Both the position numbers and the translations under genes were made by a program. From Rhodopseudomonas sp. AAP120 (GTDB lineage Bacteria > Pseudomonadota > Alphaproteobacteria > Rhizobiales > Xanthobacteraceae): a stretch of DNA of 64,000 nt. Under the pieces are notes generated by a model, which saw nothing but the letters and a program-made list of their open reading frames with translations, had not been told where the DNA came from and did no database searches. Location of the stretch: contig NZ_LJIC01000021.1 in NCBI RefSeq assembly GCF_001295845.1, positions 1-64,000 on the forward strand, written 5' to 3'. Positions 1 through 64,000 of this stretch are shown here, piece after piece; position 1 is the first letter of the stretch, and every line of letters starts with the position of its first letter.

Positions 1-184
1 CCAGCCCCTCGGCCGCAAGCCGCGCCAGCGCGGCGCGCACAATGGTGCGGCTCGCGCCGAACTTTTCCCCGATCGCGTCCTCGGGCAGCTTGGCGCCCGG
101 CTGCAGCGCCTGCTCGATGATGGCGTGCCACAGCGCCTTGTAGATCACTGCGCCACGATCGGGCGCTGCTTGTTTGTCGGCCAT
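1..184 (-). CDS. GntR-family transcriptional regulator (N-terminal part, runs off window)
   Basis: Reading leftward from an ATG at 184, 61 codons stay open to the window edge. They encode a winged-helix start typical of GntR proteins: an Ala/Asp-rich lead, then a helix ending in a Leu-Pro-Gly-Ala-Lys-Leu-type turn, then Glu-Lys-Phe-Gly-Ala-Ser-Arg-Thr-Ile-Val-Arg, which fits the GntR recognition helix. The effector-binding domain lies outside the window, so the subfamily (FadR/VanR likely) is not decided. It diverges from the alpha/beta hydrolase at 362, and two inverted repeats lie between them, so it probably regulates that gene and itself. Confidence 0.8.
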   Translation of the reverse strand, partial: MADKQAAPDRGAVIYKALWHAIIEQALQPGAKLPEDAIGEKFGASRTIVRAALARLAAEGL

Positions 185-215
185 GGTGTTCGGCGCTCGT
201 GGACTGTTCCGGTCA

Positions 216-288
216 ATTGCCACAGCGGCAATCCGAATGCAATTTGCGGCGCGTAGCAAGCCTGACGTGTGATGCGGCAGATGCCGCA
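216..288. promoter_or_regulatory. Divergent GntR/hydrolase control region with two inverted repeats
   Basis: The 177-bp gap between the two divergent genes holds two clean inverted repeats. One is ATTGCC-N5-GGCAAT at 216-232; the other is TGCGGCA-GA-TGCCGCA at 273-288. Both suit a dimeric repressor. That the GntR protein binds them is inferred from position only. Confidence 0.4.
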
Positions 289-361
289 AAATTGCGATCG
301 ACACGCACGGCGCTTTGCTGCCATGGTCGATCAGAACCAGCCAACAAGGAATGAGCACGCG

Positions 362-1204
362 ATGACGAACCGCCCTGCCGATCCCCGCTCCAATTGGGCG
401 CAGCTGTCGCAGAGCGAGCGTGACGCGGCCTACGACAACAACAGCGCCGTCAAGAACAGCCCGGAGCTGATCGCCGAGCGCAACTCTTCATCCGCGAAGG
501 CACGCGCCACGCTGAAGTCGGTGCTCGATCTGCCTTACGGCCCGCGCCCGAACAACAAGATCGATCTCTATCCCGCGGCCGAACGCGACGCGCCGTGTCT
601 GGTGTTTTGGCACGGCGGCTATTGGCAGAAGAACTCGCGCGAGCTGTTCGCCATGCTGGTCGAAGGCATCGCCGCACACGGCTGGTCGATGGCGATCCCG
701 GGCTACTCGCTTGCACCCGACGTGTCGTTGACGACCATCGTCGACGAGAGCCGCGCTGCGCTCGACTGGCTCGCGGCCAATGGGCCGGAGCATGGCGTCG
801 CCGGTCCGGTCGTCACCTCGGGCTGGTCAGCCGGCGGTCATCTGGTGGCGATGACACTCGATCATCCGCTGGTGTCGGCCGGATTGTCGATCTCCGGCGT
901 GTTCGATCTTGGTCCGATCCGCGACACCGGGCTGAACAAAGCGCTGCAGCTCACCGACGACGAGATCGCAAAGCTGTCCCCGCTGCGGCTGCCGGTGATC
1001 GATAAGCGTCTCGATCTCGCTTACGGCGCCAACGAGCTTCCAGCGCTGGTGCTGGACTCGATGAATCTACACGCGCAGCGCCAAGCCGCCGGTGCGCCGG
1101 GACGGCTGCTGCCGCTCGCCGGCCACGATCACTTCTCGATCCTCGCCGAACTGCGCAAGCCCGACGGCGCGCTGGTGAAAGCCGCACGCGAGCTGGTCGG
1201 CTAG
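362..1204 (+). CDS. Alpha/beta hydrolase, arylformamidase/esterase-like
   Basis: A 280-residue serine hydrolase of the alpha/beta fold. An HGGYW oxyanion-hole motif is at residues 84-88 and a G-W-S-A-G-G nucleophile elbow puts the catalytic serine at residue 156. A C-terminal Gly-His-Asp-His-Phe segment can supply the catalytic histidine. This arrangement matches kynurenine formamidase-like and BD-FAE-type hydrolases, which cleave formamides or short esters. There is no signal peptide, so it is cytosolic. The reading frame opens at a GTG at 269, but ATG 362 is preferred: it follows an AAGGA box and the alpha/beta fold begins soon after. The divergent GntR gene suggests substrate-inducible catabolism; the substrate is unknown. 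Confidence 0.82.
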   Translation: MTNRPADPRSNWAQLSQSERDAAYDNNSAVKNSPELIAERNSSSAKARATLKSVLDLPYGPRPNNKIDLYPAAERDAPCLVFWHGGYWQKNSRELFAMLVEGIAAHGWSMAIPGYSLAPDVSLTTIVDESRAALDWLAANGPEHGVAGPVVTSGWSAGGHLVAMTLDHPLVSAGLSISGVFDLGPIRDTGLNKALQLTDDEIAKLSPLRLPVIDKRLDLAYGANELPALVLDSMNLHAQRQAAGAPGRLLPLAGHDHFSILAELRKPDGALVKAARELVG

Positions 1205-1210
1205 GCGCGG

Positions 1211-1579
1211 TTATCGAACAGACTTCAGCGCGGCGGCGTTGATCAACACCTCGCCGCGCTCCACCCGCACCGGATAGAGCCGGAGCGGCCGGCTCGGCCA
1301 GCCGTCCGAGATGGCACCATCGATCAGACTGAATGAGGCGTCGTGGCGCGGACAGGCGAGCCGCCCGTTCACCACGCGTCCGCATGCGAGATCGGCCTGC
1401 TCGTGCGGACAGGCGCGCTCGCAAGCCGACACCAAGCCGCCATCCGAAATCAATGCGAGGTCGATGCCGGCGATGCGCACCGCGACGATGCCGGCATCCG
1501 TCAGCCGCGGCAGGCTGCACACCGGCAGCCATTGCTCCTGCGCGGACGGAAGGCCGGTGGCCCAATCGTCAGCCACCAA
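1211..1579 (-). CDS. Small Rieske [2Fe-2S] ferredoxin-like protein
   Basis: A protein of about 122 residues made of a single Rieske domain. The two ligand boxes are Cys-Pro-His (in a CPHEQADL context) and Cys-Pro-Arg-His, separated by about 18 residues, as in Rieske ferredoxins of ring-hydroxylating systems and in NirD-type proteins. It has no membrane anchor or signal. The start is a TTG at 1579 or a GTG at 1576, and it overlaps the livF stop by about 11 bp, so it is the last gene of the leftward transporter operon. A role as electron carrier for the molybdenum hydroxylase of the same cluster, or for an unseen oxygenase, is inference. Confidence 0.8.
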   Translation of the reverse strand: MVADDWATGLPSAQEQWLPVCSLPRLTDAGIVAVRIAGIDLALISDGGLVSACERACPHEQADLACGRVVNGRLACPRHDASFSLIDGAISDGWPSRPLRLYPVRVERGEVLINAAALKSVR

Positions 1580-2273
1580 GATACGCCTTGCGGACGTGCG
1601 GATTTGCGATCAGCTCGGCGCCGGAGCCGGACAGCACGATGCGGCCGCCCTCCAGCAAGTAAGCGTGGTCGCACATGTCGAGTGCCGCGAAGGCATTCTG
1701 CTCGACCAGCAGCACGGTGGTGCCGGTGTCGCGGATGCGGCGGATGATCGCGAAGGTGCGCTCGACGATGTTCGGCGCCAGCCCGAGCGACGGCTCGTCG
1801 AACATCACCAACCGCGGCCGACTCATCAACGCGCGGCCGATCGCCAGCATCTGCTGCTCGCCGCCGGACAGCGTGCCGGCCGCCTGCTTGCGGCGTTCGG
1901 CGAGCCGCGGGAATTCGCCATAGATGCGATCACGATCCGCCGCGACTTCAGAGCGGTCGCTGCGCAAGTAAGCACCCATGTCGAGGTTCTCCTCGACGGT
2001 CATGTGCGGGAAGACGCGGCGGCCCTCCGGGCAATGCGCGATGCCGGCCTTGAGGATGCGCGGCGGCCGCGCGCCGGTCAGCACCTCGTTGTCGAAGCGC
2101 AGCGCGCCGGCGCGCAGCGGCACCAGGCCGGAGATCGCCCGCAGCGTCGTGCTCTTGCCGGCGCCGTTGGCGCCGATCAGCGCGACGAGTTGACCGGCCT
2201 TCACCTCGAAGGTGATGCCCTGCAGCGCGGTGACGCCGCCATAGCCGCATACGGCGTTGATGAGCTCAAGCAT
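1569..2273 (-). CDS. livF: ABC transporter ATPase, LivF family
   Basis: A 234-residue ATPase of the branched-chain amino acid (HAAT) transporter class. Walker A is GANGAGKS near residue 35, the signature is LSGGEQQ, and Walker B is in a VMFDEPSLGLAP context, the form typical of LivF. It forms the cytoplasmic motor with LivG for the LivH/LivM channel. Its ATG overlaps the end of livG by 8 bp and its end overlaps the Rieske gene. HAAT systems also carry urea, amides and aromatic compounds, so the family does not fix the substrate; the adjacent molybdenum hydroxylase and amidohydrolase point away from simple amino acids. Confidence 0.92.
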   Translation of the reverse strand: MLELINAVCGYGGVTALQGITFEVKAGQLVALIGANGAGKSTTLRAISGLVPLRAGALRFDNEVLTGARPPRILKAGIAHCPEGRRVFPHMTVEENLDMGAYLRSDRSEVAADRDRIYGEFPRLAERRKQAAGTLSGGEQQMLAIGRALMSRPRLVMFDEPSLGLAPNIVERTFAIIRRIRDTGTTVLLVEQNAFAALDMCDHAYLLEGGRIVLSGSGAELIANPHVRKAYLGG

Positions 2274-3075
2274 GTTTCACACCCTGGCCGAGATAGGCTT
2301 CGATCACGGCGGGATCGTTGCGGATCACCTCCGGCGTTCCCTCGGCGATGATACGGCCATAGTTCAGCACGACGATCCGATCCGACACGCTCATCACCAT
2401 CGGCATGTCGTGCTCGACCAGCAGAATGGTGATGCCGCGATCGCGGATCTTGAGGATCAGCTGCACGAAGGTGTGCGTCTCCGATGCATTCATGCCGGAC
2501 ACCGGCTCGTCGAGCAGCAGCATCGACGGCTCGGCGGCGAGCGCCAGCGCCACGCCAACCAGCCGCTGCTCGCCGTAGGACAGCGAGCCCGCCAGATCAT
2601 GCGCGCGGCGGCCGAGGCCGACATAGTCGACCAGCTCGGCCGCCTTCTGTTTGAGTTCGGCTTCGAGCCGGCGCACCCTCGGCAGACCGAGCACCGACGG
2701 CAGCACGCCAACGCGGCCGCGACGATGCAATCCGATCAGCACGTTGTCGTACACCGTGTCGTTGGGAAACACGCTGGTGCGTTGGAAGGTGCGGATCAGG
2801 CCGAGATCGGCGATCGCCTGCGGCTTCATCCCCCGCAGCGACTGGCCGCGATAGGTGACGTCGCCATGCGTCGGCGTCAGGAAGCCGGTGACGACGTTGA
2901 ACGCCGTGGTCTTGCCGGCGCCGTTCGGACCGATCAGGCTGACGATCTCGCCCTCGCCGACCGAGAACGTCATGTCGGAGATCGCCACCAGGCCGCCGAA
3001 ATGCATCGCGACCTTGTCGACGCTGAGCGCGGTCTGCACCGCTGGCTGCTTCAAAGCTGCTGCGGCTGTCATCAT
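2266..3075 (-). CDS. livG: ABC transporter ATPase, LivG family
   Basis: A 269-residue ATPase with Walker A GPNGAGKTT, a degenerate signature in LSYGEQR, Walker B LLLLDEPVSGMN and the switch histidine in LLVEHDM, all typical of LivG. The frame stays open far upstream through livM, but the real start is the ATG at 3075 (or the next ATG, 3072): it overlaps the livM stop as ATGA, and the family N-terminus begins there. It pairs with LivF as the heterodimeric motor of the same transporter. Confidence 0.92.
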   Translation of the reverse strand: MMTAAAALKQPAVQTALSVDKVAMHFGGLVAISDMTFSVGEGEIVSLIGPNGAGKTTAFNVVTGFLTPTHGDVTYRGQSLRGMKPQAIADLGLIRTFQRTSVFPNDTVYDNVLIGLHRRGRVGVLPSVLGLPRVRRLEAELKQKAAELVDYVGLGRRAHDLAGSLSYGEQRLVGVALALAAEPSMLLLDEPVSGMNASETHTFVQLILKIRDRGITILLVEHDMPMVMSVSDRIVVLNYGRIIAEGTPEVIRNDPAVIEAYLGQGVKHA

Positions 3076-4106
3076 GCGCTCTCCTCGACGCCGCGCTTGG
3101 CGAAGCTCGGGGCTGTCGCCGGCTTCATGCGCGGGAACCACTGCATCAGCGCCGGCACGATGCCGCGCGGCATGATGAACAGGATGACGATCAGCGCGCC
3201 ACCATAGGCGATCCACTGTGCCTCCGGCGCCATCACCGGCCGCAGCGCCACCGGCATCAGGCCGAAGATCAGGCCGCCGACCACCGGGCCGGCGAGCGTC
3301 CCCTTGCCGCCGGTGATCACCATGATCACCATCGTCACCGTGTTGATGAAGGTGAACACTTCCGGATCGATGATCTTCATATAGTGCGCGTAGAGACTGC
3401 CCGCGGCACCGCAGATGCCGGCCGAGACAACGGCGGCGAGCGTCAGCGTCTTGGTCACGTCGATGCCGATCGACACCGCCAGCGTTTCGTTCTCCATCAG
3501 CCCGCGCATCGCCCGGCCGAGATGCGAATGCACCAAGCGCGCGATCAAGAGATAGCAGAGCACGGCGACGCCCAGCACCAGATAGTAATTGTGCAGCTTG
3601 GTGCGGAAGATGAACTCGCCGAGCCCCGGGAAGCTCACCTGCATCGGCGGAATGCTGGTCAGCGCCAGCGGCCCCTGGGTCAGCTCGACCCAGTTCAGTG
3701 CCACCAGTCGCACCACTTCGGCGAACGAAATGGTGACAATGACGAAATACGCGCCGCGCACCCGGAACGACAGCCGCCCGACCAGGTAGCCACACAAGCC
3801 CGACACCAGCACGGCGATCGCGAAGCCGGCCAGCGGCGGCCACGGCTCGTGCACGATGTGCAGCCCGAACGGCAGGCTGACGCTGAAGCCGAGCGACGTC
3901 AGCGCGCTGACATAGGCGCCGATGCCGAAGAACGCGATATGGCCGAGGCTGAGCTGGCCGGTGAAGCCGAGCAGCAGATTGAGGCTCATCGCGCCGATAA
4001 CGAAGATCCCGGTGGTGATCAGCGCGTTGAGCAGATACGGATCGCTCAGCCACAGCGGAACGGCGGCGAGCGCGGCGATGACGACGATCGACAGCAGCAG
4101 TCTCAT
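3072..4106 (-). CDS. livM: ABC transporter permease, LivM family
   Basis: A 344-residue inner-membrane permease with about nine hydrophobic segments. The LivM family stretch Gly-Phe-Thr-Gly-Gln-Leu-Ser-Leu-Gly-His lies near residue 45, and the EAA-like cytoplasmic loop follows later. The start is ATG 4106, overlapping the livH stop by 4 bp. It forms the heteromeric channel with LivH. Confidence 0.92.
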   Translation of the reverse strand: MRLLLSIVVIAALAAVPLWLSDPYLLNALITTGIFVIGAMSLNLLLGFTGQLSLGHIAFFGIGAYVSALTSLGFSVSLPFGLHIVHEPWPPLAGFAIAVLVSGLCGYLVGRLSFRVRGAYFVIVTISFAEVVRLVALNWVELTQGPLALTSIPPMQVSFPGLGEFIFRTKLHNYYLVLGVAVLCYLLIARLVHSHLGRAMRGLMENETLAVSIGIDVTKTLTLAAVVSAGICGAAGSLYAHYMKIIDPEVFTFINTVTMVIMVITGGKGTLAGPVVGGLIFGLMPVALRPVMAPEAQWIAYGGALIVILFIMPRGIVPALMQWFPRMKPATAPSFAKRGVEESA

Positions 4107-4975
4107 CCGACGCGCTCCGCACGAGGAAACAGCCCGGTCGGGCGGAAGATCAGCACCGCGATGATGATCAGGAAACCCATCGCGTCGCGATAGCCGGACG
4201 AGATGTAGCCGGCGCCGAGTTCTTCCGCGAGCGCCAGGATGAAGCCGCCGATCACCGCGCCGGTGATGTTGCCGAGGCCGCCGAGGATGACGATGGCGAA
4301 CGCCTTGACGGCGGCGAGATCGCCCATCGCCGGATAGACGACGTAGACCGGGCCGAGCAGCGCGCCCGCAGCGGCGGCGAGGCTCGAGCCCATCGCGAAG
4401 GTCGAGGTGTAGATCAGGTTGACGTTGACGCCCATCAGCGCCGCCGTGTCCTGATCCTGGAACGTCGCGCGCATCGCGCTGCCGAGCCGCGTGCGATTGA
4501 TCAGCACGTAGGTCAGCACGATCAACGCGCCCGCAGCGATCAGCACGAACAGCCGCAGCCACGACACCGAAACCGGGCCGATCTCCAGCGGCGCATCAGG
4601 AAACGGCGTCGGCACAGATTTGGCGACACCGCCCCACACCCACAGCGTCGCCGATTGCATCGCGATCCAGGCGCCGATCATCACCAGCATGGTGGTGTCG
4701 ATGTCCGAGCCGCGCAGCGGCCGCAGCAGCGTCAGCTCGACCAGCGCACCGAGCGCCCAGCCACTGGCGATCGCCAGCGGCAGCGCGACGAAGAAGTTCA
4801 GCTCGAACTTCTGCACCACGATGAACATCACATAGGCGCCGAAAGTGTAGAGAATGCCGTGGGTGAAGTTCACGACGTTCATGATGCCGAAGATCAGCGT
4901 GAGGCCGATGCCGAGCAGCGCGTAAGTGCCGCCGAGCACGAGCGTATTGATGAGATGCTGGAGAAATTCGCCCAA
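4103..4975 (-). CDS. livH: ABC transporter permease, LivH family
   Basis: A 290-residue permease with about eight membrane segments. The N-terminal pattern Leu-Ile-Asn-Thr-Leu-Val-Leu-Gly-Gly-Thr-Tyr-Ala-Leu and the following Gly-Leu-Thr-Leu-Ile-Phe-Gly are LivH signatures. The first codon is TTG at 4975, preceded by a GAGGA box about 6 bp upstream. It ends in a 4-bp overlap with livM. The gene for the binding protein is 65 bp upstream in the same direction. Confidence 0.9.
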   Translation of the reverse strand: MGEFLQHLINTLVLGGTYALLGIGLTLIFGIMNVVNFTHGILYTFGAYVMFIVVQKFELNFFVALPLAIASGWALGALVELTLLRPLRGSDIDTTMLVMIGAWIAMQSATLWVWGGVAKSVPTPFPDAPLEIGPVSVSWLRLFVLIAAGALIVLTYVLINRTRLGSAMRATFQDQDTAALMGVNVNLIYTSTFAMGSSLAAAAGALLGPVYVVYPAMGDLAAVKAFAIVILGGLGNITGAVIGGFILALAEELGAGYISSGYRDAMGFLIIIAVLIFRPTGLFPRAERVG

Positions 4976-5040
4976 GGTCGATCCTCACGGTCAGGGAGGG
5001 ACGAGGCGCTGGTCGCGCCTCGCCGGTTGTCATCGCGCGA

Positions 5041-6195
5041 TCAGAGGTCCTTCATCGCGACTTTGCCGTCGGCGATCTCGATCAGATAGACGTTGGGCTG
5101 GCTCTGGCCGCTCTCCTTGCCGGCGGGGCCGGACTTCTGGAACGCGATATCGCCGTTGAGGCCCTTCAGCTTGATGTCCCACAGCGCCGCCTTGATGGCG
5201 GCCGGCTCGGCCTTGCCGGCCTTCTCGATCGCGGCCGCCGCAGTGCGGATGCCGTCATAGCCGCGGAAGCTCTCGGTGCAGCCGGCGAAGTCGAAGCCGC
5301 GCTTCTTCCATTCGGAGACGAAGTACGTGGTCGCTTCCGGGTTCGGCGTCTTGTCCGGGAACCACGGCAGGAAGGTCGTCAGATGCATGGTGCCGTTGGC
5401 GGCGGCGCCGGCCTGGGCGATGATCTGGTCCGGGTTCTGCGAGCCGCCGGTGGTGATGATGCGCTTCTTCAGGCCGAGCGCGGCGGCCTGCTTGAACAGC
5501 AACGTCAGCTGGTCGACCGCGGCGGTGACGATGATCGTCTCGGAGTCCGATCCCTTCAGCTTGGAGAGCTGCGCGCTCATGTCCTGCGCGCCCTGGTCCA
5601 TGGTCTCGACCAGGCCGACGCCGATGCCTTTCTCCTTCATCATCTTGCCGAAGTCCTCGGCAGCGCCGCGGCCCCAGTCGTTGTTGATGACCAGGAAGTC
5701 GACCTTCTTCAGCGACAGCTTGTCGACGATCTTGGCGAAGGCGGCGGCTTCGATCGCCGACGGCGGCGAAATGCGGAAGATGTAAGGATTGCCCGAGGTG
5801 GTGATCTTGCCGGACGACGACGTCTCGACCACCATCGGCACTTCATATTCCATCAGCTTCGGCATCACCGCCAGCGTCAGGCTCGAGCCCCAGGCCCCCA
5901 TCATCACCGGCGTCTTGTCGCGGGTGATCAGCTTCTCGGCGACCGCAGCCGCCTCGGTCGGGTTGCTCTTGTTGTCCTCGATCACCAGCTCGATCTGCTT
6001 GCCGAGCACGCCGCCCTTGGCGTTGATCTCGTCGGCGGCGATCTTGGCGCCGTTGACGACGTAGGTGCCGGACGCCGCGAAGGCGCCGGTCAGCGGCTCG
6101 TTGACGCCGATCTTGATGGTCTCGGCCGAGGCCGTGCCCATCAGGCACGCCGTCGCCAGCGCGATGAGAGAAGCAGTCCGCAGGTGTCGCATCAT
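5041..6195 (-). CDS. Periplasmic substrate-binding protein of the Liv-type transporter
   Basis: A 384-residue type I periplasmic binding protein (Peripla_BP_6). It begins with a Sec signal peptide of about 24 residues ending Ala-Ser-Ala, and the mature protein opens with Glu-Thr-Ile-Lys-Ile-Gly-Val-Asn-Glu-Pro-Leu-Thr-Gly, the usual start of this family. Two ATG codons are adjacent (6195 and 6192). It captures the solute for LivHMGF. The ligand is unknown; the neighbouring hydroxylase and amidohydrolase suggest an aromatic, heterocyclic or amide compound. Confidence 0.9.
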   Translation of the reverse strand: MMRHLRTASLIALATACLMGTASAETIKIGVNEPLTGAFAASGTYVVNGAKIAADEINAKGGVLGKQIELVIEDNKSNPTEAAAVAEKLITRDKTPVMMGAWGSSLTLAVMPKLMEYEVPMVVETSSSGKITTSGNPYIFRISPPSAIEAAAFAKIVDKLSLKKVDFLVINNDWGRGAAEDFGKMMKEKGIGVGLVETMDQGAQDMSAQLSKLKGSDSETIIVTAAVDQLTLLFKQAAALGLKKRIITTGGSQNPDQIIAQAGAAANGTMHLTTFLPWFPDKTPNPEATTYFVSEWKKRGFDFAGCTESFRGYDGIRTAAAAIEKAGKAEPAAIKAALWDIKLKGLNGDIAFQKSGPAGKESGQSQPNVYLIEIADGKVAMKDL

Positions 6196-6270
6196 CCTCG
6201 TTTCTCCGTGCTCGTGTGTTGTTCCACCGGACGCCCCCCGGCGCCCGGCGCAAGTCGATGGCGCCCGCCG

Positions 6271-7452
6271 CTAACTGCGGGACGTTCCTCCCAGCCAGCG
6301 CGGCAGCCGCGCCCTTATCAGGTCCAGCAGCAACGCCAGTCCGTTGAGATGTTGAGTGGCTTCAGCAGGCCCGACCGAATGCCCGGAAAGCTTGCGTTCG
6401 AGATTGGCCGCGAACTGATCGATCAGCCGGCGCGCCAGATCACGCACGAGGCCGCTGCGGCCGACCTGCGCGAGCAAACCGGTGAGCGTGTAGCCGATGG
6501 CCAACTCCACACGCGTGGCGCTGCCCTCGCCCAGCGGCGTCAGCCGATAACGGATCTCGCCCTGGGTCGACGACCGGCTGCGGCGATCGTTGCCGGCACC
6601 GATGATCCGTCCCGACAGGCCATCGACGGCCCGCTCGATGCGCGCGATGCCGGCGAATTGCGCGGCGATCGGCCCGACCTGCACGCGGATCTCGCCTTCG
6701 ATCCGGCTGGGATCTGCGGCGTTGGTCAGAGCCACGCCAGGCAAACACGCGGCGACGGCAGCGACGTCGGCGAACAGCGCCGCGACCCGCGCCGGCGGGT
6801 GCTGCACGTCGAACGCCTGATCGATCGTCGCGGCCGGTGTGAAGTCGGCAATGGTGATACTTGCCGCAGAGGCGGCGGCGCTCGTCGGTGCCGGCGCTGT
6901 CCGGGCATCGGCACGCGCCGAGCCGTGGCCGGAGCCGACCGGTCCCAACAGCGTTCGGCCTGCGCCTAGCTCGGGCGCGATCCCGCGCGCGCGACGATCG
7001 GCGATCACGGCGGTCACGGCGCGGATGATCCCGACATAGCCGGTGCAGCGGCAGAGATTGCCGCTCATGCCGACGCGAATGGCGCGGTCGTCCGCTTCCG
7101 GCAGGCGCAGCACCAGATCGCGCGCCGACACCAGCATGCCGGGCGTGCAATAGCCGCACTGCAGCGCGTGCTCGCGCGTAAACGCGGCGCGCAGCTCGGT
7201 GGCGATCTCGTCGTCGTCGAGGCCTTCAATGGTGGTGACCGCCGCGCCGTCGCAGGCGGCCGCGAAGGTGATGCACGAGCGTGCGGGCACGCCATCGATC
7301 AGCACGGTGCAGGCGCCGCAGACGCCGTGCTCGCAGCCGAGATGCGTGCCGGTGAGATCAAGATGATCGCGCACCACGTCGGCGAGGCTGGTGCGCGGTT
7401 CGGCGGCAAGGTCCACCGCACGACGATTGACGGTGAGCGCGAGCGTGCTCAT
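6271..7452 (-). CDS. Fused CoxS-type [2Fe-2S] subunit and CoxG-like domain of a molybdenum hydroxylase
   Basis: A 393-residue fusion. Residues 1 to about 165 are a xanthine-oxidase-family iron-sulfur subunit: Cys 40, 45, 48 and 60 form the plant-type cluster and C-G-Y-C near 99-102 plus C-R-C near 135 form the second cluster. After a linker rich in Ala and Pro, residues about 205-360 match the CoxG/SRPBCC family, a membrane-recruitment domain usually encoded as a separate protein. The start is ATG 7452, overlapping the CoxM-type stop by 4 bp, although the frame is open further upstream. No stop codon separates the two parts. It passes electrons from the molybdenum site to the FAD subunit. Confidence 0.88.
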   Translation of the reverse strand: MSTLALTVNRRAVDLAAEPRTSLADVVRDHLDLTGTHLGCEHGVCGACTVLIDGVPARSCITFAAACDGAAVTTIEGLDDDEIATELRAAFTREHALQCGYCTPGMLVSARDLVLRLPEADDRAIRVGMSGNLCRCTGYVGIIRAVTAVIADRRARGIAPELGAGRTLLGPVGSGHGSARADARTAPAPTSAAASAASITIADFTPAATIDQAFDVQHPPARVAALFADVAAVAACLPGVALTNAADPSRIEGEIRVQVGPIAAQFAGIARIERAVDGLSGRIIGAGNDRRSRSSTQGEIRYRLTPLGEGSATRVELAIGYTLTGLLAQVGRSGLVRDLARRLIDQFAANLERKLSGHSVGPAEATQHLNGLALLLDLIRARLPRWLGGTSRS

Positions 7453-8279
7453 GCGGCCTCCTGCAGCGCGCGCTTCAGCACGGTGAGATGGATGTGGCGG
7501 TGGACGGGATCGCTGATGCCGGCCGCGCCGAGCAGCCGGTCGGCGACCCGCGGATCGAACCGGGCCTTGTAGTCCGCGCCGATGCGGCCGCCGAACAGTT
7601 CGGCTGGCTGCGCGATCAGGATCGGCGCGGCGTCGAGTGCCCCGATCACGATCCGCGCGGCGCCCGCAGCCGGATCGATCAGCAAGGCGCATTGGCCGTG
7701 CGCGAATTCTCCGGTCTTGCGGCAGGTCTTGACGTAGCCCCACTGCGCCGTCGCGGCGCGCTTCGGGATGTGGATCGCTGCGACCAACTCGCCGGCCTGC
7801 AAACAGCTCTGCAGCGCGCCGACGATGAAGTCCGGCAGCGCGACCTGCCGCGTCGCCGATCCGCTCCGTAGCGTCAACCGGGCACCGAGCGCGGTCAGCG
7901 CCGCCACCCAATCCGCCGCCGGATCGGCATGGCTCAGCGAGCCGCCGAGCGTGCCGCGATTGCGCACCGCGCGATAGGCGATGTTCGCCGCAACGCCGCG
8001 CATCGCGCCGTTCGTCACATCGGGCACGCGGCCGTCTTCGATATCGGCGTGGGTGATGCAGGCGCCGAGCACCAGCTCGTCGCCGCTGATCTCGGCCTGC
8101 TTCAACTCATCGATCGCCGTGATGTCGACGATCTGCTCTGGCTGCGCCAGCCGCAGGTTGAGCATCGGCCCCAGCGACTGCCCACCGGCCATCACCTTGG
8201 CGCCGGCGTTGCTGCCGAGCAGCGCCACTGCGGAGGTGAGATCGCGCGGGCGTGCGTAGTCGAACGGCGCAGGCTTCAT
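7449..8279 (-). CDS. CoxM-type FAD-binding subunit of molybdenum hydroxylase
   Basis: A 276-residue FAD-binding protein of the CO dehydrogenase medium-subunit family. The pyrophosphate-binding signatures are present: Ala-Gly-Gly-Gln-Ser near residue 32 and a T-L-G-G-S segment near residue 110, in the usual order. It transfers electrons from the CoxS-type clusters to the acceptor. It overlaps both neighbours by 4 bp, which fits 1:1:1 subunit production. Confidence 0.9.
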   Translation of the reverse strand: MKPAPFDYARPRDLTSAVALLGSNAGAKVMAGGQSLGPMLNLRLAQPEQIVDITAIDELKQAEISGDELVLGACITHADIEDGRVPDVTNGAMRGVAANIAYRAVRNRGTLGGSLSHADPAADWVAALTALGARLTLRSGSATRQVALPDFIVGALQSCLQAGELVAAIHIPKRAATAQWGYVKTCRKTGEFAHGQCALLIDPAAGAARIVIGALDAAPILIAQPAELFGGRIGADYKARFDPRVADRLLGAAGISDPVHRHIHLTVLKRALQEAA

Positions 8280-10681
8280 GCGGCCGCCCTCCCCCCGCCT
8301 TGCGCCGCGATCACCGCCTCGACGACGCGATGCGGCGTGATCGGCGAGCGCATCAGTTCGGTGCCGAGCGGGCGCAGCGCGTCGTTGACGGCGTTGGCGA
8401 TCGCCGCCGGCGGGGCGATCGCGCCACCCTCGCCGATGCCCTTGACGCCGAACCTGGTGTAGGGCGACGGCGTCTCCATGTGATCGAGCCGCGGCGCCGG
8501 CACTTCGGTCGGCCCCGGCAGGAGATAGTCCGCGAAGGTCGTCGCCAGCGGCTGGCCGCTCGCATCGAACGGCATCTCTTCGTACAGCGCGGTGCCGATG
8601 CCCTGGGCGAGACCGCCAAAGATCTGGCCATCCACCACCATCGGATTGATCAGCACGCCGCCATCTTCGACGATCACGTAGTCGAGGATCTCGACGTTGC
8701 CGAGATCCGGATCGATCGCCACCACGGCGGCGTGCGCCGCGTAGCTGAAGGTGCCGCTGTCGCGCTGCGGCTTGAAGCCCGAGGTGACGTCGAGGCCGCC
8801 CGGATCGACGTCCGGCGGCAGATCCTGCGGTCGGCGATACCAGGTGTGCGCGATCTCGCGCAGCGTCACGCTGCCAGTGCTGCCGCGCACTTCGCCGTCA
8901 ACGAACTCGACGTCGGTGACGTCCTGCTGCAGCAGCTTGGCACCGATCCGCTTGATGCGGTCGGCGAGATCGCCGCAGGCGGTCGCCACCGCGCCGCCGG
9001 CCATCACCGCGCAGCGCGAGCCCCAGGTGCCGGTCGAATACGGCGTCATCGCCGTGTCGCCGAGGATGATCCGCACCTTGGCGACGTCGATGCCGAGCAT
9101 CTCGTGCGCGACCTGCGCCAGCGTGGTTTCCATGCCCTGACCATGGGAATGCACGCCGACGCGCAGTTCGAGGCCACCGTCCGGCGTCAGCCGCGCGGTC
9201 GCCTGCTCGTGTCCCGGCACCATCGGAATGCCCCAGCCGGCGTACACCGAGGTGCCGTGCGCGGCCTGCTCGCAATAGATCGAGAGGCCGAGGCCGATGC
9301 GGCGGCCGTCCGGCTCGCCGCGCAGCTGGCGCGCGCGCACAGCCTCGATGTCGATCGCGGCGAGCGCGCGCTGCACGGCCTGCGGATAGTCGCCGCTGTC
9401 GAAATGCTTGTTGGTGATGTTGTTGAACGGCATCTGCTCGGGCTGCACCAGATTGCGCAGCCGCACCGCGCTCGGCTCCAGTCCGGCCTCGGCCGCGACC
9501 AGATCCAGCATCAGTTCGAGCGCGAAGCACACGCCGGTGCGTGCGACGCCGCGATACGGCAGAATCGGGCACTTGTTGGTCGCGACCGAGTAGGTGCGGC
9601 AGCGATACGCCGGCATCACGTACGGGCCTGGCAAAATGCTGGCGACCTGCGCGGCTTCCAGGCAGGCGGAGAACGGATAGGACGAGTACGCGCCGGAATC
9701 GACCGTCGCTTCGCAGTCGATGCCGCGGAGTTTGCCGTCGCGATCCGCATACACCGTGATCTTGTAGTGATGCTCGCGGCAATTGGCGCTGGCGGTGAGA
9801 TTCTCCCGGCGATCCTCGATCCAGCGCACCGGATGGCCGAGCCGCATCGTCAGCCACGACAGGCAGACTTCCTCGGGCAGCAGAATGCCCTTCTGGCCGA
9901 AGCCGCCGCCGACATCGGGCGAGATCACGCGGATGCGGCCCTGATCCATGCCGAGGCATTCGGCGAGGCCGTTACGGTTGATGTGCGGCATCTGCGCCGA
10001 GGTGGTGACGACGAGCTGGTCGACGCGATGATCGTAAGTCGCGACAGCGCCACGGCCTTCCAGCGGCGCCATGCATTGCCGCGCCGTGGTAATCTCGCGC
10101 GACACCTTGATGGGCGCGTCCAGCGCGGCGCTGATATCGACTTCGAAGTTGGTTTCAAGGAAGACGTTGTCGCCCCAGTGCTCGTGCACCAGGGGCGCGC
10201 CGGGCACGCGGGCCTGCAGCATGTCGAACACGGCGGGAAGTTCTTCGAGGTCGAGGACGACGGAGGCCGCAATGTCTTCGGCTTCGGCGCGGGTCGGCGC
10301 GACGCACATCGCGATCATTTCGCCGACCTGGCGCACCTTGCCGCTCGCCAGCACCGGCTGCTCGGAAATCTTGAAGCCCGGCAGGCCGGACACCGCGCGG
10401 ATCGGATTGACGCCGACCAGATCGGCGGCGGTGAACACGCGGTCGCGATACGCCTCCGGCACATGGATGCCGCGGATGCGCGCATGGGCGAGCGGACTGC
10501 GCACGAAGGCGACGTCCTGCATCCCGGCGAGGCGGACGTCGGCCACATACTGACCGCGCCCGCGCATCAGCCGGTCGTCCTCCTTGCGCGGCAGCCGTGC
10601 GCCGACGCCCTGCCCGCCGCTCTGATGCTGGTCGATCCGTCCGTGCAACTTATCTTCTCCGAGGCAAGACGAACTAGTCAA
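8276..10681 (-). CDS. CoxL-like molybdopterin-binding large subunit
   Basis: An 801-residue catalytic subunit of a xanthine-oxidase-family molybdenum hydroxylase. A Gly-Gly-Gly-Phe-Gly-Gln-Lys motif binds the molybdopterin cofactor and a Glu-Gly-Gly-Ala near the C terminus is the conserved catalytic Glu region. The active-site loop reads Pro-Tyr-Arg-Gly-Val-Ala-Arg, closer to the form II consensus AYRGAGR than to the AYxCSFR loop of genuine CO dehydrogenase, so CO oxidation is unlikely; hydroxylation of a heterocycle, aldehyde or aromatic acid fits better. The start is a TTG at 10681, 7 bp after GAGAGGG; a later start is possible. It is the first gene of the cox-like trio. Confidence 0.88.
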   Translation of the reverse strand: MTSSSCLGEDKLHGRIDQHQSGGQGVGARLPRKEDDRLMRGRGQYVADVRLAGMQDVAFVRSPLAHARIRGIHVPEAYRDRVFTAADLVGVNPIRAVSGLPGFKISEQPVLASGKVRQVGEMIAMCVAPTRAEAEDIAASVVLDLEELPAVFDMLQARVPGAPLVHEHWGDNVFLETNFEVDISAALDAPIKVSREITTARQCMAPLEGRGAVATYDHRVDQLVVTTSAQMPHINRNGLAECLGMDQGRIRVISPDVGGGFGQKGILLPEEVCLSWLTMRLGHPVRWIEDRRENLTASANCREHHYKITVYADRDGKLRGIDCEATVDSGAYSSYPFSACLEAAQVASILPGPYVMPAYRCRTYSVATNKCPILPYRGVARTGVCFALELMLDLVAAEAGLEPSAVRLRNLVQPEQMPFNNITNKHFDSGDYPQAVQRALAAIDIEAVRARQLRGEPDGRRIGLGLSIYCEQAAHGTSVYAGWGIPMVPGHEQATARLTPDGGLELRVGVHSHGQGMETTLAQVAHEMLGIDVAKVRIILGDTAMTPYSTGTWGSRCAVMAGGAVATACGDLADRIKRIGAKLLQQDVTDVEFVDGEVRGSTGSVTLREIAHTWYRRPQDLPPDVDPGGLDVTSGFKPQRDSGTFSYAAHAAVVAIDPDLGNVEILDYVIVEDGGVLINPMVVDGQIFGGLAQGIGTALYEEMPFDASGQPLATTFADYLLPGPTEVPAPRLDHMETPSPYTRFGVKGIGEGGAIAPPAAIANAVNDALRPLGTELMRSPITPHRVVEAVIAAQGGGRAAA

Positions 10682-10697
10682 GCAGACACCCTCTCCG

Positions 10698-10781
10698 CGT
10701 CATTGCGAGGAGCGAAGCGACGAAGCAATCCAGCTCCGAGCACTGGGCTCCTGGATTGCTTCGCTTCGCTCGCAATGACGG
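10698..10781. repeat. REP-type palindromic element
   Basis: A long imperfect hairpin. The left arm has CATTGCGAGGAGCGAAGCGA and continues CGAAGCAATCCAG; the right arm is the complement, with CTGGATTGCTTCG and GCGAGCGAA elements read on the opposite strand. The loop is about 18 bp. Such elements are dispersed in many copies in Rhodopseudomonas and Bradyrhizobium genomes. It lies between the CoxL-like gene and the amidohydrolase gene and may attenuate or stabilise the shared leftward transcript. Confidence 0.8.
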
Positions 10782-10815
10782 GGAGATGCAGCATCTACTC
10801 ACTCACGTTCGTTAT

Positions 10816-12093
10816 TTACGCAGCCACCGCTTCCGGCAAAATCGAGGCGTCGGCGTCGTAGCGGACGCCGGCGCGGAGGCAGAACACCGGCTGCAGCAGG
10901 CTGTCGGCGATCACTTCGGTGTTCTCGTTGTCGCGCAGGACGTAGCGGCCGGGACGCTGCGTCAGCACCGACACATCTGCTTCCATGCCGACCTTGAGGG
11001 CGCCGATTTCGCCCGAGCGCGCGATCATCTTGGCGGGATTGGCGGTCACCATCGGCACCACCTGTTCGAGCGACAGACCGAGCGCCATCATCGAACTCAT
11101 CGCCTGCACCAGGCTGAATTTGGCCTGGCCGGCGAACGGATGATTCTCCTCGTCTTCATGCTGATCGGGCGTGCCGGCCGGAGCCGGCACGTGCGTGTTG
11201 TAGCCGTGGATATCGGCGCCGAGCGTATTCGGAACGATGCCGCCGGCGATCGCCATCTTGGCGAGCCGATAGGAGAAGTGACTGCCGTGGCCGACGTCGA
11301 CCTTGAGGCCGCGATCGAGCGCCGCCTGGATCACCGGATGCACCACGCCTTCGCGATTGATGAAGCCGCCGGGATGCCGCGTGAACGGATGCGCCAGCAC
11401 GTCGCCTTCCTTGAGCAGCGGAATGACGCGGGTCAGGATCGTATCGGCGTCCTCGCCATTGGCGCCGCTTTCCGGCAGCCCCCAGAGCTGGCCGAAATGC
11501 ACGTAAACGGGAAGTTCGGCCTGCCGACCGATCTCCGCCGCCATCTCGATGACGCGAATGCCCCAGCGCGCGAAGCCGCCGATTTCCGCATGGGCCTTGA
11601 TGCCGCGCACGATGTCGGGATTGGCACGGGCCGCCTTGACGGTGGCGTCGATATCGACACCGTCCGGGCTGTAGAGCTGCGGGTAGTAATGCCCTTCGAG
11701 ACCACCGACCAGATAGGCAGAAAGAAACGCATAGACGCGCGACTTCGCCGGCTCGGCGATGAAGTGGCGGAAGCCCGGCAGCGTCATGCAGGACGGGCCG
11801 CCCTGATCGATCAGCGCAGTGACGCCCGACCGCACGCCGACCATATCGGGGTTCATGCCGAAGCGGCCGGACACATACTGATAGATGTGCGCGTGGGTAT
11901 CGATCAGCCCGGGCAGCACCAGCTGACCGGCGACGTCCACCACCTCCTTGGCGCTCGACGGCAGAATGTCCTTCTGCACGGCGGCGATCTTGCCGTTGCG
12001 CACGGCGACATCCATGACGCCGTCGATGCCGGACGCCGGACAGATCACCCGCCCGCCACGCAACAGACAATCAAAGCTGGCACTCACCGACAT
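10816..12093 (-). CDS. Amidohydrolase/deacetylase-type metallohydrolase
   Basis: A 425-residue TIM-barrel amidohydrolase. The first metal-binding motif is Asp-Thr-His-Ala-His after Val-Leu-Pro-Gly-Leu-Ile; a Lys in Gly-Ile-Lys-Ala-His could be the carboxylated bridging lysine, and later His and Asp residues occur in V-H-F-G, H-G-S-H and G-A-D-I-H. The family includes dihydroorotase-like and D-aminoacylase-like enzymes that open cyclic or linear amides. The frame reaches a TTG at 12120, but ATG 12093 is preferred because a GGAGAG box lies about 8 bp upstream. As first gene of the leftward cluster it may hydrolyse a lactam produced by the molybdenum hydroxylase; the substrate is unknown. Confidence 0.85.
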   Translation of the reverse strand: MSVSASFDCLLRGGRVICPASGIDGVMDVAVRNGKIAAVQKDILPSSAKEVVDVAGQLVLPGLIDTHAHIYQYVSGRFGMNPDMVGVRSGVTALIDQGGPSCMTLPGFRHFIAEPAKSRVYAFLSAYLVGGLEGHYYPQLYSPDGVDIDATVKAARANPDIVRGIKAHAEIGGFARWGIRVIEMAAEIGRQAELPVYVHFGQLWGLPESGANGEDADTILTRVIPLLKEGDVLAHPFTRHPGGFINREGVVHPVIQAALDRGLKVDVGHGSHFSYRLAKMAIAGGIVPNTLGADIHGYNTHVPAPAGTPDQHEDEENHPFAGQAKFSLVQAMSSMMALGLSLEQVVPMVTANPAKMIARSGEIGALKVGMEADVSVLTQRPGRYVLRDNENTEVIADSLLQPVFCLRAGVRYDADASILPEAVAA

Positions 12094-12125
12094 CGAACCG
12101 CTCTCCACGAACCTGGCCAAAATTA

Positions 12126-12139
12126 CGAAGCATGCTTCG
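12126..12139. promoter_or_regulatory. Perfect palindrome, probable MarR operator
   Basis: The sequence CGAAGCATGCTTCG is a perfect 14-bp palindrome located 33 bp upstream of the amidohydrolase start and 119 bp upstream of the divergent marR start. Size and place fit the operator of a dimeric winged-helix regulator that controls the leftward cluster. Binding by the adjacent MarR is inferred. Confidence 0.5.
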
Positions 12140-12257
12140 CATTTGCATCTAGCAAGCCTTATGCCAAAGTCTAAGAGACGAAAGGCGCAGCGAATCGCGC
12201 TACTGAATTTCGCGCCCCGGCGCTGCCGGCGCGACGCAGAGAGATGGAGAGAACAGC

Positions 12258-12752
12258 TTGCGGCAGAGGCATTCCCGCGCCGGCGCGGTCATCCACGAGC
12301 CATGGCCGCTCACCGAGCGTCCCGGCTTCCTGATCCGGCGGCTCCACCAGATTCACGCCGCGCTGTTTCAGCAGGCGTGTGGTCAATTTGAAGTCACTCC
12401 GCTGCAATACAGCCTGCTGTCGGCGCTGGCGGCGCGAAAAACCGCGGATCAGACCACGTTAGCAGCCGATATCGCGCTCGATCGCACCACCACGACAGGC
12501 GCGCTGAAGCGCCTCGAAGCCCGCAATCTGGTCGAGCGCCCGATCAATGCCGCCGACCGCCGCGCGCGGTTGTGCAGGCTGACGCGATCGGGCGCGGCAT
12601 TGCTGGCCAAGATCGAAGGCGCCGCACGCGCCGCGCACGAGGCCACATTGCAAGGCCTCTCCGACCGCGAGCGCGCGCAACTCATCGCCATGATGCAGCG
12701 CATCGTCGATCGCAACGCCAACCGGGACACCAGCGCGCCGCTGCTCGAGTGA
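12258..12752 (+). CDS. MarR-family transcriptional regulator
   Basis: A 164-residue winged-helix protein with the MarR pattern: N-terminal dimerisation helix, Pro-Leu-Gln-Tyr-Ser-Leu-Leu, a recognition helix in Ala-Leu-Asp-Arg-Thr-Thr-Thr-Thr-Gly-Ala-Leu-Lys-Arg-Leu, and the wing Ala-Ala-Asp-Arg-Arg-Ala-Arg. The start is a TTG 7 bp after GGAGAG. It diverges from the amidohydrolase/hydroxylase/transporter cluster and is likely its ligand-responsive regulator, as MarR proteins are for many aromatic catabolic operons. Confidence 0.88.
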   Translation: MRQRHSRAGAVIHEPWPLTERPGFLIRRLHQIHAALFQQACGQFEVTPLQYSLLSALAARKTADQTTLAADIALDRTTTTGALKRLEARNLVERPINAADRRARLCRLTRSGAALLAKIEGAARAAHEATLQGLSDRERAQLIAMMQRIVDRNANRDTSAPLLE

Positions 12753-13109
12753 GATCGCTGCCGATTTTTCGGACGCACCTTGCACATCAACTAGGCGGCG
12801 CAAGAGTACGCTGCGAACAATCATCACGATCCGCCGGTGATTTCGAGCGCCTCCCGATCGCGGCTCAAGAAGCAGCGACACACAATTCTGGAGAGAGAGT
12901 GCTCGAGATTTGTCGCGCCGCCTGCCCGCGCCTCACGCCGTGCCTTGAAACAGCGGCGAACCGCAGAGACAATCGCTCCGTAACGGATCGCGCCTTCTGT
13001 TTATCGAAAGACGCGATGCACTGAGATCGCGCTCCCGTCCGGACCAGGGGCGCAGCGGCAAAGCATGGTTCCCGCCGTTCATGAGCGGCGGCATTGGTTG
13101 GGTGACAGA
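12753..13109. other. Intergenic region upstream of amiC
   Basis: A 357-bp gap between the MarR gene and amiC. I see no credible coding frame, hairpin terminator with T-tract, or recognisable operator. It presumably holds the amiC promoter. The amiC frame is open from an ATG at 13065, but the first 15 codons do not resemble the family. Confidence 0.5.
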
Positions 13110-14258
13110 ATGCGAGCAGAGTCCTGGCGGGTCGGCGTGCTGTTTTCGCAGACCGGCGTCACCGAAGCGATCGAGCGCACGCAGCGCAACGCCACGCTGC
13201 TGGCGATCGATGAGATCAATGCCGCCGGAGGCGTCCGCGGCCGTCCGATCGAGCCCGTCGTGTATGATCCGGCCTCGACGCCGGCGCGCTATGCCCAACT
13301 GACCGCGCGGCTGATCGACGAGGACGGCGTGCGCGTCTTGTTCGGCGGCCATATGTCGAGCACCCGCAAGGCCATGCTGCCGCTGGTCGAGGCCCGCGGC
13401 GCGCTGCTGTTCTATCCGACGCTGTATGAGGGCTTCGAATATTCGCGCCATTGCATCTACACCGGCGCGGCGCCGAACCAGAACTCGGTGCAACTGGTCG
13501 ACTATCTGACGCGGCATCACGGCAAGCGCGTCTTCCTGGTCGGCTCGAACTACGTCTATCCCTACGAATCCAACCGCATCATCGCCGACCTGTTCGCCGC
13601 GGCCGGCGGCCGCGCGGTCGAGGAGATGTATGTGCCGCTCGATCTGACTGCGGACCACATCGTGCGCATTCTGGATCGGATTCACGCGACCGCGCCCGAA
13701 GTGATCTACTCCACCATCGTCGGCGCCGGCATCGTGCCGTTCTTCACGGCGTTCAAGGACGCGGGCTTCGACGGCCGCCGCCTGCCGATCGCCAGCCAAT
13801 CGACCAGCGAGGCGGACTTCGCGCAGATGCGCGCCGACGTCGCCGAGGGTCACGTCACCGCCGCGCCGTTCTTCCAGAGCCTCGACACGCCGGCCGCGCG
13901 CCGGTTCGTGTCGGCCTATCGGGCGCGCTATGGGGCCGACCAGCCGGTGACGGCGCCGGCCGAGGCAGCATATTTCCAGATGCATCTGTTCGCCGCCGCG
14001 CTGGCTCAATCCGGCAGCGATCAGCTCGACGATCTGCTGCCCGCGCTGTGGCAGGTCGAATACGACGCGCCGCAAGGCTGCGTCCGCATCGACCGCGGCA
14101 CCAATCACACCCATCTGTGGCCGCGGGTCGCGCGAATCGACGCGGCGGGTCGCTATCAGATCGTGCACGACGCGCAGTGGCCTGTGCCGCCCGACCCGTT
14201 CATGCTGGAGAGCCGGGCTCAGCCCGATCCGGCGGGCCAGCGGGTGCTGTCGTCATGA
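13110..14258 (+). CDS. amiC: AmiC-like amide sensor, negative regulator
   Basis: A 382-residue type I periplasmic-binding-fold protein without a signal peptide, as expected for cytosolic AmiC rather than a transporter component. The segments Tyr-Pro-Thr-Leu-Tyr-Glu-Gly-Phe-Glu-Tyr-Ser, Ala-Pro-Asn-Gln-Asn-Ser and Asp-Ala-Pro-Gln-Gly match Pseudomonas AmiC and the related FmdD/UrtA group. In the known system AmiC holds AmiR inactive until an amide binds. ATG 13110 is chosen by homology. It overlaps amiR as ATGA, which couples the two proteins stoichiometrically. The ligand could be a short amide, urea or a related compound. Confidence 0.87.
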   Translation: MRAESWRVGVLFSQTGVTEAIERTQRNATLLAIDEINAAGGVRGRPIEPVVYDPASTPARYAQLTARLIDEDGVRVLFGGHMSSTRKAMLPLVEARGALLFYPTLYEGFEYSRHCIYTGAAPNQNSVQLVDYLTRHHGKRVFLVGSNYVYPYESNRIIADLFAAAGGRAVEEMYVPLDLTADHIVRILDRIHATAPEVIYSTIVGAGIVPFFTAFKDAGFDGRRLPIASQSTSEADFAQMRADVAEGHVTAAPFFQSLDTPAARRFVSAYRARYGADQPVTAPAEAAYFQMHLFAAALAQSGSDQLDDLLPALWQVEYDAPQGCVRIDRGTNHTHLWPRVARIDAAGRYQIVHDAQWPVPPDPFMLESRAQPDPAGQRVLSS

Positions 14259-14890
14259 GCGCCGCCGGCCGCGATATGTCCTTCGCGCTGCTGAAGGATC
14301 TCCGCCACCTGAACGTCACGGTGATTCATCCGCTCGATCCCGACGGTGAACGTCTGGTCGAACATCTGCGCCGCATCGGTTGCACGGCGCATCTGCTGTG
14401 GCCGGTGCCGGCGGCGCTGCCGAAAGGCTGCGACGTCGTCTTCCTGGCGATGGAGGCGGAGGCGCGCGAGGAGATCGCACGGCTGCTGAAGGCGATGCCG
14501 AATCCGGCGCCCACCATGCTGGCGGTGGTGAGCTACGAGAATCCCGCCATGCTGCAGATGGTGCTGGAGAGCGGCGCGCTGTCGGTGATCGAGCGGCCGA
14601 TCCGTCCGTTCGGACTGCTCACCAACCTGGCCATCGCCCGCAACCTTTGGCTGCAGCACCAGCGTCTCCAGAAGGAAGCGCGCAAGTACAAGCGCAAGCT
14701 GATGGGCGACCAGACCGTCGCGCGCGCCAAGGCGATCCTGATGGCAACCAACAAGATCAGCGAGCAGGATGCCTACACGCGACTGCGCGAGACCGCGATG
14801 GCACGGCGGCTTCCGATCGACGAGATCGCCAAGGCGGTCATCGATTCCGAATCGCTCTTGCGTGGCCTCAAGAACGATGCTTGTATTTAG
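14255..14890 (+). CDS. amiR: AmiR-like ANTAR antitermination regulator
   Basis: A 211-residue protein: an N-terminal pseudo-receiver domain (about 1-130) that lacks the phosphoacceptor pattern, a coiled-coil linker rich in Lys, Arg and Gln (about 130-160) and a C-terminal ANTAR domain with Ala-Lys-Ala-Ile-Leu-Met, Ser-Glu-Gln-Asp-Ala-Tyr-Thr-Arg-Leu-Arg and Ala-Met-Ala-Arg-Arg. AmiR binds RNA hairpins with hexaloops in the target leader and prevents termination. The gene overlaps amiC by 4 bp. Its natural downstream target, probably the nitrilase-type gene now at 52098, is separated from it by the ICE. Confidence 0.88.
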   Translation: MSAAGRDMSFALLKDLRHLNVTVIHPLDPDGERLVEHLRRIGCTAHLLWPVPAALPKGCDVVFLAMEAEAREEIARLLKAMPNPAPTMLAVVSYENPAMLQMVLESGALSVIERPIRPFGLLTNLAIARNLWLQHQRLQKEARKYKRKLMGDQTVARAKAILMATNKISEQDAYTRLRETAMARRLPIDEIAKAVIDSESLLRGLKNDACI

Positions 14891-14987
14891 CTTCGTCTGA
14901 AACAGACGGACCTGAGCGCATCCCCTCTATCGTGAGGCCATGCTTCGGGTGCGTGACGCGCCAGCGCGTCGTGCCGCGGCGATGCAG

Positions 14988-15029
14988 CCCGCTCGATCCT
15001 CCTGCCGGAGGATGGTGCGGGTTTTTTGT
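14988..15029 (+). terminator. Intrinsic terminator after amiR, overlapping attL
   Basis: A two-part stem followed directly by T6. The outer stem is CCCGC (14988-14992) with GCGGG (15017-15021), the inner stem ATCCTCC (14996-15002) with GGAGGAT (15007-15013), and the loop is TGCC. The T-tract at 15022-15027 is also the start of the 9-bp ICE boundary repeat, so the element entered exactly at the terminator's U-tract. A smaller hairpin, CGTCTG-AAA-CAGACG, lies at 14894-14908. Confidence 0.8.
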
Positions 15030-15030
15030 T
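15022..15030. other. attL core
   Basis: TTTTTTGTT, identical to the sequence at 51983-51991. Host sequence (the amiR terminator stem) lies to the left and the ICE left end to the right. T-rich short cores are usual for the Tn4371 family. The exact crossover within the run cannot be fixed from one strain. Confidence 0.65.
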
Positions 15031-15159
15031 TCACGATGACTCCAGCCCGGTAGTTCGCTGGACTGCGCCGTAGCTCGATACAGCAGGTTTATCAATAGCT
15101 TACGCGCGTCCATCATATGCCGGTGCTTTCTGAAACTTGATCCGGTTTCCCCTCGCGCC

Positions 15160-15175
15160 GCTCCTATGTGGCTCT
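15160..15175. repeat. Putative integrase arm-type repeat, left copy
   Basis: GCTCCTATGTGGCTCT here and GCTCTTATGTGGCTCC at 51857-51872 match at 14 of 16 positions in the same orientation, one near each ICE end. They lie about 130 bp inside the two att cores. A role as arm-type binding site for the integrase is inferred from this placement. Confidence 0.4.
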
Positions 15176-15203
15176 TGGAACCGGGTCGTTCCAAGGAGTC
15201 ATC

Positions 15204-16403
15204 ATGGCAAAGATCAAGCTCACCAAGACCGCCGTAGAGACGGCGCAGCCCCAAGCCAAAGCCATCGAACTGCGGGATACCGTGGTGCCTGGCTTCCTGT
15301 GCAAGATTACCCCAGCAGGTCGCCGGGTGTTCATGCTCCAGTACCGGACGAACGCCGGGGAGCGCCGCAAGCCCGCCCTGGGCCTGTTCGGGGAACTGAC
15401 CGTTGAACAGGCTCGCGTCATGGCGCAAGACTGGCTTGCCGAGGTTCGCCGGGGCGGCGACCCTGGCGGTGCCAAGGCCGAGGCGCGCAAGGCACCCACG
15501 ATGGCCGAGTTGTGCAAGAAGTTCATGGAGGACTACTCCAGGAAGCGCAACAAGCCCAGCACGCAGGACGGCTATCAAGGCGTCATCGACCGTAACATCA
15601 TCCCGCTGCTGGGCCGCAAGAAGGTTCAGGACGTGAAGCGGCCCGACATTGCCGGGCTGATGGAGAAGTTGGCCTACAAGCCGACCGAGGCGAACAAGAC
15701 CTTCGGCGTGCTGCGCAAGATGTTCAACCTGGCCGAAGTGTGGGGCTTCCGCCCGGACGGCACGAATCCGTGCCGCCACGTTCCGATGTACCCGCCTGGC
15801 AAGGAAACTCGGCTCATCGTGGACGACGAGCTGGTGCGCGTCTTCCGCCAGTTGGAGAAGCTGGAGGCCGAAGGGCTGGAGAACTACGTCATCCCGCTGG
15901 CGATCCGCCTGCAATTCGAGTTCGCCGGCCGCCGCTCCGAAATCTGCCCGCTTGAATGGAATTGGCTGGACTTCGAGAACCAGCGCGTGGTGTGGCCGGA
16001 CAGCAAGACCGGCGGCATGTCCAAGCCCATGAGCGCGGAAGCCTACCGGCTGCTTTCGACGGCTCCGCGCCGGGAAGGTTGCCCCTACGTCTTGCCATCG
16101 CCCAACGATCCGACCAAACACCTGACGCATGGCGAGCACTATGGCGGCTGGTGCCGGGTGCTCAAAGCGGCTGGTGTCCCGCACGTCGGCACGCACGGCA
16201 TCCGCCACCGTTCGACGACCGACATTGCCAACTCGGGCGTGCCGACCAAAGTGGGCATGAAGCTGACGGGCCACAAGACCGTGGCGATGTTCATGCACTA
16301 CGTCCACACCGAGGACAAGCCGGTGCGTGATGCCGCCGAGCTGGCGACCAGCCGGCGTCAGGCCATCATTGGTGCGCGACCGCTTGCGGAGGCGGCAGCA
16401 TGA
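15204..16403 (+). CDS. int: Tyrosine-type integrase of Tn4371-family ICE
   Basis: A 399-residue tyrosine recombinase. The N-terminal part (about 1-90) is an arm-binding DUF4102-like domain. The catalytic domain shows the first Arg in Ala-Gly-Arg-Arg-Ser-Glu, the His-x-x-Arg box in His-Gly-Ile-Arg-His, and the final His and Tyr in Gly-His-Lys-Thr-Val with the Tyr of His-Tyr-Val-His. ATG 15204 has an AAGGAG box 8 bp upstream and is preferred over the upstream in-frame start at 15168. It catalyses excision and insertion at the T-rich att core and is coupled by ATGA to the next gene. Confidence 0.92.
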   Translation: MAKIKLTKTAVETAQPQAKAIELRDTVVPGFLCKITPAGRRVFMLQYRTNAGERRKPALGLFGELTVEQARVMAQDWLAEVRRGGDPGGAKAEARKAPTMAELCKKFMEDYSRKRNKPSTQDGYQGVIDRNIIPLLGRKKVQDVKRPDIAGLMEKLAYKPTEANKTFGVLRKMFNLAEVWGFRPDGTNPCRHVPMYPPGKETRLIVDDELVRVFRQLEKLEAEGLENYVIPLAIRLQFEFAGRRSEICPLEWNWLDFENQRVVWPDSKTGGMSKPMSAEAYRLLSTAPRREGCPYVLPSPNDPTKHLTHGEHYGGWCRVLKAAGVPHVGTHGIRHRSTTDIANSGVPTKVGMKLTGHKTVAMFMHYVHTEDKPVRDAAELATSRRQAIIGARPLAEAAA

Positions 16404-17464
16404 ACGGGCATCGGTCATCCGTGGCATCGTCCGCAGCGCCAACGGCGCTGCTGGGCGACATTCGGGCGCTGATCGAGGCGGCGCGCTTGCGCGCCGCCTC
16501 GACGGTGAATAGCGAACTGACGATGCTCTACTGGCGCATCGGCCAGCGCATCCGCACGCAGGTCTTGGACGGGCGCCGCGGCGCCTACGGCAAGGAGGTC
16601 CTACCCACCTTGGCGGCGCAGTTGGTGAAGGAGTACGGCAGCAGCTTTGCCGAGCAGAACCTGCGCCGCATGGTGCAATTCGCGGCCACCTTTCCCGACG
16701 AGCAGATTCTCGTATCACTGATACGAGAATTGAGCTGGACGCACTTCATCGCCCTGATCCCGCTGAAAGACCCACTCCAGCGGGACTACTACGCGCAGAT
16801 GGCGAGCGCCGAACGCTGGAGCGTGCGGACGCTGCGCGAGCGCATCGACTCGATGCTGTACGAGCGCACGGCGCTGTCGCAGAAGCCGGGCGAGACGATC
16901 GCGCAGGAACTGGCGACGATGCGCGATGCGCAGCGCATGACGCCGGCGCTGGTCATGCGCGACCCGTACATCCTCGACTTCCTGGGGCTGCGCGACACTT
17001 GGCAGGAAGGCGACTTGGAAGCGGCCATCATCCGCGAAATGGAGTCGTTCTTGCTGGAGCTGGGCGCGGGTTTCAGCTTCGTGGCCCGGCAGAAACGCAT
17101 CCCGATCGACGACGAGGATTTCCACCTCGACCTGCTGTTCTACAACCGCAAGCTACGGCGGCTGGTGGCGGTGGAGTTAAAAGTCGGCGAGTTCAAGGCG
17201 GCCTACAAGGGACAGATGGAGCTTTACCTTCGCTGGCTCGACAAGCACGAACGGGAGCCGGAGGAAGCCTCGCCGCTGGGGATCATCCTTTGCACCGGCA
17301 AGAAGCGCGAGCAGATCGAATTGCTGGAGCTGGACAAGTCGGGCATCCACGTCGCCGAGTACCTGACCGCCTTGCCGCCGAGGGGCGTGCTGGTGGAACG
17401 GCTGCAACAGGCAACGCAGCGGGCGCAGTTGCAGATCGAGCAGCGCAAGACGGACACCGAGTAG
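16400..17464 (+). CDS. DUF1016/YhcG-family PDDEXK nuclease-like protein
   Basis: A 354-residue protein of the DUF1016 family. The N-terminal half (about 20-170) carries the conserved Tyr-Trp-x-Ile-Gly stretch and Phe-Ala-Glu-Gln-Asn-Leu-Arg-Arg-Met; the C-terminal half is a PDDEXK-like nuclease domain with Asp-Phe-His-Leu-Asp-Leu-Leu-Phe-Tyr then a Val-Glu-Leu-Lys core. The family is common in mobile elements, and a role in DNA processing or defence has been suggested, not settled. Its ATGA overlap with int means it is co-expressed with the integrase. Confidence 0.85.
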   Translation: MNGHRSSVASSAAPTALLGDIRALIEAARLRAASTVNSELTMLYWRIGQRIRTQVLDGRRGAYGKEVLPTLAAQLVKEYGSSFAEQNLRRMVQFAATFPDEQILVSLIRELSWTHFIALIPLKDPLQRDYYAQMASAERWSVRTLRERIDSMLYERTALSQKPGETIAQELATMRDAQRMTPALVMRDPYILDFLGLRDTWQEGDLEAAIIREMESFLLELGAGFSFVARQKRIPIDDEDFHLDLLFYNRKLRRLVAVELKVGEFKAAYKGQMELYLRWLDKHEREPEEASPLGIILCTGKKREQIELLELDKSGIHVAEYLTALPPRGVLVERLQQATQRAQLQIEQRKTDTE

Positions 17465-17836
17465 TTCTCTCCCCAGCAGTCGGGCGTCCCGGCGTTCCGC
17501 CGTCGCGCTGTCGTGCTGCGCATCGAGCCTCGCTGCGCGAGTCTCGCCCCATGCGGGCTTCCATCGTTCCCTCGCTTTGCTCGGCTGACGCCTCCGGCCC
17601 GGCTCGCTGATCCGGGCCTGCGCGCTCCGCTTGCCCCAAAAACCGAGGGTGTGCAGCGGGCGGGTGTGGGCGGTCTTGCTGTTCCCTTCACCGTATCACG
17701 GCGTTCTCGCCGTCAAGGGCTGCACGCGCTGGTGCGCGCTTGCGTCCTGCCGGCCGGCTGCGCCCCCTGACTGCTTGCGCTGCGCCGTGCTGGCGACGGT
17801 TCCGGGCAATTCCGCCCGAGCAACCGGAGCACGATC
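17465..17836. repeat. Non-coding region with two intergenic repeat families
   Basis: The first part, 17500-17635, recurs at about 19323-19460, sharing the stretch CGGGCTTCCATCGTTCCCTC and a following GCTCGGCTGACGCC. The second part, 17671-17836, is nearly identical to 18460-18625 and forms the leader of radC. No coding frame with family resemblance was found here. Confidence 0.7.
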
Positions 17837-18346
17837 ATGTCGCAACTGTCCATTTCCTCGCTCGATGCCTCGCTGATGGTGCGCGACGCGAAGGGCCGTT
17901 ACCAGCCGGCGACGGCCGACCAGATTCTGGAGGCCGCGCGCCAGGCCATCGAGCACAAGATGCAGCGCGGTGCATCGTTCAGTTCGCCGGCGGCGGTCAA
18001 GGAGTACCTGCGCACCAAGCTGGCTGGCTTCGAGCATGAGGTGTTCGCCGTGCTGTTCCTCGATGCGCGGCATTGCTTGATCGACTATGCCGAGATGTTC
18101 CGAGGCACCATCGACGGCGCATCGGTGTATCCGCGCGAAGTGGTCAAGGAGGCGCTGCGACTCAACGCGGCAGCGGTCATCGTTTCGCACAACCATCCGA
18201 GCGGCAATCCCGAGCCGAGTGCGGCCGATCGGGCACTGACCCAGCGGCTCAAGGAGGCGCTGGCATTGGTGGACGTTCGCACGCTGGATCACATCGTCGT
18301 CGCGGGTAGCAAAACCACGTCCTTCGCCGAACGCGGCTTGATTTGA
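17837..18346 (+). CDS. radC: RadC-like JAB-domain protein
   Basis: A 169-residue protein with a C-terminal JAMM metalloprotease fold: a Glu in the Glu-His-Glu-Val-Phe segment, the His-Asn-His-Pro-Ser-Gly box and Pro-Ser-Ala-Ala-Asp. It lacks the N-terminal helix-hairpin-helix of chromosomal RadC, as is usual for the short versions in Tn4371-type ICEs. The function is unknown; a role in plasmid or ICE DNA metabolism or anti-restriction is often proposed. It is followed by a strong terminator, so it is transcribed alone. Confidence 0.88.
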   Translation: MSQLSISSLDASLMVRDAKGRYQPATADQILEAARQAIEHKMQRGASFSSPAAVKEYLRTKLAGFEHEVFAVLFLDARHCLIDYAEMFRGTIDGASVYPREVVKEALRLNAAAVIVSHNHPSGNPEPSAADRALTQRLKEALALVDVRTLDHIVVAGSKTTSFAERGLI

Positions 18347-18350
18347 ACGA

Positions 18351-18371
18351 GGGGGCTTCGGCCCCCTTTTT
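18351..18371 (+). terminator. Intrinsic terminator after radC
   Basis: GGGGGC-TTCG-GCCCCC followed by TTTTT, starting 5 bp after the radC stop codon. A UUCG-type tetraloop and T5 tract make this a textbook rho-independent terminator. Confidence 0.9.
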
Positions 18372-18459
18372 GCTGCGTCCGGTGGCGCAACTCCGGCCCT
18401 CGCGGGCCTGCGCGTGCTGCGCACTTGCCGAAAGGCCGGGTGCGTGGAGTGTGAGGGGG

Positions 18460-18625
18460 CGGTCTTGCTGTGTCCCTTCACCGTATCACGGCGTTCTCGC
18501 CGTCAAGGGCTGCGCGCGCTGGTGCGCGCTTGCGTCCTGGCGGCCGGCTGCGCCCCCTGACTGCTGCGCTGCGCCGTGACTTCGACGGTTCCGGGCAATT
18601 CCGCCCTTGCAACCGGAGAACCGTC
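18460..18625. repeat. Duplicated leader, copy 2 (copy 1 at 17671-17836)
   Basis: The 166 bp preceding this gene and the 166 bp preceding radC are nearly identical, ending in the same GCAACCGGAG ribosome-binding context just before each ATG. The duplication includes CCGTATCACGGCG and CTCGCCGTCAAGG, which can form small hairpins. It puts radC and the next gene under the same 5' region, and so probably the same control. Confidence 0.75.
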
Positions 18626-19018
18626 ATGAACGACAAATCACACGTTTCCCTCGAACAGCACGTTTGCCTGGTCTGCGGCACGGCGTTCGATACCGGCGCG
18701 ATCCTGCTGGACAAGCGCCTGCGCGCTAGCATGGAGCGCCACACGGCGACGGGCTGGGGCCTGTGTCCCGAGCATCAGAAGCTGTCCGATGATGGCTTCG
18801 TCGCGCTGGTCGAATGCGATCCGCAGCGCAGCGGCTCATCGGCCGGCGGCCGAATGAAGCCCGAGCAGGCATATCGCACGGGCCGGCTGGCCCATCTGCG
18901 GCGCACGGTGTTCGCCAAGGTGTTCAACGTGCCGATCGAGGACAAGCAGGCTTGCGTGTTCGTAGAGCCTGGCGTGATCGACCAGTTGCAGTCGATGACG
19001 GCGCCGGCGGCGAGCTGA
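18626..19018 (+). CDS. Conserved ICE protein of unknown function (130 aa)
   Basis: A 130-residue soluble protein. A Cys-Leu-Val-Cys-Gly pair near residue 12 and a later Cys-Pro-Glu-His could bind zinc. No catalytic motif was recognised. The frame extends upstream to 18470, but ATG 18626 follows GGAG and matches the point where the duplicated leader ends. It sits in the radC-parB interval, where Tn4371-like elements keep small conserved genes; I do not assign a function. Confidence 0.7.
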   Translation: MNDKSHVSLEQHVCLVCGTAFDTGAILLDKRLRASMERHTATGWGLCPEHQKLSDDGFVALVECDPQRSGSSAGGRMKPEQAYRTGRLAHLRRTVFAKVFNVPIEDKQACVFVEPGVIDQLQSMTAPAAS

Positions 19019-19794
19019 TCGCGCCGCGCTACCTTCGGTGCGTCGTTCCTGCGGGGACGGCGCACTTTTTTTTCTGCTGCGCCCGGTGCAGGTGACTCCG
19101 CGCCTGCGGCGCTGCGCGCTTCGCTTGCCTCCGGGGGAAAGCCCTGCGGGCTATCCCCGCCGCGCGATGCTTGGCGCCCCTAAAGACCGCCGAACCGGCT
19201 GCGCCGGCTCGGCCGGAAATCCGCAGCCGCAGCAGAACCCGCTTCCCGATGCGTGGGACGTGTTGCGCCTGGTGCGCATCGAACCTTGAAGGCTGGGCGT
19301 CCCCGGCCAAGAAACATGGCCGGTCGCGCTGTCGTGCTGCGCATCGAACCCCCTGCGGGGTTTCGCCCCTGACGGGCTTCCATCGTTCCCTCGCTCCGCT
19401 CGGCTGACGCCTCCGGCCCGGATTCCTAGATCCGGGCCTGCGCGCTTCGCTTGCCGTGCGGTCTGCACATCAAGACGGCCGTTGCCATGTCCAGCCGTCT
19501 TCCCTCGCTCATCACCTCTCCGCGACTGTAGCCCGCGGCCGTGTGCCGTCAAGGCGCGCAGGGCCGTGTCCTCGGCTGCGCCTGCGGGCCGCACCAACCC
19601 TGCGCTTGTTTCCTTGACGGCCCCCGTCCGCGCGCTCCTGACCGTCGCGGGCGATGAACTCAGGAAAGACGGTGGCAACGAGGCCAACCGGGTTCTTCGT
19701 GCCGACCGCACCGAACAGCCGAAAGGCTGGGCTTCCGAATCTAGGAATCCGGTGTGCGGTGAACAGCAAACCTCTTTTTGTCAGGAGAAAGATC
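19019..19794. repeat. 776-bp non-coding region with repeats, upstream of DUF932 gene
   Basis: Segment 19106-19199 matches 26218-26311 (shared cores GCTGCGCGCTTCGCTTGCCT and GCCCTGCGGGCTATCCCCGC). Segment 19323-19460 matches 17500-17635. The remainder is GC-rich with no credible gene. The DUF932 gene frame is open from 19654, but its SD and family start are at 19795. The repeats appear to mark module joints within the ICE. Confidence 0.65.
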
Positions 19795-20619
19795 ATGCAA
19801 CTCGCATCCCGTTTCGCTTCCCGTTCCCCGGCATTGCGCAGCGACTACCCGCTGTCCGACGACCAAATCCGCCGCGTGGCCCCGTCCATCTTCGCCGACG
19901 CTCCGCACGAAAGCCGCTCGCAGCGATACAGCTACATCCCCACCGCGACCGTGCTGCAGGAACTGCGCGGTGAAGGCTTCGAGCCTTTCATGGTGACGCA
20001 GACCCGCGTGCGCCACGACGACCGCCGCGACTACACCAAGCACATGATCCGGCTGCGCCACGCCAGCCAGATCAACGGCCGCGAGGCCAACGAAATCATC
20101 CTGCTGAACTCCCATGACGGCACCAGCAGCTATCAGATGCTGGCCGGGATGTTCCGCTTCGTTTGCAGCAATGGCCTTGTCTGCGGCGACACCGTGGCCG
20201 ACGTGCGCGTGCCGCACAAGGGCGACGTGGCCGGGCACGTCATCGAAGGCGCTTACGAAGTCCTGCACGGCTTCGACCGGGCGCAGGAATCGCGCGATGC
20301 CATGCGCGCCATCACGCTGGACGCCGGGGAATCGGAAGTGTTCGCCCGCGCTGCGCTGGCGTTGAAGTACGACGAGGACAAGCCCGCGCCCATCACGGAA
20401 TCGCAAATCCTGATGCCGCGACGTGGCGACGACGACCGCCGCGACCTGTGGAGCGTGTTCAACCGCACGCAGGAAAACCTCATCAAAGGCGGCCTGTCCG
20501 CGCGCGCCGCCAATGGCCGCCGACAGACCACCCGGCCCGTGCAGGGCATCGACCAAAGCGTGCGCCTGAATCGCGCCCTGTGGCTGCTGGCCGATGGCCT
20601 GCGCCAGTTGAAAGCCTGA
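19795..20619 (+). CDS. DUF932 domain protein
   Basis: A 274-residue protein of the DUF932 family found on plasmids, phages and Tn4371-type ICEs. The family pattern appears as Tyr-Ser-Tyr-Ile-Pro-Thr, Arg-Leu-Arg-His, then Glu-Ile-Ile-Leu-Leu-Asn-Ser-His-Asp-Gly and Phe-Arg-Phe-Val-Cys-Ser-Asn-Gly-Leu. ATG 19795 has an AGGAG box 11 bp upstream. The biochemical role is unknown; conservation next to parB suggests element maintenance. Confidence 0.88.
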   Translation: MQLASRFASRSPALRSDYPLSDDQIRRVAPSIFADAPHESRSQRYSYIPTATVLQELRGEGFEPFMVTQTRVRHDDRRDYTKHMIRLRHASQINGREANEIILLNSHDGTSSYQMLAGMFRFVCSNGLVCGDTVADVRVPHKGDVAGHVIEGAYEVLHGFDRAQESRDAMRAITLDAGESEVFARAALALKYDEDKPAPITESQILMPRRGDDDRRDLWSVFNRTQENLIKGGLSARAANGRRQTTRPVQGIDQSVRLNRALWLLADGLRQLKA

Positions 20620-20684
20620 CCCGTCCCCCCGCAGGAGGGGCGGTTTCCCCTCCATTCCTTGTTTCACTCGATTGGAGAACCACC

Positions 20685-22733
20685 ATGAACGCCGTAGCCC
20701 AAACCGAAATCCGCGCCATCGAAACCGCCGCACCGCTGGAAATGGCCGACCCGTCCAAGAATCTGATCTTGGTTGCCCTCTCGCAGTTGCTGCCGCGCCG
20801 CTCCAAGCGCAACGCCCGCAAGATGCCGCGCCTATCCATCCCCGAACTGGCCGCGAGCATCGCCCGCATCGGCCTGCTGCAAAACCTGATCGTGATCGCA
20901 TCCGCCGATGGCGAGCATTACGAGGTGGTGGCCGGTGATCGCCGCTTGACCGCCTTGAAGCTGCTGGCGAAGAAACACCGCATCCCCGCCGACTACGAGG
21001 TGCCGTGCCTGCTGGTGGCCGATGGCAGCGCCCGCACCGTCAGCCTCGCGGAGAACGTGCAGCGCGAGAACATGCACCCCGCCGACCAGTTCGCGGCCTT
21101 CGCCGCGCTGGTCAAGGAAGGCCGGCCCATCGAAGACATTGCCGCCGACTTCGGCGTGTCCCCGCTGGTGGTGCAGCGGCGCTTGAAGCTGGCGAACGTC
21201 TCGCCGCGCCTGATGGCCGACTACCGGGCCGGTGGCGTGACGCTGGAACAGTTGATGGCCTTGACCATCACCGACGACCACGCCGCGCAGGAAGCCGCGT
21301 TCTATGGTGCGCCGGAATGGCAGCGCAGCCCGTCCGCGCTGCGCGCACGCCTGACCGAGCGCGAAATCGACGCCACGCACGCGCTGGTGCGCTTCGTCGG
21401 GCTGGACGCCTACCGGCAGGCAGGCGGCGGCATCCGCCGCGACCTGTTCGCCGAAGGCGATGCCGGAACCTACCTCACCGACGCCGCAGTGCTGGAAACG
21501 CTGGTGCGCGAGAAGCTGGCAACGCTGGCCGAGGACGTGCGCGCCGAGGGCTGGGCATGGGTGGAGGCCGTGCCGCATCTGGCCTATGAGGAGCGGCAGG
21601 CGTTCCAGAACGCCCCGCGCCATCGCAGCAAGCCGACCACGCGCGAAGCCCGCCGCATCGCCTCGCTGGAAAGCCGCCTCGAAAAGATCGACGCCGAACT
21701 GGAGGATGCCTGCGACGCCGAGGACGAGGCCAAGGCCGAGAAGCTGGAACAGCGGCGCGATCAGGTGGTCGCGGAACTGCAAGACGCGGAGGACGCCTTA
21801 CAAGGCTATGCGCCCGAGGTGCGCGAAGTGTCCGGCGCCATCGTCACCATCGACCGCAACGGCGAGGCCGTCATCCATCGCGGCCTGCTGCGCGAGGCCG
21901 AGGCCAAGGCGCTGCGCACGCTGGAAAAGCTGCGGCGCGGTTTCGGCAGCACCGATGGCGAAGCCGCCAACGACGAGCACGAAGACGACGACGCGCCCAA
22001 GGCCGCGAGCCTGTCCGACCGGCTGGCGCAGCGGTTGAGCGCCCATCACACGGCGGCGCTGCAAATCGAAGTCGCACGGCATCCGCACGTCGCGCTGGCC
22101 GCGCTGGTGCATGGCATGGCGCAGACCGTCTTGCAGCCCGACGCCTACGGCGATGGCCTGCCGTTGGGCGTCCGCCTCACGACGCAAGACCGGCTGGAAG
22201 GCATGGCCCCGGACTGGCCGGAATCGCCCGCCGCCGTGGCGCTGCGCAAACTGCAACAGGTAGCCGGTGAAGCCTTGCCGGAGGACAGCGCCGAACTGTT
22301 CGCCGCGCTGCTGGCGAAGCCGCAAGACGAACTGGTGCGACTGCTGGCGGTATGCGTGGCCGCGACGGTGGACGTGGTGACGCCCCGCGCCACGACGCAT
22401 CCGCGCGGCGAGGAACTGGCGCAGGCCGTGGGCCTCGACATGGCCGCATGGTGGAAGCCGACCGCAGAAGGCTACTTCAAGCACGTTTCCAAGGCCGCGA
22501 TTCTGGATGCCGTGGGCGAGTACGCGCCCGAGCAGGTCAACCGGCTGGCGAAGCTCAAGAAGGCCGACATTGCCAGCGAAGCCGAGCGGCTGGCCGAGGG
22601 TAGCGGCTGGATGCCTGCCGTGTTCCAGACCGGGCATCACACGGAGCCGGAAGGCATACCGGATGCGGCGAGCGATGACGATGCGCCGGAAGAGGCCGCC
22701 GAAGAGGCGGAGGCTCACGTGCTGGCCGCGTGA
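20685..22733 (+). CDS. parB: ParB-like partition/nuclease-domain protein
   Basis: A 682-residue ParB/Srx-fold protein. The N-terminal third has the Gly-Asp-Arg-Arg-Leu box near residue 85 and the Glu-Asn-Val-Gln-Arg-Glu-Asn box near 121, followed by a helix-turn-helix. A charged Glu/Lys/Asp-rich coiled coil lies at about 325-400, and the C-terminal half is family-specific. It is much longer than chromosomal ParB, as usual for the Tn4371-type protein. ATG 20685 is preferred over the long upstream extension because a GGAG box precedes it. It may act with ParA at 29815 in stability of the excised circle. Confidence 0.85.
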   Translation: MNAVAQTEIRAIETAAPLEMADPSKNLILVALSQLLPRRSKRNARKMPRLSIPELAASIARIGLLQNLIVIASADGEHYEVVAGDRRLTALKLLAKKHRIPADYEVPCLLVADGSARTVSLAENVQRENMHPADQFAAFAALVKEGRPIEDIAADFGVSPLVVQRRLKLANVSPRLMADYRAGGVTLEQLMALTITDDHAAQEAAFYGAPEWQRSPSALRARLTEREIDATHALVRFVGLDAYRQAGGGIRRDLFAEGDAGTYLTDAAVLETLVREKLATLAEDVRAEGWAWVEAVPHLAYEERQAFQNAPRHRSKPTTREARRIASLESRLEKIDAELEDACDAEDEAKAEKLEQRRDQVVAELQDAEDALQGYAPEVREVSGAIVTIDRNGEAVIHRGLLREAEAKALRTLEKLRRGFGSTDGEAANDEHEDDDAPKAASLSDRLAQRLSAHHTAALQIEVARHPHVALAALVHGMAQTVLQPDAYGDGLPLGVRLTTQDRLEGMAPDWPESPAAVALRKLQQVAGEALPEDSAELFAALLAKPQDELVRLLAVCVAATVDVVTPRATTHPRGEELAQAVGLDMAAWWKPTAEGYFKHVSKAAILDAVGEYAPEQVNRLAKLKKADIASEAERLAEGSGWMPAVFQTGHHTEPEGIPDAASDDDAPEEAAEEAEAHVLAA

Positions 22734-22746
22734 TTCCGCGACATGG

Positions 22747-22775
22747 CCCCGGCGCAGCGCGCGCCGGGGGTTTTT
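22747..22775 (+). terminator. Intrinsic terminator after parB
   Basis: The stem CCCCGGCGC (22747-22755) pairs with GCGCCGGGG (22761-22769), followed by G and T5. It ends the DUF932-parB unit just before cargo block 1. Confidence 0.85.
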
Positions 22776-22875
22776 CCCGAACCGGGCGCGGCGAGTCTGC
22801 CGCGCCCGGTTTCAACGTCCACAACAAAATCACTTCGTCGCCGCCTTCGCCCAGGCTGGCGATCACATTCATAGT

Positions 22876-22939
22876 GCGTGTATTTTGCACGCTTTACATC
22901 AAGCGGCAAAGCGTCGATAATGAGTGCATCATACACTCA
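22876..22939 (+). promoter_or_regulatory. Promoter with two MarR-type operators for the FMN reductase gene
   Basis: A sigma-70-type promoter is visible: TTTACA (22893-22898), 17 bp, GATAAT (22916-22921). Operator 1, GTGTATTTTGCAC (22878-22890), abuts the -35 box; operator 2, GTGCATCATACAC (22924-22936), sits directly after the -10 box, where it would block initiation. Both fit GTGYA-N3-TRCAC, the same motif found twice at the marR promoter near 37504 and 37552, with centres 46 and 48 bp apart respectively. Confidence 0.75.
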
Positions 22940-22952
22940 ATTTAGGTGCGCA

Positions 22953-23573
22953 ATGAGCCAAAAGAAGACGGTGCTCCTGGTCATGGGGAGTACGCGGGCG
23001 GGTAGGAATTGCCCGAAGATTACGGCATGGGTTGAGTCCATCGGCCGAGCAAGCACCGCCTATGAATACGAGATTGTCGATCTGGCGAAGTGGTCGTTGC
23101 CGATGGACGACGAACCGGCGATTCCCGCAATAGGCCCCTATATGCAACCGCATACTCGTGCCTGGAGCGAGAAGGTCAAAGGCGCGAGTGCCGTGGTCTT
23201 CATCACGCCCCAATTCAATTGGGGCTACCCGGCAGTCCTCAAGAACGCCATCGACCATCTTTACAGCGAGTGGCACGACAAGCCACTGATGATCGTGACC
23301 TACGGTGGTCATGGCGGTGGTCGATGCGCCAAGCAATTGCGGCAAGTTGTAGGTCGGCTTGGGGTGCGTATCGTGCCGACCTCTCCCGAACTGCGATTGT
23401 CGGATGCGGTGATTCGGGAGGGAGCCATACTAAATCCGGATCACGATTTTCGTGTGTTTGCGCCGAAGGTTCGACAAGCACTTGCGGAGTTGGCAGCCCA
23501 ACTCGACGGCAGCGAAAGCGTTGTGTCGCGGCTGCGCCGCCGTTGGAAGGCAACGCTTTCAGTTATCTCTTGA
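22953..23573 (+). CDS. NADPH-dependent FMN reductase-family flavoprotein
   Basis: A 206-residue flavodoxin-fold protein. The phosphate-binding loop Gly-Ser-Thr-Arg-Ala-Gly-Arg is near residue 14 and the family signature Gln-Phe-Asn-Trp-Gly-Tyr-Pro-Ala-Val-Leu-Lys-Asn-Ala-Ile-Asp near residue 90. Members reduce FMN or quinones with NAD(P)H in the cytoplasm. The start at ATG 22953 gives the normal family N-terminus; upstream codons overlap the promoter and operators. Two operators identical in form to those of the MarR at 37534 control it. It may supply reduced flavin or detoxify the inducer of that regulon. Confidence 0.85.
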   Translation: MSQKKTVLLVMGSTRAGRNCPKITAWVESIGRASTAYEYEIVDLAKWSLPMDDEPAIPAIGPYMQPHTRAWSEKVKGASAVVFITPQFNWGYPAVLKNAIDHLYSEWHDKPLMIVTYGGHGGGRCAKQLRQVVGRLGVRIVPTSPELRLSDAVIREGAILNPDHDFRVFAPKVRQALAELAAQLDGSESVVSRLRRRWKATLSVIS

Positions 23574-23625
23574 GTTGTTCTCTCGGGATTGGTTTAGCCT
23601 GTCCTTAGTTCATTCCCTCGCGCTT

Positions 23626-23678
23626 GCCGCTGACGCGCGCAAGGTTTCGATGGCGCAACCGCCACGGTGGCGGGGCTT
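23626..23678. repeat. Imperfect direct repeat flanking the Tet(X)-like gene, left copy
   Basis: About 53 bp with the shared core AGGTTTCGATGGCGC matches 25084-25136 with scattered differences. The two copies bracket the Tet(X)-like gene, so the gene may have been inserted or looped in between them. The surrounding 23574-23729 holds no gene. Confidence 0.5.
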
Positions 23679-23729
23679 GCTCAACAGCGGAATCGGTGCG
23701 ATACTTGATCTTTGAAAGACCGCGAAAAA

Positions 23730-23763
23730 CGGTTGTCTGTATGCCACTGGCGCTAGACAACCG
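23730..23763. promoter_or_regulatory. Inverted repeat upstream of the Tet(X)-like gene
   Basis: CGGTTGTCT-N16-AGACAACCG is a perfect 9-bp inverted repeat, centred about 133 bp before the start of the flavin monooxygenase. It differs from the GTGYA-N3-TRCAC motif, so another regulator, or an RNA hairpin, is implied. No candidate regulator gene is adjacent. Confidence 0.45.
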
Positions 23764-23879
23764 AATACACGCCACCAAGCAGCTCTAGCGAGGTCGGCCA
23801 GCGTTTCCCCGACATCTGTCGGCCTTTCTGCGAACTGGCGCGTATTGACGCGAACGTTCGCAGCCATTGGAACGCTGCC

Positions 23880-25037
23880 ATGAACACACATCTCGATTTC
23901 TCTTTCCCTTCCGCACATCCCCGCATCGCCATCGTCGGCGCCGGCCTTGGCGGCTTGACGCTCGCACGTGTCCTTCACGTCAACGGCATTCCCGCGACGA
24001 TCTACGAAGCCGAAGTCTCGCCCGATGCGCGGGCACAAGGCGGCTTGCTGGACATCCACGAATACAACGGCCAACTCGGGCTGAAGGCCGCGTGCCTCTA
24101 CGACGAGTTTCTAGCCCTCGCGCTGCCGGGTGAAGATGCCAAGCGCGTGGTCGATAAACATGGCAATGTCCTGCTCGACAAGCCCGGCTCGGGCAGCACG
24201 GCCAAGCCCGAGGTCGATCGCGGCGCGCTGCGCCGGCTGCTTATCGGATCTCTGCCTGCCGACACCATCCAATGGGGCCGCAAGCTCGTGAAGGTGAACC
24301 GCCTTGCCGACGGGCAACACCTACTGGCTTTCGCCGAAGGTTCGACGATCACGGCGGATTTGCTGGTCGGCGCCGATGGCGCCTGGTCGAAGGTTCGTCC
24401 ACTGCTGTCGGCCGCAAAGCCGGCGTACATCGGCACGACCTTCATTGAAACCAATCTCTTTGATGGCGACACGCGATACAAGACCAGCGCCGAGATGATC
24501 GGCGGCGGCACGCTGATGGCGATCGAACCGGGCCAAGGTATCTTGGCTCACCGTTACGCGAGCGGCGCGCTACGCACCTATGTCGCATTGAACAAGCCGG
24601 AAGCATGGATCGGCGCCATCGACTTCAGCCAGCCGGTGGTCGCACTGCGTCGCCTTGCGGGCGAATTCGAGGGTTGGGTGCCACCGCTTCTGGCCTTGGT
24701 CACTGATAGCGATACCCCGCCCATCGTGCGGCCTATCCTTGCCTTGCCGATCAACCATCGGTGGACGCGCATTCCAGGCGTCACGCTCGTGGGCGATGCG
24801 GCCCACCTGATGTCGCCGTTCGCCGGTGAAGGCGCCAATCTCGCCATTCTGGATGGCGCCGAGTTGGGCTTAGCGCTGCGCGATCATCCCGGCGACATCG
24901 AGGCGGCACTTGTGGCGTATGAACAGGCGCTTTTTCCGCGCAGTGCCGCCGTCGCCGACCAGACGGCCAAGAACCATCGGCGTTTCTTCGGCGACGACGC
25001 GCCCCGGAGCGTGGCCGAACTGTTCTCCGCGCATTAG
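23880..25037 (+). CDS. Tet(X)-like FAD-dependent monooxygenase
   Basis: A 385-residue class A flavin monooxygenase, about the size of Tet(X). The FAD dinucleotide motif Gly-Ala-Gly-Leu-Gly-Gly is near residue 20; Gly-Gly-Leu-Leu-Asp-Ile-His near 56 corresponds to the Tet(X) GGTLDLH-type stretch; the second FAD motif is [14 protein letters not shown] near 303. Tet(X) enzymes hydroxylate and inactivate tetracyclines, but relatives act on other polyketides or aromatics, so resistance is not proven. It follows the FMN reductase gene on ICE cargo block 1. No signal peptide; cytosolic. Confidence 0.82.
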
Positions 25038-25672
25038 ACGCGGGCTTGCCACAACGACCAGAAAGCAATCACTTGATGTCGGTGCCCGCTGGCGCGGGCG
25101 AGGTTTCGATGGCGCCCCGCCGCGGTGGGCAGGGCTTTGTGGGGCTACGCCCCGGCTTGCTGCGGCAGGTTGTGCAGGTGCGCGCCGTCCTCAACGCCGG
25201 CGGTTCCTGCCCATCACGTCACGAAGGATGGTTCACGGACAACCCGCCCGGCATCGCTATGGAGCTTCCACGCCACGCCTCAAGACCGGCACCGCAAGGT
25301 GCGGCAGGGGCGTTCTCGCCTGTCATCGGATGGTTGACTTGGCCCGCGTCAGCGGGCGAGCCGGAGCAGCCTTTATGCGGGGATGCCGAGCCGACCCCAT
25401 CTCCTTTCGGAGCGGTTCGGCCCAAGGCGTCCTTGTCTCGTTGTGAATCCTGGCGGTGGCGCGGCTGCGCCTCGGGCTTCATGGCTGCAACCGTCCGGCG
25501 AAAACAATTTCCCCTGCGCTGCGCGCATTCCTCGCGGGACAAATTCTTTTCGCCTTCCGGTTCTCCACTGCGTTTCGACCGCGAGCGGTGCAGCCAGCCC
25601 GTCCCCCGCCGGCCGGATCACAACAAGGACGCGATGGACGCGAACCTTGTTCAACCGAAAGGAGAAAACATC
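25038..25672. other. Non-coding region between cargo block 1 and DUF736 gene
   Basis: A 635-bp stretch. It contains the second copy of the direct repeat (25084-25136). A reading frame stays open through it into the DUF736 gene, but its residue composition (Arg, Pro, Ala and Ser rich, no family pattern) and the SD directly before ATG 25673 argue against translation. Nothing else recognisable was found. Confidence 0.55.
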
Positions 25673-25987
25673 ATGGCCAACATCGGCACCTTCACCGCAG
25701 ACAAAGACGGCTTCACCGGCACGCTTCGCACCCTGACGCTCAACGTCAAGGTCAAGGTGGTTCCCAACGACAAGGGCAGCAGCGAGAACGCTCCTGACTT
25801 CCGTCTTCAGGCGGCTGGCCACGACATCGGCGCGGCCTGGAAGAAGACCAGCGAGGCCGGGCGGGATTACCTGTCCGCGACCCTCGACGATCCTTCGTTC
25901 CCGGCTCCGGTCTATGCCCGCCTGATCGAAGGCGAGAACGGCACGCACGACCTGATCTGGTCGCGCAGCAAGCCCCAGGCGGCGTGA
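25673..25987 (+). CDS. DUF736 domain protein
   Basis: A 104-residue protein fully matching the DUF736 family: Asn-Ile-Gly-Thr-Phe-Thr at the start, Leu-Asn-Val-Lys-Val in the middle, Asp-Phe-Arg and a Gly-Ala-Ala-Trp-Lys-Lys-Thr segment, then Tyr-Leu-Ser-Ala-Thr-Leu-Asp-Asp-Pro. The family is typical of rhizobial and proteobacterial conjugative elements; the function is unknown. ATG 25673 follows AAAGGAG. A CCCCGCC-ACAT-GGCGGGG hairpin follows near 26000 but lacks a T-tract. Confidence 0.92.
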
Positions 25988-26338
25988 CCGCCGCCCGCAG
26001 CACCCCGCCACATGGCGGGGCGCTGTGCTGTCTCGTCCCCAACTCGGCAGCGGCAGGCAGCGGCCCATAGCGGGCTGCATTTCCATGCGGGGAAGCTGTG
26101 TCAGTGCATGCTGCCAGGGCATGGCGTGTCGGCGCGAAGCGCCGCCGGGCTTTCGGGCTGCGCCCCGTGCCGTCTTTGTCGTCACGGCCATTCGGCTTCA
26201 ATCCCGCCTTCGCGCCGGCGGCGCTGCGCGCTTCGCTTGCCTCTAGGGGAAAGCCCTGCGGGCTATCCCCGCCGCGCGATGCTTGGCACCCCTTGAACAC
26301 CGCCGAACCGGGCTTCGCCGGATCGGGCTAGCCTGCAC
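25988..26338. repeat. Intergenic region with repeat shared with 19106-19199
   Basis: The segment 26218-26311 is a near copy of 19106-19199, sharing GCTGCGCGCTTCGCTTGCCT and the downstream GCGATGCTTGGC. The rest of the 351 bp is GC-rich without a credible gene. Confidence 0.65.
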
Positions 26339-26632
26339 CTACGGCTGGGCCGCTGCTGCGAGCTGGCTTTCAGCCTCGCTCATCAGCACCGCCGTGCTGC
26401 ATTCGAGCGCGCCGGCAATCTTGAAGATGAGCGCCAGTGTGGGCATGTGCTCGCCGCGCTCGATCTTGCCAATGTGGGAACGCTCCACGCCAGCCATGTG
26501 CCCAAGCGATTCCTGCGCGATGCCGCGCTCCTTCCGCAGAGCGCGCACCGCCGCGCCGAAGGCGCGGGCCAACTCGGCGTCATGGGTGGCGGTGCCGGCC
26601 GGTCGGCCGGGCTGGACGGAACGCTTCTGCAT
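26339..26632 (-). CDS. XRE-family helix-turn-helix regulator
   Basis: A 97-residue protein with a classic Cro/C1 helix-turn-helix: Leu-Arg-Lys-Glu-Arg-Gly-Ile-Ala-Gln-Glu-Ser-Leu-Gly, then Gly-Val-Glu-Arg-Ser-His-Ile-Gly-Lys-Ile-Glu-Arg-Gly-Glu near mid-protein. ATG 26632 is chosen; a GTG at 26659 would add nine residues, and neither has a strong SD. It lies opposite to all nearby ICE genes and diverges from the DUF2958 gene across an AT-rich gap. A role in ICE maintenance control is likely; its target is unknown. Confidence 0.85.
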   Translation of the reverse strand: MQKRSVQPGRPAGTATHDAELARAFGAAVRALRKERGIAQESLGHMAGVERSHIGKIERGEHMPTLALIFKIAGALECSTAVLMSEAESQLAAAAQP

Positions 26633-26659
26633 GGACAGAAGCGTCGATTCCCACCACAA

Positions 26660-26847
26660 TTAAAACCACGTTATCTTTAACTCATTCATAAAAATCCCAC
26701 TGTTTTGCGCTTCTACAGAAATCAACACTTACGGGTTTCAACAAAGGCGCGAAATAAAGGAACCGCAATTGTGTTTATGCACAAATCCGTCGATACGGCT
26801 GTACGCCTTCACGCTTTGGCGGATTCGTGTAGCCGGAGAGCATCGCC
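26660..26847. promoter_or_regulatory. AT-rich divergent promoter region
   Basis: The 188 bp between the XRE gene and the DUF2958 gene are clearly more AT-rich than the rest of the ICE (runs such as TTATCTTTAAC and ATAAAAATCCC). This suits two divergent promoters under XRE control. I cannot fix individual -35/-10 boxes with confidence. Confidence 0.4.
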
Positions 26848-27195
26848 ATGAACCTGCTCATCACCGAGGACGACCGTGCCCGGCTGCTGGCCCACGGCGA
26901 GGCCCGCGCCGCTGGCCGGGTCTTCGACCCGATGCCCGTGGTGCGGCTGTTCACCCCCGACGCGCACCTCATCTGGCTGCTTGCTGCGCTCGATCCCGCC
27001 GATGGCGATACCGCCTGGGGCCTCATCGACCTGGGCATCGGGATGCCGGCACAAGGCACCGTCAAGCTGTCCGACCTAGCCGGCATCGTCGGGCCGCTCA
27101 AGCAGCCCGTAATGCGGGATCGGTATTTCCAGCCCGCACGGGCCTTGTCGGAATACGTCCGGCTGGCCCAGGAAAACGGCGGCATTGTTGACTGA
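26848..27195 (+). CDS. DUF2958 domain protein
   Basis: A 115-residue protein of the DUF2958 family: Leu-Leu at the start, Pro-Val-Val-Arg-Leu-Phe-Thr-Pro, Thr-Trp-Leu-type core seen here as Ile-Trp-Leu-Leu, Asp-Pro-Ala-Asp-Gly-Asp, then Gly-Leu-Ile-Asp-Leu-Gly and an Arg-Asp-Arg-Tyr-Phe ending. It is common in Tn4371 and other conjugative elements near parA/repA. The function is unknown. The start follows GGAGAGC. Confidence 0.9.
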   Translation: MNLLITEDDRARLLAHGEARAAGRVFDPMPVVRLFTPDAHLIWLLAALDPADGDTAWGLIDLGIGMPAQGTVKLSDLAGIVGPLKQPVMRDRYFQPARALSEYVRLAQENGGIVD

Positions 27196-27532
27196 TGCTG
27201 CGCGCCACAGCGCAGCCGAGCGTATCGAGGCTATTTTGGCCTCACTCCAGACATATTAGGTCTGAATATCCGCTCTTGCCCCGAAGTGGGGCGTTTATGC
27301 TCGAAACGGCCATGATCCCCGGCTCGGGATGCGGCACGGTATCCCATGCCGCGCTGCATCTGGCGCACCTGCGGCCGTCGCTATTCGGACGTTTTCAGCA
27401 ATGCACGGGAGCCGATCGGTCTTGACACCGCCAGCTACAGCTTAGGCCCACTTTTGAACGCGATCTTGATCCGGTAGCTCCCGCCCTTTGCCGCCGTGGC
27501 GACGTTCCTGCTGTTCGACGGGAGCTTGCGTC
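27196..27532. promoter_or_regulatory. Intergenic region with operator-like palindrome and hairpin
   Basis: A 337-bp gap. CAGAC-ATATTAG-GTCTG (27248-27264) is a 5-7-5 inverted repeat of operator size. GCCCC-GAAGT-GGGGC followed by GTTTA (27278-27297) is a weak terminator for the DUF2958 gene. No gene is seen; the rest presumably holds the promoter of the DUF2285-repA-parA unit. Confidence 0.45.
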
Positions 27533-28312
27533 ATGGTCATGGCTAGTCCACACCATCTTGCGCACTGGTATCCGACCGCCGCCTACCTCTACGTGTTGTG
27601 GCTGGATACGCTTGCGCTCGCTTGGGAGTACCTGCGCCGAAACCCCGACTATCGGCTCGACTGGCTGCGCCGTCATCGCCGCCCGCAAGCTGCACAAGAC
27701 GCTGCGCTGCGCTGGGGCTTGCGCCTGTTGGAAGACCCGGCCCTGGATGCGCGAGACGCACATCCGGCCTGGCTGCCCGGCTATGCGGCCGTGGTGCAGC
27801 TCTATCCCGACGCTGATCCACCGCCTGATGCGGCGGCCTTCGCGTTCTGGAGTCTTCCGGGCCACAAGCAACTGCTGCATGACGGCAAAGGGCTGGCGCT
27901 GATCGCGCGCAGCCCCGGCCGATGCTCGCGCTTCGCGCTGGCCCCCGGCCTGGAAGACGGCATGGCTGTCGCCTATGCACACCGCGGCGGCGCTGTCGCG
28001 CCTGCGCGCAACCAGCCGCCCAGCGTGGGCCTGGCCGTCGCCAAACCCCGGCCCACACCTGCCGCGCTGCTGGAATTGCACACCTTGCAGGCGCTCGACG
28101 CGACCCTGGCGGGCGCGTCATTGCGCGAGGTAGCCGAAGGGCTGTTCGGCGCCGATGCCGTGGCCGATTGGTACAGCGATGGCGGCCTGCGCTCCAAGGT
28201 GCGTCGCCTCGTGCGGCGCGGCGACGCGCTGATGCGCGGCGGCTATCGCCGCATAGCACAGCTTCCGCCGCTTGAGAAGGGTCGTTCTGATGCGGACGCA
28301 AATCGGCCCTGA
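27533..28312 (+). CDS. DUF2285-containing ICE protein
   Basis: A 259-residue protein. The N-terminal part has the Tyr-Leu-Tyr-Val-Leu-Trp-Leu-Asp with Ala-Trp-Glu-Tyr-Leu-Arg-Arg-Asn-Pro-Asp-Tyr pattern of the family that precedes DUF2285 proteins, and the C-terminal part (about 190-250) is a DUF2285 helical domain with Gly-Ala-Ser-Leu-Arg-Glu-Val-Ala and Leu-Arg-Ser-Lys-Val-Arg-Arg-Leu, which looks DNA-binding. ATG 27533 has GGGAG 8 bp upstream. It is a probable regulator upstream of the AlpA-like protein and RepA, as in other Tn4371-like and ICEMlSym-like elements. Confidence 0.8.
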   Translation: MVMASPHHLAHWYPTAAYLYVLWLDTLALAWEYLRRNPDYRLDWLRRHRRPQAAQDAALRWGLRLLEDPALDARDAHPAWLPGYAAVVQLYPDADPPPDAAAFAFWSLPGHKQLLHDGKGLALIARSPGRCSRFALAPGLEDGMAVAYAHRGGAVAPARNQPPSVGLAVAKPRPTPAALLELHTLQALDATLAGASLREVAEGLFGADAVADWYSDGGLRSKVRRLVRRGDALMRGGYRRIAQLPPLEKGRSDADANRP

Positions 28313-28395
28313 TCGGAAACCCCTCGCTTCTTGAGACTGCCTCCATCCGGTCGCGCTGTGTGGCCGGGCGTTTTCAACCGATGGAGGTTCACACC

Positions 28396-28677
28396 ATGCG
28401 TCCCGCTCCCTTGCGGCCTGCCGCCACTGTCTCGACCGCTGCTACGCAGCCTCAACGCTATCTCACCAACGACGAAGCCGCCGAGTACCTGCGCCTGTCG
28501 CCGCGCACGCTGGAGAAGCAGCGCGTGATCGGCGGCGGCCCGCGCTTTCGCAAGTTTGGCCGGCGCGTCATGTACGCCGTGGCCGACCTCGACACTTGGG
28601 CCGCCGACCGCAGTTTCGAGACGACCTCCGATCCCGAATACGCCGAGCACCACTCGGCCGACAGCCGTGCGCGCTGA
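28396..28677 (+). CDS. AlpA/excisionase-like MerR-fold DNA-binding protein
   Basis: A 93-residue protein with an excisionase-type winged helix: Leu-Thr-Asn-Asp-Glu-Ala-Ala-Glu-Tyr-Leu-Arg-Leu-Ser, then Arg-Thr-Leu-Glu-Lys-Gln-Arg, Gly-Gly-Gly-Pro-Arg-Phe-Arg-Lys-Phe-Gly and Val-Met-Tyr. ATG 28396 follows a GGAGG box. In related elements it sits directly before repA, so it could be the recombination directionality factor or a transcriptional activator; sequence alone does not decide. Confidence 0.82.
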   Translation: MRPAPLRPAATVSTAATQPQRYLTNDEAAEYLRLSPRTLEKQRVIGGGPRFRKFGRRVMYAVADLDTWAADRSFETTSDPEYAEHHSADSRAR

Positions 28678-28703
28678 TCGGCGGCGCGCGGCAGGCCATC
28701 GCC

Positions 28704-29561
28704 ATGTCCAGCACCGCGCTGCCGTCCCGGCAGCGGCCGTTGCAGGAGCGCGAACAGCTCGACCTGTTCCGCGCCTTGCCCGGCGACATGGCGCCGCGCG
28801 ACAGCCAAGACCTGATGGCCTATCCGTTCTTCTCGCTCGGCAAGTCCAAGCGGGTCAAGCCCATCGACTTCCGCGCGGGCAACATCACGATCCGCGTGGA
28901 AGGCACGCAGGAGCACGGCATCGCCACGATTTGGGATGCGGACGTGCTGATATGGGCGGCCTCGCAGATCGTGGAGGCGAAGGACGCGGGTTTGCGCCCG
29001 TCGCGGCTGATGCGTGCCACGCCTTACGAGATCCTGCGCTTCATCGGGCGCGGCAAGTCGCTGCGCGACTACCAGCGCCTCAAAGCCGCACTCGACCGGC
29101 TGCAATCGACCACGGTTGCCACGTCCATCCGCGAGACGACCGGGCGGCGCCTGCACCGCTTCTCGTGGATCAACGAATGGAAGGAACTGGCCGATGCCAG
29201 CGGCACGCCGCTGGGCATCGAACTGATCCTGCCGGACTGGTTCTATGCCGGCGTGCTCGACGCCGCCCTGGTGCTGACCATCGACCCGGCGTATTTCCGG
29301 CTGACCGGCGGCATCGAGCGGTGGCTGTATCGGCTGGTGCGCAAGCACGGCGGCAAGCAAGAGCACGGCTGGCAGTTCGACTTCCGCTACCTGCACCAGA
29401 AGTCGGGCAGCACCGCAAAGCCCTACGACTTCGCCTGCGACCTGCGCGCGCTGGTTGCGCGGCAGTCGCTGCCCGGCTACGTCCTGGCCATCGAACGGAT
29501 GCCGGACAACGGCATGGAGCTGCTGACCTTCCGGCCCGTGCCGCAGACGGCACGGGGATAA
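28704..29561 (+). CDS. repA: RepA-type replication initiator
   Basis: A 285-residue plasmid-type initiator of the RPA/RepA family (Pfam Replic_Initia). Typical features: Gln-Leu-Asp-Leu-Phe near residue 18, Met-Ala-Tyr-Pro-Phe-Phe-Ser-Leu-Gly-Lys near 38, a winged-helix core with Arg-Ala-Thr-Pro-Tyr-Glu-Ile-Leu and a C-terminal Leu-Thr-Phe-Arg-Pro. ATG 28704 is preferred. Three iterons follow its stop within 25-90 bp. It probably replicates the excised circular ICE, consistent with the adjacent parA. Confidence 0.87.
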   Translation: MSSTALPSRQRPLQEREQLDLFRALPGDMAPRDSQDLMAYPFFSLGKSKRVKPIDFRAGNITIRVEGTQEHGIATIWDADVLIWAASQIVEAKDAGLRPSRLMRATPYEILRFIGRGKSLRDYQRLKAALDRLQSTTVATSIRETTGRRLHRFSWINEWKELADASGTPLGIELILPDWFYAGVLDAALVLTIDPAYFRLTGGIERWLYRLVRKHGGKQEHGWQFDFRYLHQKSGSTAKPYDFACDLRALVARQSLPGYVLAIERMPDNGMELLTFRPVPQTARG

Positions 29562-29585
29562 CTCCGGGAAAGCCTGTGGATGGGG

Positions 29586-29723
29586 TCGTGCTATCAGGCG
29601 TGCGAGGTATCGTGCTATCAGGCGTGGGACTATCGTGCTATCAGGCGTGCCGATTGGCCGCAAACCCGCGCCAGCACTGGGTTTCCTCGACCTCTAACTT
29701 CCCTAACTTAATTTCTCTAACTT
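29586..29723. repeat. Iterons and AT-rich heptamers, candidate oriV
   Basis: Three copies of the 17-mer TCGTGCTATCAGGCGTG are at 29586-29602, 29610-29626 and 29633-29649, spaced 24 and 23 bp, roughly two helical turns apart on the same face. Downstream, CTAACTT occurs at 29694, 29703 and 29717 within an AT-rich stretch. Iterons next to a RepA gene, followed by an AT-rich unwinding-type region and parA, is the layout of an iteron plasmid origin. Confidence 0.75.
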
Positions 29724-29814
29724 TTAGTAGGGAAACGCCGCTGCGGTGGACAACCACCACGCGGCCACGAACGCAGCAGCCAAAGCCCGGCTTTCCAGCA
29801 TGGAGGGCCAGGCC

Positions 29815-30453
29815 ATGATCGTCGCTTTGCTCAACCAGAAAGGCGGCGTGGGCAAGACCACGCTCGCCACGCACATCGCCGGCGAGCTGGCGATGCGCGG
29901 CCAGCACGTCGTGCTGCTGGACGCCGACCCGCAGGGTTCATCGCTGGACTGGACGCAGCGCAGAAGCCAGCAAGGCTTGCCACGGCTGTTCAGCGCCGTG
30001 GGCCTCGCACGCGAAACGCTGCATCAGGAAGCGCCAGAACTCGCCAGGCGGGCCGATCACGTCGTCATCGACGGCCCGCCGCGCATCGCCGCCTTGGCGC
30101 GCTCCGCGCTGTTGGCGGCCGAGCGCGTGCTGATCCCCGTGCAACCCAGCCCCTACGACCTGTGGGCCAGCGCCGAGATGGTGGCGCTGATCCGCGAGGC
30201 GCAGGTGTTCCGGCCTGCGCTGCGCGCGGCCTTCGTCATCAATCGGCGCGTCAGCACCACCGTGATCGGGCGCGAAGCGCGCCAGGCGCTCGCCGACCAG
30301 CCGCTTCCTGCGCTGCGCGCGGAAGTGCATCAACGCATCGTGTTCGCCGACAGCGTGGCCGCTGGCCGGCTTGCACGCGAGACGGCACCGGACAGCGCCG
30401 CCGCCCGCGAAATCACCGCGCTGGTGGACGAACTGCTGCGGTGGCCGACATGA
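29815..30453 (+). CDS. parA: ParA-family partition ATPase
   Basis: A 212-residue Walker-type ATPase. The deviant Walker A motif Lys-Gly-Gly-Val-Gly-Lys-Thr-Thr is near residue 9, the Leu-Asp-Ala-Asp-Pro-Gln-Gly box near 37 and a Val-Val-Ile-Asp-Gly-Pro-Pro Walker B-like motif near 81. It lacks an N-terminal HTH, so it is the short ParF/VirC1-like class. ATG 29815 has GGAGG 8 bp upstream; the frame is open earlier. It overlaps the RHH gene by ATGA and likely segregates the circular ICE. Confidence 0.9.
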   Translation: MIVALLNQKGGVGKTTLATHIAGELAMRGQHVVLLDADPQGSSLDWTQRRSQQGLPRLFSAVGLARETLHQEAPELARRADHVVIDGPPRIAALARSALLAAERVLIPVQPSPYDLWASAEMVALIREAQVFRPALRAAFVINRRVSTTVIGREARQALADQPLPALRAEVHQRIVFADSVAAGRLARETAPDSAAAREITALVDELLRWPT

Positions 30454-30722
30454 CAGCGAAGCCGCCACCGCGCGCCAAGCGCGTCGGCATCGGCGCACGT
30501 CCGCCCGCGAATCCGCACGCCGAGGCGTGGATTCGCCAGGGCGACGCCGATGCGCTGGGTAAGGGCGATCTCTACACCGCCCGCCTGACCCTCGACATCA
30601 CGCCCGCCATGCGGGCGCGCATCAAGGTGTCGGCCTTCACGCAGGGCGTGACCGTGGCCGACCTGCTGCGCGACCTGTTGGAACGCGAGTTTCCAGAGCA
30701 CCGCAGGGAGAACACACCATGA
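30450..30722 (+). CDS. Small ribbon-helix-helix protein, ParG/CopG-like
   Basis: A 90-residue protein with a basic, flexible N-terminus and a C-terminal ribbon-helix-helix: Ala-Arg-Leu-Thr-Leu-Asp-Ile-Thr forms the beta strand, followed by two helices ending Leu-Arg-Asp-Leu-Leu-Glu-Arg-Glu-Phe. It overlaps parA and the next gene by 4 bp each. The arrangement with a ParF-like ATPase suggests it is the centromere-binding partner and autoregulator. It also could be another small DNA-binding adaptor. Confidence 0.82.
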   Translation: MTAKPPPRAKRVGIGARPPANPHAEAWIRQGDADALGKGDLYTARLTLDITPAMRARIKVSAFTQGVTVADLLRDLLEREFPEHRRENTP

Positions 30723-31261
30723 TTACATCCGCTTCGTCTGCCTCCGCGCCTTCCGTCGCGGTCACGGCTGCGCTCGCAGCACCTGCCGGCCAGCCTGCCA
30801 GCGCGCCGCTGACGCGCGTGGCGCTGGCCTACATCGAACCGCGTTTCAAGCTCTATCTGCGCTTCGGTGAACCCGCGCGCACCCTCCAACTCGACCGCTG
30901 GCGGCGCTGCGCGGTGTTCCTGCCAGGCGCGGTGTTCTGCCGCATCCACTGGCACGCCAACGACTACGGCACCGTGCGCTGGCAGCTCATGGTGATGCAA
31001 GCCTGCACGCCGCTCGATGCGGCGCAGCGCATCCCAGGCGTGCAGCCGGGCGCGCGCCTGCTGCTGCACGCCGAGGGTGAGAACGCAGTGCGCGCCGTGC
31101 TGGAGCGCATCGACGCAATCGAGGCGCTGGGTATCGCGCCCGGCGGCACCTCGCTCGCGTACTGGCGCACGCTCGCCAACCGGCTCGCGGCGCGCCTGCC
31201 GCTGCCCGAATACACAGCCGAGCGACACGCCGCCTGGCTGACCGGGAGGGCGCTGCCATGA
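30719..31261 (+). CDS. DUF2840 domain protein
   Basis: A 180-residue protein of the DUF2840 family, always found just before the TraF peptidase in this class of ICE. Conserved stretches include Leu-Ala-Tyr-Ile-Glu-Pro-Arg-Phe-Lys-Leu-Tyr-Leu-Arg-Phe-Gly, Phe-Cys-Arg-Ile-His-Trp-His-Ala-Asn-Asp-Tyr-Gly-Thr and a C-terminal Arg-His-Ala-Ala-Trp-Leu. No enzyme motif is known. It overlaps both neighbours by 4 bp. Confidence 0.9.
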   Translation: MITSASSASAPSVAVTAALAAPAGQPASAPLTRVALAYIEPRFKLYLRFGEPARTLQLDRWRRCAVFLPGAVFCRIHWHANDYGTVRWQLMVMQACTPLDAAQRIPGVQPGARLLLHAEGENAVRAVLERIDAIEALGIAPGGTSLAYWRTLANRLAARLPLPEYTAERHAAWLTGRALP

Positions 31262-31845
31262 CCACCGCTTGCGCTACCGGCACCGCGCCGCGTCCTCGCT
31301 CGCGCCTGCGCGCTCGCCTCGTGCTGGCGGGCCTGTCCGCCTGCGGCCTTGCTGCGCTGGCCTGGGCGTCCTTCGTGCATCCGTTGCCGCGTCTGATCTA
31401 CAACCCGTCCGACAGTGTGGCGGTCGGCTGGTATCGCGTTGATCCGCTGGGCCACGGCACCGACTCGCTGCCACGTCCGTTGTCCGTGGGCAGCATCGTC
31501 CTGACCACGCTGCCGCCAGACGCCGCCACGCTGGCCGCGCAGCGCGGCTACCTGCCGGCGCGCGTGCCGCTGCTCAAGCGCGTGGGTGCCATCGCCCCGC
31601 AGGAGGTGTGTGTCACTGGCCGCGTCGTCCGCATCGACGGCGTGCCGTCTGCCGCCGCGCTGCCGGCCGACCGCTGGGGCCGGCCGCTGCCATCCTGGCA
31701 GCAATGCCGGCGCCTTCAATCCGGCGAACTGTTCCTGCTCAGCACAACCAACCCGGCGTCGTTCGACAGCCGGTATTTCGGGCCGGTCAGCGCGTCCGCC
31801 GTGATCGGCGTTGCGCATCCGGTTTGGCTGGAGACACGCCCATGA
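31258..31845 (+). CDS. traF: TraF-type S26 signal peptidase
   Basis: A 195-residue inner-membrane serine peptidase. An N-terminal membrane segment lies at about 20-40, the catalytic Ser is in Tyr-Asn-Pro-Ser-Asp-Ser-Val, and the catalytic Lys is in Leu-Leu-Lys-Arg-Val-Gly. Conjugative TraF cleaves and cyclises the TrbC prepilin. It overlaps the preceding gene and the next frame by ATGA. Confidence 0.9.
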   Translation: MTTACATGTAPRPRSRLRARLVLAGLSACGLAALAWASFVHPLPRLIYNPSDSVAVGWYRVDPLGHGTDSLPRPLSVGSIVLTTLPPDAATLAAQRGYLPARVPLLKRVGAIAPQEVCVTGRVVRIDGVPSAAALPADRWGRPLPSWQQCRRLQSGELFLLSTTNPASFDSRYFGPVSASAVIGVAHPVWLETRP

Positions 31846-32285
31846 TGGCCGCCGATTCGCTGCACGTTGCCGTGCATCTCATCGTGCCATCTGGCGTGCC
31901 GATTCAGTGGCTTTCCGCATGTCGTCGCGCGTGCAGTGCGAGGGCATCCGCACCGCACTTCGCGCTGCCTTCCCATGTGCAGGCGTCTTGCCTCGAACGC
32001 TGCCGGCCTATGGCCGTCGCCACGTTCGCCGGCGCGCTGGCTGCTCGCGCAGCAGCGCAGCCGGGCCGCCGCTGCCCGGAGCGCCAGCGAGGGGCAAAGG
32101 CGGAAGGCAAGACAAAAGGACGCGGCACCGGGCCGCGTCGAAAGCCAGTCTGCACATGGGGGTGGCGCGGCACGCAACGGCTTCGCCGCCGTGCCGCTTA
32201 TGGCGCGAGGCCCGCGCCAATGCAGGCATGTCCGCGTGCTTCGCACGACAGGACACGCCAGAGCTTGCAGGAAGCGCAGCCATGA
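31842..32285 (+). CDS. Putative 147-residue basic protein between traF and the relaxase
   Basis: A frame of 147 residues that overlaps traF (ATGA at 31842) and the relaxase (ATGA at 32282), so it tiles the interval exactly as the real coupled genes do. The second half is strongly basic (many Arg, Lys). No domain was recognised and a chance open frame in high-GC DNA remains possible. If real it might be a relaxosome accessory protein; that is speculation. Confidence 0.45.
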   Translation: MMAADSLHVAVHLIVPSGVPIQWLSACRRACSARASAPHFALPSHVQASCLERCRPMAVATFAGALAARAAAQPGRRCPERQRGAKAEGKTKGRGTGPRRKPVCTWGWRGTQRLRRRAAYGARPAPMQACPRASHDRTRQSLQEAQP

Positions 32286-34279
32286 GCGACCGCCGCGACA
32301 ACGATTTCCGCGTTCGCCCCAGCGCCCCGAAGAACCGGGGCAAGGGCCAGGGGCAGAGCTTTGTTTCCAAGGTGCTCAAGCAGGCGGGCAAGGCCAGCAG
32401 CGGCAAGTTCACAGTGCGCCGTCCTGGCGCGGCGGGCGGCACCAGCAATGGAACCGGCCAGCGGCCCGGCTCGCGCCTCGGGCGCGGCCATACGGCGGCG
32501 CGCTTCGCAGGTGCGAAGCTGACGCCCATGTCGCGGCGCGTGACCATCAAGACGCTGCTGGTGAACCACCAGCGGGCCAGCCCGCAGTCGCTCGGCAAGC
32601 ACTTGCGCTACATCGAGCGCGACGGCGTGGGCCGTGATGGCGAGCCGGGCCAAGCCTACGGGCCGCAAACCGACGCCGCCGACCTCGACGCCTTCAAGGA
32701 ACGCTGCGCCGACGACCGGCACCATTTCCGCTTCATCCTCTCGCCCGAGGATGGCGCGGAACTGGAAGACCTGCGCACCTACACGCGGCACCTCATGGGG
32801 CGCATGGAGGCCGACCTGGGCACGGGCCTCGACTGGGTTGCGGTCAACCACTGGAACACCGACAACCCGCACACGCACATCGTCGTGCGCGGGCGAGACG
32901 ACACCGGCAAAGACCTCATCATCGCGGGCGACTACATCGCCGACGGCTTCCGCCATCGCGCCGCCGAACTGGCGACCGAATGGCTGGGGCCGCGCACCGA
33001 GCTGGAGATCCAGCAGACCTTGGGACGCGAGGTGGAACAGGAGCGGTGGACGAGCCTGGATCGCACCTTGAAGCGCGAGGCCGGCGACGATGGCCTGGTG
33101 CATGTCGAACGGCTCAACGAACCCCGCTTGCAGCGCCAACGCCTGCTGCTGATCGGGCGCCTGCAACGCTTGCAGCGCCTGGGCCTGGCCGACGAGACGC
33201 AACCCGGCACCTGGGCCGTCCATGCCGATGCGGAAAAGACCTTGCGCGCCCTGGGCGAGCGCGGCGACATCATCCGCACCATGCAGCGGGCCATGCGCGG
33301 CGAGCCGCGCGAGCTGGCGGTGTTCGAGACGGGGGACGATGGCCGAACCATCCTCGGCCGCGTGGCCGCGAAGGGGCTGGCCGACGAGCTGCGCGACCGG
33401 GGCTATCTGGTCATCGACGGCGTGGACGGCAAGGCCCACTACGTCGCGCTCAACGCCCGCGATGAACTGGCGAACTATCCGGCCGGGGCCGTGGTGGAGG
33501 TGAAGGGATCGGCCGACGTGCGCGCGGCCGACAGGAACATCGCCGCGCTGGCGAGCGATGGCCTGTACCGCACCGATCATCACCTGGCCGTGGCGCAGGG
33601 CCAGGCCGTACCGGGCCGCGACCCGCAGGAGGCCGTGGCGGCCCACGTCCGCAGGCTGGAAGCCCTGCGCCGGGCCGGCATCGTGGAGCGCGTGGCCGAA
33701 GGGCTATGGAAGGTGCCGGGCGACCTGCCCGAGCAGGGCCGCCGCTACGACGCGCAGCGCCTGGGCGGCGTGGCCGTGGAGCTGAAATCGCACCTGCCCA
33801 TCGAGCGGCAGGCCCGCGTGATCGGGGCCACCTGGCTCGACCAGCAGTTGATCGGCGGCGGCTCGGGCCTGGGCGACCTGGGCTTTGGCGGCGAGGCCAA
33901 GCAGGCGATGCAGCAGCGCGCCGACTTCCTGGCCGAACAGGGACTGGCCGAGCGACGCGGACAGCGCGTGATCCTGGCGCGCAACCTGCTGGGCACGCTG
34001 CGCAACCGGGAGCTGGCGCAGGCCGCGAAGGACATAGCCGCCGACACCGGCCTGGAGCATCGCCCGGTGGCCGACGGGCAGCGCGTGGCCGGCATCTACC
34101 GGCGTAGCGTCATGCTCGCCAGCGGTCGCTACGCGATGCTGGACGACGGCAAGGGGTTCAGCCTGGTTCCGTGGAAGCCAATGATCGAGCAGAAGCTGGG
34201 CAAACGGGTAGCAGCGACAGTACGCAGTGCCAGTGCGTCTTGGGATTTCGGACGCAGCCGTGGCCCTTCCATCGGTTGA
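32282..34279 (+). CDS. Relaxase with DUF3363 domain (VirD2/TraI-like)
   Basis: A 665-residue conjugative relaxase. The N-terminal part has the histidine triad in Asn-His-Trp-Asn-Thr-Asp-Asn-Pro-His-Thr-His (three-His metal site), preceded by a lysine- and arginine-rich region and followed by the DUF3363 region across the C-terminal half. It would nick oriT and pilot the strand with the TraG coupling protein. ATG 32282 overlaps the upstream frame by 4 bp; the longer upstream extension is not credible. An oriT was not identified. Confidence 0.9.
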   Translation: MSDRRDNDFRVRPSAPKNRGKGQGQSFVSKVLKQAGKASSGKFTVRRPGAAGGTSNGTGQRPGSRLGRGHTAARFAGAKLTPMSRRVTIKTLLVNHQRASPQSLGKHLRYIERDGVGRDGEPGQAYGPQTDAADLDAFKERCADDRHHFRFILSPEDGAELEDLRTYTRHLMGRMEADLGTGLDWVAVNHWNTDNPHTHIVVRGRDDTGKDLIIAGDYIADGFRHRAAELATEWLGPRTELEIQQTLGREVEQERWTSLDRTLKREAGDDGLVHVERLNEPRLQRQRLLLIGRLQRLQRLGLADETQPGTWAVHADAEKTLRALGERGDIIRTMQRAMRGEPRELAVFETGDDGRTILGRVAAKGLADELRDRGYLVIDGVDGKAHYVALNARDELANYPAGAVVEVKGSADVRAADRNIAALASDGLYRTDHHLAVAQGQAVPGRDPQEAVAAHVRRLEALRRAGIVERVAEGLWKVPGDLPEQGRRYDAQRLGGVAVELKSHLPIERQARVIGATWLDQQLIGGGSGLGDLGFGGEAKQAMQQRADFLAEQGLAERRGQRVILARNLLGTLRNRELAQAAKDIAADTGLEHRPVADGQRVAGIYRRSVMLASGRYAMLDDGKGFSLVPWKPMIEQKLGKRVAATVRSASASWDFGRSRGPSIG

Positions 34280-34343
34280 GTCAGTTGCCCTTGACCACTC
34301 TTTGCAGATTCAGCTCGCGGTCGCGCGTCCGAGTGCAAGAAAT

Positions 34344-35474
34344 TCAGCTTGATGTCAGCGTGAAAGCCTCATGCACGGCGGACTGGACGGAGCCACCAGT
34401 TACGGGGCCACCTCCTGCCACGTAGATCGTGTCTCCAATGGTTGCGGCCGCGACTGCATGACGCGGAGTTGGCATTGGCGCATGATGCTGCCAGCTATCA
34501 GTGGCCGGGTCGTAGCTCTCCATCTGCCCATAGACCTTCGCTTGCGTGATCCGGCCATTAGCGGAAATACCGCTTTCTCCACCCATCGAAAAAATGCGAT
34601 CGCGATAGACCACCAAGCCATGACCCGAGCGTGCCGTCGGCATCGGGGCGCGTGGCTCCCACGTATCCCTATCCGGGAAGTACACATGGTGTAGGTCGGT
34701 GTTGTACTCGAACGTATTGAAGCGGCCGCCGATGACGTGGATGACGCCGTTACGAGCGACGCAGCCGACATGATCGCGGGCACCGGGCAGTGCCTTGCGC
34801 AATGTCCATCGGTCAGCGTCGGGATCGTAGGCTTCGTGCCAGCCGACACTGGCGCGTTCCTCCTTGGGAGCGGAAGCGCCGCCGATGAGGTGCACTCGCC
34901 CTTCGAGCACGACGGCTGCCGCCGCGCCGCGCGGCCGCGGCAAGGGCGCGATCGGCTCCCAGCGATCGGCGTCCACCACGTAGGCGTAGGCGTTGTTGAC
35001 CGGGCTTCTGTTCTGCTCCACGAAGCCGCCGAGCGCATATACGCGGCCTGCGAGAGCGGCGACGGCAACGTGGTTGGCGCCGCGCGGAAGCGGTGCCGCG
35101 ACGTACCAGCGATCCTCGGAAGGCTCATAAACATGGTGATAGGTTCGATCGACGCGGCCCTCCCCATATCCACCGATGACGTGCAGGCGACCCGCCCACG
35201 CAGCTCCCCAGGCCATCTCGCTGCGCGGCAGCGGCAATAGCGCTCTCGAAGTCCATCGACCCAGCGACCCAAGAGGCGCAGGACTCGCCGTGAGACGCTC
35301 GGCCTGCTCGCCGGGCATCAGGTGATCCATCATCGCGCCGCCTTGATGCAGGCGAGCAAAGGGCGCTAACGATGGCGTAGCAGGCTTAAGAACCGGTGCT
35401 GCTTTGGCAAAGCCAACTGCCGATGCGCCGAGCATCATGAGTGTCGAGCGCCGCGTCAGGGAAAATCTGGACAA
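34344..35474 (-). CDS. Tat-exported kelch-repeat protein
   Basis: A 376-residue protein. A twin-arginine signal (Thr-Arg-Arg-Ser-Thr-Leu-Met-Met-Leu-Gly, residues 7-16) suggests folded export. The mature part contains about five kelch repeats with the double-Gly pattern (Ile-Gly-Gly, Leu-Gly-Gly, Met-Gly-Gly) and spaced Tyr-Trp elements, forming a six-bladed propeller like N-acetylneuraminate epimerase relatives. The start is TTG at 35474 with AAAGGAG 7 bp upstream; no ATG gives a complete Tat signal. It is last in the monooxygenase-DUF4405-kelch unit. The substrate or partner is unknown. Confidence 0.8.
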   Translation of the reverse strand: MSRFSLTRRSTLMMLGASAVGFAKAAPVLKPATPSLAPFARLHQGGAMMDHLMPGEQAERLTASPAPLGSLGRWTSRALLPLPRSEMAWGAAWAGRLHVIGGYGEGRVDRTYHHVYEPSEDRWYVAAPLPRGANHVAVAALAGRVYALGGFVEQNRSPVNNAYAYVVDADRWEPIAPLPRPRGAAAAVVLEGRVHLIGGASAPKEERASVGWHEAYDPDADRWTLRKALPGARDHVGCVARNGVIHVIGGRFNTFEYNTDLHHVYFPDRDTWEPRAPMPTARSGHGLVVYRDRIFSMGGESGISANGRITQAKVYGQMESYDPATDSWQHHAPMPTPRHAVAAATIGDTIYVAGGGPVTGGSVQSAVHEAFTLTSS

Positions 35475-35496
35475 GGTGCGTCTCCTTTCGAGGGTT

Positions 35497-35994
35497 TCAT
35501 TCCGGCAAAAATACGATCCCTAAAAGTCGATTCTCACCAACGCCAGATTGGAGGGAAATCTCCCGGATCGACTGCTGGCCGGTCGCAACGATCCCATGTG
35601 CCTTGAACCTGCCAATGAGAACATCCGGCTCCATGTGAGTTACACCAGCCAGTGACGACAGTGGAGCATCGACCAAGGCCAGTTCGATGGGTCTTTTCAT
35701 CTGTGGGCCTGTCATGCGGCCCCAAGAGAAGAGCGACGCTGCAACAACACCCGCAAAGATGATCGCAATGGCCTTGGTTCCCGCAGACTTGAAGTGATTT
35801 TTGAATGGACGGAAGTTGGCCGTGATGTGTCCGGCGGCGCCGGCCAGGAAGAACCAGGAAAACCACTGATGCACCACTACCACGAGGCCGCGATCCAGCT
35901 CGAAGAACATCAGAACGCCGGTGGCCGACATCAGCAGAAACGAGCTGATCGTCAGCGGCGTGGCCCACGATCGCACGGCAGGAAATTTAGGCAC
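35497..35994 (-). CDS. DUF4405-type membrane protein
   Basis: A 165-residue protein with about three membrane helices and conserved histidines in Val-His-Gln-Trp-Phe-Ser-Trp and Gly-His-Ile-Thr-Ala-Asn, the pattern of DUF4405/cytochrome b561-like membrane heme proteins. The C-terminal 60 residues are soluble and probably periplasmic. The start is a GTG at 35994 that overlaps the monooxygenase stop by 8 bp, so it is translated from the same mRNA. It may pass electrons or anchor the kelch protein; this is inference. Confidence 0.72.
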   Translation of the reverse strand: MPKFPAVRSWATPLTISSFLLMSATGVLMFFELDRGLVVVVHQWFSWFFLAGAAGHITANFRPFKNHFKSAGTKAIAIIFAGVVAASLFSWGRMTGPQMKRPIELALVDAPLSSLAGVTHMEPDVLIGRFKAHGIVATGQQSIREISLQSGVGENRLLGIVFLPE

Positions 35995-37492
35995 GGCTAT
36001 TCACCCCGACTTCGTTCAAATACTTTTTCAAGGCTGCTGTTTCCCCGGACGCAACGATTGCGCCGATGTAGCCATCAGGGCGAACTAGCACCCAGTCGCC
36101 AGGAGAAGGCGCGTAGGCATCGACAAAATGGCCGCCTTCGTCGATGACATCACCACTTTGGCCGAAGACGTGCACGCGCAGCCCCGGACGTGGCGACACG
36201 CTCGCGGGTGCGACGCCATAACCCAGCAATGTCCAATGCGGGCCAGCGAACAATTCAAAGAGCCGGATCGGCTGTCCTGCCGCACCGCGAACCGGGGCAT
36301 CAGGGGCACGATCCCCTGCGAGCAGGCCGTCACTGCGCTCGGGCGCTTCCAGCGCAAGAGAGGATTCCGGATACCCGATATCGAGTTGGTGCACTTCACG
36401 GCCACGGCGGTTCTCACCCCGTTTGAGGGCATCAAGTAACTTCGTTGCAAGACCGAGCATGGCGGCCGCGACGGGTCGGCGTTCTTCCTCGTAGCTATCA
36501 AGGAGCGCATCGGGAGCGCCGGTAGTGACCGCCGCCAGCTTCCATCCCAGGTTGTAGGCGTCTTGGACACTCGTATTGAGTCCCTGGCCGCCTGTCGGCG
36601 GGTGAATATGCGCGGCGTCGCCGACCAGGAACACGCGACCGTCCCTGTAGCGATCCGCCAGACGCGCATTCATGTTGTAGGCCGAAGCCCAGGAGACGGA
36701 CTTGATCTGCACATCATTGCGGCCGGTGCGCTCGGCCACCATCGCGGTCAGGCCCGCAGCGGACATATCCACATCGCCTTCGAGAGGGATAGGCGCCTGA
36801 ATCTGGAATAGCTCAGTGCCCGCAAGCGGACATAGCGATAGCTGCCGCTCCATCGAACCTTCATTGAAGCGATGCCAGGCATTGCGCTCTATGCCGGTGA
36901 GGATGACATCCGCCACGATGGCCCGGACACCCAGGGTCTTGCCCGGAAAGCCGATGCCGAGCGTGCTACGCACGAAACTACGGCCACCGTCTGCGCCGAC
37001 GAGATACCGCGCGTGGACGGTCTCCGCACCTGCTCCGGCGGCGATCCGCGCGGTCACACCGTCTTCGTCTTGATCGAATCCGACCAGTTCGCAGCCGTAT
37101 TCAACCTGCACGCCGAGTTCGGCAAGTCGCTCCCGCATGACCCCTTCGGTCAGGAATTGGGGCACCAGCAGCGGCAGGTGATAAGGCTCGGCGGGTGTGG
37201 GCTGAACATCCTCGACCACTGCGGACTCTGCATAGCTTCCGTCCTCGCGGTATTCGCGCTGGGGCGGATAGATTCCGCCGGCCGCGACAACGCGGTCGAT
37301 GATGCCCAGATCCTCGAAAATTTCCTGTGTTCGCGGTTGGATGCCCTTGCCACGTGAGCCGTTGAAGGGCTCGTTCATCTTCTCGATCAGGCGGAATGGC
37401 ACGCCGCGTCGCGCTAGCTCAATGGCAAGCGTGAGGCCGGCTGCGCCCGCTCCGCAGATCAGAACGCCAGTCGTCAGGTTGGTTGTCATCAT
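35987..37492 (-). CDS. FAD-dependent aromatic monooxygenase (PheA/TfdB/MhpA class)
   Basis: A 501-residue class A flavin monooxygenase. The FAD motif Gly-Ala-Gly-Ala-Ala-Gly-Leu is near residue 16, a Glu/Arg ribose site follows, and Gly-Asp-Ala-Ala-His-Ile-His-Pro-Pro-Thr-Gly-Gly-Gln-Gly-Leu-Asn is near 287; the C-terminal thioredoxin-like domain typical of phenol hydroxylases is present. It hydroxylates an aromatic or polyketide substrate using NAD(P)H and O2. ATG 37492 or 37489 follows TTGGAG. It diverges from marR with an operator overlapping its promoter, so it is a probable target of MarR control. Confidence 0.85.
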   Translation of the reverse strand: MMTTNLTTGVLICGAGAAGLTLAIELARRGVPFRLIEKMNEPFNGSRGKGIQPRTQEIFEDLGIIDRVVAAGGIYPPQREYREDGSYAESAVVEDVQPTPAEPYHLPLLVPQFLTEGVMRERLAELGVQVEYGCELVGFDQDEDGVTARIAAGAGAETVHARYLVGADGGRSFVRSTLGIGFPGKTLGVRAIVADVILTGIERNAWHRFNEGSMERQLSLCPLAGTELFQIQAPIPLEGDVDMSAAGLTAMVAERTGRNDVQIKSVSWASAYNMNARLADRYRDGRVFLVGDAAHIHPPTGGQGLNTSVQDAYNLGWKLAAVTTGAPDALLDSYEEERRPVAAAMLGLATKLLDALKRGENRRGREVHQLDIGYPESSLALEAPERSDGLLAGDRAPDAPVRGAAGQPIRLFELFAGPHWTLLGYGVAPASVSPRPGLRVHVFGQSGDVIDEGGHFVDAYAPSPGDWVLVRPDGYIGAIVASGETAALKKYLNEVGVNSRA

Positions 37493-37501
37493 CGCTCCAA
37501 T

Positions 37502-37566
37502 GAGTGTATTATGCACGCAATGGGAGGCATTCTATGTCGTCAAAGAAAAGCGTGCAAGATGCACGC
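37502..37566. promoter_or_regulatory. Two MarR-type operators at the divergent monooxygenase/marR promoters
   Basis: GTGTATTATGCAC (37504-37516) and GTGCAAGATGCAC (37552-37564) match GTGYA-N3-TRCAC, centres 48 bp apart. The first lies 12 bp upstream of the monooxygenase ATG and 18 bp upstream of the marR ATG; the second lies within codons 7 to 11 of marR. This supports autoregulation and co-regulation of both directions. The same motif is paired at 22878 and 22924. Confidence 0.78.
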
Positions 37567-38022
37567 ATGTCTGAGCAACTCAAGGCGCTGCACGGTGCCC
37601 TCATAAGCATTGTTAGCGCGATGAACCGGCCACAGCGCGACGAGAAGCTGATCGAAGCCGCGGGCATCCGGCTCGACCGGGCGTTGTTTCCCCTTCTGAT
37701 CGGAATCGAACGGCTGGGGCCGATCGGCGTGATGGACTTGGCTGATCGTGCGGGACGGGACTACACCACCGTCAGCCGTCAGGTCGCCAAGCTCGAAAGC
37801 CTGGGTCTCGTGAAGCGTCAGGAGAACGCCGTCGATCGTCGCGTGCGCGAAGCTGTCATATCGCCGAAGGGCAAGGCGATGACGGTTCGCATCGACGCTG
37901 CACGCGAACGGATCGGTCGCGTGATTTTCAGCACCTGGGCCAAAGAAGACATCGAGGATCTCGTTCGGCTGATGCAGATGTTCGCTGTTGCGTTGGAGGA
38001 AGAACCGCCGGTCGGTTCTTAA
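37534..38022 (+). CDS. MarR-family regulator of the ICE cargo
   Basis: A 162-residue winged-helix regulator. After a short N-terminal helix it has the HTH core Gly-Val-Met-Asp-Leu-Ala-Asp-Arg-Ala-Gly-Arg-Asp-Tyr-Thr-Thr-Val-Ser-Arg-Gln-Val-Ala-Lys-Leu and the wing Ala-Val-Asp-Arg-Arg-Val-Arg-Glu, typical MarR. ATG 37534 has GGGAGG 6 bp upstream; ATG 37567 just after the inner operator is an alternative. It diverges from the monooxygenase gene. The motif shared with the reductase promoter at 22876-22939 implies that it also controls that gene. Confidence 0.88.
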   Translation: MSSKKSVQDARMSEQLKALHGALISIVSAMNRPQRDEKLIEAAGIRLDRALFPLLIGIERLGPIGVMDLADRAGRDYTTVSRQVAKLESLGLVKRQENAVDRRVREAVISPKGKAMTVRIDAARERIGRVIFSTWAKEDIEDLVRLMQMFAVALEEEPPVGS

Positions 38023-38045
38023 GTGGATCAGTAGAGGCAGAGGCA

Positions 38046-38960
38046 ATGGAACTTCGACATCTGCGTTGCTTCCTCGCTGTAGCCGAAGAACTCCATTTCG
38101 CTCGCGCGGCCGAGCGACTGCACATTGACCAGTCGCCGCTGTCCCGCACTATCAAGGAGCTGGAGGAAGAACTCGGTGCCCGATTGTTCGTTCGCACAAC
38201 CCGTAGCACGCAGTTAACTCGCGCTGGACGGTTGTTCCTAGAGCACGTTCAGCGTGTATTCGTAGCGTTAGAGCAGGCCAAAGATAGCGTCAAATCCGCC
38301 GCCAACGGCTTTCATGGTCAGTTGCGCATCGCTTTGTCAGACGGCATCACGCCGTCGCGGTTGCCGGCTTTGCTGGCGCGTAGCCGCGAAGAAGAACCCG
38401 AGGTAGATATCCGACTGTTCGAGGTTCCGCTGGCTCAGCAGATCAAGGGTCTGCATGATGACCTGTACGACGCCGGGTTTTCGATGGCCGAAGAGGCAGG
38501 CGATGGCATTTTGGTCAATTCCGCTTGGGAGGACGAATTGATGGTTGCTGTGCCTGCTCGCCATCCCGTGCTCGCCTTCAAACAGGTTCCGTTGAAGGAA
38601 GTGCTGCGCTATCCCCTAGCACTAGGCGACCCAGCCATCTGCGAAGGTCATGCACGCCAAGTTGATCGAATTCTTCGCGCATGTGGACAGGAGCCGCTAA
38701 TCGCGCAGCACGTGGCGACCTTCGATGTGATGTTTGCCCTAGTTTCCGCAGGGCTGGCATTGGGCTTGGCGGGCGAGGCACACATCGCTTCCAGCCGCGA
38801 GCCGGGCGTCGTGGCCCGCCGTTTGACGGGCAAGCCGACCATGCTCACGACTTATCTTCTTCGGCGCGATGCGGAGCCGTCCGAGATGCTGGCTCGATTC
38901 ATTGAACGAGTTGCTTTTATTGATTCGGCGGATGATCTCGGAGCCGCCGATGATTCCTGA
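38046..38960 (+). CDS. traR: LysR-type regulator, TraR of Tn4371-type ICE
   Basis: A 304-residue LysR regulator. The N-terminal HTH has Leu-Arg-His-Leu-Arg-Cys-Phe-Leu-Ala-Val-Ala-Glu-Glu, Leu-His-Phe-Ala-Arg-Ala-Ala-Glu-Arg-Leu and Gln-Ser-Pro-Leu-Ser-Arg-Thr-Ile; the rest is the periplasmic-binding-like effector domain. In Tn4371-type elements the LysR gene upstream of traG is called traR and is thought to govern transfer genes. It begins 23 bp after marR, in the same direction. The inducer is unknown. Confidence 0.85.
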   Translation: MELRHLRCFLAVAEELHFARAAERLHIDQSPLSRTIKELEEELGARLFVRTTRSTQLTRAGRLFLEHVQRVFVALEQAKDSVKSAANGFHGQLRIALSDGITPSRLPALLARSREEEPEVDIRLFEVPLAQQIKGLHDDLYDAGFSMAEEAGDGILVNSAWEDELMVAVPARHPVLAFKQVPLKEVLRYPLALGDPAICEGHARQVDRILRACGQEPLIAQHVATFDVMFALVSAGLALGLAGEAHIASSREPGVVARRLTGKPTMLTTYLLRRDAEPSEMLARFIERVAFIDSADDLGAADDS

Positions 38961-38985
38961 ACCATCCTATGAAAGGAATGGAACC

Positions 38986-39213
38986 ATGAACAAAATGATG
39001 TTGCTGATGTTGGCCACCGCGCTGACCGGATGCGGCCCCTCTCAACCTTCGGAAACCGTTGACTACCTTGTGGCCCATCCCGAGCGCATCAAGGAACTCC
39101 AGCGCCAATGCAAGGAGGATCGCGCGAAGGTCGGCGACGAACTCTGCGTGCGTGCGGCCGAGGCCGCCAAGCGGCGCTTCTTCGGCGATCGGCCGGAGCA
39201 AAAGACGCAGTAA
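38986..39213 (+). CDS. EexN/TrbK-like entry-exclusion lipoprotein 1
   Basis: A 75-residue lipoprotein. A signal of about 15 residues ends in a lipobox Leu-Thr-Gly-Cys, and the mature part carries Asp-Tyr-Leu-Val-Ala-His-Pro-Glu-Arg, a Gln-Cys, and a second Cys before Ala-Glu-Ala-Ala-Lys-Arg-Arg-Phe, the pattern of the EexN family. Such lipoproteins block entry of a second copy of the element. A paralogue with the same Cys spacing logic is at 46810. It is followed by a terminator. Confidence 0.78.
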   Translation: MNKMMLLMLATALTGCGPSQPSETVDYLVAHPERIKELQRQCKEDRAKVGDELCVRAAEAAKRRFFGDRPEQKTQ

Positions 39214-39265
39214 TACCCGCCGCCGTCGCACCGCTGCGACGAAGTTCGCGCTGTTACCTCGACAC

Positions 39266-39298
39266 GCCGCAACGCTCTCGCGTTAGCGGCGTTTTTAT
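39266..39298 (+). terminator. Intrinsic terminator between the exclusion gene and traG
   Basis: Stem GCCGC-AACGC (39266-39275) with GCGTT-A-GCGGC (39280-39290, one bulged A), loop TCTC, followed by GTTTTTAT. It separates the LysR/exclusion unit from traG, which must have its own promoter in 39299-39429. Confidence 0.8.
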
Positions 39299-39429
39299 CG
39301 TCTTCGCTCCAACAAGAAATCTTGTCTTTTTGGCCTGAATTGCCGCCATAACGGCCTTTGACCGGCCTGCGCAGACGCCTTGACCCTCGTCGTTGCGGCA
39401 CTCCCTCGTGCCGTGATCGGAGGCAGGCA

Positions 39430-41433
39430 ATGCAAGGGACGAACGTGCTGTTCGGCCAGATCGCCGTGGTATTCGGCATCGTGGTCGCCGGTGTGTGGAG
39501 CGCCACACAGTGGACAGCCGCCGCCCTGGGTTATCAGCTACGCCTTGGCTTGCCCTGGTTCGATTTCTTCGGCACGCCGGTCTATCACCCGTGGCGGTTG
39601 TTCGAGTGGTGGTTCTTCTTCGATGGCTACGCACCGCGCATCTTCGACATTGGGGGCGCCATCGCGGGCGGCAGCGGCCTTGTGGCCGTACTCGTTGCCA
39701 TCGGGATGTCGATCTGGCGCTCGCGGCAATCGCGCCTCGTCACGACCTATGGCTCGGCCCGCTGGGCGAACGCGGAGGACATCCGCAAGGCGGGCCTCAC
39801 ACGGCCGGCCGGCGTCTTCCTCGGTCAGCACGACCGGCAGTACCTGCGGCATGAAGGCCCGGAACACGTCCTGACCTTTGCGCCCACGCGCAGCGGCAAA
39901 GGTGTCGGCCTGGTGGTGCCGACGCTGCTTTCCTGGCCCGCGTCCGCCGTCGTCCACGACATCAAGGGCGAGAACTGGCAAATCACCGCAGGCTGGCGCT
40001 CGCGCTTCTCGCATTGCCTGCTGTTCAACCCCACGGATGCGAAGTCGGCGGCCTACAACCCGCTGCTGGAGGTGCGGCGCGGCGCGCATGAAGTGCGCGA
40101 CGTGCAGAACATCGCGGACATTCTGGTCGATCCCGAGGGCGCGCTTGAACGCCGCAACCATTGGGAGAAGACCTCGCACGCGCTGCTGGTCGGGGCCATC
40201 CTGCATGTGCTGTATGCCGGCGAGGACAAGACGCTGCGCGGCGTCGCCAACTTCCTCAGCGACCCAGCCAGCCCCTTCGAGCTGACCTTGCATCGGATGA
40301 TGACCACGCCGCACCTCGGCGATGGCCCGCATCCCGTCGTCGCTTCGGCGGCGCGCGAAGTGCTCAACAAGTCGGACAACGAGCGTTCCGGCGTGTTGAG
40401 TACCGCCATGTCGTTCCTCGGCCTGTACCGCGATCCCACGGTGGCCGAAGTCACGTCGCGTTGTGATTGGCGCATCGCCGATTTGATCGCGGCCGAGCAT
40501 CCGGTGTCGCTGTACCTGGTGGTGCCGCCTTCGGACATATCGCGCACCAAGCCGCTCATCCGCCTGATCCTCAACCAGATCGGGCGACGCTTGACCGAAT
40601 CGCTCGACGGCTCCGACGGCATCGAGCGCCGCCACAAGCTGCTGCTGATGCTCGATGAGTTTCCGGCCCTGGGCCGGCTCGACTTCTTCGAGACGGCGCT
40701 GGCCTTCATGGCGGGCTACGGCATCCGCAGCTTCCTCATCGCGCAGTCGCTCAACCAGATCGACAAAGCCTACGGCCAAAACCATTCGATTCTGGACAAC
40801 TGCCATGTGCGCGTGACGTTCGCCACCAACGACGAGCGCACCGCCAAGCGCATCTCCGAGACGCTGGGCACCGCGACTGAGCTGCGCGCGCAGCGCAACT
40901 ATGCGGGCCATCGGCTCGCGCCCTGGCTGGGACACCTGATGGTGTCGCGCCAGGAGACGGCCCGCCCGCTGCTGACGCCGGGCGAAGTCATGCAGCTTCC
41001 GCCCGACGACGCCGTGGTCATGGTGTCCAGCGTGGCACCGATCAGGGCCAAGAAGCTGCGCTACTACGCGGACGCGAATTTCAAGCGGCGCGTGCTGCCG
41101 CCGCCGGCGCTCGTCGTTGGCCGCTATGCAGATGCGCCGCCATCGCGCCCGGACGACTGGAGCGGGCTGGCGATCCCTGCCGTGCCCGCCGTGCCTGCGG
41201 CCGGTGCCGCCGACGGCTTTGGAGCCTCGGGCGACGACGGCGGCCCACGCCGCCAGCCCGAGCTTTCCGAAACCGCCGCCTACGACCCCGAGCTGGCCGC
41301 GCCCGCCGCCGACCTTGGGCTGCTCGATGACGACGACGACCTACCGCTTCCACTCCCGCGCCAGTTCGACCCGGCCATGCAGCGCACGGCCCGGCTGGCT
41401 TCCCTCGACCCCAACGACGGAATCGAGCTATGA
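39430..41433 (+). CDS. traG: TraG/VirD4-type coupling protein
   Basis: A 667-residue T4SS coupling ATPase. Two N-terminal membrane segments, then Walker A in Ala-Pro-Thr-Arg-Ser-Gly-Lys-Gly-Val-Gly and Walker B in Leu-Leu-Met-Leu-Asp-Glu-Phe-Pro-Ala-Leu-Gly. The C-terminal 80 residues are acidic and Pro/Ala-rich. It links the relaxosome to the Trb channel. ATG 39430 is preceded by GGAGGCAGGCA and is preferred over the upstream extension. It overlaps the next gene by ATGA. Confidence 0.93.
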   Translation: MQGTNVLFGQIAVVFGIVVAGVWSATQWTAAALGYQLRLGLPWFDFFGTPVYHPWRLFEWWFFFDGYAPRIFDIGGAIAGGSGLVAVLVAIGMSIWRSRQSRLVTTYGSARWANAEDIRKAGLTRPAGVFLGQHDRQYLRHEGPEHVLTFAPTRSGKGVGLVVPTLLSWPASAVVHDIKGENWQITAGWRSRFSHCLLFNPTDAKSAAYNPLLEVRRGAHEVRDVQNIADILVDPEGALERRNHWEKTSHALLVGAILHVLYAGEDKTLRGVANFLSDPASPFELTLHRMMTTPHLGDGPHPVVASAAREVLNKSDNERSGVLSTAMSFLGLYRDPTVAEVTSRCDWRIADLIAAEHPVSLYLVVPPSDISRTKPLIRLILNQIGRRLTESLDGSDGIERRHKLLLMLDEFPALGRLDFFETALAFMAGYGIRSFLIAQSLNQIDKAYGQNHSILDNCHVRVTFATNDERTAKRISETLGTATELRAQRNYAGHRLAPWLGHLMVSRQETARPLLTPGEVMQLPPDDAVVMVSSVAPIRAKKLRYYADANFKRRVLPPPALVVGRYADAPPSRPDDWSGLAIPAVPAVPAAGAADGFGASGDDGGPRRQPELSETAAYDPELAAPAADLGLLDDDDDLPLPLPRQFDPAMQRTARLASLDPNDGIEL

Positions 41434-41894
41434 GCCATTACCGCCTGAACCTCTTTATCCAGCCCGAGCACGCCCGGCGCCTCGATGAACTCGCCGCCAA
41501 GAAAGGCGTGTCCAAGTCGTCCATCGTCGCGGCGGCGCTCGCATCGTGGCTGTCGCCCGATGCCGCCGACCAACGCGAGGCGGCCATCGCCAAGCGTCTT
41601 GATCGCCTTTCGCGCCAGGCCGAGCGCATGGAGCGCGACCAGAGCATTGCCATCGAAACGCTGGCGCTGTTCATCCGCTACTACCTGACCGTCAGCACGC
41701 CGGTTCCCGAAGCGCACCAAGACGCGGCCCGTGCGCAGGGCAAGGCGCGCTTCGAGCAGTTCGTGGAGCAGCTTGGCCGCCACCTGCTGCGCGGGCGCAG
41801 CCTCGTGCGCGACGTGGTGGAGGAACTGCATCCCGACCCGATGCGGATGGAGGACGCGGTAGCGCAGACCGAGGCGCGGGAGCGTGCGTTATGA
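41430..41894 (+). CDS. Ribbon-helix-helix (CopG-like) protein of the trb operon
   Basis: A 154-residue protein: an N-terminal CopG-type RHH (Tyr-Arg-Leu-Asn-Leu-Phe-Ile then two helices with Arg-Arg-Leu-Asp-Glu-Leu-Ala and Ser-Lys-Ser-Ser-Ile-Val) and a C-terminal helical part with charged residues. It is conserved between traG and trbB in Tn4371-like ICEs. It probably regulates transfer transcription. Overlaps of 4 bp bind it to both neighbours. Confidence 0.87.
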   Translation: MSHYRLNLFIQPEHARRLDELAAKKGVSKSSIVAAALASWLSPDAADQREAAIAKRLDRLSRQAERMERDQSIAIETLALFIRYYLTVSTPVPEAHQDAARAQGKARFEQFVEQLGRHLLRGRSLVRDVVEELHPDPMRMEDAVAQTEARERAL

Positions 41895-42946
41895 GCGCCG
41901 CGCCGCAGTTCTCGCCCGAGCCGCGTTCGTCCGCTGCGGCCTCGCTCGACCGGCGCATCCAGATGCTGCGCACGGCAATGGGGCCGCTGATCGCCACCGC
42001 GCTCGAAGACCCCGACGTGGTGGAAATCATGCTCAACCCGGATCGCACCCTTTGGGTGGATCGCCTGTCGTCGGGCCGCGCGCCTATGGGCGTGGAAATG
42101 CCCGAGGCCGATGGCGAGCGAATCATCCGCCTGGTCGCGGCCCACGTCGGCGCGGAAGTGCATCGCGGTCAGCCGCTGCTATCGGCCGAACTGCCCGAAA
42201 CCGGCGAACGCTTCGAGGGCATCTTGCCACCCGCCGCACCGGGGCCGGCCTTCGCACTACGCAAACGTGCCATCGGCGTGATCCCGCTGGAGCGGTACGT
42301 CGTGGACGGGATGATGACCGCCGCCCAGGCGGGTTTTCTCGTTCGCGCGGTGCGCGAGCGCAAGAACATCCTGATTGCCGGAGCCACCAGCAGCGGCAAG
42401 ACCACGCTCGCCAATGCCTTGCTCGCTGAAATCGCCGCCACGGGCGACCGCGTGCTGGTGCTCGAAGACACGGTGGAACTGCAATGCGCGGCCCGCGACC
42501 ACGTTCCGCTGCGCACGCGCGCGGGCGTGGTGTCCATGACCGAGCTGGTGCGCTCGTCCATGCGCCTGCGGCCGGATCGCGTGGTAGTCGGCGAGGTGCG
42601 CGGCCCCGAGGCGCTGGATCTCATCAAGGTGTGGGGCACCGGCCACCCCGGCGGCATCGCCACCATCCACGCGGGTTCCGCGCTGGGCGCGCTGCTGCGC
42701 ATGGAGCAATTGATTCTCGAAGTGGCGGTGAACCCGCCCCGTGCGCTGATCGCCGAGGCCGTGGACGTGGTGATCCACATCGCCGGGCGCGGGCACAAGC
42801 GCCGCATCGAGAGCATCGCCCGCGTCGTTGGCTTCGACGGCGTGGGCTACCAACTGGCGGACGCGATGGATGCGCCGTTTCCCGAGCTGCCATCGCAGTC
42901 CGACCTTTCTTCCCCGTCCCTCAACCACCCTGGAGAACTGCCATGA
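41891..42946 (+). CDS. trbB: TrbB, VirB11-type traffic ATPase
   Basis: A 351-residue secretion ATPase: N-terminal domain followed by Walker A Gly-Ala-Thr-Ser-Ser-Gly-Lys-Thr-Thr near residue 165, Walker B and the His box in Gly-Gly-Ile-Ala-Thr-Ile-His-Ala. It energises pilus assembly as a hexamer at the inner membrane. It ends with ATGA overlapping trbC. Confidence 0.93.
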   Translation: MSAAPQFSPEPRSSAAASLDRRIQMLRTAMGPLIATALEDPDVVEIMLNPDRTLWVDRLSSGRAPMGVEMPEADGERIIRLVAAHVGAEVHRGQPLLSAELPETGERFEGILPPAAPGPAFALRKRAIGVIPLERYVVDGMMTAAQAGFLVRAVRERKNILIAGATSSGKTTLANALLAEIAATGDRVLVLEDTVELQCAARDHVPLRTRAGVVSMTELVRSSMRLRPDRVVVGEVRGPEALDLIKVWGTGHPGGIATIHAGSALGALLRMEQLILEVAVNPPRALIAEAVDVVIHIAGRGHKRRIESIARVVGFDGVGYQLADAMDAPFPELPSQSDLSSPSLNHPGELP

Positions 42947-43335
42947 CGCAGATGCACGTTCCTGCTTTCCGTTTTTCCGTAAATCCGCCTTCGCGCCTGT
43001 CCGGCCTTGCCCGGCTGCGCCGCTTGGCTCGCCCTGCGCAGCAGGGAATGATGATGGCTGCGGTAATGCTGTTCATGGCCGGGACGGCAAAGGCCGCCGG
43101 TTCCTCGATGCCGTGGGAAGGGCCGTTGCAGTCGATCTTGGAGTCGATCCAAGGGCCGGTGGCGCGCATCGTGGCGGTCATCATCATCATCGCCACGGGC
43201 CTCGCGCTCGCGTTCGGCGACACGTCGGGCGGCTTCCGCAAGCTGATCCAGATCGTGTTCGGCTTGAGCATCGCGTTCGCCGCGTCCTCGTTCTTCCTGT
43301 CGTTCTTTTCGTTCTCGGGCGGGGCAGTCGTATGA
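42943..43335 (+). CDS. trbC: TrbC prepilin
   Basis: A 130-residue VirB2-type pilin precursor with a long basic leader, a signal ending Ala-Lys-Ala-Ala-Gly-Ser-Ser near residue 52 and two hydrophobic segments in the mature part. It is processed and cyclised by the TraF peptidase in RP4-type systems. The start at ATG 42943 gives an overlap with trbB. Confidence 0.88.
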   Translation: MTQMHVPAFRFSVNPPSRLSGLARLRRLARPAQQGMMMAAVMLFMAGTAKAAGSSMPWEGPLQSILESIQGPVARIVAVIIIIATGLALAFGDTSGGFRKLIQIVFGLSIAFAASSFFLSFFSFSGGAVV

Positions 43336-43604
43336 GCGGCCCGGACAGCTTCGCGGCCGGGTTCGAGGTGCCGCTGCATCGTTCGCTCACCGAGCCGATC
43401 TTGCTGGGCGGCGCACCGCGCACGGTGGCGATCGCCAACGGCACGCTGGCCGCCGCCGTCGGGCTGGGCCTGCAACTGTGGATTCCCGGTGCTGTGCTCT
43501 GGATCGTCGGCCATGCGCTGGCGGTATGGGGCGCGCGCCTCGATCCGCAGTTCATGGCCGTGTTCGCCCGGCACATCAAGCACCGCCCGCTGCTGGACGT
43601 GTGA
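43332..43604 (+). CDS. trbD: TrbD, VirB3-like membrane protein
   Basis: A 90-residue protein with one or two membrane segments (about 30-65) and the N-terminal Phe-Glu-Val-Pro-Leu-His-Arg-Ser-Leu-Thr-Glu-Pro-Ile-Leu stretch of VirB3/TrbD proteins. It couples by ATGA to trbC and lies 9 bp before trbE. It assists the TrbE ATPase at the membrane. Confidence 0.9.
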   Translation: MSGPDSFAAGFEVPLHRSLTEPILLGGAPRTVAIANGTLAAAVGLGLQLWIPGAVLWIVGHALAVWGARLDPQFMAVFARHIKHRPLLDV

Positions 43605-43613
43605 GGTGATGCC

Positions 43614-46073
43614 ATGCTGAACCTCGCCGAATTCCGACAGCGCCCGGCCTTGCTTGCCGACTGGCTGCCCTGGGCCGGGCTGGTCGCGCCGGGCGTGGTC
43701 TTGAACAAGGACGGCAGTTTCCAGCGCACGGCGCGGTTTCGCGGGCCTGACCTCGACAGCGCCACGCAAGGCGAACTGATCGCCACGTCGGCGCGCTTGA
43801 ACAACGCGCTGCGCCGGCTGGGTTCGGGCTGGGCCTTGTTCGTGGAGGCCGAGCGCCGCGCTGCTGCCGACTATCCACACTCGGATTTCCCCGAGCCGCT
43901 TTCGTGGCTGGTGGATGAGGAACGCCGCGCAGCATTCGAGGAATCGGGCAACCACTTCGAGAGCGGCTATCACCTGACGCTGGTGTACCTGCCGCCCGAA
44001 GAATCGCGTGCCCGTGCAGCGGGAATGCTGTACGAGAACCGGCCCACCGAGGGCGTGGACTGGCGCGAGCGCCTGACCGCCTTCGTGGCGGAGACGGATC
44101 GCATCTTTGATTTGCTCGATGGTGTGATGCCGGAAATCGCCTGGCTGGACGACGCGCAGACGTTGACCTACCTGCACGCCACGGTATCGACGCGGCGCTA
44201 TCGGCTGGCGGTGCCCGAGGTGCCGTTCCACATTGACGCGCTGCTGACCGACTCGCCGCTGGTCGGCGGCCTGGCGCCCATGCTGGGCGACCAGCACCTG
44301 CGCGTGGTGTCGGTGCGCGGTTTTCCGACCTCGACCTGGCCGGGGATTCTGGACGACCTCAACCGCCTGGGCTTTGCGTATCGCTGGAGTACGCGCTTCC
44401 TGTGCCTGGACAAAGCCGAGGCGGAAAAAGAACTCGCCCGCCTGCGCCGCCAATGGTTCGCCAAGCGCAAGAACGTCATCGCGCTGCTACGCGAAACGAT
44501 CTTTCAACAAGAAAGCCCGCTGGTCGATACCGACGCCAGCAACAAGGCTGCCGACGCGGATGCGGCCTTGCAAGAGCTGGGCAGCGATCAAGTCGCCTTC
44601 GGCTATCTGACGGCGACCGTCACCGTCATGGACGCGGACGCCGACGCAGCCGACGAGAAGCTGCGCATGGTGGAGCGCGTCATCCAAGGGCGCGGCTTCG
44701 TCACCATTCCCGAAACGCTCAACGCCGTGGATGCGTGGCTGTCCTCGCTCCCCGGCAACGCCTACGCCAACGTGCGCCAGCCCATCGTCTCGACGCTGAA
44801 TCTGGCGCACATGATGCCGCTGTCGGCGGTATGGGCCGGCCCCGAGCGCAATGCTCACCTCGACGGGCCGCCGCTGATCGCCACGCGCACCGACGGCGCG
44901 ACGCCGTTCCGGCTGGTGACGCACATCGGCGACGTGGGCCACACGCTGGTCGCCGGCCCGACCGGCATGGGCAAGTCGGTCTTGCTCGCCACGCTGGCGA
45001 TGCAGTTCCGCCGCTATCGCGGCTCGCGCATCTTCGCGTTCGACATGGGGCGCTCGATGCGCGCCACGATCCTCGGGCTGGGCGGCGAGCACTACGACCT
45101 GGGCACGGATGGCGAAATCGCCTTCCAGCCGCTTGCCCGTATCGACCGCGAAGGCTACCGCACCTGGGCTGCCGAATGGATCGAAGGCCGCTTGCTGCAC
45201 GAAGGCGTGGCGGTCGGCCCCGACGAGAAGGCCGCCATCTGGTCGGCACTCGGCAGCCTCGCCGGTGCGCCGGTAGAGCAGCGCACGATGACCGGGCTGT
45301 CCGTGCTGTTGCAGTCCAACGCGCTGCGCCAGGCGCTCGCGCCGTATGTGCTCGGCGGCGCGCACGGCAAGCTGCTGGATGCCGATCACGACCGGCTGGG
45401 CAGCGCCGACGTGCAGGGCTTCGAGATGGAGGAGCTGATGCACAGCAAGGCCGCCGTCATGGCCGTGCTGCATTACCTCTTTGCGCGCTTCGATGAACGC
45501 TTCGACGGTGCGCCCACGCTGCTGATCCTCGATGAAGCCTGGTTGTTCCTTGATGACCCGGTGTTTGCCGCGCGCATCCGCCAATGGCTCAAGACGCTCA
45601 GAAAAAAGAACGTCAGCGTCATCTTCGCCACGCAGAGCCTTGCCGACATCAAGGATTCCAGCATCGCGCCCGCGATCATCGAAAGCTGCGCCAGCCGCAT
45701 CTTCTTACCCAACCCGCAGGCGACCGAGCCGCAGATTCGCACGATCTACGAGGGCTTCGGCCTGAACTTGCGGCAGATCGAAATCGTCGCCACCGCGCAG
45801 CCCAAGCGCGACTACTACTACCAATCCCGCCTCGGCAACCGCCTGTTCGACCTCGACTTGGGGGCGGCTGCGCTCGCGTTCGTAGGCGCTTCCACGCCGC
45901 AAGACCAGCGCGACATAGACCGCGTGCTGCTGGATGCCGGCGTGCCCGGCTTCGCCGGCGCTTGGCTACGCCATCGCGGCCTCGATTGGGCGGCTGACCT
46001 GCTGCCCTCGTTCCCCGGCCTCACGCCGGGTTCCCTCCGTACCGCTGACCACCCACAGGAGAACCAGCCATGA
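43614..46073 (+). CDS. trbE: TrbE, VirB4-type ATPase
   Basis: An 819-residue VirB4-family ATPase. Walker A is Gly-Pro-Thr-Gly-Met-Gly-Lys-Ser near residue 450; Walker B is Leu-Leu-Ile-Leu-Asp-Glu-Ala-Trp-Leu-Phe-Leu near 640, followed by the Phe-Ala-Thr-Gln-Ser sensor-like segment. It is the largest motor of the transfer machine. It overlaps trbJ by 4 bp. Confidence 0.94.
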   Translation: MLNLAEFRQRPALLADWLPWAGLVAPGVVLNKDGSFQRTARFRGPDLDSATQGELIATSARLNNALRRLGSGWALFVEAERRAAADYPHSDFPEPLSWLVDEERRAAFEESGNHFESGYHLTLVYLPPEESRARAAGMLYENRPTEGVDWRERLTAFVAETDRIFDLLDGVMPEIAWLDDAQTLTYLHATVSTRRYRLAVPEVPFHIDALLTDSPLVGGLAPMLGDQHLRVVSVRGFPTSTWPGILDDLNRLGFAYRWSTRFLCLDKAEAEKELARLRRQWFAKRKNVIALLRETIFQQESPLVDTDASNKAADADAALQELGSDQVAFGYLTATVTVMDADADAADEKLRMVERVIQGRGFVTIPETLNAVDAWLSSLPGNAYANVRQPIVSTLNLAHMMPLSAVWAGPERNAHLDGPPLIATRTDGATPFRLVTHIGDVGHTLVAGPTGMGKSVLLATLAMQFRRYRGSRIFAFDMGRSMRATILGLGGEHYDLGTDGEIAFQPLARIDREGYRTWAAEWIEGRLLHEGVAVGPDEKAAIWSALGSLAGAPVEQRTMTGLSVLLQSNALRQALAPYVLGGAHGKLLDADHDRLGSADVQGFEMEELMHSKAAVMAVLHYLFARFDERFDGAPTLLILDEAWLFLDDPVFAARIRQWLKTLRKKNVSVIFATQSLADIKDSSIAPAIIESCASRIFLPNPQATEPQIRTIYEGFGLNLRQIEIVATAQPKRDYYYQSRLGNRLFDLDLGAAALAFVGASTPQDQRDIDRVLLDAGVPGFAGAWLRHRGLDWAADLLPSFPGLTPGSLRTADHPQENQP

Positions 46074-46798
46074 AAAAGCGACTCATCGCCGCTGCCGTCG
46101 CGGCCATGCTTTGCACCGTTTCCACCGTACACGCGCAATGGGTCGTGATTGATCCCACGAACCTTGTGCAAAACACGCTGACCGCGATTCGCACGCTGGA
46201 GCAGATCAACAACCAGATCCAGCAGCTCCAGAACGAAGCGCAGATGCTGATGAACCAGGCGCGCAACCTCGCCAGCCTGCCGTCCAGCGTGGTCGGCCAG
46301 TTGCGCACCAACCTGGCGACGACCGAGCGGCTGATCGCCCAGGCGAAGGGCTTGGCCTACGACGTGACGAATCTGGATCAGGAGTTTGCGCGCCTGTACC
46401 CCGAGCAGTACGCGGCCACCGTCAGTGGCGACCAGATGTACCGCGACACGCAGGAGCGTTGGAAGAACACGCTCAACGGCTTGCAGACCACCATGCAGAT
46501 GCAGGCGCAGGTGTCGCAGAACCTGGGCGTTGACGAAACCGTGCTGGCCGACCTCGTGGGCAAGAGCCAATCGGCCGAAGGCGCGTTGCAGGCGATGCAG
46601 GCCATGAACCAGTTGCTCGCCTTGCAGGCCAAGCAGTCGATCCAGTCGCAGCGGCTCCAGATCACGCAAGACCGAGCCACCGCACTGGAGCTGGCGCGGC
46701 AGGCCGCAGCCACCGAGCGCGGGCGCGAAGTGACGCGGCGCTTCCTGGGCAGCGGCACGCCGTACACGCCGCAGCCCGTCAACTTCTACAACCCCTGA
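46070..46798 (+). CDS. trbJ: TrbJ, VirB5-like minor pilin
   Basis: A 242-residue exported protein. A Sec signal ends Val-His-Ala-Gln near residue 23, and a long alpha-helical body rich in Gln follows (Leu-Glu-Gln-Ile-Asn-Asn-Gln-Ile-Gln-Gln-Leu), typical of the VirB5/TrbJ family. It acts in pilus tip assembly and cell contact. Confidence 0.9.
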   Translation: MKKRLIAAAVAAMLCTVSTVHAQWVVIDPTNLVQNTLTAIRTLEQINNQIQQLQNEAQMLMNQARNLASLPSSVVGQLRTNLATTERLIAQAKGLAYDVTNLDQEFARLYPEQYAATVSGDQMYRDTQERWKNTLNGLQTTMQMQAQVSQNLGVDETVLADLVGKSQSAEGALQAMQAMNQLLALQAKQSIQSQRLQITQDRATALELARQAAATERGREVTRRFLGSGTPYTPQPVNFYNP

Positions 46799-46809
46799 CG
46801 GGTGCGGCC

Positions 46810-47109
46810 ATGAAGAACGCGCCCGTCCTGTTCGCTCTCGCTTCCCTGTTCGCCGGGTGCGGCCGGCCGCCTTCGGTGGACGCGCTGGCCGCCGACCCGT
46901 CCCGGCTGCACGCGCTACGCGCGCAATGCCGCGCGGGCGAGCACGGCGGCGCGTTCTGCGCGCAGGTGGCCCGAGCCGACCTGCGCCGCTTTCTCTCCGG
47001 CAAGGCCGGCCCCGGCGAGTACCAGACGCTCGCCGACCTGCCGCCGATTCCACCCAGCTTCGATGAACCCGCCGATGACAACGGGCCTGGGCAGGAGAAC
47101 TCGCCATGA
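46810..47109 (+). CDS. trbK: TrbK/EexN-like entry-exclusion lipoprotein 2
   Basis: A 99-residue lipoprotein: a signal of about 15 residues ending in Phe-Ala-Gly-Cys, then Asp-Ala-Leu-Ala-Ala-Asp-Pro-Ser-Arg, Gln-Cys and a second Cys before Arg-Arg-Phe, and a Pro-rich tail. The same pattern as the lipoprotein at 38986 shows they are paralogues. The position between trbJ and trbL equals trbK of RP4, the entry-exclusion gene. Confidence 0.8.
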   Translation: MKNAPVLFALASLFAGCGRPPSVDALAADPSRLHALRAQCRAGEHGGAFCAQVARADLRRFLSGKAGPGEYQTLADLPPIPPSFDEPADDNGPGQENSP

Positions 47110-48464
47110 ATGACGTGACCATCATCGACCGCTTCCTCGATACGTTCTCGCGCTACATCGACTCGGGCTTTGGCCTGCTGCATGGCGAGGTGGCGTTTCT
47201 GACCGCCACGCTGATCGTCATCGACATGACGATCGCCGGGCTGTTCTGGGCAATGAGCCATGCCACCGGCCAGGGCGAAGACGTGATCGCCAAGCTGATC
47301 CGCAAGGTGCTCTACGTCGGTGCCTTCGCCTACATCATCGGCAACTTCAACTGGCTGGCCGGCATCGTGTTCCGCTCGTTCGCGGGCCTGGGCCTGACGG
47401 CCAGCGGCTCGACCTTGAGCATGGAGAACTTCCTGCATCCGGGAAGGCTGGCCAAGATCGGCATCGACGCCGGGGCGCCGATCCTCGACCAGATCGGCGA
47501 CATGGCGGGCTTTCCCGAGGTGTTCGTGAACATCACGCCCATCGTCGTGATGTTCCTCGCGTGGCTGATCGTCCTGCTGTGCTTCTTCGTGTTGGCGATC
47601 CAGCTTTTCATCACGCTGATCGAGTTCAAATTGACGACGCTCGCGGGCTTCGTGCTGGTGCCGTTCGCCCTCTGGAACAAGACCGCGTTCCTTGCCGAAA
47701 AGGTGCTGGGCAACGTGGTGTCGTCGGGCATCAAGGTGCTGGTGCTGGCCGTCATCGTGGGCATCGGCTCGGGCTTGTTCGCCGAGTTCCAGGTGCAACC
47801 GGCCGAACCCTCCATCGACCATTCGGTCGTCGTCATGCTGGCCTCGCTGACCCTGCTGGCGCTGGGCATCTTCGGGCCAGGCATTGCGACCGGGCTGGTA
47901 TCGGGCGGCCCGCAACTCGGCGCGGGCGCGATGGCCGGCGCCGCGCTGGGCGTGGCCGGCACCGCCGTTGCCATCGGCGCAGCGGCCACGGGCGTCGGCG
48001 GCGCTGTCGCTGCCGGCGCACGCATGGCCCCGGCTGCCGCCAAGCTGGCCGGCAACGGTGCTCGTGCCGCTGCTGGAGCCGCCAGCAGCGCGAAGTCGGC
48101 GTTCCAGGCTGGCTCCGCTTCTGCTGGTGGTGGCCTCAAAGGTGCTGCCGCTGGCGTGGGCAATGTCGCCAAGACCGGCGCACAGGCGGCCGGGCAGAAG
48201 GTGGCGCAAGGCGCGCGTTCCATCCGCGATCGCGCCGCCACTGCGTTCAGCGCCGATGCGCCTGCATCCGCACCCACAGCGGGCAGCGGTGCCCCCAGCA
48301 GCGACGCGCCGCCTTCCACGCCGCAGGAGCAACCCGCCTGGGCGAAGCGCCTGCACCGGCGCCAGCAACTCACCCATGCCGCGACGACCGCCGCCCACAC
48401 GCTGCGCGGTGGCGACGGTGGCGCTTCCAGCCAAGGGCCGAGCCTGCGCGATTCCGATTCCTGA
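47106..48464 (+). CDS. trbL: TrbL, VirB6-type channel protein
   Basis: A 452-residue polytopic protein with five to six membrane segments in residues 30-270, followed by a long low-complexity Ala/Gly/Ser-rich C-terminal region that ends near Asp-Ser-Asp-Ser. VirB6/TrbL proteins form part of the inner-membrane channel. It overlaps trbK by 4 bp; the start agrees with the family. Confidence 0.9.
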   Translation: MNDVTIIDRFLDTFSRYIDSGFGLLHGEVAFLTATLIVIDMTIAGLFWAMSHATGQGEDVIAKLIRKVLYVGAFAYIIGNFNWLAGIVFRSFAGLGLTASGSTLSMENFLHPGRLAKIGIDAGAPILDQIGDMAGFPEVFVNITPIVVMFLAWLIVLLCFFVLAIQLFITLIEFKLTTLAGFVLVPFALWNKTAFLAEKVLGNVVSSGIKVLVLAVIVGIGSGLFAEFQVQPAEPSIDHSVVVMLASLTLLALGIFGPGIATGLVSGGPQLGAGAMAGAALGVAGTAVAIGAAATGVGGAVAAGARMAPAAAKLAGNGARAAAGAASSAKSAFQAGSASAGGGLKGAAAGVGNVAKTGAQAAGQKVAQGARSIRDRAATAFSADAPASAPTAGSGAPSSDAPPSTPQEQPAWAKRLHRRQQLTHAATTAAHTLRGGDGGASSQGPSLRDSDS

Positions 48465-48482
48465 TCTTCAAGGAGAACACCC

Positions 48483-49187
48483 ATGCGATTCAAACGCCCG
48501 CAGGTGCGCTATGCCGACACGCCGCAGCCTGCGACCCCTTACCAATCCGCCGCGCAAGTGTGGGACGAGCGCATCGGTTCGTCCCGCGTGCAAGCGAAGA
48601 ACTGGCGGCTGATGGCTTTCGGCTGCCTGCTGCTGGCGCTGCTGATGGCCGGCGGCCTGGTGTGGCGCTCCGCGCAATCCATCGTCACGCCCTACGTGGT
48701 GGAGGTGGACAACGCGGGCCAGGTGCGCGCCGTCGGCGAAGCCGCCACGCCATACCGGCCCAGCGATGCGCAGGTGGCCTACCACCTGGGCCGCTTCATC
48801 GAGCTGGTGCGCTCGCTATCCATCGACCCCATCGTCGTCCGCCAGAACTGGCTCGACGCCTACGACTACACCACCGACAAGGGTGCCGTGGTGCTCAACG
48901 ACTACGCGCGCACCAACGACCCGTTCGCGCGCATCGGCAAGGAATCCGTCACGGTGCAGATCACCAGCGTGACCCGCGCCAGCGACACGTCTTTCAACGT
49001 GCGCTGGACGGAGCGGCGCTTCGTCAATGGCGCCGCGGCGGGCACTGAACGCTGGAACGCCGTGATTTCCATCGTGCAGCAGACCCCGCGCACCGAACAG
49101 CGCCTGCGCAAGAACCCCTTGGGCATCTACGTCAACGGTCTGTCGTGGAGCCGCGAACTGGATTCTTCCGAAGGAGCCAAGCCATGA
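48483..49187 (+). CDS. trbF: TrbF, VirB8-like protein
   Basis: A 234-residue bitopic protein with one membrane segment at about 43-62 and the VirB8 periplasmic domain (Ile-Val-Thr-Pro-Tyr-Val-Val-Glu-Val-Asp, Asn-Trp-Leu-Asp-Ala-Tyr, Val-Arg-Trp-Thr-Glu). A GGAGA box lies 18 bp after the trbL stop. It overlaps trbG by ATGA. Confidence 0.93.
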   Translation: MRFKRPQVRYADTPQPATPYQSAAQVWDERIGSSRVQAKNWRLMAFGCLLLALLMAGGLVWRSAQSIVTPYVVEVDNAGQVRAVGEAATPYRPSDAQVAYHLGRFIELVRSLSIDPIVVRQNWLDAYDYTTDKGAVVLNDYARTNDPFARIGKESVTVQITSVTRASDTSFNVRWTERRFVNGAAAGTERWNAVISIVQQTPRTEQRLRKNPLGIYVNGLSWSRELDSSEGAKP

Positions 49188-50185
49188 ATCCGCTTTTCCG
49201 TAAATCCGCCTTGCCGTTGATCCTGCTTGCTGCGGCTGTCTTGTTCTCTGGCTGCGCCACGCAGGGCAAGCCGCCACCGGCCATCTCGCTCGATGAGCCG
49301 GTGCAGGCCCAGCCGCTGCCGGAGCCGCCCGCGCCGGTGGAAGTGGTCAAGGTGCCCGAGCCGCTGGCGCTGCCGGCGCAGTTGAAGCCATTGCCCGAAG
49401 CCGAGGACGCCAAGCCCGCGCCGGAACCGGCCGACGAAACCGTGCGCGTCTCGCGTGCCAACGCCGAGGCCCGCATCGCACCCACGCGCGAGGGCTATGT
49501 CAATGCGATTCAAGTGTGGCCCTTCACCGATGGCGCGCTGTATCAGGTCTATGCGGCCGTGGGCCGCGTGACCGTGATCGCGCTCCAGCCGGGCGAGGAA
49601 CTGGTGACGGTCGCCGCCGGCGATACGGTGCGCTGGATCGTGGGCGACACGTCCAGCGGCAGCGGTGATGCGCTGCGAGTCAACGTGATGGTGAAGCCCA
49701 TCCGCTCGGGCCTCAAGACCAATCTGGTCATCACCACCAGCCGGCGCACCTACCTGCTGGAGCGGACCTCGACCGAAAAGACGTGGATGGCCTCGGTATC
49801 GTGGGAGTACCCGAAGGACAAGATGCTGGCCTTGCAGCGCCAGGCGCAGGCGGCCAGCACCGCCGCGCCGGTCGATACCGGCTTGTCGCTGGAGAAGATC
49901 CGCTTCCGCTATGCGATCAGCGGCAGCAATCCGCCGTGGAAGCCGCTGCGCGCCTTCGATGACGGCGAGAAGGTCTATATCCAGTTCCCGCCGGGCATCG
50001 CGCAAGGCGAGCTGCCGCCGCTGTTCGTCATCGGCGCGCAGGGCGACGGGCAACTGGTGAACTACCGCTTCCGTGCGCCGTACTACATCGTGGATCGCCT
50101 CTTTGGCGCGGCGGAGCTGCGCCTGGGCGGCGACAAGGGCGACGTGGTGCGGATCGAGCGCACGGACGGCGCGCGGAGGAACTGA
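49184..50185 (+). CDS. trbG: TrbG, VirB9-like lipoprotein
   Basis: A 333-residue outer-membrane-complex protein: lipobox Leu-Phe-Ser-Gly-Cys near residue 23, a Pro-rich linker, then VirB9 motifs such as Val-Trp-Pro-Phe-Thr-Asp-Gly-Ala-Leu-Tyr-Gln-Val and Arg-Arg-Thr-Tyr. ATG 49184 is preferred because it overlaps the trbF stop; earlier starts are out of family. Confidence 0.92.
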   Translation: MNPLFRKSALPLILLAAAVLFSGCATQGKPPPAISLDEPVQAQPLPEPPAPVEVVKVPEPLALPAQLKPLPEAEDAKPAPEPADETVRVSRANAEARIAPTREGYVNAIQVWPFTDGALYQVYAAVGRVTVIALQPGEELVTVAAGDTVRWIVGDTSSGSGDALRVNVMVKPIRSGLKTNLVITTSRRTYLLERTSTEKTWMASVSWEYPKDKMLALQRQAQAASTAAPVDTGLSLEKIRFRYAISGSNPPWKPLRAFDDGEKVYIQFPPGIAQGELPPLFVIGAQGDGQLVNYRFRAPYYIVDRLFGAAELRLGGDKGDVVRIERTDGARRN

Positions 50186-50187
50186 CC

Positions 50188-51450
50188 ATGAGCCAGGACG
50201 ACACCCCCGACCGTGCCGCGCCGCAGGCGGGCAAGGTCGCGCCCGAGGCGGTGGCGCTGCGCGCGCAGCCGCGCCCGGTCACGCGCCTGAACCGGCGCAC
50301 GCTGGCGATGCTCATGGGCGGCCTGTCGGTCGCCGTGCTCGGGGCCACCATCTGGTCGCTCCAGCCGCATCGGCGCAGCGCCGATGAGCAGCCCGAGCTT
50401 TACAACGTCGATCGCGTCTCGAAGTCCGAAGGGCTGGACGGCCTGCCGGCCGACTACTCCAAGCTGCCGCAGAAGGTGCCCGAGCTGGGGCCGCCGCTGC
50501 CGGGCGATCTTGGCCCGGCCATCGTGAACTCGCAGCAGCCGGTGACACCAACCTATGCGCCGCCTGGGCCCGACCCCGAGGACGCCTTGCGCAAAGAGGC
50601 GGACGCGGCGGCGGCCTCGGCGGTGTTCTTCCGCTCGGGCCAACAGGGCAAGGCCGCAGCGCCTGCCACAGCCCAAGCCGCTGCGGCTGCGCCGGGTAGC
50701 GCCTTCGACTCGCTGGCGGCCGGGCCGGCCTCGACGGCGGCCCAGCCTGCCGACCCGACCGCCACGCAGAACCGGCAAGACCAGAAGGAGGCGTTCTTGA
50801 AAGGCGGTTCTACGGAAACCCGCAATTCCGGCAATCTGCAAATGCCGGCCTCGCCGTATCAGGTCATGGCCGGAACAGTGATCGCCGGGGCGCTGGTGAC
50901 GGGCATCAAGTCGGATTTGCCGGGCGACGTGATCGCCACGGTGACGGAGCCGGTCTATGACTCGGCGACGGGCAAGTTCCTGCTGATCCCGCAGGGATCG
51001 CGCATCCTCGGCAAATACAACAGCCAGGTCAGCTACGGACAAAGCCGGGTTCAAGTGGTCTGGAACCGGATCATCCTGCCCGACACGTCTTCGCTGACCA
51101 TCGACAACCTGGTGGGCACCGACCCGGCCGGCTATTCCGGCCTTGAAGATGGCGTGGACTACCACTGGGGCCGCATCGTCGCCGGCGCCGCGCTGACAAC
51201 GCTGCTGGGAGTGGGTGCCGAGTTGGCCGCGCCGGAGAACCGGCAGGACGGCAACCGCATCGTGATCGCGGGGCGCGACAGCGCGCAGGACAGCATCAAT
51301 CAGGTCGGCCAGGAGATGACCCGGCGCAACATGAACATCCAGCCGACGTTGACCGAGCGGCCGGGCCTGCCGGTGCGGATCATCGTCAACCGCGACTTGG
51401 TGCTGCGGCCGTACCAGCCGATGTTCTTCCAAAGGGGGGCGATCCGATGA
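50188..51450 (+). CDS. trbI: TrbI, VirB10-like protein
   Basis: A 420-residue protein with one membrane segment near residue 37-53, a long Pro/Ala-rich periplasmic linker, and the conserved VirB10 C-terminal barrel (Val-Met-Ala-Gly-Thr-Val-Ile, Ile-Pro-Gln-Gly-Ser-Arg, Arg-Pro-Gly-Leu-Pro-Val-Arg-Ile-Ile-Val-Asn-Arg-Asp). It spans both membranes to gate the channel. Ends with ATGA overlapping the DUF2274 gene. Confidence 0.93.
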   Translation: MSQDDTPDRAAPQAGKVAPEAVALRAQPRPVTRLNRRTLAMLMGGLSVAVLGATIWSLQPHRRSADEQPELYNVDRVSKSEGLDGLPADYSKLPQKVPELGPPLPGDLGPAIVNSQQPVTPTYAPPGPDPEDALRKEADAAAASAVFFRSGQQGKAAAPATAQAAAAAPGSAFDSLAAGPASTAAQPADPTATQNRQDQKEAFLKGGSTETRNSGNLQMPASPYQVMAGTVIAGALVTGIKSDLPGDVIATVTEPVYDSATGKFLLIPQGSRILGKYNSQVSYGQSRVQVVWNRIILPDTSSLTIDNLVGTDPAGYSGLEDGVDYHWGRIVAGAALTTLLGVGAELAAPENRQDGNRIVIAGRDSAQDSINQVGQEMTRRNMNIQPTLTERPGLPVRIIVNRDLVLRPYQPMFFQRGAIR

Positions 51451-51692
51451 CCACGGGCAAGAAGCTGCGGCTCGGGCCGCTGCCGAAACTGGAATCCACG
51501 AAGATGACCTTCGCGTGCCCGGCCAGCCTGCGGGCCGACCTCGACCGCTACGCGGCGCTGCACGCGCAGACCTACGGCGAGGCGGTCGATGCCGTGACGT
51601 TGATCCCGCACATGCTGGAGGCGTTCATGGCGGGAGATCGAGGATTCAAGAAGGGCACGGCAACGCGGCGCGCGCCGTCGAAGCCGACATGA
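51447..51692 (+). CDS. DUF2274 domain protein
   Basis: An 81-residue protein of the DUF2274 family, which closes the trb operon in Tn4371-type elements. Conserved: Leu-Arg-Leu-Gly-Pro-Leu-Pro-Lys, Leu-Asp-Arg-Tyr-Ala-Ala-Leu-His and Leu-Ile-Pro-His-Met-Leu-Glu-Ala-Phe-Met-Ala. It may be an RHH-like DNA-binding protein; the role is unknown. Confidence 0.92.
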   Translation: MTTGKKLRLGPLPKLESTKMTFACPASLRADLDRYAALHAQTYGEAVDAVTLIPHMLEAFMAGDRGFKKGTATRRAPSKPT

Positions 51693-51713
51693 TGGCGTCG
51701 CCTACCATCCAGC

Positions 51714-51766
51714 GGCATCCATCGAACGCGCAGCCCCAGGGCTGCGCGTTCTTCGTTCTGGATGCC
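51714..51766 (+). terminator. Nested hairpin closing the trb operon
   Basis: An outer stem GGCATCCA (51714-51721) with TGGATGCC (51759-51766) encloses an inner 12-bp perfect stem AACGCGCAGCCC (51725-51736) with GGGCTGCGCGTT (51739-51750). No long T-tract follows. It lies 22 bp after the DUF2274 stop and probably ends or protects the trb mRNA. Confidence 0.65.
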
Positions 51767-51982
51767 GCCAAGCCATTTGGGCTATGATGATGAAACAGGC
51801 CCGCCGTTCCTCGGCAATCCCGCACGATCTAGCGCGATACGGCTTGCTCTCCCGATGCTCTTATGTGGCTCCTAGCCTCCGACGCCGCACTTCTGCAAAG
51901 CGTCCCCCAAAAGAGCTAACCTACTGTCCCATATGTGGTTTCAAGCCTTGCGTGATTTCCACGAAAGACTTGACACCGGCAC
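51767..51982. other. ICE right end, non-coding
   Basis: The 216 bp between the trb hairpin and attR hold no credible gene. The arm-like repeat GCTCTTATGTGGCTCC at 51857-51872 corresponds to the one at 15160-15175. A short open frame crosses attR into host DNA and is considered accidental. Confidence 0.5.
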
Positions 51983-51991
51983 TTTTTTGTT
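51983..51991. other. attR core
   Basis: TTTTTTGTT, the right copy of the 9-bp boundary repeat. Joining the host left flank to the sequence after this copy restores a continuous terminator T-tract followed by the leader of the nitrilase gene. Confidence 0.65.
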
Positions 51992-51995
51992 GCCC

Positions 51996-52084
51996 GCTGA
52001 CAGGGCCGTCAGCTCACCGAGATCACCAGCGTCCTCGCCGCGTGCGTCGGACGCAGCCATCATGGCCGGCCGATCGCGGCCGGC
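51996..52084 (+). promoter_or_regulatory. Leader of the nitrilase gene with two hairpins
   Basis: GCTGAC-AGGGCC-GTCAGC (51996-52013) is a perfect 6-bp stem with a hexaloop that has A at position 1 and G at 4, the pattern recognised by ANTAR proteins. A second strong hairpin, GCCGGCCG-ATCG-CGGCCGGC, lies at 52065-52084, just before the GGAG box. ANTAR sites normally have two such hexaloop stems; the second is not seen here, so AmiR binding is only suggested. Any promoter that lay further upstream has been displaced by the ICE. Confidence 0.45.
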
Positions 52085-52097
52085 GACGGAGCCTTTC

Positions 52098-53840
52098 ATG
52101 ACCACGATGCCGAGCTATCGCGCCGCGACCGTTCAATTCGAACCGACGATGTACGAGAAGGAGCGCAACATCGCGCGGCTCGTCGCGCTGTGCGAGGAGG
52201 CTGCGGCCGGCGGCGCCCGCCTGATCGTCACGCCCGAGATGGGGACCACCGGCTACTGCTGGTACGACCGCGACGAGGTGCGGCCGTTCGTCGAAACCGT
52301 TCCTGGCCCCGCCACCGATCGCTTCCAGAAGATCTGCGAGACTCACGGTTGCTACATCGTGCTCGGTATGCCGGAAGTCGATTCCGCCACCGACCTGTTC
52401 TACAACACCGCGGTGCTGATCGGCCCCCAGGGCATCGTCGGCAAGCATCGCAAGTCGCATCCCTATATCGCCGAACCGAAATGGGCCGCCAACGGTGATG
52501 TCGCCCACCAGGTGTTCGACACCGAGCTCGGACGCATCGGCCTCTTGGTGTGCATGGATCTGCACTTCTTCGAAACCGCACGGCTCGAGGCGCTCGCCGG
52601 TGCCGACGTGATCTGTCACATCTCCAACTGGCTGGCCGAGCGCACCCCGGCGCCGTACTGGATCACGCGCGCGTTCGAAAATTCCTGTTACGTGATCGAG
52701 GCCAATCGCTGGGGGCTGGAGCGTACCGTGCAGTTTTCCGGCGGCAGCTGCGTGATCGCGCCGGACGGCAGCATCGCGGCCTCCATCGACAGCGGCGACG
52801 GCGTCGCCTATGCGCAGATCGATCTCGGCGCGGTGCGCAAGCGCGAGGTGCTCGGCGAGAAGGTGTTCGCCAAGCGTCGGCCCGAGCTCTACGCCGAGCT
52901 GATGAGCAACAGCTTCACCTGGAATCCGGGCGATTTCTTCCGGCTCTACGGCTATCAGCCGATCCCCAAGGGCAAAGTGTCCCAACTCGCCGTCGTGCAG
53001 TTCGCGCCGAGCGACGACCCGGCTGCGAACCTGGCGACGATCGAGCGGCATGCGCGCGACCTGCTGACGCGCGGCAAGCCGGAGATGATCGTGTTTCCAG
53101 AACTCGCCCTGACCGGACTGGGCGATCCGGCGGCGCGGGCCGAAGCGCTGGAAGGCCCGACGGTCGCCGCCTTCACCCGGCTGGCGATGAAGCTACGCAC
53201 CTATCTGGTGGCCGGCATCGCGGAACGCGAGGGCACGGCCGTCTACAACACCGCACTGCTCGCAGGGCCTGAAGGCCTGGTCGGCAGCTATCGCAAGATC
53301 CATCTCGGCAATGCCGACGCCGGCTGGGCGACGGCGGGTGACAAATGGAAGGTGTTCGATCTGGCGATCGGCCGTGTCGGTCTGGCGATCGGCCACGACG
53401 CGCTGTATCCGGAAGCGATCCGCGCGCTGGCGTTGCGCGGCTGCGACATCGTCGCCTGTCCGGCAGCGATCGCCGGCGTATTCACTGGCGCGCATGCCGG
53501 CACCACCATCCCGCACAACTACCCGATCCCGAAGGGCGCCGATCCGTATCACTGGCACGCCTTCCGCGCCCGCGGCGGCGAAAACAACATCTATCTGGCG
53601 TTCGCCAATGTCGCCGATGCGGCGCGCGGCATGCTCGGCGCCAGCGCGGTGTTCGGTCCCGACACCTTCGCGTTTCCGCGGCAGGAGTCGGCGATCCTCG
53701 ACGGCGAGGACAGCGCCATCGCGCAGATCGACACCAGCAACCTCGACACGCCTTATCCGACCAATGTGGTGCGCCGCAAAGACCTGATCGTGATGCGTCT
53801 GCCGCACCATTATCTGCCGCTGGTCACCTGGCATCAGTAA
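52098..53840 (+). CDS. Tandem-domain nitrilase-superfamily amidohydrolase
   Basis: A 580-residue protein with two CN-hydrolase domains. Domain 1 (about 5-285) keeps the Glu-Lys-Cys triad: Glu47 in Pro-Glu-Met-Gly, Lys119 in His-Arg-Lys-Ser-His and Cys152 in Leu-Val-Cys-Met-Asp. Domain 2 (about 295-575) has Glu335 and Lys400 but Gly432 where the nucleophile Cys is expected (Ala-Ile-Gly-His-Asp). So domain 1 should hydrolyse a nitrile or amide, and domain 2 looks non-catalytic. ATG 52098 follows GGAG; the longer frame upstream crosses attR. It is the likely original target of AmiCR. Cytosolic. Confidence 0.85.
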   Translation: MTTMPSYRAATVQFEPTMYEKERNIARLVALCEEAAAGGARLIVTPEMGTTGYCWYDRDEVRPFVETVPGPATDRFQKICETHGCYIVLGMPEVDSATDLFYNTAVLIGPQGIVGKHRKSHPYIAEPKWAANGDVAHQVFDTELGRIGLLVCMDLHFFETARLEALAGADVICHISNWLAERTPAPYWITRAFENSCYVIEANRWGLERTVQFSGGSCVIAPDGSIAASIDSGDGVAYAQIDLGAVRKREVLGEKVFAKRRPELYAELMSNSFTWNPGDFFRLYGYQPIPKGKVSQLAVVQFAPSDDPAANLATIERHARDLLTRGKPEMIVFPELALTGLGDPAARAEALEGPTVAAFTRLAMKLRTYLVAGIAEREGTAVYNTALLAGPEGLVGSYRKIHLGNADAGWATAGDKWKVFDLAIGRVGLAIGHDALYPEAIRALALRGCDIVACPAAIAGVFTGAHAGTTIPHNYPIPKGADPYHWHAFRARGGENNIYLAFANVADAARGMLGASAVFGPDTFAFPRQESAILDGEDSAIAQIDTSNLDTPYPTNVVRRKDLIVMRLPHHYLPLVTWHQ

Positions 53841-53869
53841 AGCCGGTACGCTGAACGCGAACCGACCGA

Positions 53870-53893
53870 GGCCCGCGCACAAGCGTGCGGGCC
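53870..53893 (+). terminator. Hairpin after the nitrilase gene
   Basis: GGCCCGC pairs with GCGGGCC with an inner G-T and C-G extension (9-bp stem, 6-nt loop). There is no T-tract, so termination is uncertain. Confidence 0.4.
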
Positions 53894-53970
53894 ACGCCTA
53901 GGGTCAAACTCGACGGACACGCGCAAAGGTCAGCGCACGTGGTCGCATCCTTTGACGGCCCGCGAAACGA

Positions 53971-53984
53971 AATGTTATAACATT
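53971..53984. promoter_or_regulatory. Zur box
   Basis: AATGTTATAACATT is a perfect 14-bp palindrome with the ATGTTATAACAT core known for alphaproteobacterial Zur operators. It lies 54 bp upstream of the COG0523 GTPase ATG, the usual arrangement for zinc-repressed metallochaperone genes. Confidence 0.8.
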
Positions 53985-54037
53985 GCAAATGAGGAGGGCA
54001 CCGCTCTCCGACCGCGACCGAGCAGAGGAAGCCGACG

Positions 54038-55009
54038 ATGCAGCAGGAGCAGCCCCCGACCCCCGTGACCGTGCTGACGGGCTATCTCGGTGCCGGAAAA
54101 ACTACTTTGCTCAACCGCATTCTGACCGAGCACCACGGCAAGAAATACGCGGTGATCGTCAACGAATTCGGCGAGGTCGGGATCGACAACGACCTCGTCG
54201 TCGACGCCGACGAGGAAGTGTTCGAGATGAACAACGGCTGCATCTGCTGCACCGTCCGCGGCGATCTCATTCGCATCATTCAGGGACTGATGCTGCGCCG
54301 GACCAAGTTCGACGCCATCCTGGTCGAGACCACCGGCCTCGCCGACCCGGCGCCGGTGGCGCAGACCTTCTTCGTCGACGAGGACGTTCGCGCCAAGACC
54401 AAGCTGGATTCGATCGTCACCGTGGTCGACGCCCGGCATCTGCTCGAACAGATCGAGACCGCGCACGAAGCGCAGGAACAGCTCGCCTTCGCCGACACCA
54501 TCCTGCTCAACAAGACCGATCTGGTGGCCGCCGACGACCTCAAGCGCGTCCAGGCCCGGATCCGCCGCATCAATCCCACCGCCTCGATCCACCACACCGA
54601 GCGCTGCGCGATCGACCTCGACCACGTGCTGGGCCGCGGCGCCTTCGACCTCGACCGTATTCTCGAGGTCGAGCCCGACTTCCTCGACGAATTCCACGAG
54701 CACGAACACGACGATCATATCGGCAGCTTCTCGCTGGTGACGAAAGAGCCGCTCGACCCGCAGAAATTCCTGCCGTGGATCGGCACCATCGCCCAGCAGT
54801 TCGGCGTCGATCTGCTGCGGATGAAGGGCATCATCGCCTTCAAGGGCGACAGTGAGCGCTACGTCGTTCAGGCCGTGCACATGCTGCTGGAGGGCGATCA
54901 TCAGCGGCCGTGGAAGGACGGCGAGCACCGCGTCAGCCGGCTGGTGCTGATCGGCCGCAATCTGCCCAAGGACGTGATCGAACACGGCTTCATGGCCTGC
55001 CGGGCCTGA
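54038..55009 (+). CDS. COG0523/CobW-type GTPase metallochaperone, zinc-regulated
   Basis: A 323-residue G3E GTPase. Walker A is Gly-Tyr-Leu-Gly-Ala-Gly-Lys-Thr-Thr, the metal motif Gly-Cys-Ile-Cys-Cys is near residue 67, the Asn-Lys-Thr-Asp guanine box near 157, a His-rich stretch (His-Glu-His-Glu-His) near 220, and the CobW C-terminal domain ends the protein. Members such as ZagA and YeiR deliver zinc to enzymes under zinc limitation. The Zur box supports this role. A link to the neighbouring guanidine operon is possible if one of its enzymes needs metal. Confidence 0.88.
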
Positions 55010-55159
55010 TGCGGCGCGGCCGCCACCTCGGCGCAGCCTGATACCAACAACGACTTTGCGTGCAGCAGGCTGGCGAAAGAAACCGCAGCCGCTGCCCATT
55101 GTTTGTGCCGCAGGCATCTTTCCAACCACGCGGCGGCGACGTTAACTGGCCAGCAGAGT

Positions 55160-55262
55160 TGGTGGCTAGGGTTCCGGCCTTGTTTGCAAGGTGCTGGTCC
55201 GAGAGCTGCCCCCCGAGGGGAGACATCCCTCGGACGCACGGCGGGATAAAAGCCCGGGAGGC
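55160..55262 (+). ncRNA. Guanidine-I (ykkC) riboswitch aptamer
   Basis: The conserved ykkC blocks appear in order: CTAGGGTTCCG at 55166-55176, GGTCCGAGAGC at 55196-55206 and ACGGCGGGATAAAAGCCCGG near 55238-55257. Between them are variable hairpins. The ligand of this class is guanidinium, which turns on genes for its export or degradation. It lies directly before a transporter/DUF1989/carboxylase operon, the expected target. Confidence 0.92.
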
Positions 55263-55272
55263 CTCGTAAGCC

Positions 55273-55329
55273 GAGGAATTGGCAAACGATGGTCCGTTTC
55301 AATTCCTCATTGTGTCTTGATGTGAGGAA
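55273..55329 (+). promoter_or_regulatory. Riboswitch expression platform with SD-sequestration potential
   Basis: GAGGAATTG (55273-55281) pairs perfectly with CAATTCCTC (55300-55308). The second arm can instead pair with the SD GAGGAA (55324-55329), because TTCCTC is its exact complement. So the two structures are mutually exclusive, which suits translational control. No T-tract follows the stem, so transcription termination is less likely. Confidence 0.6.
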
Positions 55330-55336
55330 CTGACCG

Positions 55337-56407
55337 ATGCGGACAACACGCTTCCTTTCTTCCCTGATCCTCGCCGGCTCGATCGTGGCGCTCAGCGTCA
55401 CCGGAGCCTCCGCCGCGCCGAAGAAGGATTTCAAGGTCGGCTGGTCGATCTATGTCGGCTGGATGCCGTGGGGCTATGCGGCCGACACCGGCATCGTCAA
55501 GAAATGGGCCGACAAATACGGCATCACCATCGAGGTGAAGCAGTTCAACGACTACGTCGAGTCGATCAACCAGTACACCGCCGGCGGCTACGATGCGGTG
55601 ACGATCACCAACATGGACGCGCTGTCGATCCCGGCGGCGGGCGGCGTCGACACCACCGCGGTGGTGATGGGAGACTTCTCCAACGGCAACGACGCGGTGA
55701 TCCTGAAGAACAAGACCGACCTCGCCGCCATCAAGGGACAGAACGTCAATCTGGTCGAATTCTCCGTGTCGCATTATCTGCTGGCGCGCGCGCTGGAGAC
55801 CAAAGGGCTGAGCGAGAAGGACATCAAGGTGGTCAACACCTCCGATGCCGACCTCGCCGCCGCCTACAAGACTCCGGACGTCACCGCGGTGGTGACCTGG
55901 AATCCGATCGTCTCCGAAATCCTCTCCGCGCCCGACGCCAAGAAGGTGTTCGACTCCTCGCAGATCCCCGGCGAGATCATGGACCTGATGGTCGCCAATA
56001 CGCAGGTGGTGAAGGACAACCCCAACTTCGCCAAGGCGCTGGTCGGGATCTGGTACGAGACCATCACCAAGATGCAGGCGGCGGGCGCCGAGGGCAAAGC
56101 CGCCAAGGAAGCGATGGCGAAGGCCTCCGGCACCGACCTGGCCGGCTTCGACAGCCAGCTCGCCTCGACCAAACTGTTCGACAAGGCGGCCGATGCCGAG
56201 GCCTTCACCAAGAGCGCGACGATCGGCACCACGATGGACCGCGTCCGCAAATTCCTGTTCGAGAAGGACCTGCTCGGCAAGGGCGCGAAGTCGGCCGATG
56301 CGGTCGGCATCGAACTCGCCGACAAGACCGTGCTGGGCGACAAGTCCAACGTGAAGCTGCGCTTCGACGCCAGCTACATGGACATGGCCGCGCAGGGCAA
56401 GCTGTAA
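55337..56407 (+). CDS. NitT/TauT-type substrate-binding protein, guanidine operon
   Basis: A 356-residue periplasmic binding protein: Sec signal with Ala-Ser-Ala near residue 26, mature start Lys-Asp-Phe-Lys-Val-Gly-Trp-Ser-Ile-Tyr-Val-Gly-Trp-Met-Pro, type II fold as in urea/taurine/nitrate uptake. It lies first behind the ykkC riboswitch, so it probably captures guanidine or a guanidino compound. ATG 55337 follows GAGGAA by 7 bp. Confidence 0.9.
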   Translation: MRTTRFLSSLILAGSIVALSVTGASAAPKKDFKVGWSIYVGWMPWGYAADTGIVKKWADKYGITIEVKQFNDYVESINQYTAGGYDAVTITNMDALSIPAAGGVDTTAVVMGDFSNGNDAVILKNKTDLAAIKGQNVNLVEFSVSHYLLARALETKGLSEKDIKVVNTSDADLAAAYKTPDVTAVVTWNPIVSEILSAPDAKKVFDSSQIPGEIMDLMVANTQVVKDNPNFAKALVGIWYETITKMQAAGAEGKAAKEAMAKASGTDLAGFDSQLASTKLFDKAADAEAFTKSATIGTTMDRVRKFLFEKDLLGKGAKSADAVGIELADKTVLGDKSNVKLRFDASYMDMAAQGKL

Positions 56408-56453
56408 CACGGCACACTGTCAGCACCGCTCCCAGCAACCTCGGAACCCGACG

Positions 56454-57272
56454 ATGCGCCTCATCAACGTCAGACCCGGACGACAGCTGGCCTTCTATAT
56501 GGCCGCGCTGCCGTTCGTGCTGGTGGCGATCGCGTACTTCGTCGGCTCCGAGGCGCGGCTGGCGGAGAACCCCAACGACAAGCTGCTGCCGGCGCTGACC
56601 AGCATGGTGCAGGCGGTCAAGCAGATGGCGTTCCAGGTCGATGCCCGCACTGGCAACTATCTGATGTGGACCGACACGCTCGCCAGCCTGATCCGGCTGG
56701 TGTCGGCGCTGGCGATCTCGACCGCGGCGGCGCTGCTGCTCGGCATCGTTATCGGCCTGCTGCCGAGCGCAAACGCGCTGCTCGGCCCGTTCGTTTCGGT
56801 CACCTCGATGGTGCCACCGCTGGCGCTGCTGCCGATCCTGTTCATCGTGATGGGGCTCGGCGAGAATTCCAAGATCGCGCTGATCGTGATCGGCACGCTG
56901 CCCTGCATCATTCGCGACCTGTCGATGAAGGTGCAGGAGCTGCCGCGCGAGCAGCTGATCAAGGCACAGACCCTCGGCGGCTCGACCTGGCAGATCGCGC
57001 TCCGCGTCGTGCTGCCGCAGATCCTGCCGCGGCTGATCGACTCGCTGCGGCTGCAGCTCGGCCCCGCCTGGCTGTTCCTGATCGCCGCCGAAGCGATCGC
57101 CTCCGACTCCGGCCTCGGCTATCGCATCTTCCTGGTGCGACGTTACCTGGCGATGGACATCATCATCCCCTACGTCGTCTGGATCACGCTGCTCGCCTTC
57201 ATGATGGATTTCGCGCTGCGGCTGCTGCAGCGCAAGGCCTTCCCATGGTTCGCATCGGTGAGGGCGGAATGA
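56454..57272 (+). CDS. NitT/TauT-type ABC permease, guanidine operon
   Basis: A 272-residue permease with about six hydrophobic segments and the EAA-like loop Ala-Gln-Thr-Leu-Gly-Gly-Ser-Thr-Trp-Gln-Ile near residue 173. It forms the channel with the ATPase. It overlaps the ATPase gene as ATGA. Confidence 0.9.
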   Translation: MRLINVRPGRQLAFYMAALPFVLVAIAYFVGSEARLAENPNDKLLPALTSMVQAVKQMAFQVDARTGNYLMWTDTLASLIRLVSALAISTAAALLLGIVIGLLPSANALLGPFVSVTSMVPPLALLPILFIVMGLGENSKIALIVIGTLPCIIRDLSMKVQELPREQLIKAQTLGGSTWQIALRVVLPQILPRLIDSLRLQLGPAWLFLIAAEAIASDSGLGYRIFLVRRYLAMDIIIPYVVWITLLAFMMDFALRLLQRKAFPWFASVRAE

Positions 57273-58060
57273 GCGCGATCCGCTTCGAGGACGTCTGGAA
57301 GGAATACGGCGATCACATCGTGCTCGAGCGCATCACGCTCGACGTCGCGCCGCGCGCCTTCCTGGCGCTGGTCGGCCCGTCCGGCTGCGGCAAGACCACT
57401 TTCCTGCGGATGCTGCTCGGCGAGGAAACGCCGAGCCGCGGCCGCATCCTGGTCGACGGCGCGCCGCTGAAGCCGGAGCCCGACGCCGATCGCGGCGTGG
57501 TGTTCCAGCGCTATTCGGTGTTTCCGCATCTCACCGTGTTGCAGAACGTGCTGCTCGGCCGCGAGCTGCAGCAATCCAGAGTCCTGGGCCGGCTGTTCGG
57601 GAGCGCGCGGCGTGCCGCGACCGAACAGGCGATGACGCTGCTCGCCGAAGTCGGGCTGAAGGGCCACGAGCAGAAGTATCCGGCCGCGCTGTCCGGCGGC
57701 ATGCAGCAGCGCCTGGCGCTGGCGCAGGCGATCATGCGCGGGCCGAAGATCCTGCTGCTCGACGAGCCGTTCGGCGCGCTCGATCCCGGCATCCGCGCCG
57801 AGATCCACGAGCTGATGAAGCGGCTGTGGAACGAGACCGAACTCACCGTGGTGATGGTGACGCACGACCTGTCCGAGGCGTTTCGGCTGGCGACGCGCGT
57901 GATCGCGTTCGAGCGCCATCGCAACCGGCCGGAAGAGCGCGAACGCTACGGCGCGACGATCTCGCGCGATCTCGAAATCTATCCGCGGCGCGTCGCGCAG
58001 CCGCGGCTGCTGCATCCGAACCGCTCCGGCCGGGACGACCCGGCCGAACAGGGAGCATGA
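57269..58060 (+). CDS. NitT/TauT-type ABC ATPase, guanidine operon
   Basis: A 263-residue ATPase with Walker A Gly-Pro-Ser-Gly-Cys-Gly-Lys-Thr-Thr, signature Leu-Ser-Gly-Gly-Met-Gln-Gln, Walker B Leu-Leu-Leu-Asp-Glu-Pro-Phe-Gly and the H-loop Val-Thr-His-Asp. It drives the transporter. The start at ATG 57269 is inside the permease stop. Confidence 0.9.
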   Translation: MSAIRFEDVWKEYGDHIVLERITLDVAPRAFLALVGPSGCGKTTFLRMLLGEETPSRGRILVDGAPLKPEPDADRGVVFQRYSVFPHLTVLQNVLLGRELQQSRVLGRLFGSARRAATEQAMTLLAEVGLKGHEQKYPAALSGGMQQRLALAQAIMRGPKILLLDEPFGALDPGIRAEIHELMKRLWNETELTVVMVTHDLSEAFRLATRVIAFERHRNRPEERERYGATISRDLEIYPRRVAQPRLLHPNRSGRDDPAEQGA

Positions 58061-58099
58061 GCCGGGACGACCCGGCGCTTGTCTGATGGGAGGACAACC

Positions 58100-58942
58100 A
58101 TGATCCTGACCGAGCAGGAGCAGGCCGAAGTCGAGGCCAACCGCCAGCGCTACGAACACCACAAGGCGCTGGGCCAGCAGCAGGCGCCGAAAGCGCTACC
58201 GCCGCCGACGCCGCGCGACGGCGCGCCGATCGCCGAGGACGCGATCATCCATCGCGAGACCGTGCCGGGCGGCTGGTATTGGGTCACGAAGCTCGCGCGC
58301 GGCGAAGCGCTGCGCATCGTCAACACCAGCGGCACCGCCTGCGTCTGCCTGCAGGCCTGGAACGCGCACGACACCAGCGAGCGGCTCAACCACGCCGACA
58401 CCATCAAGGTGCAGTGGGCCGCGACGCTGCGCAAAGGCCGGGTGATCCTGTCCGACATGGGCCGCGCACTGCTCTCGGTGATCCAGGACACGTCCGGCGC
58501 GCACGACACCATGGTGGGCGGCTCCACCGCTGCGACGACAGCGGCGCGCTACGGCGCCAAGAACTTCCGCAACACGCGCGACAACTTCGTGCTCGCCGCC
58601 GGCAAGCTCGGGCTCGACCGCCGCGACCTGCATCCCTGCGTGTCGTTCTTCGCGCCGGTGAGCGTCGATCCGCAGGGCCGGTTCGAATGGCACGGCGAGC
58701 GCCGCAGCAAGGGCGACTTCGTCGATCTGCGCGCCGAGCTCGATCTGCTGGTGGCGCTGTCGAACTGCCCGCACCCGCTCGATCCATCGCCGACCTACGC
58801 GCCGGGCGACGTCGAGATCATCCGCTACCAGGCGCCCCAGCCGGCCGAAGACGACCTGTGCCGCACGGTCTCGCTGGAAGCCAAGCGCGCGTTCGAGAAC
58901 AACGCGTTCTATCTCGCCTCCGGCGTCGCTGGGAGGGCGTGA
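58100..58942 (+). CDS. DUF1989 urea-carboxylase-associated protein 1 (carboxyguanidine deiminase subunit)
   Basis: A 280-residue DUF1989 protein: Pro-Gly-Gly-Trp-Tyr-Trp-Val-Thr-Lys, Asn-Ala-His-Asp-Thr-Ser-Glu-Arg, Ser-Gly-Ala-His-Asp-Thr and a Pro-Cys-x-Ser-Phe-Phe region are typical. In guanidine pathways two DUF1989 proteins form carboxyguanidine deiminase, which releases ammonia from carboxyguanidine to give allophanate. ATG 58100 follows GGGAGG; a TTG at 58079 is less likely. It lies 3 bp before the second DUF1989 gene. Confidence 0.88.
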   Translation: MILTEQEQAEVEANRQRYEHHKALGQQQAPKALPPPTPRDGAPIAEDAIIHRETVPGGWYWVTKLARGEALRIVNTSGTACVCLQAWNAHDTSERLNHADTIKVQWAATLRKGRVILSDMGRALLSVIQDTSGAHDTMVGGSTAATTAARYGAKNFRNTRDNFVLAAGKLGLDRRDLHPCVSFFAPVSVDPQGRFEWHGERRSKGDFVDLRAELDLLVALSNCPHPLDPSPTYAPGDVEIIRYQAPQPAEDDLCRTVSLEAKRAFENNAFYLASGVAGRA

Positions 58943-58944
58943 GC

Positions 58945-59580
58945 ATGACCGCGATTCCCGCCTCCGCCCGCATCATCCTCGACGCCACCATCCCGGCCCG
59001 CACACCGTGGTCGGCGATCATTCGCAAGGGCCAGACGCTGCGCATCGTCGACAGCCACGGCCAGCAGGCCGTCGATACGCTGTTCTACGCCGCCGACGAT
59101 CACGGCGAGCGCTACAGCGGCCAGGATACGTTGCGCGCGCAGGGCTCCGCCTATGTGTCGACCGGCACGCGCATCATGTCGACCGAAGGCCGCACCATGC
59201 TGCGCATGGTGGCCGACAGCTGCGGCCTGCACGACACCTCCGCCGGCGCCTGCTCGTGCGAGAGCAACACCGTGCGGTTCGGTCACCAGACCAAATATCT
59301 GCACGCCTGCCGCGAGAACTTCCTGATCGAGGCCGCCAAGCACGGACTATCGAAGCGCGACATCGTGCCGAACCTCAACTTCTTCATGAATGTGCCGCTC
59401 GATCCGTCCGGCAATTTCACCGTGGTGGACGGCGTGTCGAAGCCCGGCGACTACGTCGAGATGGTCGCCGAGATGGACGTGCTGTGCCTGATCTCGAACT
59501 GCCCGCAGGTCAACAATCCCTGCAACGGCTTCTTCCCGACGCCGGTGCAGGTAGTGATCTACGAGGCGGGCGAGGACTGA
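58945..59580 (+). CDS. DUF1989 urea-carboxylase-associated protein 2 (carboxyguanidine deiminase subunit)
   Basis: A 211-residue DUF1989 protein, shorter than its neighbour. Typical segments: Gln-Ala-Val-Asp-Thr-Leu-Phe-Tyr, Arg-Tyr-Ser-Gly-Gln-Asp-Thr, Leu-His-Asp-Thr-Ser-Ala-Gly-Ala-Cys-Ser and Asn-Phe-Phe-Met-Asn-Val-Pro. Conserved His and Cys residues could hold metal. It is expected to form the heteromeric deiminase with the preceding gene product. Confidence 0.88.
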   Translation: MTAIPASARIILDATIPARTPWSAIIRKGQTLRIVDSHGQQAVDTLFYAADDHGERYSGQDTLRAQGSAYVSTGTRIMSTEGRTMLRMVADSCGLHDTSAGACSCESNTVRFGHQTKYLHACRENFLIEAAKHGLSKRDIVPNLNFFMNVPLDPSGNFTVVDGVSKPGDYVEMVAEMDVLCLISNCPQVNNPCNGFFPTPVQVVIYEAGED

Positions 59581-59582
59581 TC

Positions 59583-62500
59583 ATGTTCGACAAGGTCCTG
59601 ATTGCCAACCGCGGCGAAATCGCCTCGCGGATCGGCCGCACGCTGCGCCGCATGGGCATCCGGTCGGTCGCGGTGTATTCCGACGCCGACCGCTTCACCC
59701 GCGCGGTGCTGGATGCCGACGAAGCCGTCCGCGTCGGCCCGGCGCCGGCGGCGGAGAGCTATCTCAATGTCGACGCGATCATCGCTGCCTGCATCGCCAC
59801 CGGCGCCAAGGCGGTACACCCCGGCTACGGCTTCCTGTCGGAGAACCGCGGCTTCGCCGAGCGGCTCGCGCAGCACGGCGTCGCTTTCATCGGCCCGCGA
59901 CCGGAACACCTCGACGCCTTCGGCCTGAAGCACAAGGCGCGCGAGATCGCGGCGCGGAGCGGCGTGCCGCTGCTGCCGGGCTCCGGCCTGCTCGAGACGA
60001 TCGACGAGGCGCTCACTGAGGCCGCGCGGATCGGCTTTCCGCTGATGCTGAAGAGCACCGCGGGCGGCGGCGGCATCGGCATGCAGCTCTGCCACGACGA
60101 GGCGACGTTGCGCGAGCGCTTCGCCACCGTCCAGCGCACCGCCCGCGCTTCGTTCGGCGACGCCCGCGTGTATCTGGAGCGCTTCGTCGCGGTCGCGCGG
60201 CACATCGAGGTGCAGATCTTCGGCGACGGCCGGGGCAATGTGATCGCGCTCGGCGAACGCGACTGCTCGCTGCAGCGGCGCAACCAGAAGGTCGTCGAGG
60301 AAACCCCGGGGCCGGGCATCTCGGATGCGATGCGCGCGCGATTGCATCAGGCCGCGGTCGCGCTCGGCCAAAGCGTCAACTACGAATCCGCCGGCACCGT
60401 CGAGTTCATCTACGACGTCGAGCGCGAGGACTTCTACTTCCTCGAGGTCAACACAAGGCTGCAGGTCGAACATCCGGTCACCGAGGCGGTGTTCGGTATC
60501 GACCTCGTCGAATGGATGGTGCGACAGGCCGCCGGCGACAGCCCGCTCGCGAACTACATGCCGCGCGCGCCGCAGGGTGCGGCGATCGAAGTGCGGCTCT
60601 ACGCCGAGAACCCGAGCGCCGGCTTTCGCCCGTCCGCCGGCCGGCTGACGCATGTGGCGTTTCCCGACAGCGCCCGGATCGACGGCTGGATCGAGACCGG
60701 CGTCGAGGTGACGCCGTTCTACGACCCGATGCTGGCCAAGATCATCGTGCATGCCGAAGACCGGCCGCGCGCGATCGCCAAACTGATCGACGCCCTGCGC
60801 GACACGGCCGTCGCCGGTATCGAAACCAATCTCGATTACTTGCGGGCGATCGCGCAAGCCGAGGTGTTTCACAGCGGCCGCGTCGCCACCAACGTGCTGG
60901 CGAATTTCGCCTTCGCGCCTCGTACCATCGACGTGCTGGCGCCGGGCGCGCAATCGGGCTTGCAGGAATTGCCGGGCCGGCTGCATCTGTGGCATGTCGG
61001 CGTGCCGCCGAGCGGCCCGATGGACGAACGCTCGTTCCGGCTCGCCAATCGCCTCGTCGGCAATCCGGAGACGACCGCAGCGTTCGAACTGACGGTGAAC
61101 GGCCCGACGCTACGCTTCAACACCGACGCCGTGGTGGCGCTGGCCGGCGCCCGCATGGTGGCGCGGCTCGACGGCGGCGAGGTCGGGCATCATGCGCCGA
61201 TTGCCGTGAAGGCCGGCCAGACGCTGGCGATCGGCAAGGTCGAAGGCGCAGGGCAGCGCTGCTATCTGGCGGTGCGCGGCGGCTTCGCGGCGCCGGAAAT
61301 TCTCGGCTCGCGCGCCGTGTTCATGCTCGGCGCGTTCGGCGGCCACGCCACCGGCGTGCTCAAGGCCGGCGACGTTCTGCACGCCGCAGCGCCGAACGCC
61401 ACGCTGCCGACGCCGCGCGCGGCAACGACCGAGGAGTTGCCGCCGCTGACCCGCGACTGGCGGATCGGGGTGATCTATGGCCCGCACGGCGCGCCCGACT
61501 TCTTCCGCGACGACGACATCGCCACGCTGTTCGAGGCGGACTACGAGGTGCACTTCAACTCGGCGCGCACCGGCGTGCGGCTGATCGGCCCGAAGCCGCA
61601 ATGGGCGCGCAGCGACGGCGGCGAGGCCGGGCTGCATCCGTCGAACATTCACGACAACGCCTACGCGATCGGCTCGATCGACTTCACCGGCGACATGCCG
61701 ATCATCCTCGGCCCCGACGGGCCGAGCCTCGGCGGCTTCGTCTGCCCGGCCGTGGTGGCGCGCGAGGAACTATGGAAGATCGGGCAACTCCGCCCCGGCG
61801 ACAAGCTGCGCTTCGTGCCGGTTATGCGCGCCGAAGATCCGGTCGCGGGGCCGACGGTGCTGCGCGCGCCGGCCGACCTCGGCTCGGCGATCGTCGGGCG
61901 CCGCGACGATCAGGCCATCCCGGTGGTGTATCGCCGCGCCGGCGACGACAATCTGCTGATCGAATACGGCCCGATGGAGCTCGACATCACGCTGCGGCTG
62001 CGCGTCCACGTGCTCGCCGAGGCGGTGGCGCAGGCGCGACTGCCCGGACTGATCGATCTGACGCCCGGCATCCGCTCGCTGCAGATCCACTACGACGGCA
62101 CCAAGCTTTCGCGCCGCAAGCTGCTCGACGCGCTCGGCGAGCTCGAACGCGACCTGCCAGCAGTGGACGCCATGCAGGTGCCGAGCCGCATCGTGCATCT
62201 GCCGCTGTCGTGGAACGATCCGCAGGCGGTGCTGGCGATGCGCAAATATCAGGAGCTGGTGCGGCCGGACGCGCCGTGGTGTCCGTCCAACATCGAGTTC
62301 ATCCGCCGCATCAACGGCCTGCCCGATGAAGACGCGGTCAAGCGCATCGTGTTCGACGCCAGCTATCTGGTGCTCGGGCTCGGCGACGTCTATCTCGGCG
62401 CGCCGGTGGCGACGCCGGTCGATCCGCGGCACCGGCTGGTGACCACGAAGTACAATCCGGCCCGCACCTGGACGCCGGAGAACGCGGTCGGCATCGGCGG

Positions 62501-63131
62501 CGCCTATATGTGCATCTACGGCATGGAAGGCCCCGGCGGCTATCAGCTGTTCGGCCGCACCATCCAGATGTGGAACAGCTGGCGCTCGACGCCGGAGTTC
62601 AAGCCCGGCCATCCCTGGCTGCTGCGGTTCTTCGACCAGATCCGCTTCTTCCCGGTGAGCGCCGACGAGCTGCTCGACGCCCGCGAGGCGTTTCCACACG
62701 GCGCCTATCCGCTGCGAATCGAGGACACGATGTTCTCCGCCGCCGACTACGCCAGAAGCCTGCAGGACAACACCGCGTCGATCGCGGCGTTCAAGACGAC
62801 CCAGCAGGCCGCGTTCGAGGCCGAGCGGCAGCGCTGGAAGGAGCTGCGGCTCGATCAGGTCGCGGACAACACCGACCTCGCCGAGGGGCCGAGCGAAGAC
62901 ATCCCGGACGGCCACGTCGGCGTGTTCTCCGAAGTGCCGGGCAACGTCTGGAAACTGACCGTCGCGGAAGGCGAGGCGGTCGAGGCCGGCCAGACGCTCG
63001 CGATGATCGAATCCATGAAGATGGAGATCGCGATTCCCGCCACGGTGCAGGGCATCGTCCGCAGCGTGAACGTCAAGCCGGGGCAGACCCTGCGCGCCGG
63101 GGATCTGGTGTGCGCCCTGGAGACGACGTAG
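59583..63131 (+). CDS. Urea/guanidine carboxylase (biotin-dependent)
   Basis: A 1182-residue multidomain enzyme. Residues 1 to about 450 are biotin carboxylase (Met-Phe-Asp-Lys-Val-Leu-Ile-Ala-Asn-Arg-Gly-Glu, His-Pro-Gly-Tyr-Gly-Phe-Leu-Ser-Glu, Glu-Val-Asn-Thr-Arg-Leu-Gln-Val-Glu-His). About 470-780 is the KipA/AHS2-like part of the carboxyltransferase and 800-1010 the KipI/AHS1-like part; the C-terminus is biotinyl carrier with Met-Lys-Met (biotinylated Lys in Glu-Ser-Met-Lys-Met-Glu). Behind a guanidine riboswitch and DUF1989 genes it is more likely guanidine carboxylase than urea carboxylase. The start is ATG 59583. Confidence 0.9.
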   Translation: MFDKVLIANRGEIASRIGRTLRRMGIRSVAVYSDADRFTRAVLDADEAVRVGPAPAAESYLNVDAIIAACIATGAKAVHPGYGFLSENRGFAERLAQHGVAFIGPRPEHLDAFGLKHKAREIAARSGVPLLPGSGLLETIDEALTEAARIGFPLMLKSTAGGGGIGMQLCHDEATLRERFATVQRTARASFGDARVYLERFVAVARHIEVQIFGDGRGNVIALGERDCSLQRRNQKVVEETPGPGISDAMRARLHQAAVALGQSVNYESAGTVEFIYDVEREDFYFLEVNTRLQVEHPVTEAVFGIDLVEWMVRQAAGDSPLANYMPRAPQGAAIEVRLYAENPSAGFRPSAGRLTHVAFPDSARIDGWIETGVEVTPFYDPMLAKIIVHAEDRPRAIAKLIDALRDTAVAGIETNLDYLRAIAQAEVFHSGRVATNVLANFAFAPRTIDVLAPGAQSGLQELPGRLHLWHVGVPPSGPMDERSFRLANRLVGNPETTAAFELTVNGPTLRFNTDAVVALAGARMVARLDGGEVGHHAPIAVKAGQTLAIGKVEGAGQRCYLAVRGGFAAPEILGSRAVFMLGAFGGHATGVLKAGDVLHAAAPNATLPTPRAATTEELPPLTRDWRIGVIYGPHGAPDFFRDDDIATLFEADYEVHFNSARTGVRLIGPKPQWARSDGGEAGLHPSNIHDNAYAIGSIDFTGDMPIILGPDGPSLGGFVCPAVVAREELWKIGQLRPGDKLRFVPVMRAEDPVAGPTVLRAPADLGSAIVGRRDDQAIPVVYRRAGDDNLLIEYGPMELDITLRLRVHVLAEAVAQARLPGLIDLTPGIRSLQIHYDGTKLSRRKLLDALGELERDLPAVDAMQVPSRIVHLPLSWNDPQAVLAMRKYQELVRPDAPWCPSNIEFIRRINGLPDEDAVKRIVFDASYLVLGLGDVYLGAPVATPVDPRHRLVTTKYNPARTWTPENAVGIGGAYMCIYGMEGPGGYQLFGRTIQMWNSWRSTPEFKPGHPWLLRFFDQIRFFPVSADELLDAREAFPHGAYPLRIEDTMFSAADYARSLQDNTASIAAFKTTQQAAFEAERQRWKELRLDQVADNTDLAEGPSEDIPDGHVGVFSEVPGNVWKLTVAEGEAVEAGQTLAMIESMKMEIAIPATVQGIVRSVNVKPGQTLRAGDLVCALETT

Positions 63132-64000
63132 TCGCGGCGCTGCGGCGGGACGCCAGACGCGCCCGCCGCTTGCGCGCCCAGATCACCACGCCGGTGACCG
63201 ACAGCGCCGCCACGACGAGGCCCATCGCCGAGATCAGGATGCGCCCGGGCAGGCCGAGGATGCGGCCGGAATGCAGCGGGAACTGCATCTGCACGAAGAT
63301 GTCCGCCGCGGTGCCGACCCAGGGCAGCCGGTCGCCGAGCGGGCGGCCGTCTTCGCTGTCGTAATACAGCTGCGCCGGACCGACGCCGGCGGCGCCATGA
63401 TCGTCGCCGGGCTTGAAGAACGCCGCCGCATAGACGCCGTGGGCCGGGCCGTAGAACAGCGAGCCGAGCGGTTCGGTGAAAGCGCGCGCCTTGCCGTCGG
63501 CGGCCGCGCGCTCCGCGATCTGCGCGAAGGTCATCTTCGGCTCGATCGGATCGTCGAGGCTGCGATACGGCCGCTGTTCGAAAGGCGTCGGCGTGTAGTT
63601 CGACACCGTCTTCATCAGCGGCGAGAACACTTCGAAATACAGGTTGAGCGAGAACGCCGTGAAGGCGACCACGAACAGCACCGCCCAGGTCCACAGGCTG
63701 AAGGCACGGTGGATGTCGAAATTGATCCGGTAGGCGCTGCCGGAGGTCTTGATCTTCCAGGCCGGCGCCCAGCGCGCCCAGAAGCCCTTGCCGAGCTGCC
63801 GCTTCACCGCCGGCGCCTGGCCGGCGCGCAGCAGCTTGCGGGCCGGCAGCGTCAGATAGAAGCCGACGAAGCAGTCGATCGTCCAGATGATCGCGATGAT
63901 GCCGAGCAGCCGCGCGCCCCAGCGATCGCTGCCCCAGAACTCGGGAATGTGCATCGTGTAGTGCAGCTTGTACAGAAACGAGACGAAGTTCTCGCTGGTG
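63073..64000 (-). CDS. PepSY-domain membrane protein (5' end beyond window)
   Basis: The leftward frame remains open past the ATG at 63954 to the window edge, and the upstream codons give the usual Phe-Leu-Tyr-Lys-Leu-His-Tyr segment, so the true start is outside. Visible: membrane segments near the middle and end, a heme/iron-reductase-type His in Asp-Ile-His-Arg-Ala-Phe and Pro-Leu-His-Ser-Gly. PepSY-TM proteins often act in siderophore-iron reduction. Its 3' end overlaps the carboxylase 3' end by 59 bp in convergent orientation. Confidence 0.82.
   Translation of the reverse strand, partial: TSENFVSFLYKLHYTMHIPEFWGSDRWGARLLGIIAIIWTIDCFVGFYLTLPARKLLRAGQAPAVKRQLGKGFWARWAPAWKIKTSGSAYRINFDIHRAFSLWTWAVLFVVAFTAFSLNLYFEVFSPLMKTVSNYTPTPFEQRPYRSLDDPIEPKMTFAQIAERAAADGKARAFTEPLGSLFYGPAHGVYAAAFFKPGDDHGAAGVGPAQLYYDSEDGRPLGDRLPWVGTAADIFVQMQFPLHSGRILGLPGRILISAMGLVVAALSVTGVVIWARKRRARLASRRSAATTSSPGRTPDPRRAGSAPA

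Follow-up and report, generated by a model that had tools for sequence, protein, structure and literature searches.

A Tn4371-family ICE carries a class A FAD monooxygenase that is most likely not tetracycline-active

A complete-looking Tn4371-family ICE

The window, that is, the whole 64,000-nucleotide stretch of DNA analyzed here, harbors a Tn4371-family ICE (15022-51990) that looks complete by gene content, in agreement with the initial annotation, which had placed the gene of interest on an apparently intact ICE. The Tn4371-type scaffold spans the integrase through DUF2274 (51447-51692), the last scaffold gene. On the forward strand, it includes a tyrosine integrase (15204-16403), a ParB-like gene (20685-22733), a DUF736 gene (25676-25987), RepA (28704-29561), ParA (29815-30453), an RlxS-like relaxase with DUF3363 that scores below the cut-off of the RlxS profile (650 of 850 bits; 32282-34279), a LysR-type gene (38046-38960) upstream of traG, a TraG/VirD4-type coupling protein (39430-41433), and the trb/VirB mating-pair genes (41891-51450), namely, T2SSE ATPase, TrbC, CagE_TrbE_VirB, DUF4141, TrbL, VirB8, CagX and TrbI. 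The LysR-type gene occupies the traR position as described in the accessible part of PMC11448139.

A repeat search identified the direct repeat TTTTTTGT at both ends of the element, attL-like at 15022-15029 and attR-like at 51983-51990 (both on the forward strand). These two copies, starting at 15022 and 51983, are the only ones on either strand of the 64-kb window, with ~0.13 expected from the base composition, and the same repeat is listed, in the portion of PMC2789088 available to us, for the elements of Pseudomonas aeruginosa PA7 and Stenotrophomonas maltophilia K279a. All the features by which the element was assigned to the Tn4371 family are present (int, parB, repA, parA, relaxase, a gene at the traR position, traG, trb, and the published repeat). 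The element resembles other Tn4371-family ICEs in gene order and in TTTTTTGT, and long stretches show ~88-93% DNA identity to Pseudomonas, Hydrogenophaga and Delftia plasmid elements; it differs in carrying a monooxygenase gene in the slot between parB and DUF736, which holds other genes in the four plasmid elements examined. In one genome of the same genus, 64 bp of the left flank are found at 83% identity close to the whole right flank, and the element is absent. This arrangement would fit an empty ICE site; the genes further to the left are not shared with that genome, so the left edge of the ICE rests mainly on the repeat. Short stretches at ~17480-17840, 18400-18620, 19096-19460 and 26120-26330 recur across ICE regions and are repeated in related elements as well.

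The monooxygenase gene and its surroundings

The cargo slot, with the ParB-like gene as its left edge and the DUF736 gene as its right edge, contains an ORF (23880-25037, forward strand) that starts with ATG, has no internal stop codon, and encodes a 385 aa class A FAD monooxygenase, SmTetX/AbsH3-like according to profiles, structure matches, alignment and tree. The FAD motifs, the GGLLDIH stretch and the protein size noted initially are all there: GAGLGG (residues 20-25; 23937-23954) is the GxGxxG FAD-binding motif, GGLLDIH occupies residues 54-60 (24039-24059), the DG motif residues 166-167, and the GDAAH motif residues 305-309 (24792-24806). The protein matches the Pfam FAD_binding_3 profile over residues 16-336 with 62.5 bits (cut-off 22), so that everything used here to define a class A FAD monooxygenase (FAD_binding_3 and the GxGxxG, DG and GD motifs) was found.

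The monooxygenase is 91% identical to its counterpart in an ICE of Acidovorax soli and 90% identical to that in an ICE of Pandoraea horticolens, and in both of these sister ICEs the gene sits in the parB-DUF736 slot. The ORF is real and no chance reading frame: the protein is maintained under purifying selection because dN/dS among the three ICE copies is 0.14-0.17 (0.145, 0.172 and 0.139, estimated with our own Nei-Gojobori script). The start codon is backed by an N-terminus common to the three copies.

An FMN_red/quinone-reductase-like gene (~22953-23573, forward strand, with the start chosen by eye; 112.5 bits against the profile) adjoins the monooxygenase gene. The initial annotation was correct in pointing to an FMN reductase next door, but the gene is not a conserved partner of the monooxygenase because it is absent from both sister ICEs. 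Indeed, the entire stretch from ~22863 to 23626 or 23660, which includes this gene, has no counterpart in either of them. Among solved structures, the reductase matches YLR011w best; entries of the yieF, azoreductase and chromate-reductase types come next, and none of the gene calls of the 22 compared loci is a relative at E 1e-12. In Mesorhizobium, a gene annotated as flavin reductase lies ~3 kb from a relative of the monooxygenase, on the opposite strand and next to an LLM-class oxidoreductase.

Immediately upstream of the monooxygenase gene lies a leader (23720-23879, forward strand) that is highly conserved in both sister ICEs; by sequence comparison, its conservation among the three ICEs is about equal to that of the coding region. 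In both sister ICEs, an open frame of the leader terminates at the ATG; in the window, it continues in frame into the monooxygenase. Two candidate roles for the leader were discarded. As a decayed regulator, its best match to the neighborhood proteins had E 0.026, which we read as chance; an inverted repeat at 23730-23763, considered as an operator, is broken in the Pandoraea copy. No Rfam family matches the leader at the gathering score, and at E 0.1 the only match is RF02833 (31.5 of 52 bits), outside the leader at 22742-22816.

Relationship to Tet(X), SmTetX and AbsH3

The gene was initially annotated as Tet(X)-like. The best NCBIfam model is indeed that of Tet(X), NF033111, and assignment to the wider Tet(X) superfamily of flavin monooxygenases holds, but the score of 157.5 bits is about a fifth of the cut-off of 750 and places the protein far outside Tet(X) itself; the model of type 2 tetracycline destructases, NF033476, yields 41.7 bits (cut-off 550). 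Among solved structures, AbsH3 of the abyssomicin pathway (PDB 6n04) ranks first (252.9 bits), followed by SmTetX of Stenotrophomonas maltophilia (PDB 8aq8; 221.6 bits) and Tet(X)-type entries (157-171 bits). Identities in the alignment show the same order: 41% with AbsH3, 39% with SmTetX, and 30-32% with four Tet(X) proteins taken from plasmid records. GGLLDIH, taken initially as a mark of Tet(X), is not diagnostic because SmTetX has the counterpart GGTLDLH. A genome of the same phylum (L068, G746:C22) encodes a relative of SmTetX that is 87% identical.

Each of the 37 alignment rows other than L002 matches the ICE-borne monooxygenase by blastp. The tree was built from 35 rows, leaving out a partial sequence of 273 aa (L024), two sequences with long branches (L002 and L042), a 130 aa match (L071) and HpxO (L043). 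In this tree, the three ICE copies group together (support 100/100) within a 22-row clade (99/96) that excludes SmTetX, AbsH3 and Tet(X). A tree constrained to unite Tet(X) with the ICE genes in one clade loses 14.46 log-likelihood units. The AU test rejects this arrangement with moderate strength (p-AU 0.028), the Tet(X) branch being long. Thus, by profile, by phylogeny and, as described next, by pocket residues, the monooxygenase falls outside the Tet(X) family to which the initial annotation had assigned it.

The substrate pocket

The pocket was assigned by alignment alone; an AlphaFold model built from three sequences had a mean pLDDT of 38.7, too low for use. The comparison covered 24 positions in Tet(X2) numbering, most of them named in PMC13228020 or in the available portions of PMC10327574 and PMC10944477 and a few (47, 58, 203, 371 and 382) taken from general background.

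At 14 of the 24 positions, the aligned residues of Tet(X2) and SmTetX are different. The ICE-borne enzyme has the SmTetX letter at five of these 14 (190, 192, 236, 238 and 382), and the first four, F188, E190, Y234 and A236, are in the core pocket. The segment F188-I189-E190 (24441-24449, forward strand) aligns F188 and E190 with Tet(X2) N190 and Q192 and with SmTetX F181 and E183; the segment Y234-V235-A236 (24579-24587, forward strand) aligns Y234 and A236 with Tet(X2) G236 and S238 and with SmTetX Y224 and A226. We define Phe, Glu, Tyr and Ala at Tet(X2) positions 190, 192, 236 and 238 as an SmTetX-like pocket signature, which is introduced here and does not correspond to a published family. 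The enzyme encoded in the window carries this signature in full, and within the 22-row clade the respective residues are found in 21, 22, 22 and 19 of the 22 rows. Of the residues that, according to PMC13228020, should prevent SmTetX from binding tetracyclines (Ala226, Glu183, Cys222, Phe181 and Tyr224), four are identical in the ICE-borne enzyme (A236, E190, F188 and Y234), and the fifth is Arg.

The pocket is not simply that of SmTetX, because three of the 14 discriminating positions have the Tet(X2) letter (M213, F314 and N365 at 215, 319 and 371) and six have neither (A44, K201, T211, H224, R232 and F369 at 47, 203, 213, 226, 234 and 375). SmTetX has S201, F203, F212, Q214, C222 and W354 opposite T211, M213, L222, H224, R232 and F369 of the ICE-borne enzyme, and a gap where the latter keeps F314. 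F224 is common to Tet(X2) and SmTetX and is replaced by L222. AbsH3 shares with the ICE-borne enzyme an Arg opposite Tet(X2) H234 but differs at all four signature positions, with Tyr, Gln, Ser and Thr at 190, 192, 236 and 238, and has Arg in place of the GGLLDIH histidine; it also works in a biosynthetic pathway, as stated in the accessible part of PMC10327574.

The type 1 Tet(X) destructases are about 31% identical to the monooxygenase, have the same FAD motifs and share with it D58, H60, E111, R114, M213, P313, F314, G316 and N365, but their N190, Q192, R213, F224, N226, H234, G236, S238 and M375 are all replaced. Three of the latter correspond to Tet(X7) Q182, F214 and M365 (Tet(X2) 192, 224 and 375), which are given in the available text of PMC10944477 as substrate residues conserved across all type 1 destructases; the ICE-borne enzyme has E190, L222 and F369 at these sites. 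By analogy with the argument made for SmTetX in PMC13228020, the bulky Phe188 and Tyr234 together with the acidic Glu190 make binding of the tetracycline A-ring in the manner of Tet(X) unlikely.

According to the same portion of PMC10944477, D51 and E104 are conserved in all destructases and different in other FMOs. In our alignment, the equivalents of both residues are present in the ICE-borne enzyme (D58, within GGLLDIH, and E111), in SmTetX and in AbsH3; among the 32 rows that remain when Tet(X), L002 and L042 are set aside, the Asp is found in 31 (with one gap, in a partial row) and the Glu in all 32. Both are absent from the distant monooxygenases L042 and L002, the latter from the same genome as the window. 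Because enzymes such as SmTetX, AbsH3 and the one described here also carry both residues, the pair seems to mark a wider clade and not tetracycline activity as such. Of the 27 positions named as destructase-conserved, the ICE-borne enzyme keeps 20, D51 and E104 included, and hence lacks the full set; AbsH3 keeps 20, SmTetX 21 or 22 depending on the alignment rows, and Tet(X4) 27.

Exchange of cargo between elements and distribution of relatives

Nine of the best 40 of 638 plasmid records matching the monooxygenase were examined, as were four of the best 25 of 518 records matching the ICE backbone, which are the plasmid-borne Tn4371-type elements referred to above. The slot of these four elements contains other annotated genes; the best tblastn match to the monooxygenase in the four slots spans 30 residues (E 0.026) and is read as chance, not as a remnant. 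The dS values of RepA, ParA, ParB and the relaxase are 0.13-0.27 against the P. aeruginosa plasmid element, which lacks the monooxygenase gene, versus 0.40-0.64 against the sister ICEs; the backbone of the window ICE thus resembles that of the P. aeruginosa element more than those of the two gene-bearing ICEs. The monooxygenase itself shows dS of 0.30-0.32 against the two sister ICEs, near the values for DUF736 (0.29-0.31) and TraF (0.37-0.40); DUF2958 is distant from all compared elements (0.41-0.81). The content of the slot turns over between elements, because other genes fill it in the four plasmid elements and because backbone and cargo differ in their dS patterns. The genome of the window contains a GcrA gene (209.6 bits), and the two genomes with the sister ICEs contain none; among 14 control genomes, GcrA was detected in Caulobacter and, against expectation, in Sulfolobus. 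The assembly gave no 16S match in a search that was positive in 9 of 14 control genomes. From the GcrA result we infer an alphaproteobacterial host, and hence a spread of the ICE gene across two classes, alpha- and betaproteobacteria in the NCBI sense.

Past the relaxase, the Acidovorax soli contig (L056, L057) has no match to the window. Some gene calls in that region begin with residues that we take to resemble heavy-metal efflux and arsenic genes. At the matching cargo site of the Pandoraea horticolens ICE (14443-19063 of L058), the first residues of three gene calls presumably indicate short-chain dehydrogenases.

At E <=1e-40, the monooxygenase has matches in 16 of the 397 genomes of the order, its own included; at 1e-35, matches were found in 9 of the 398 genomes of the phylum and in 4 of the 16 genomes of the genus, one of the latter being a 130-residue piece, again counting its own genome. 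Twenty non-ICE loci have wide flanks: ten of these contain a divergent TetR gene on the 5' side, one a weak tandem TetR gene, and nine none. The TetR queries were drawn from six of the ten positive loci, which leaves four independent detections. None of the three ICE copies has a TetR gene nearby. TetR-controlled enzymes in general belong to inducible responses to small molecules. The TetR genes beside the non-ICE relatives suggest such a response by analogy, given that the ICE copies themselves have none. Our literature search found neither the gene in a Tn4371-family ICE nor a substrate for the clade, which does not imply absence from print.

Probable function and alternatives

Class A enzymes use NAD(P)H to reduce FAD, which reacts with O2 to a C4a-hydroperoxyflavin that oxygenates the substrate. 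The ICE-borne enzyme fits this mechanism by its FAD motifs and R114. Its catalysis, substrate class and benefit to the host we infer as follows: NAD(P)H would reduce the FAD bound to the monooxygenase, the reduced FAD and O2 would form the C4a-hydroperoxyflavin, and one oxygen would be transferred to a small molecule that is aromatic or resembles a polyketide. Tetracyclines are most likely not accepted by a pocket that has the Phe, Glu and Tyr of SmTetX, and mostly the Ala too. Located in the parB-DUF736 slot among the accessory cargo of a Tn4371-family ICE, the enzyme would probably help to detoxify or break down a compound from the environment. We therefore favor, as the probable explanation, a single-component class A FAD monooxygenase from a clade with SmTetX-type pockets, carried as exchangeable ICE cargo and most likely not active on tetracyclines. 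It is possible, and we propose this tentatively, that the clade, widespread, often TetR-controlled and with a near-invariant Phe-Glu-Tyr pocket, oxidizes one class of natural products or pollutants, and that Tn4371-family ICEs captured the gene, removed its regulator and carried it among alpha- and betaproteobacteria as a detoxification gene open to selection.

A true tetracycline destructase of type 1 or 2, which would make this a mobile tetracycline resistance gene, seems very unlikely. Superfamily and size are the same, M213, F314 and N365 are Tet(X) letters, and D58 and E111 match the residues described as destructase-conserved in the available part of PMC10944477; however, both destructase profiles score far below their cut-offs, the type 1 substrate residues are replaced, and the equivalents of D58 and E111 occur in SmTetX and AbsH3 too, hence are no mark of activity. 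Moreover, that part of PMC10944477 describes a first-round screen in which clades other than types 1 and 2 yielded no sequence that conferred resistance; in the second round, one functional sequence fell just outside the type 2 clade, with 55% identity. It is also unlikely that the enzyme is promiscuous and slowly oxidizes some tetracyclines or polyketides without conferring resistance. SmTetX showed neither tetracycline binding nor turnover (by absorbance and UPLC) and left the MIC in E. coli unchanged (PMC13228020, published in 2026), which contradicts the turnover in the earlier claim of oxytetracycline modification, accompanied by favorable docking, for the same enzyme (PMC10327574, published in 2023, available portion).

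We regard it as quite unlikely that the enzyme acts as AbsH3 does, in biosynthetic tailoring or as a reductase-type enzyme, or as LgnC does, in a Baeyer-Villiger reaction: no biosynthetic cluster is seen in the ICE slot, and among 14 non-ICE genome loci with wide flanks and two plasmids, the TetR gene is the only neighbor that recurs at many loci. Among solved structures AbsH3 matches best, and the predicted structure of LgnC is closest to AbsH3 in the accessible text of PMC11457151, but the residues of AbsH3 at all four signature positions are unlike those of the ICE-borne enzyme. Finally, the adjacent FMN reductase, encoded on the same strand, and the annotated flavin reductase near the Mesorhizobium relative, there on the opposite strand, might hint at one half of a two-component system. 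We find this hardly credible, given the class A motifs, the absence of the reductase from both sister ICEs and of relatives from the compared loci, the YLR011w-type affinity of the reductase, and the direct reduction of the SmTetX FAD by NADPH, followed by reoxidation in air (PMC13228020).

Sequence surveys tend to label genes of this kind tet(X)-like, and they are then counted as resistance. Our results suggest that D51 and E104, the proposed destructase marks, are shared by enzymes that fall outside the destructase clades; several pocket positions do separate the groups. On the favored reading of a monooxygenase that is most likely not tetracycline-active, the gene would be a fairly ordinary item of ICE cargo and no cause for resistance alarm. 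SmTetX, for which PMC13228020 lists the substrate as an open question, would also gain a mobile relative, one that differs from it by its separate position in the tree and its location on an ICE.

Other genes of the ICE and its flank

The ICE carries a second class A monooxygenase at another cargo site (500 aa; 35987-37489, reverse strand; PRK06184, 760 bits against 476), with a divergent MarR gene (37504-38022, forward strand) and a kelch-type gene (34344-35474, reverse strand) as its neighbors. The best solved matches of this protein are rifampin monooxygenases, although identification as one was rejected at 254 of the 800 bits of NF033145. The chromosomal stretch that flanks the ICE contains guanidine-I and guanidine-II riboswitches (55155-55262 and 58027-58075, forward strand), ~3 kb apart, along with a gene that matches annotated urea carboxylases of Rhizobium plasmids.
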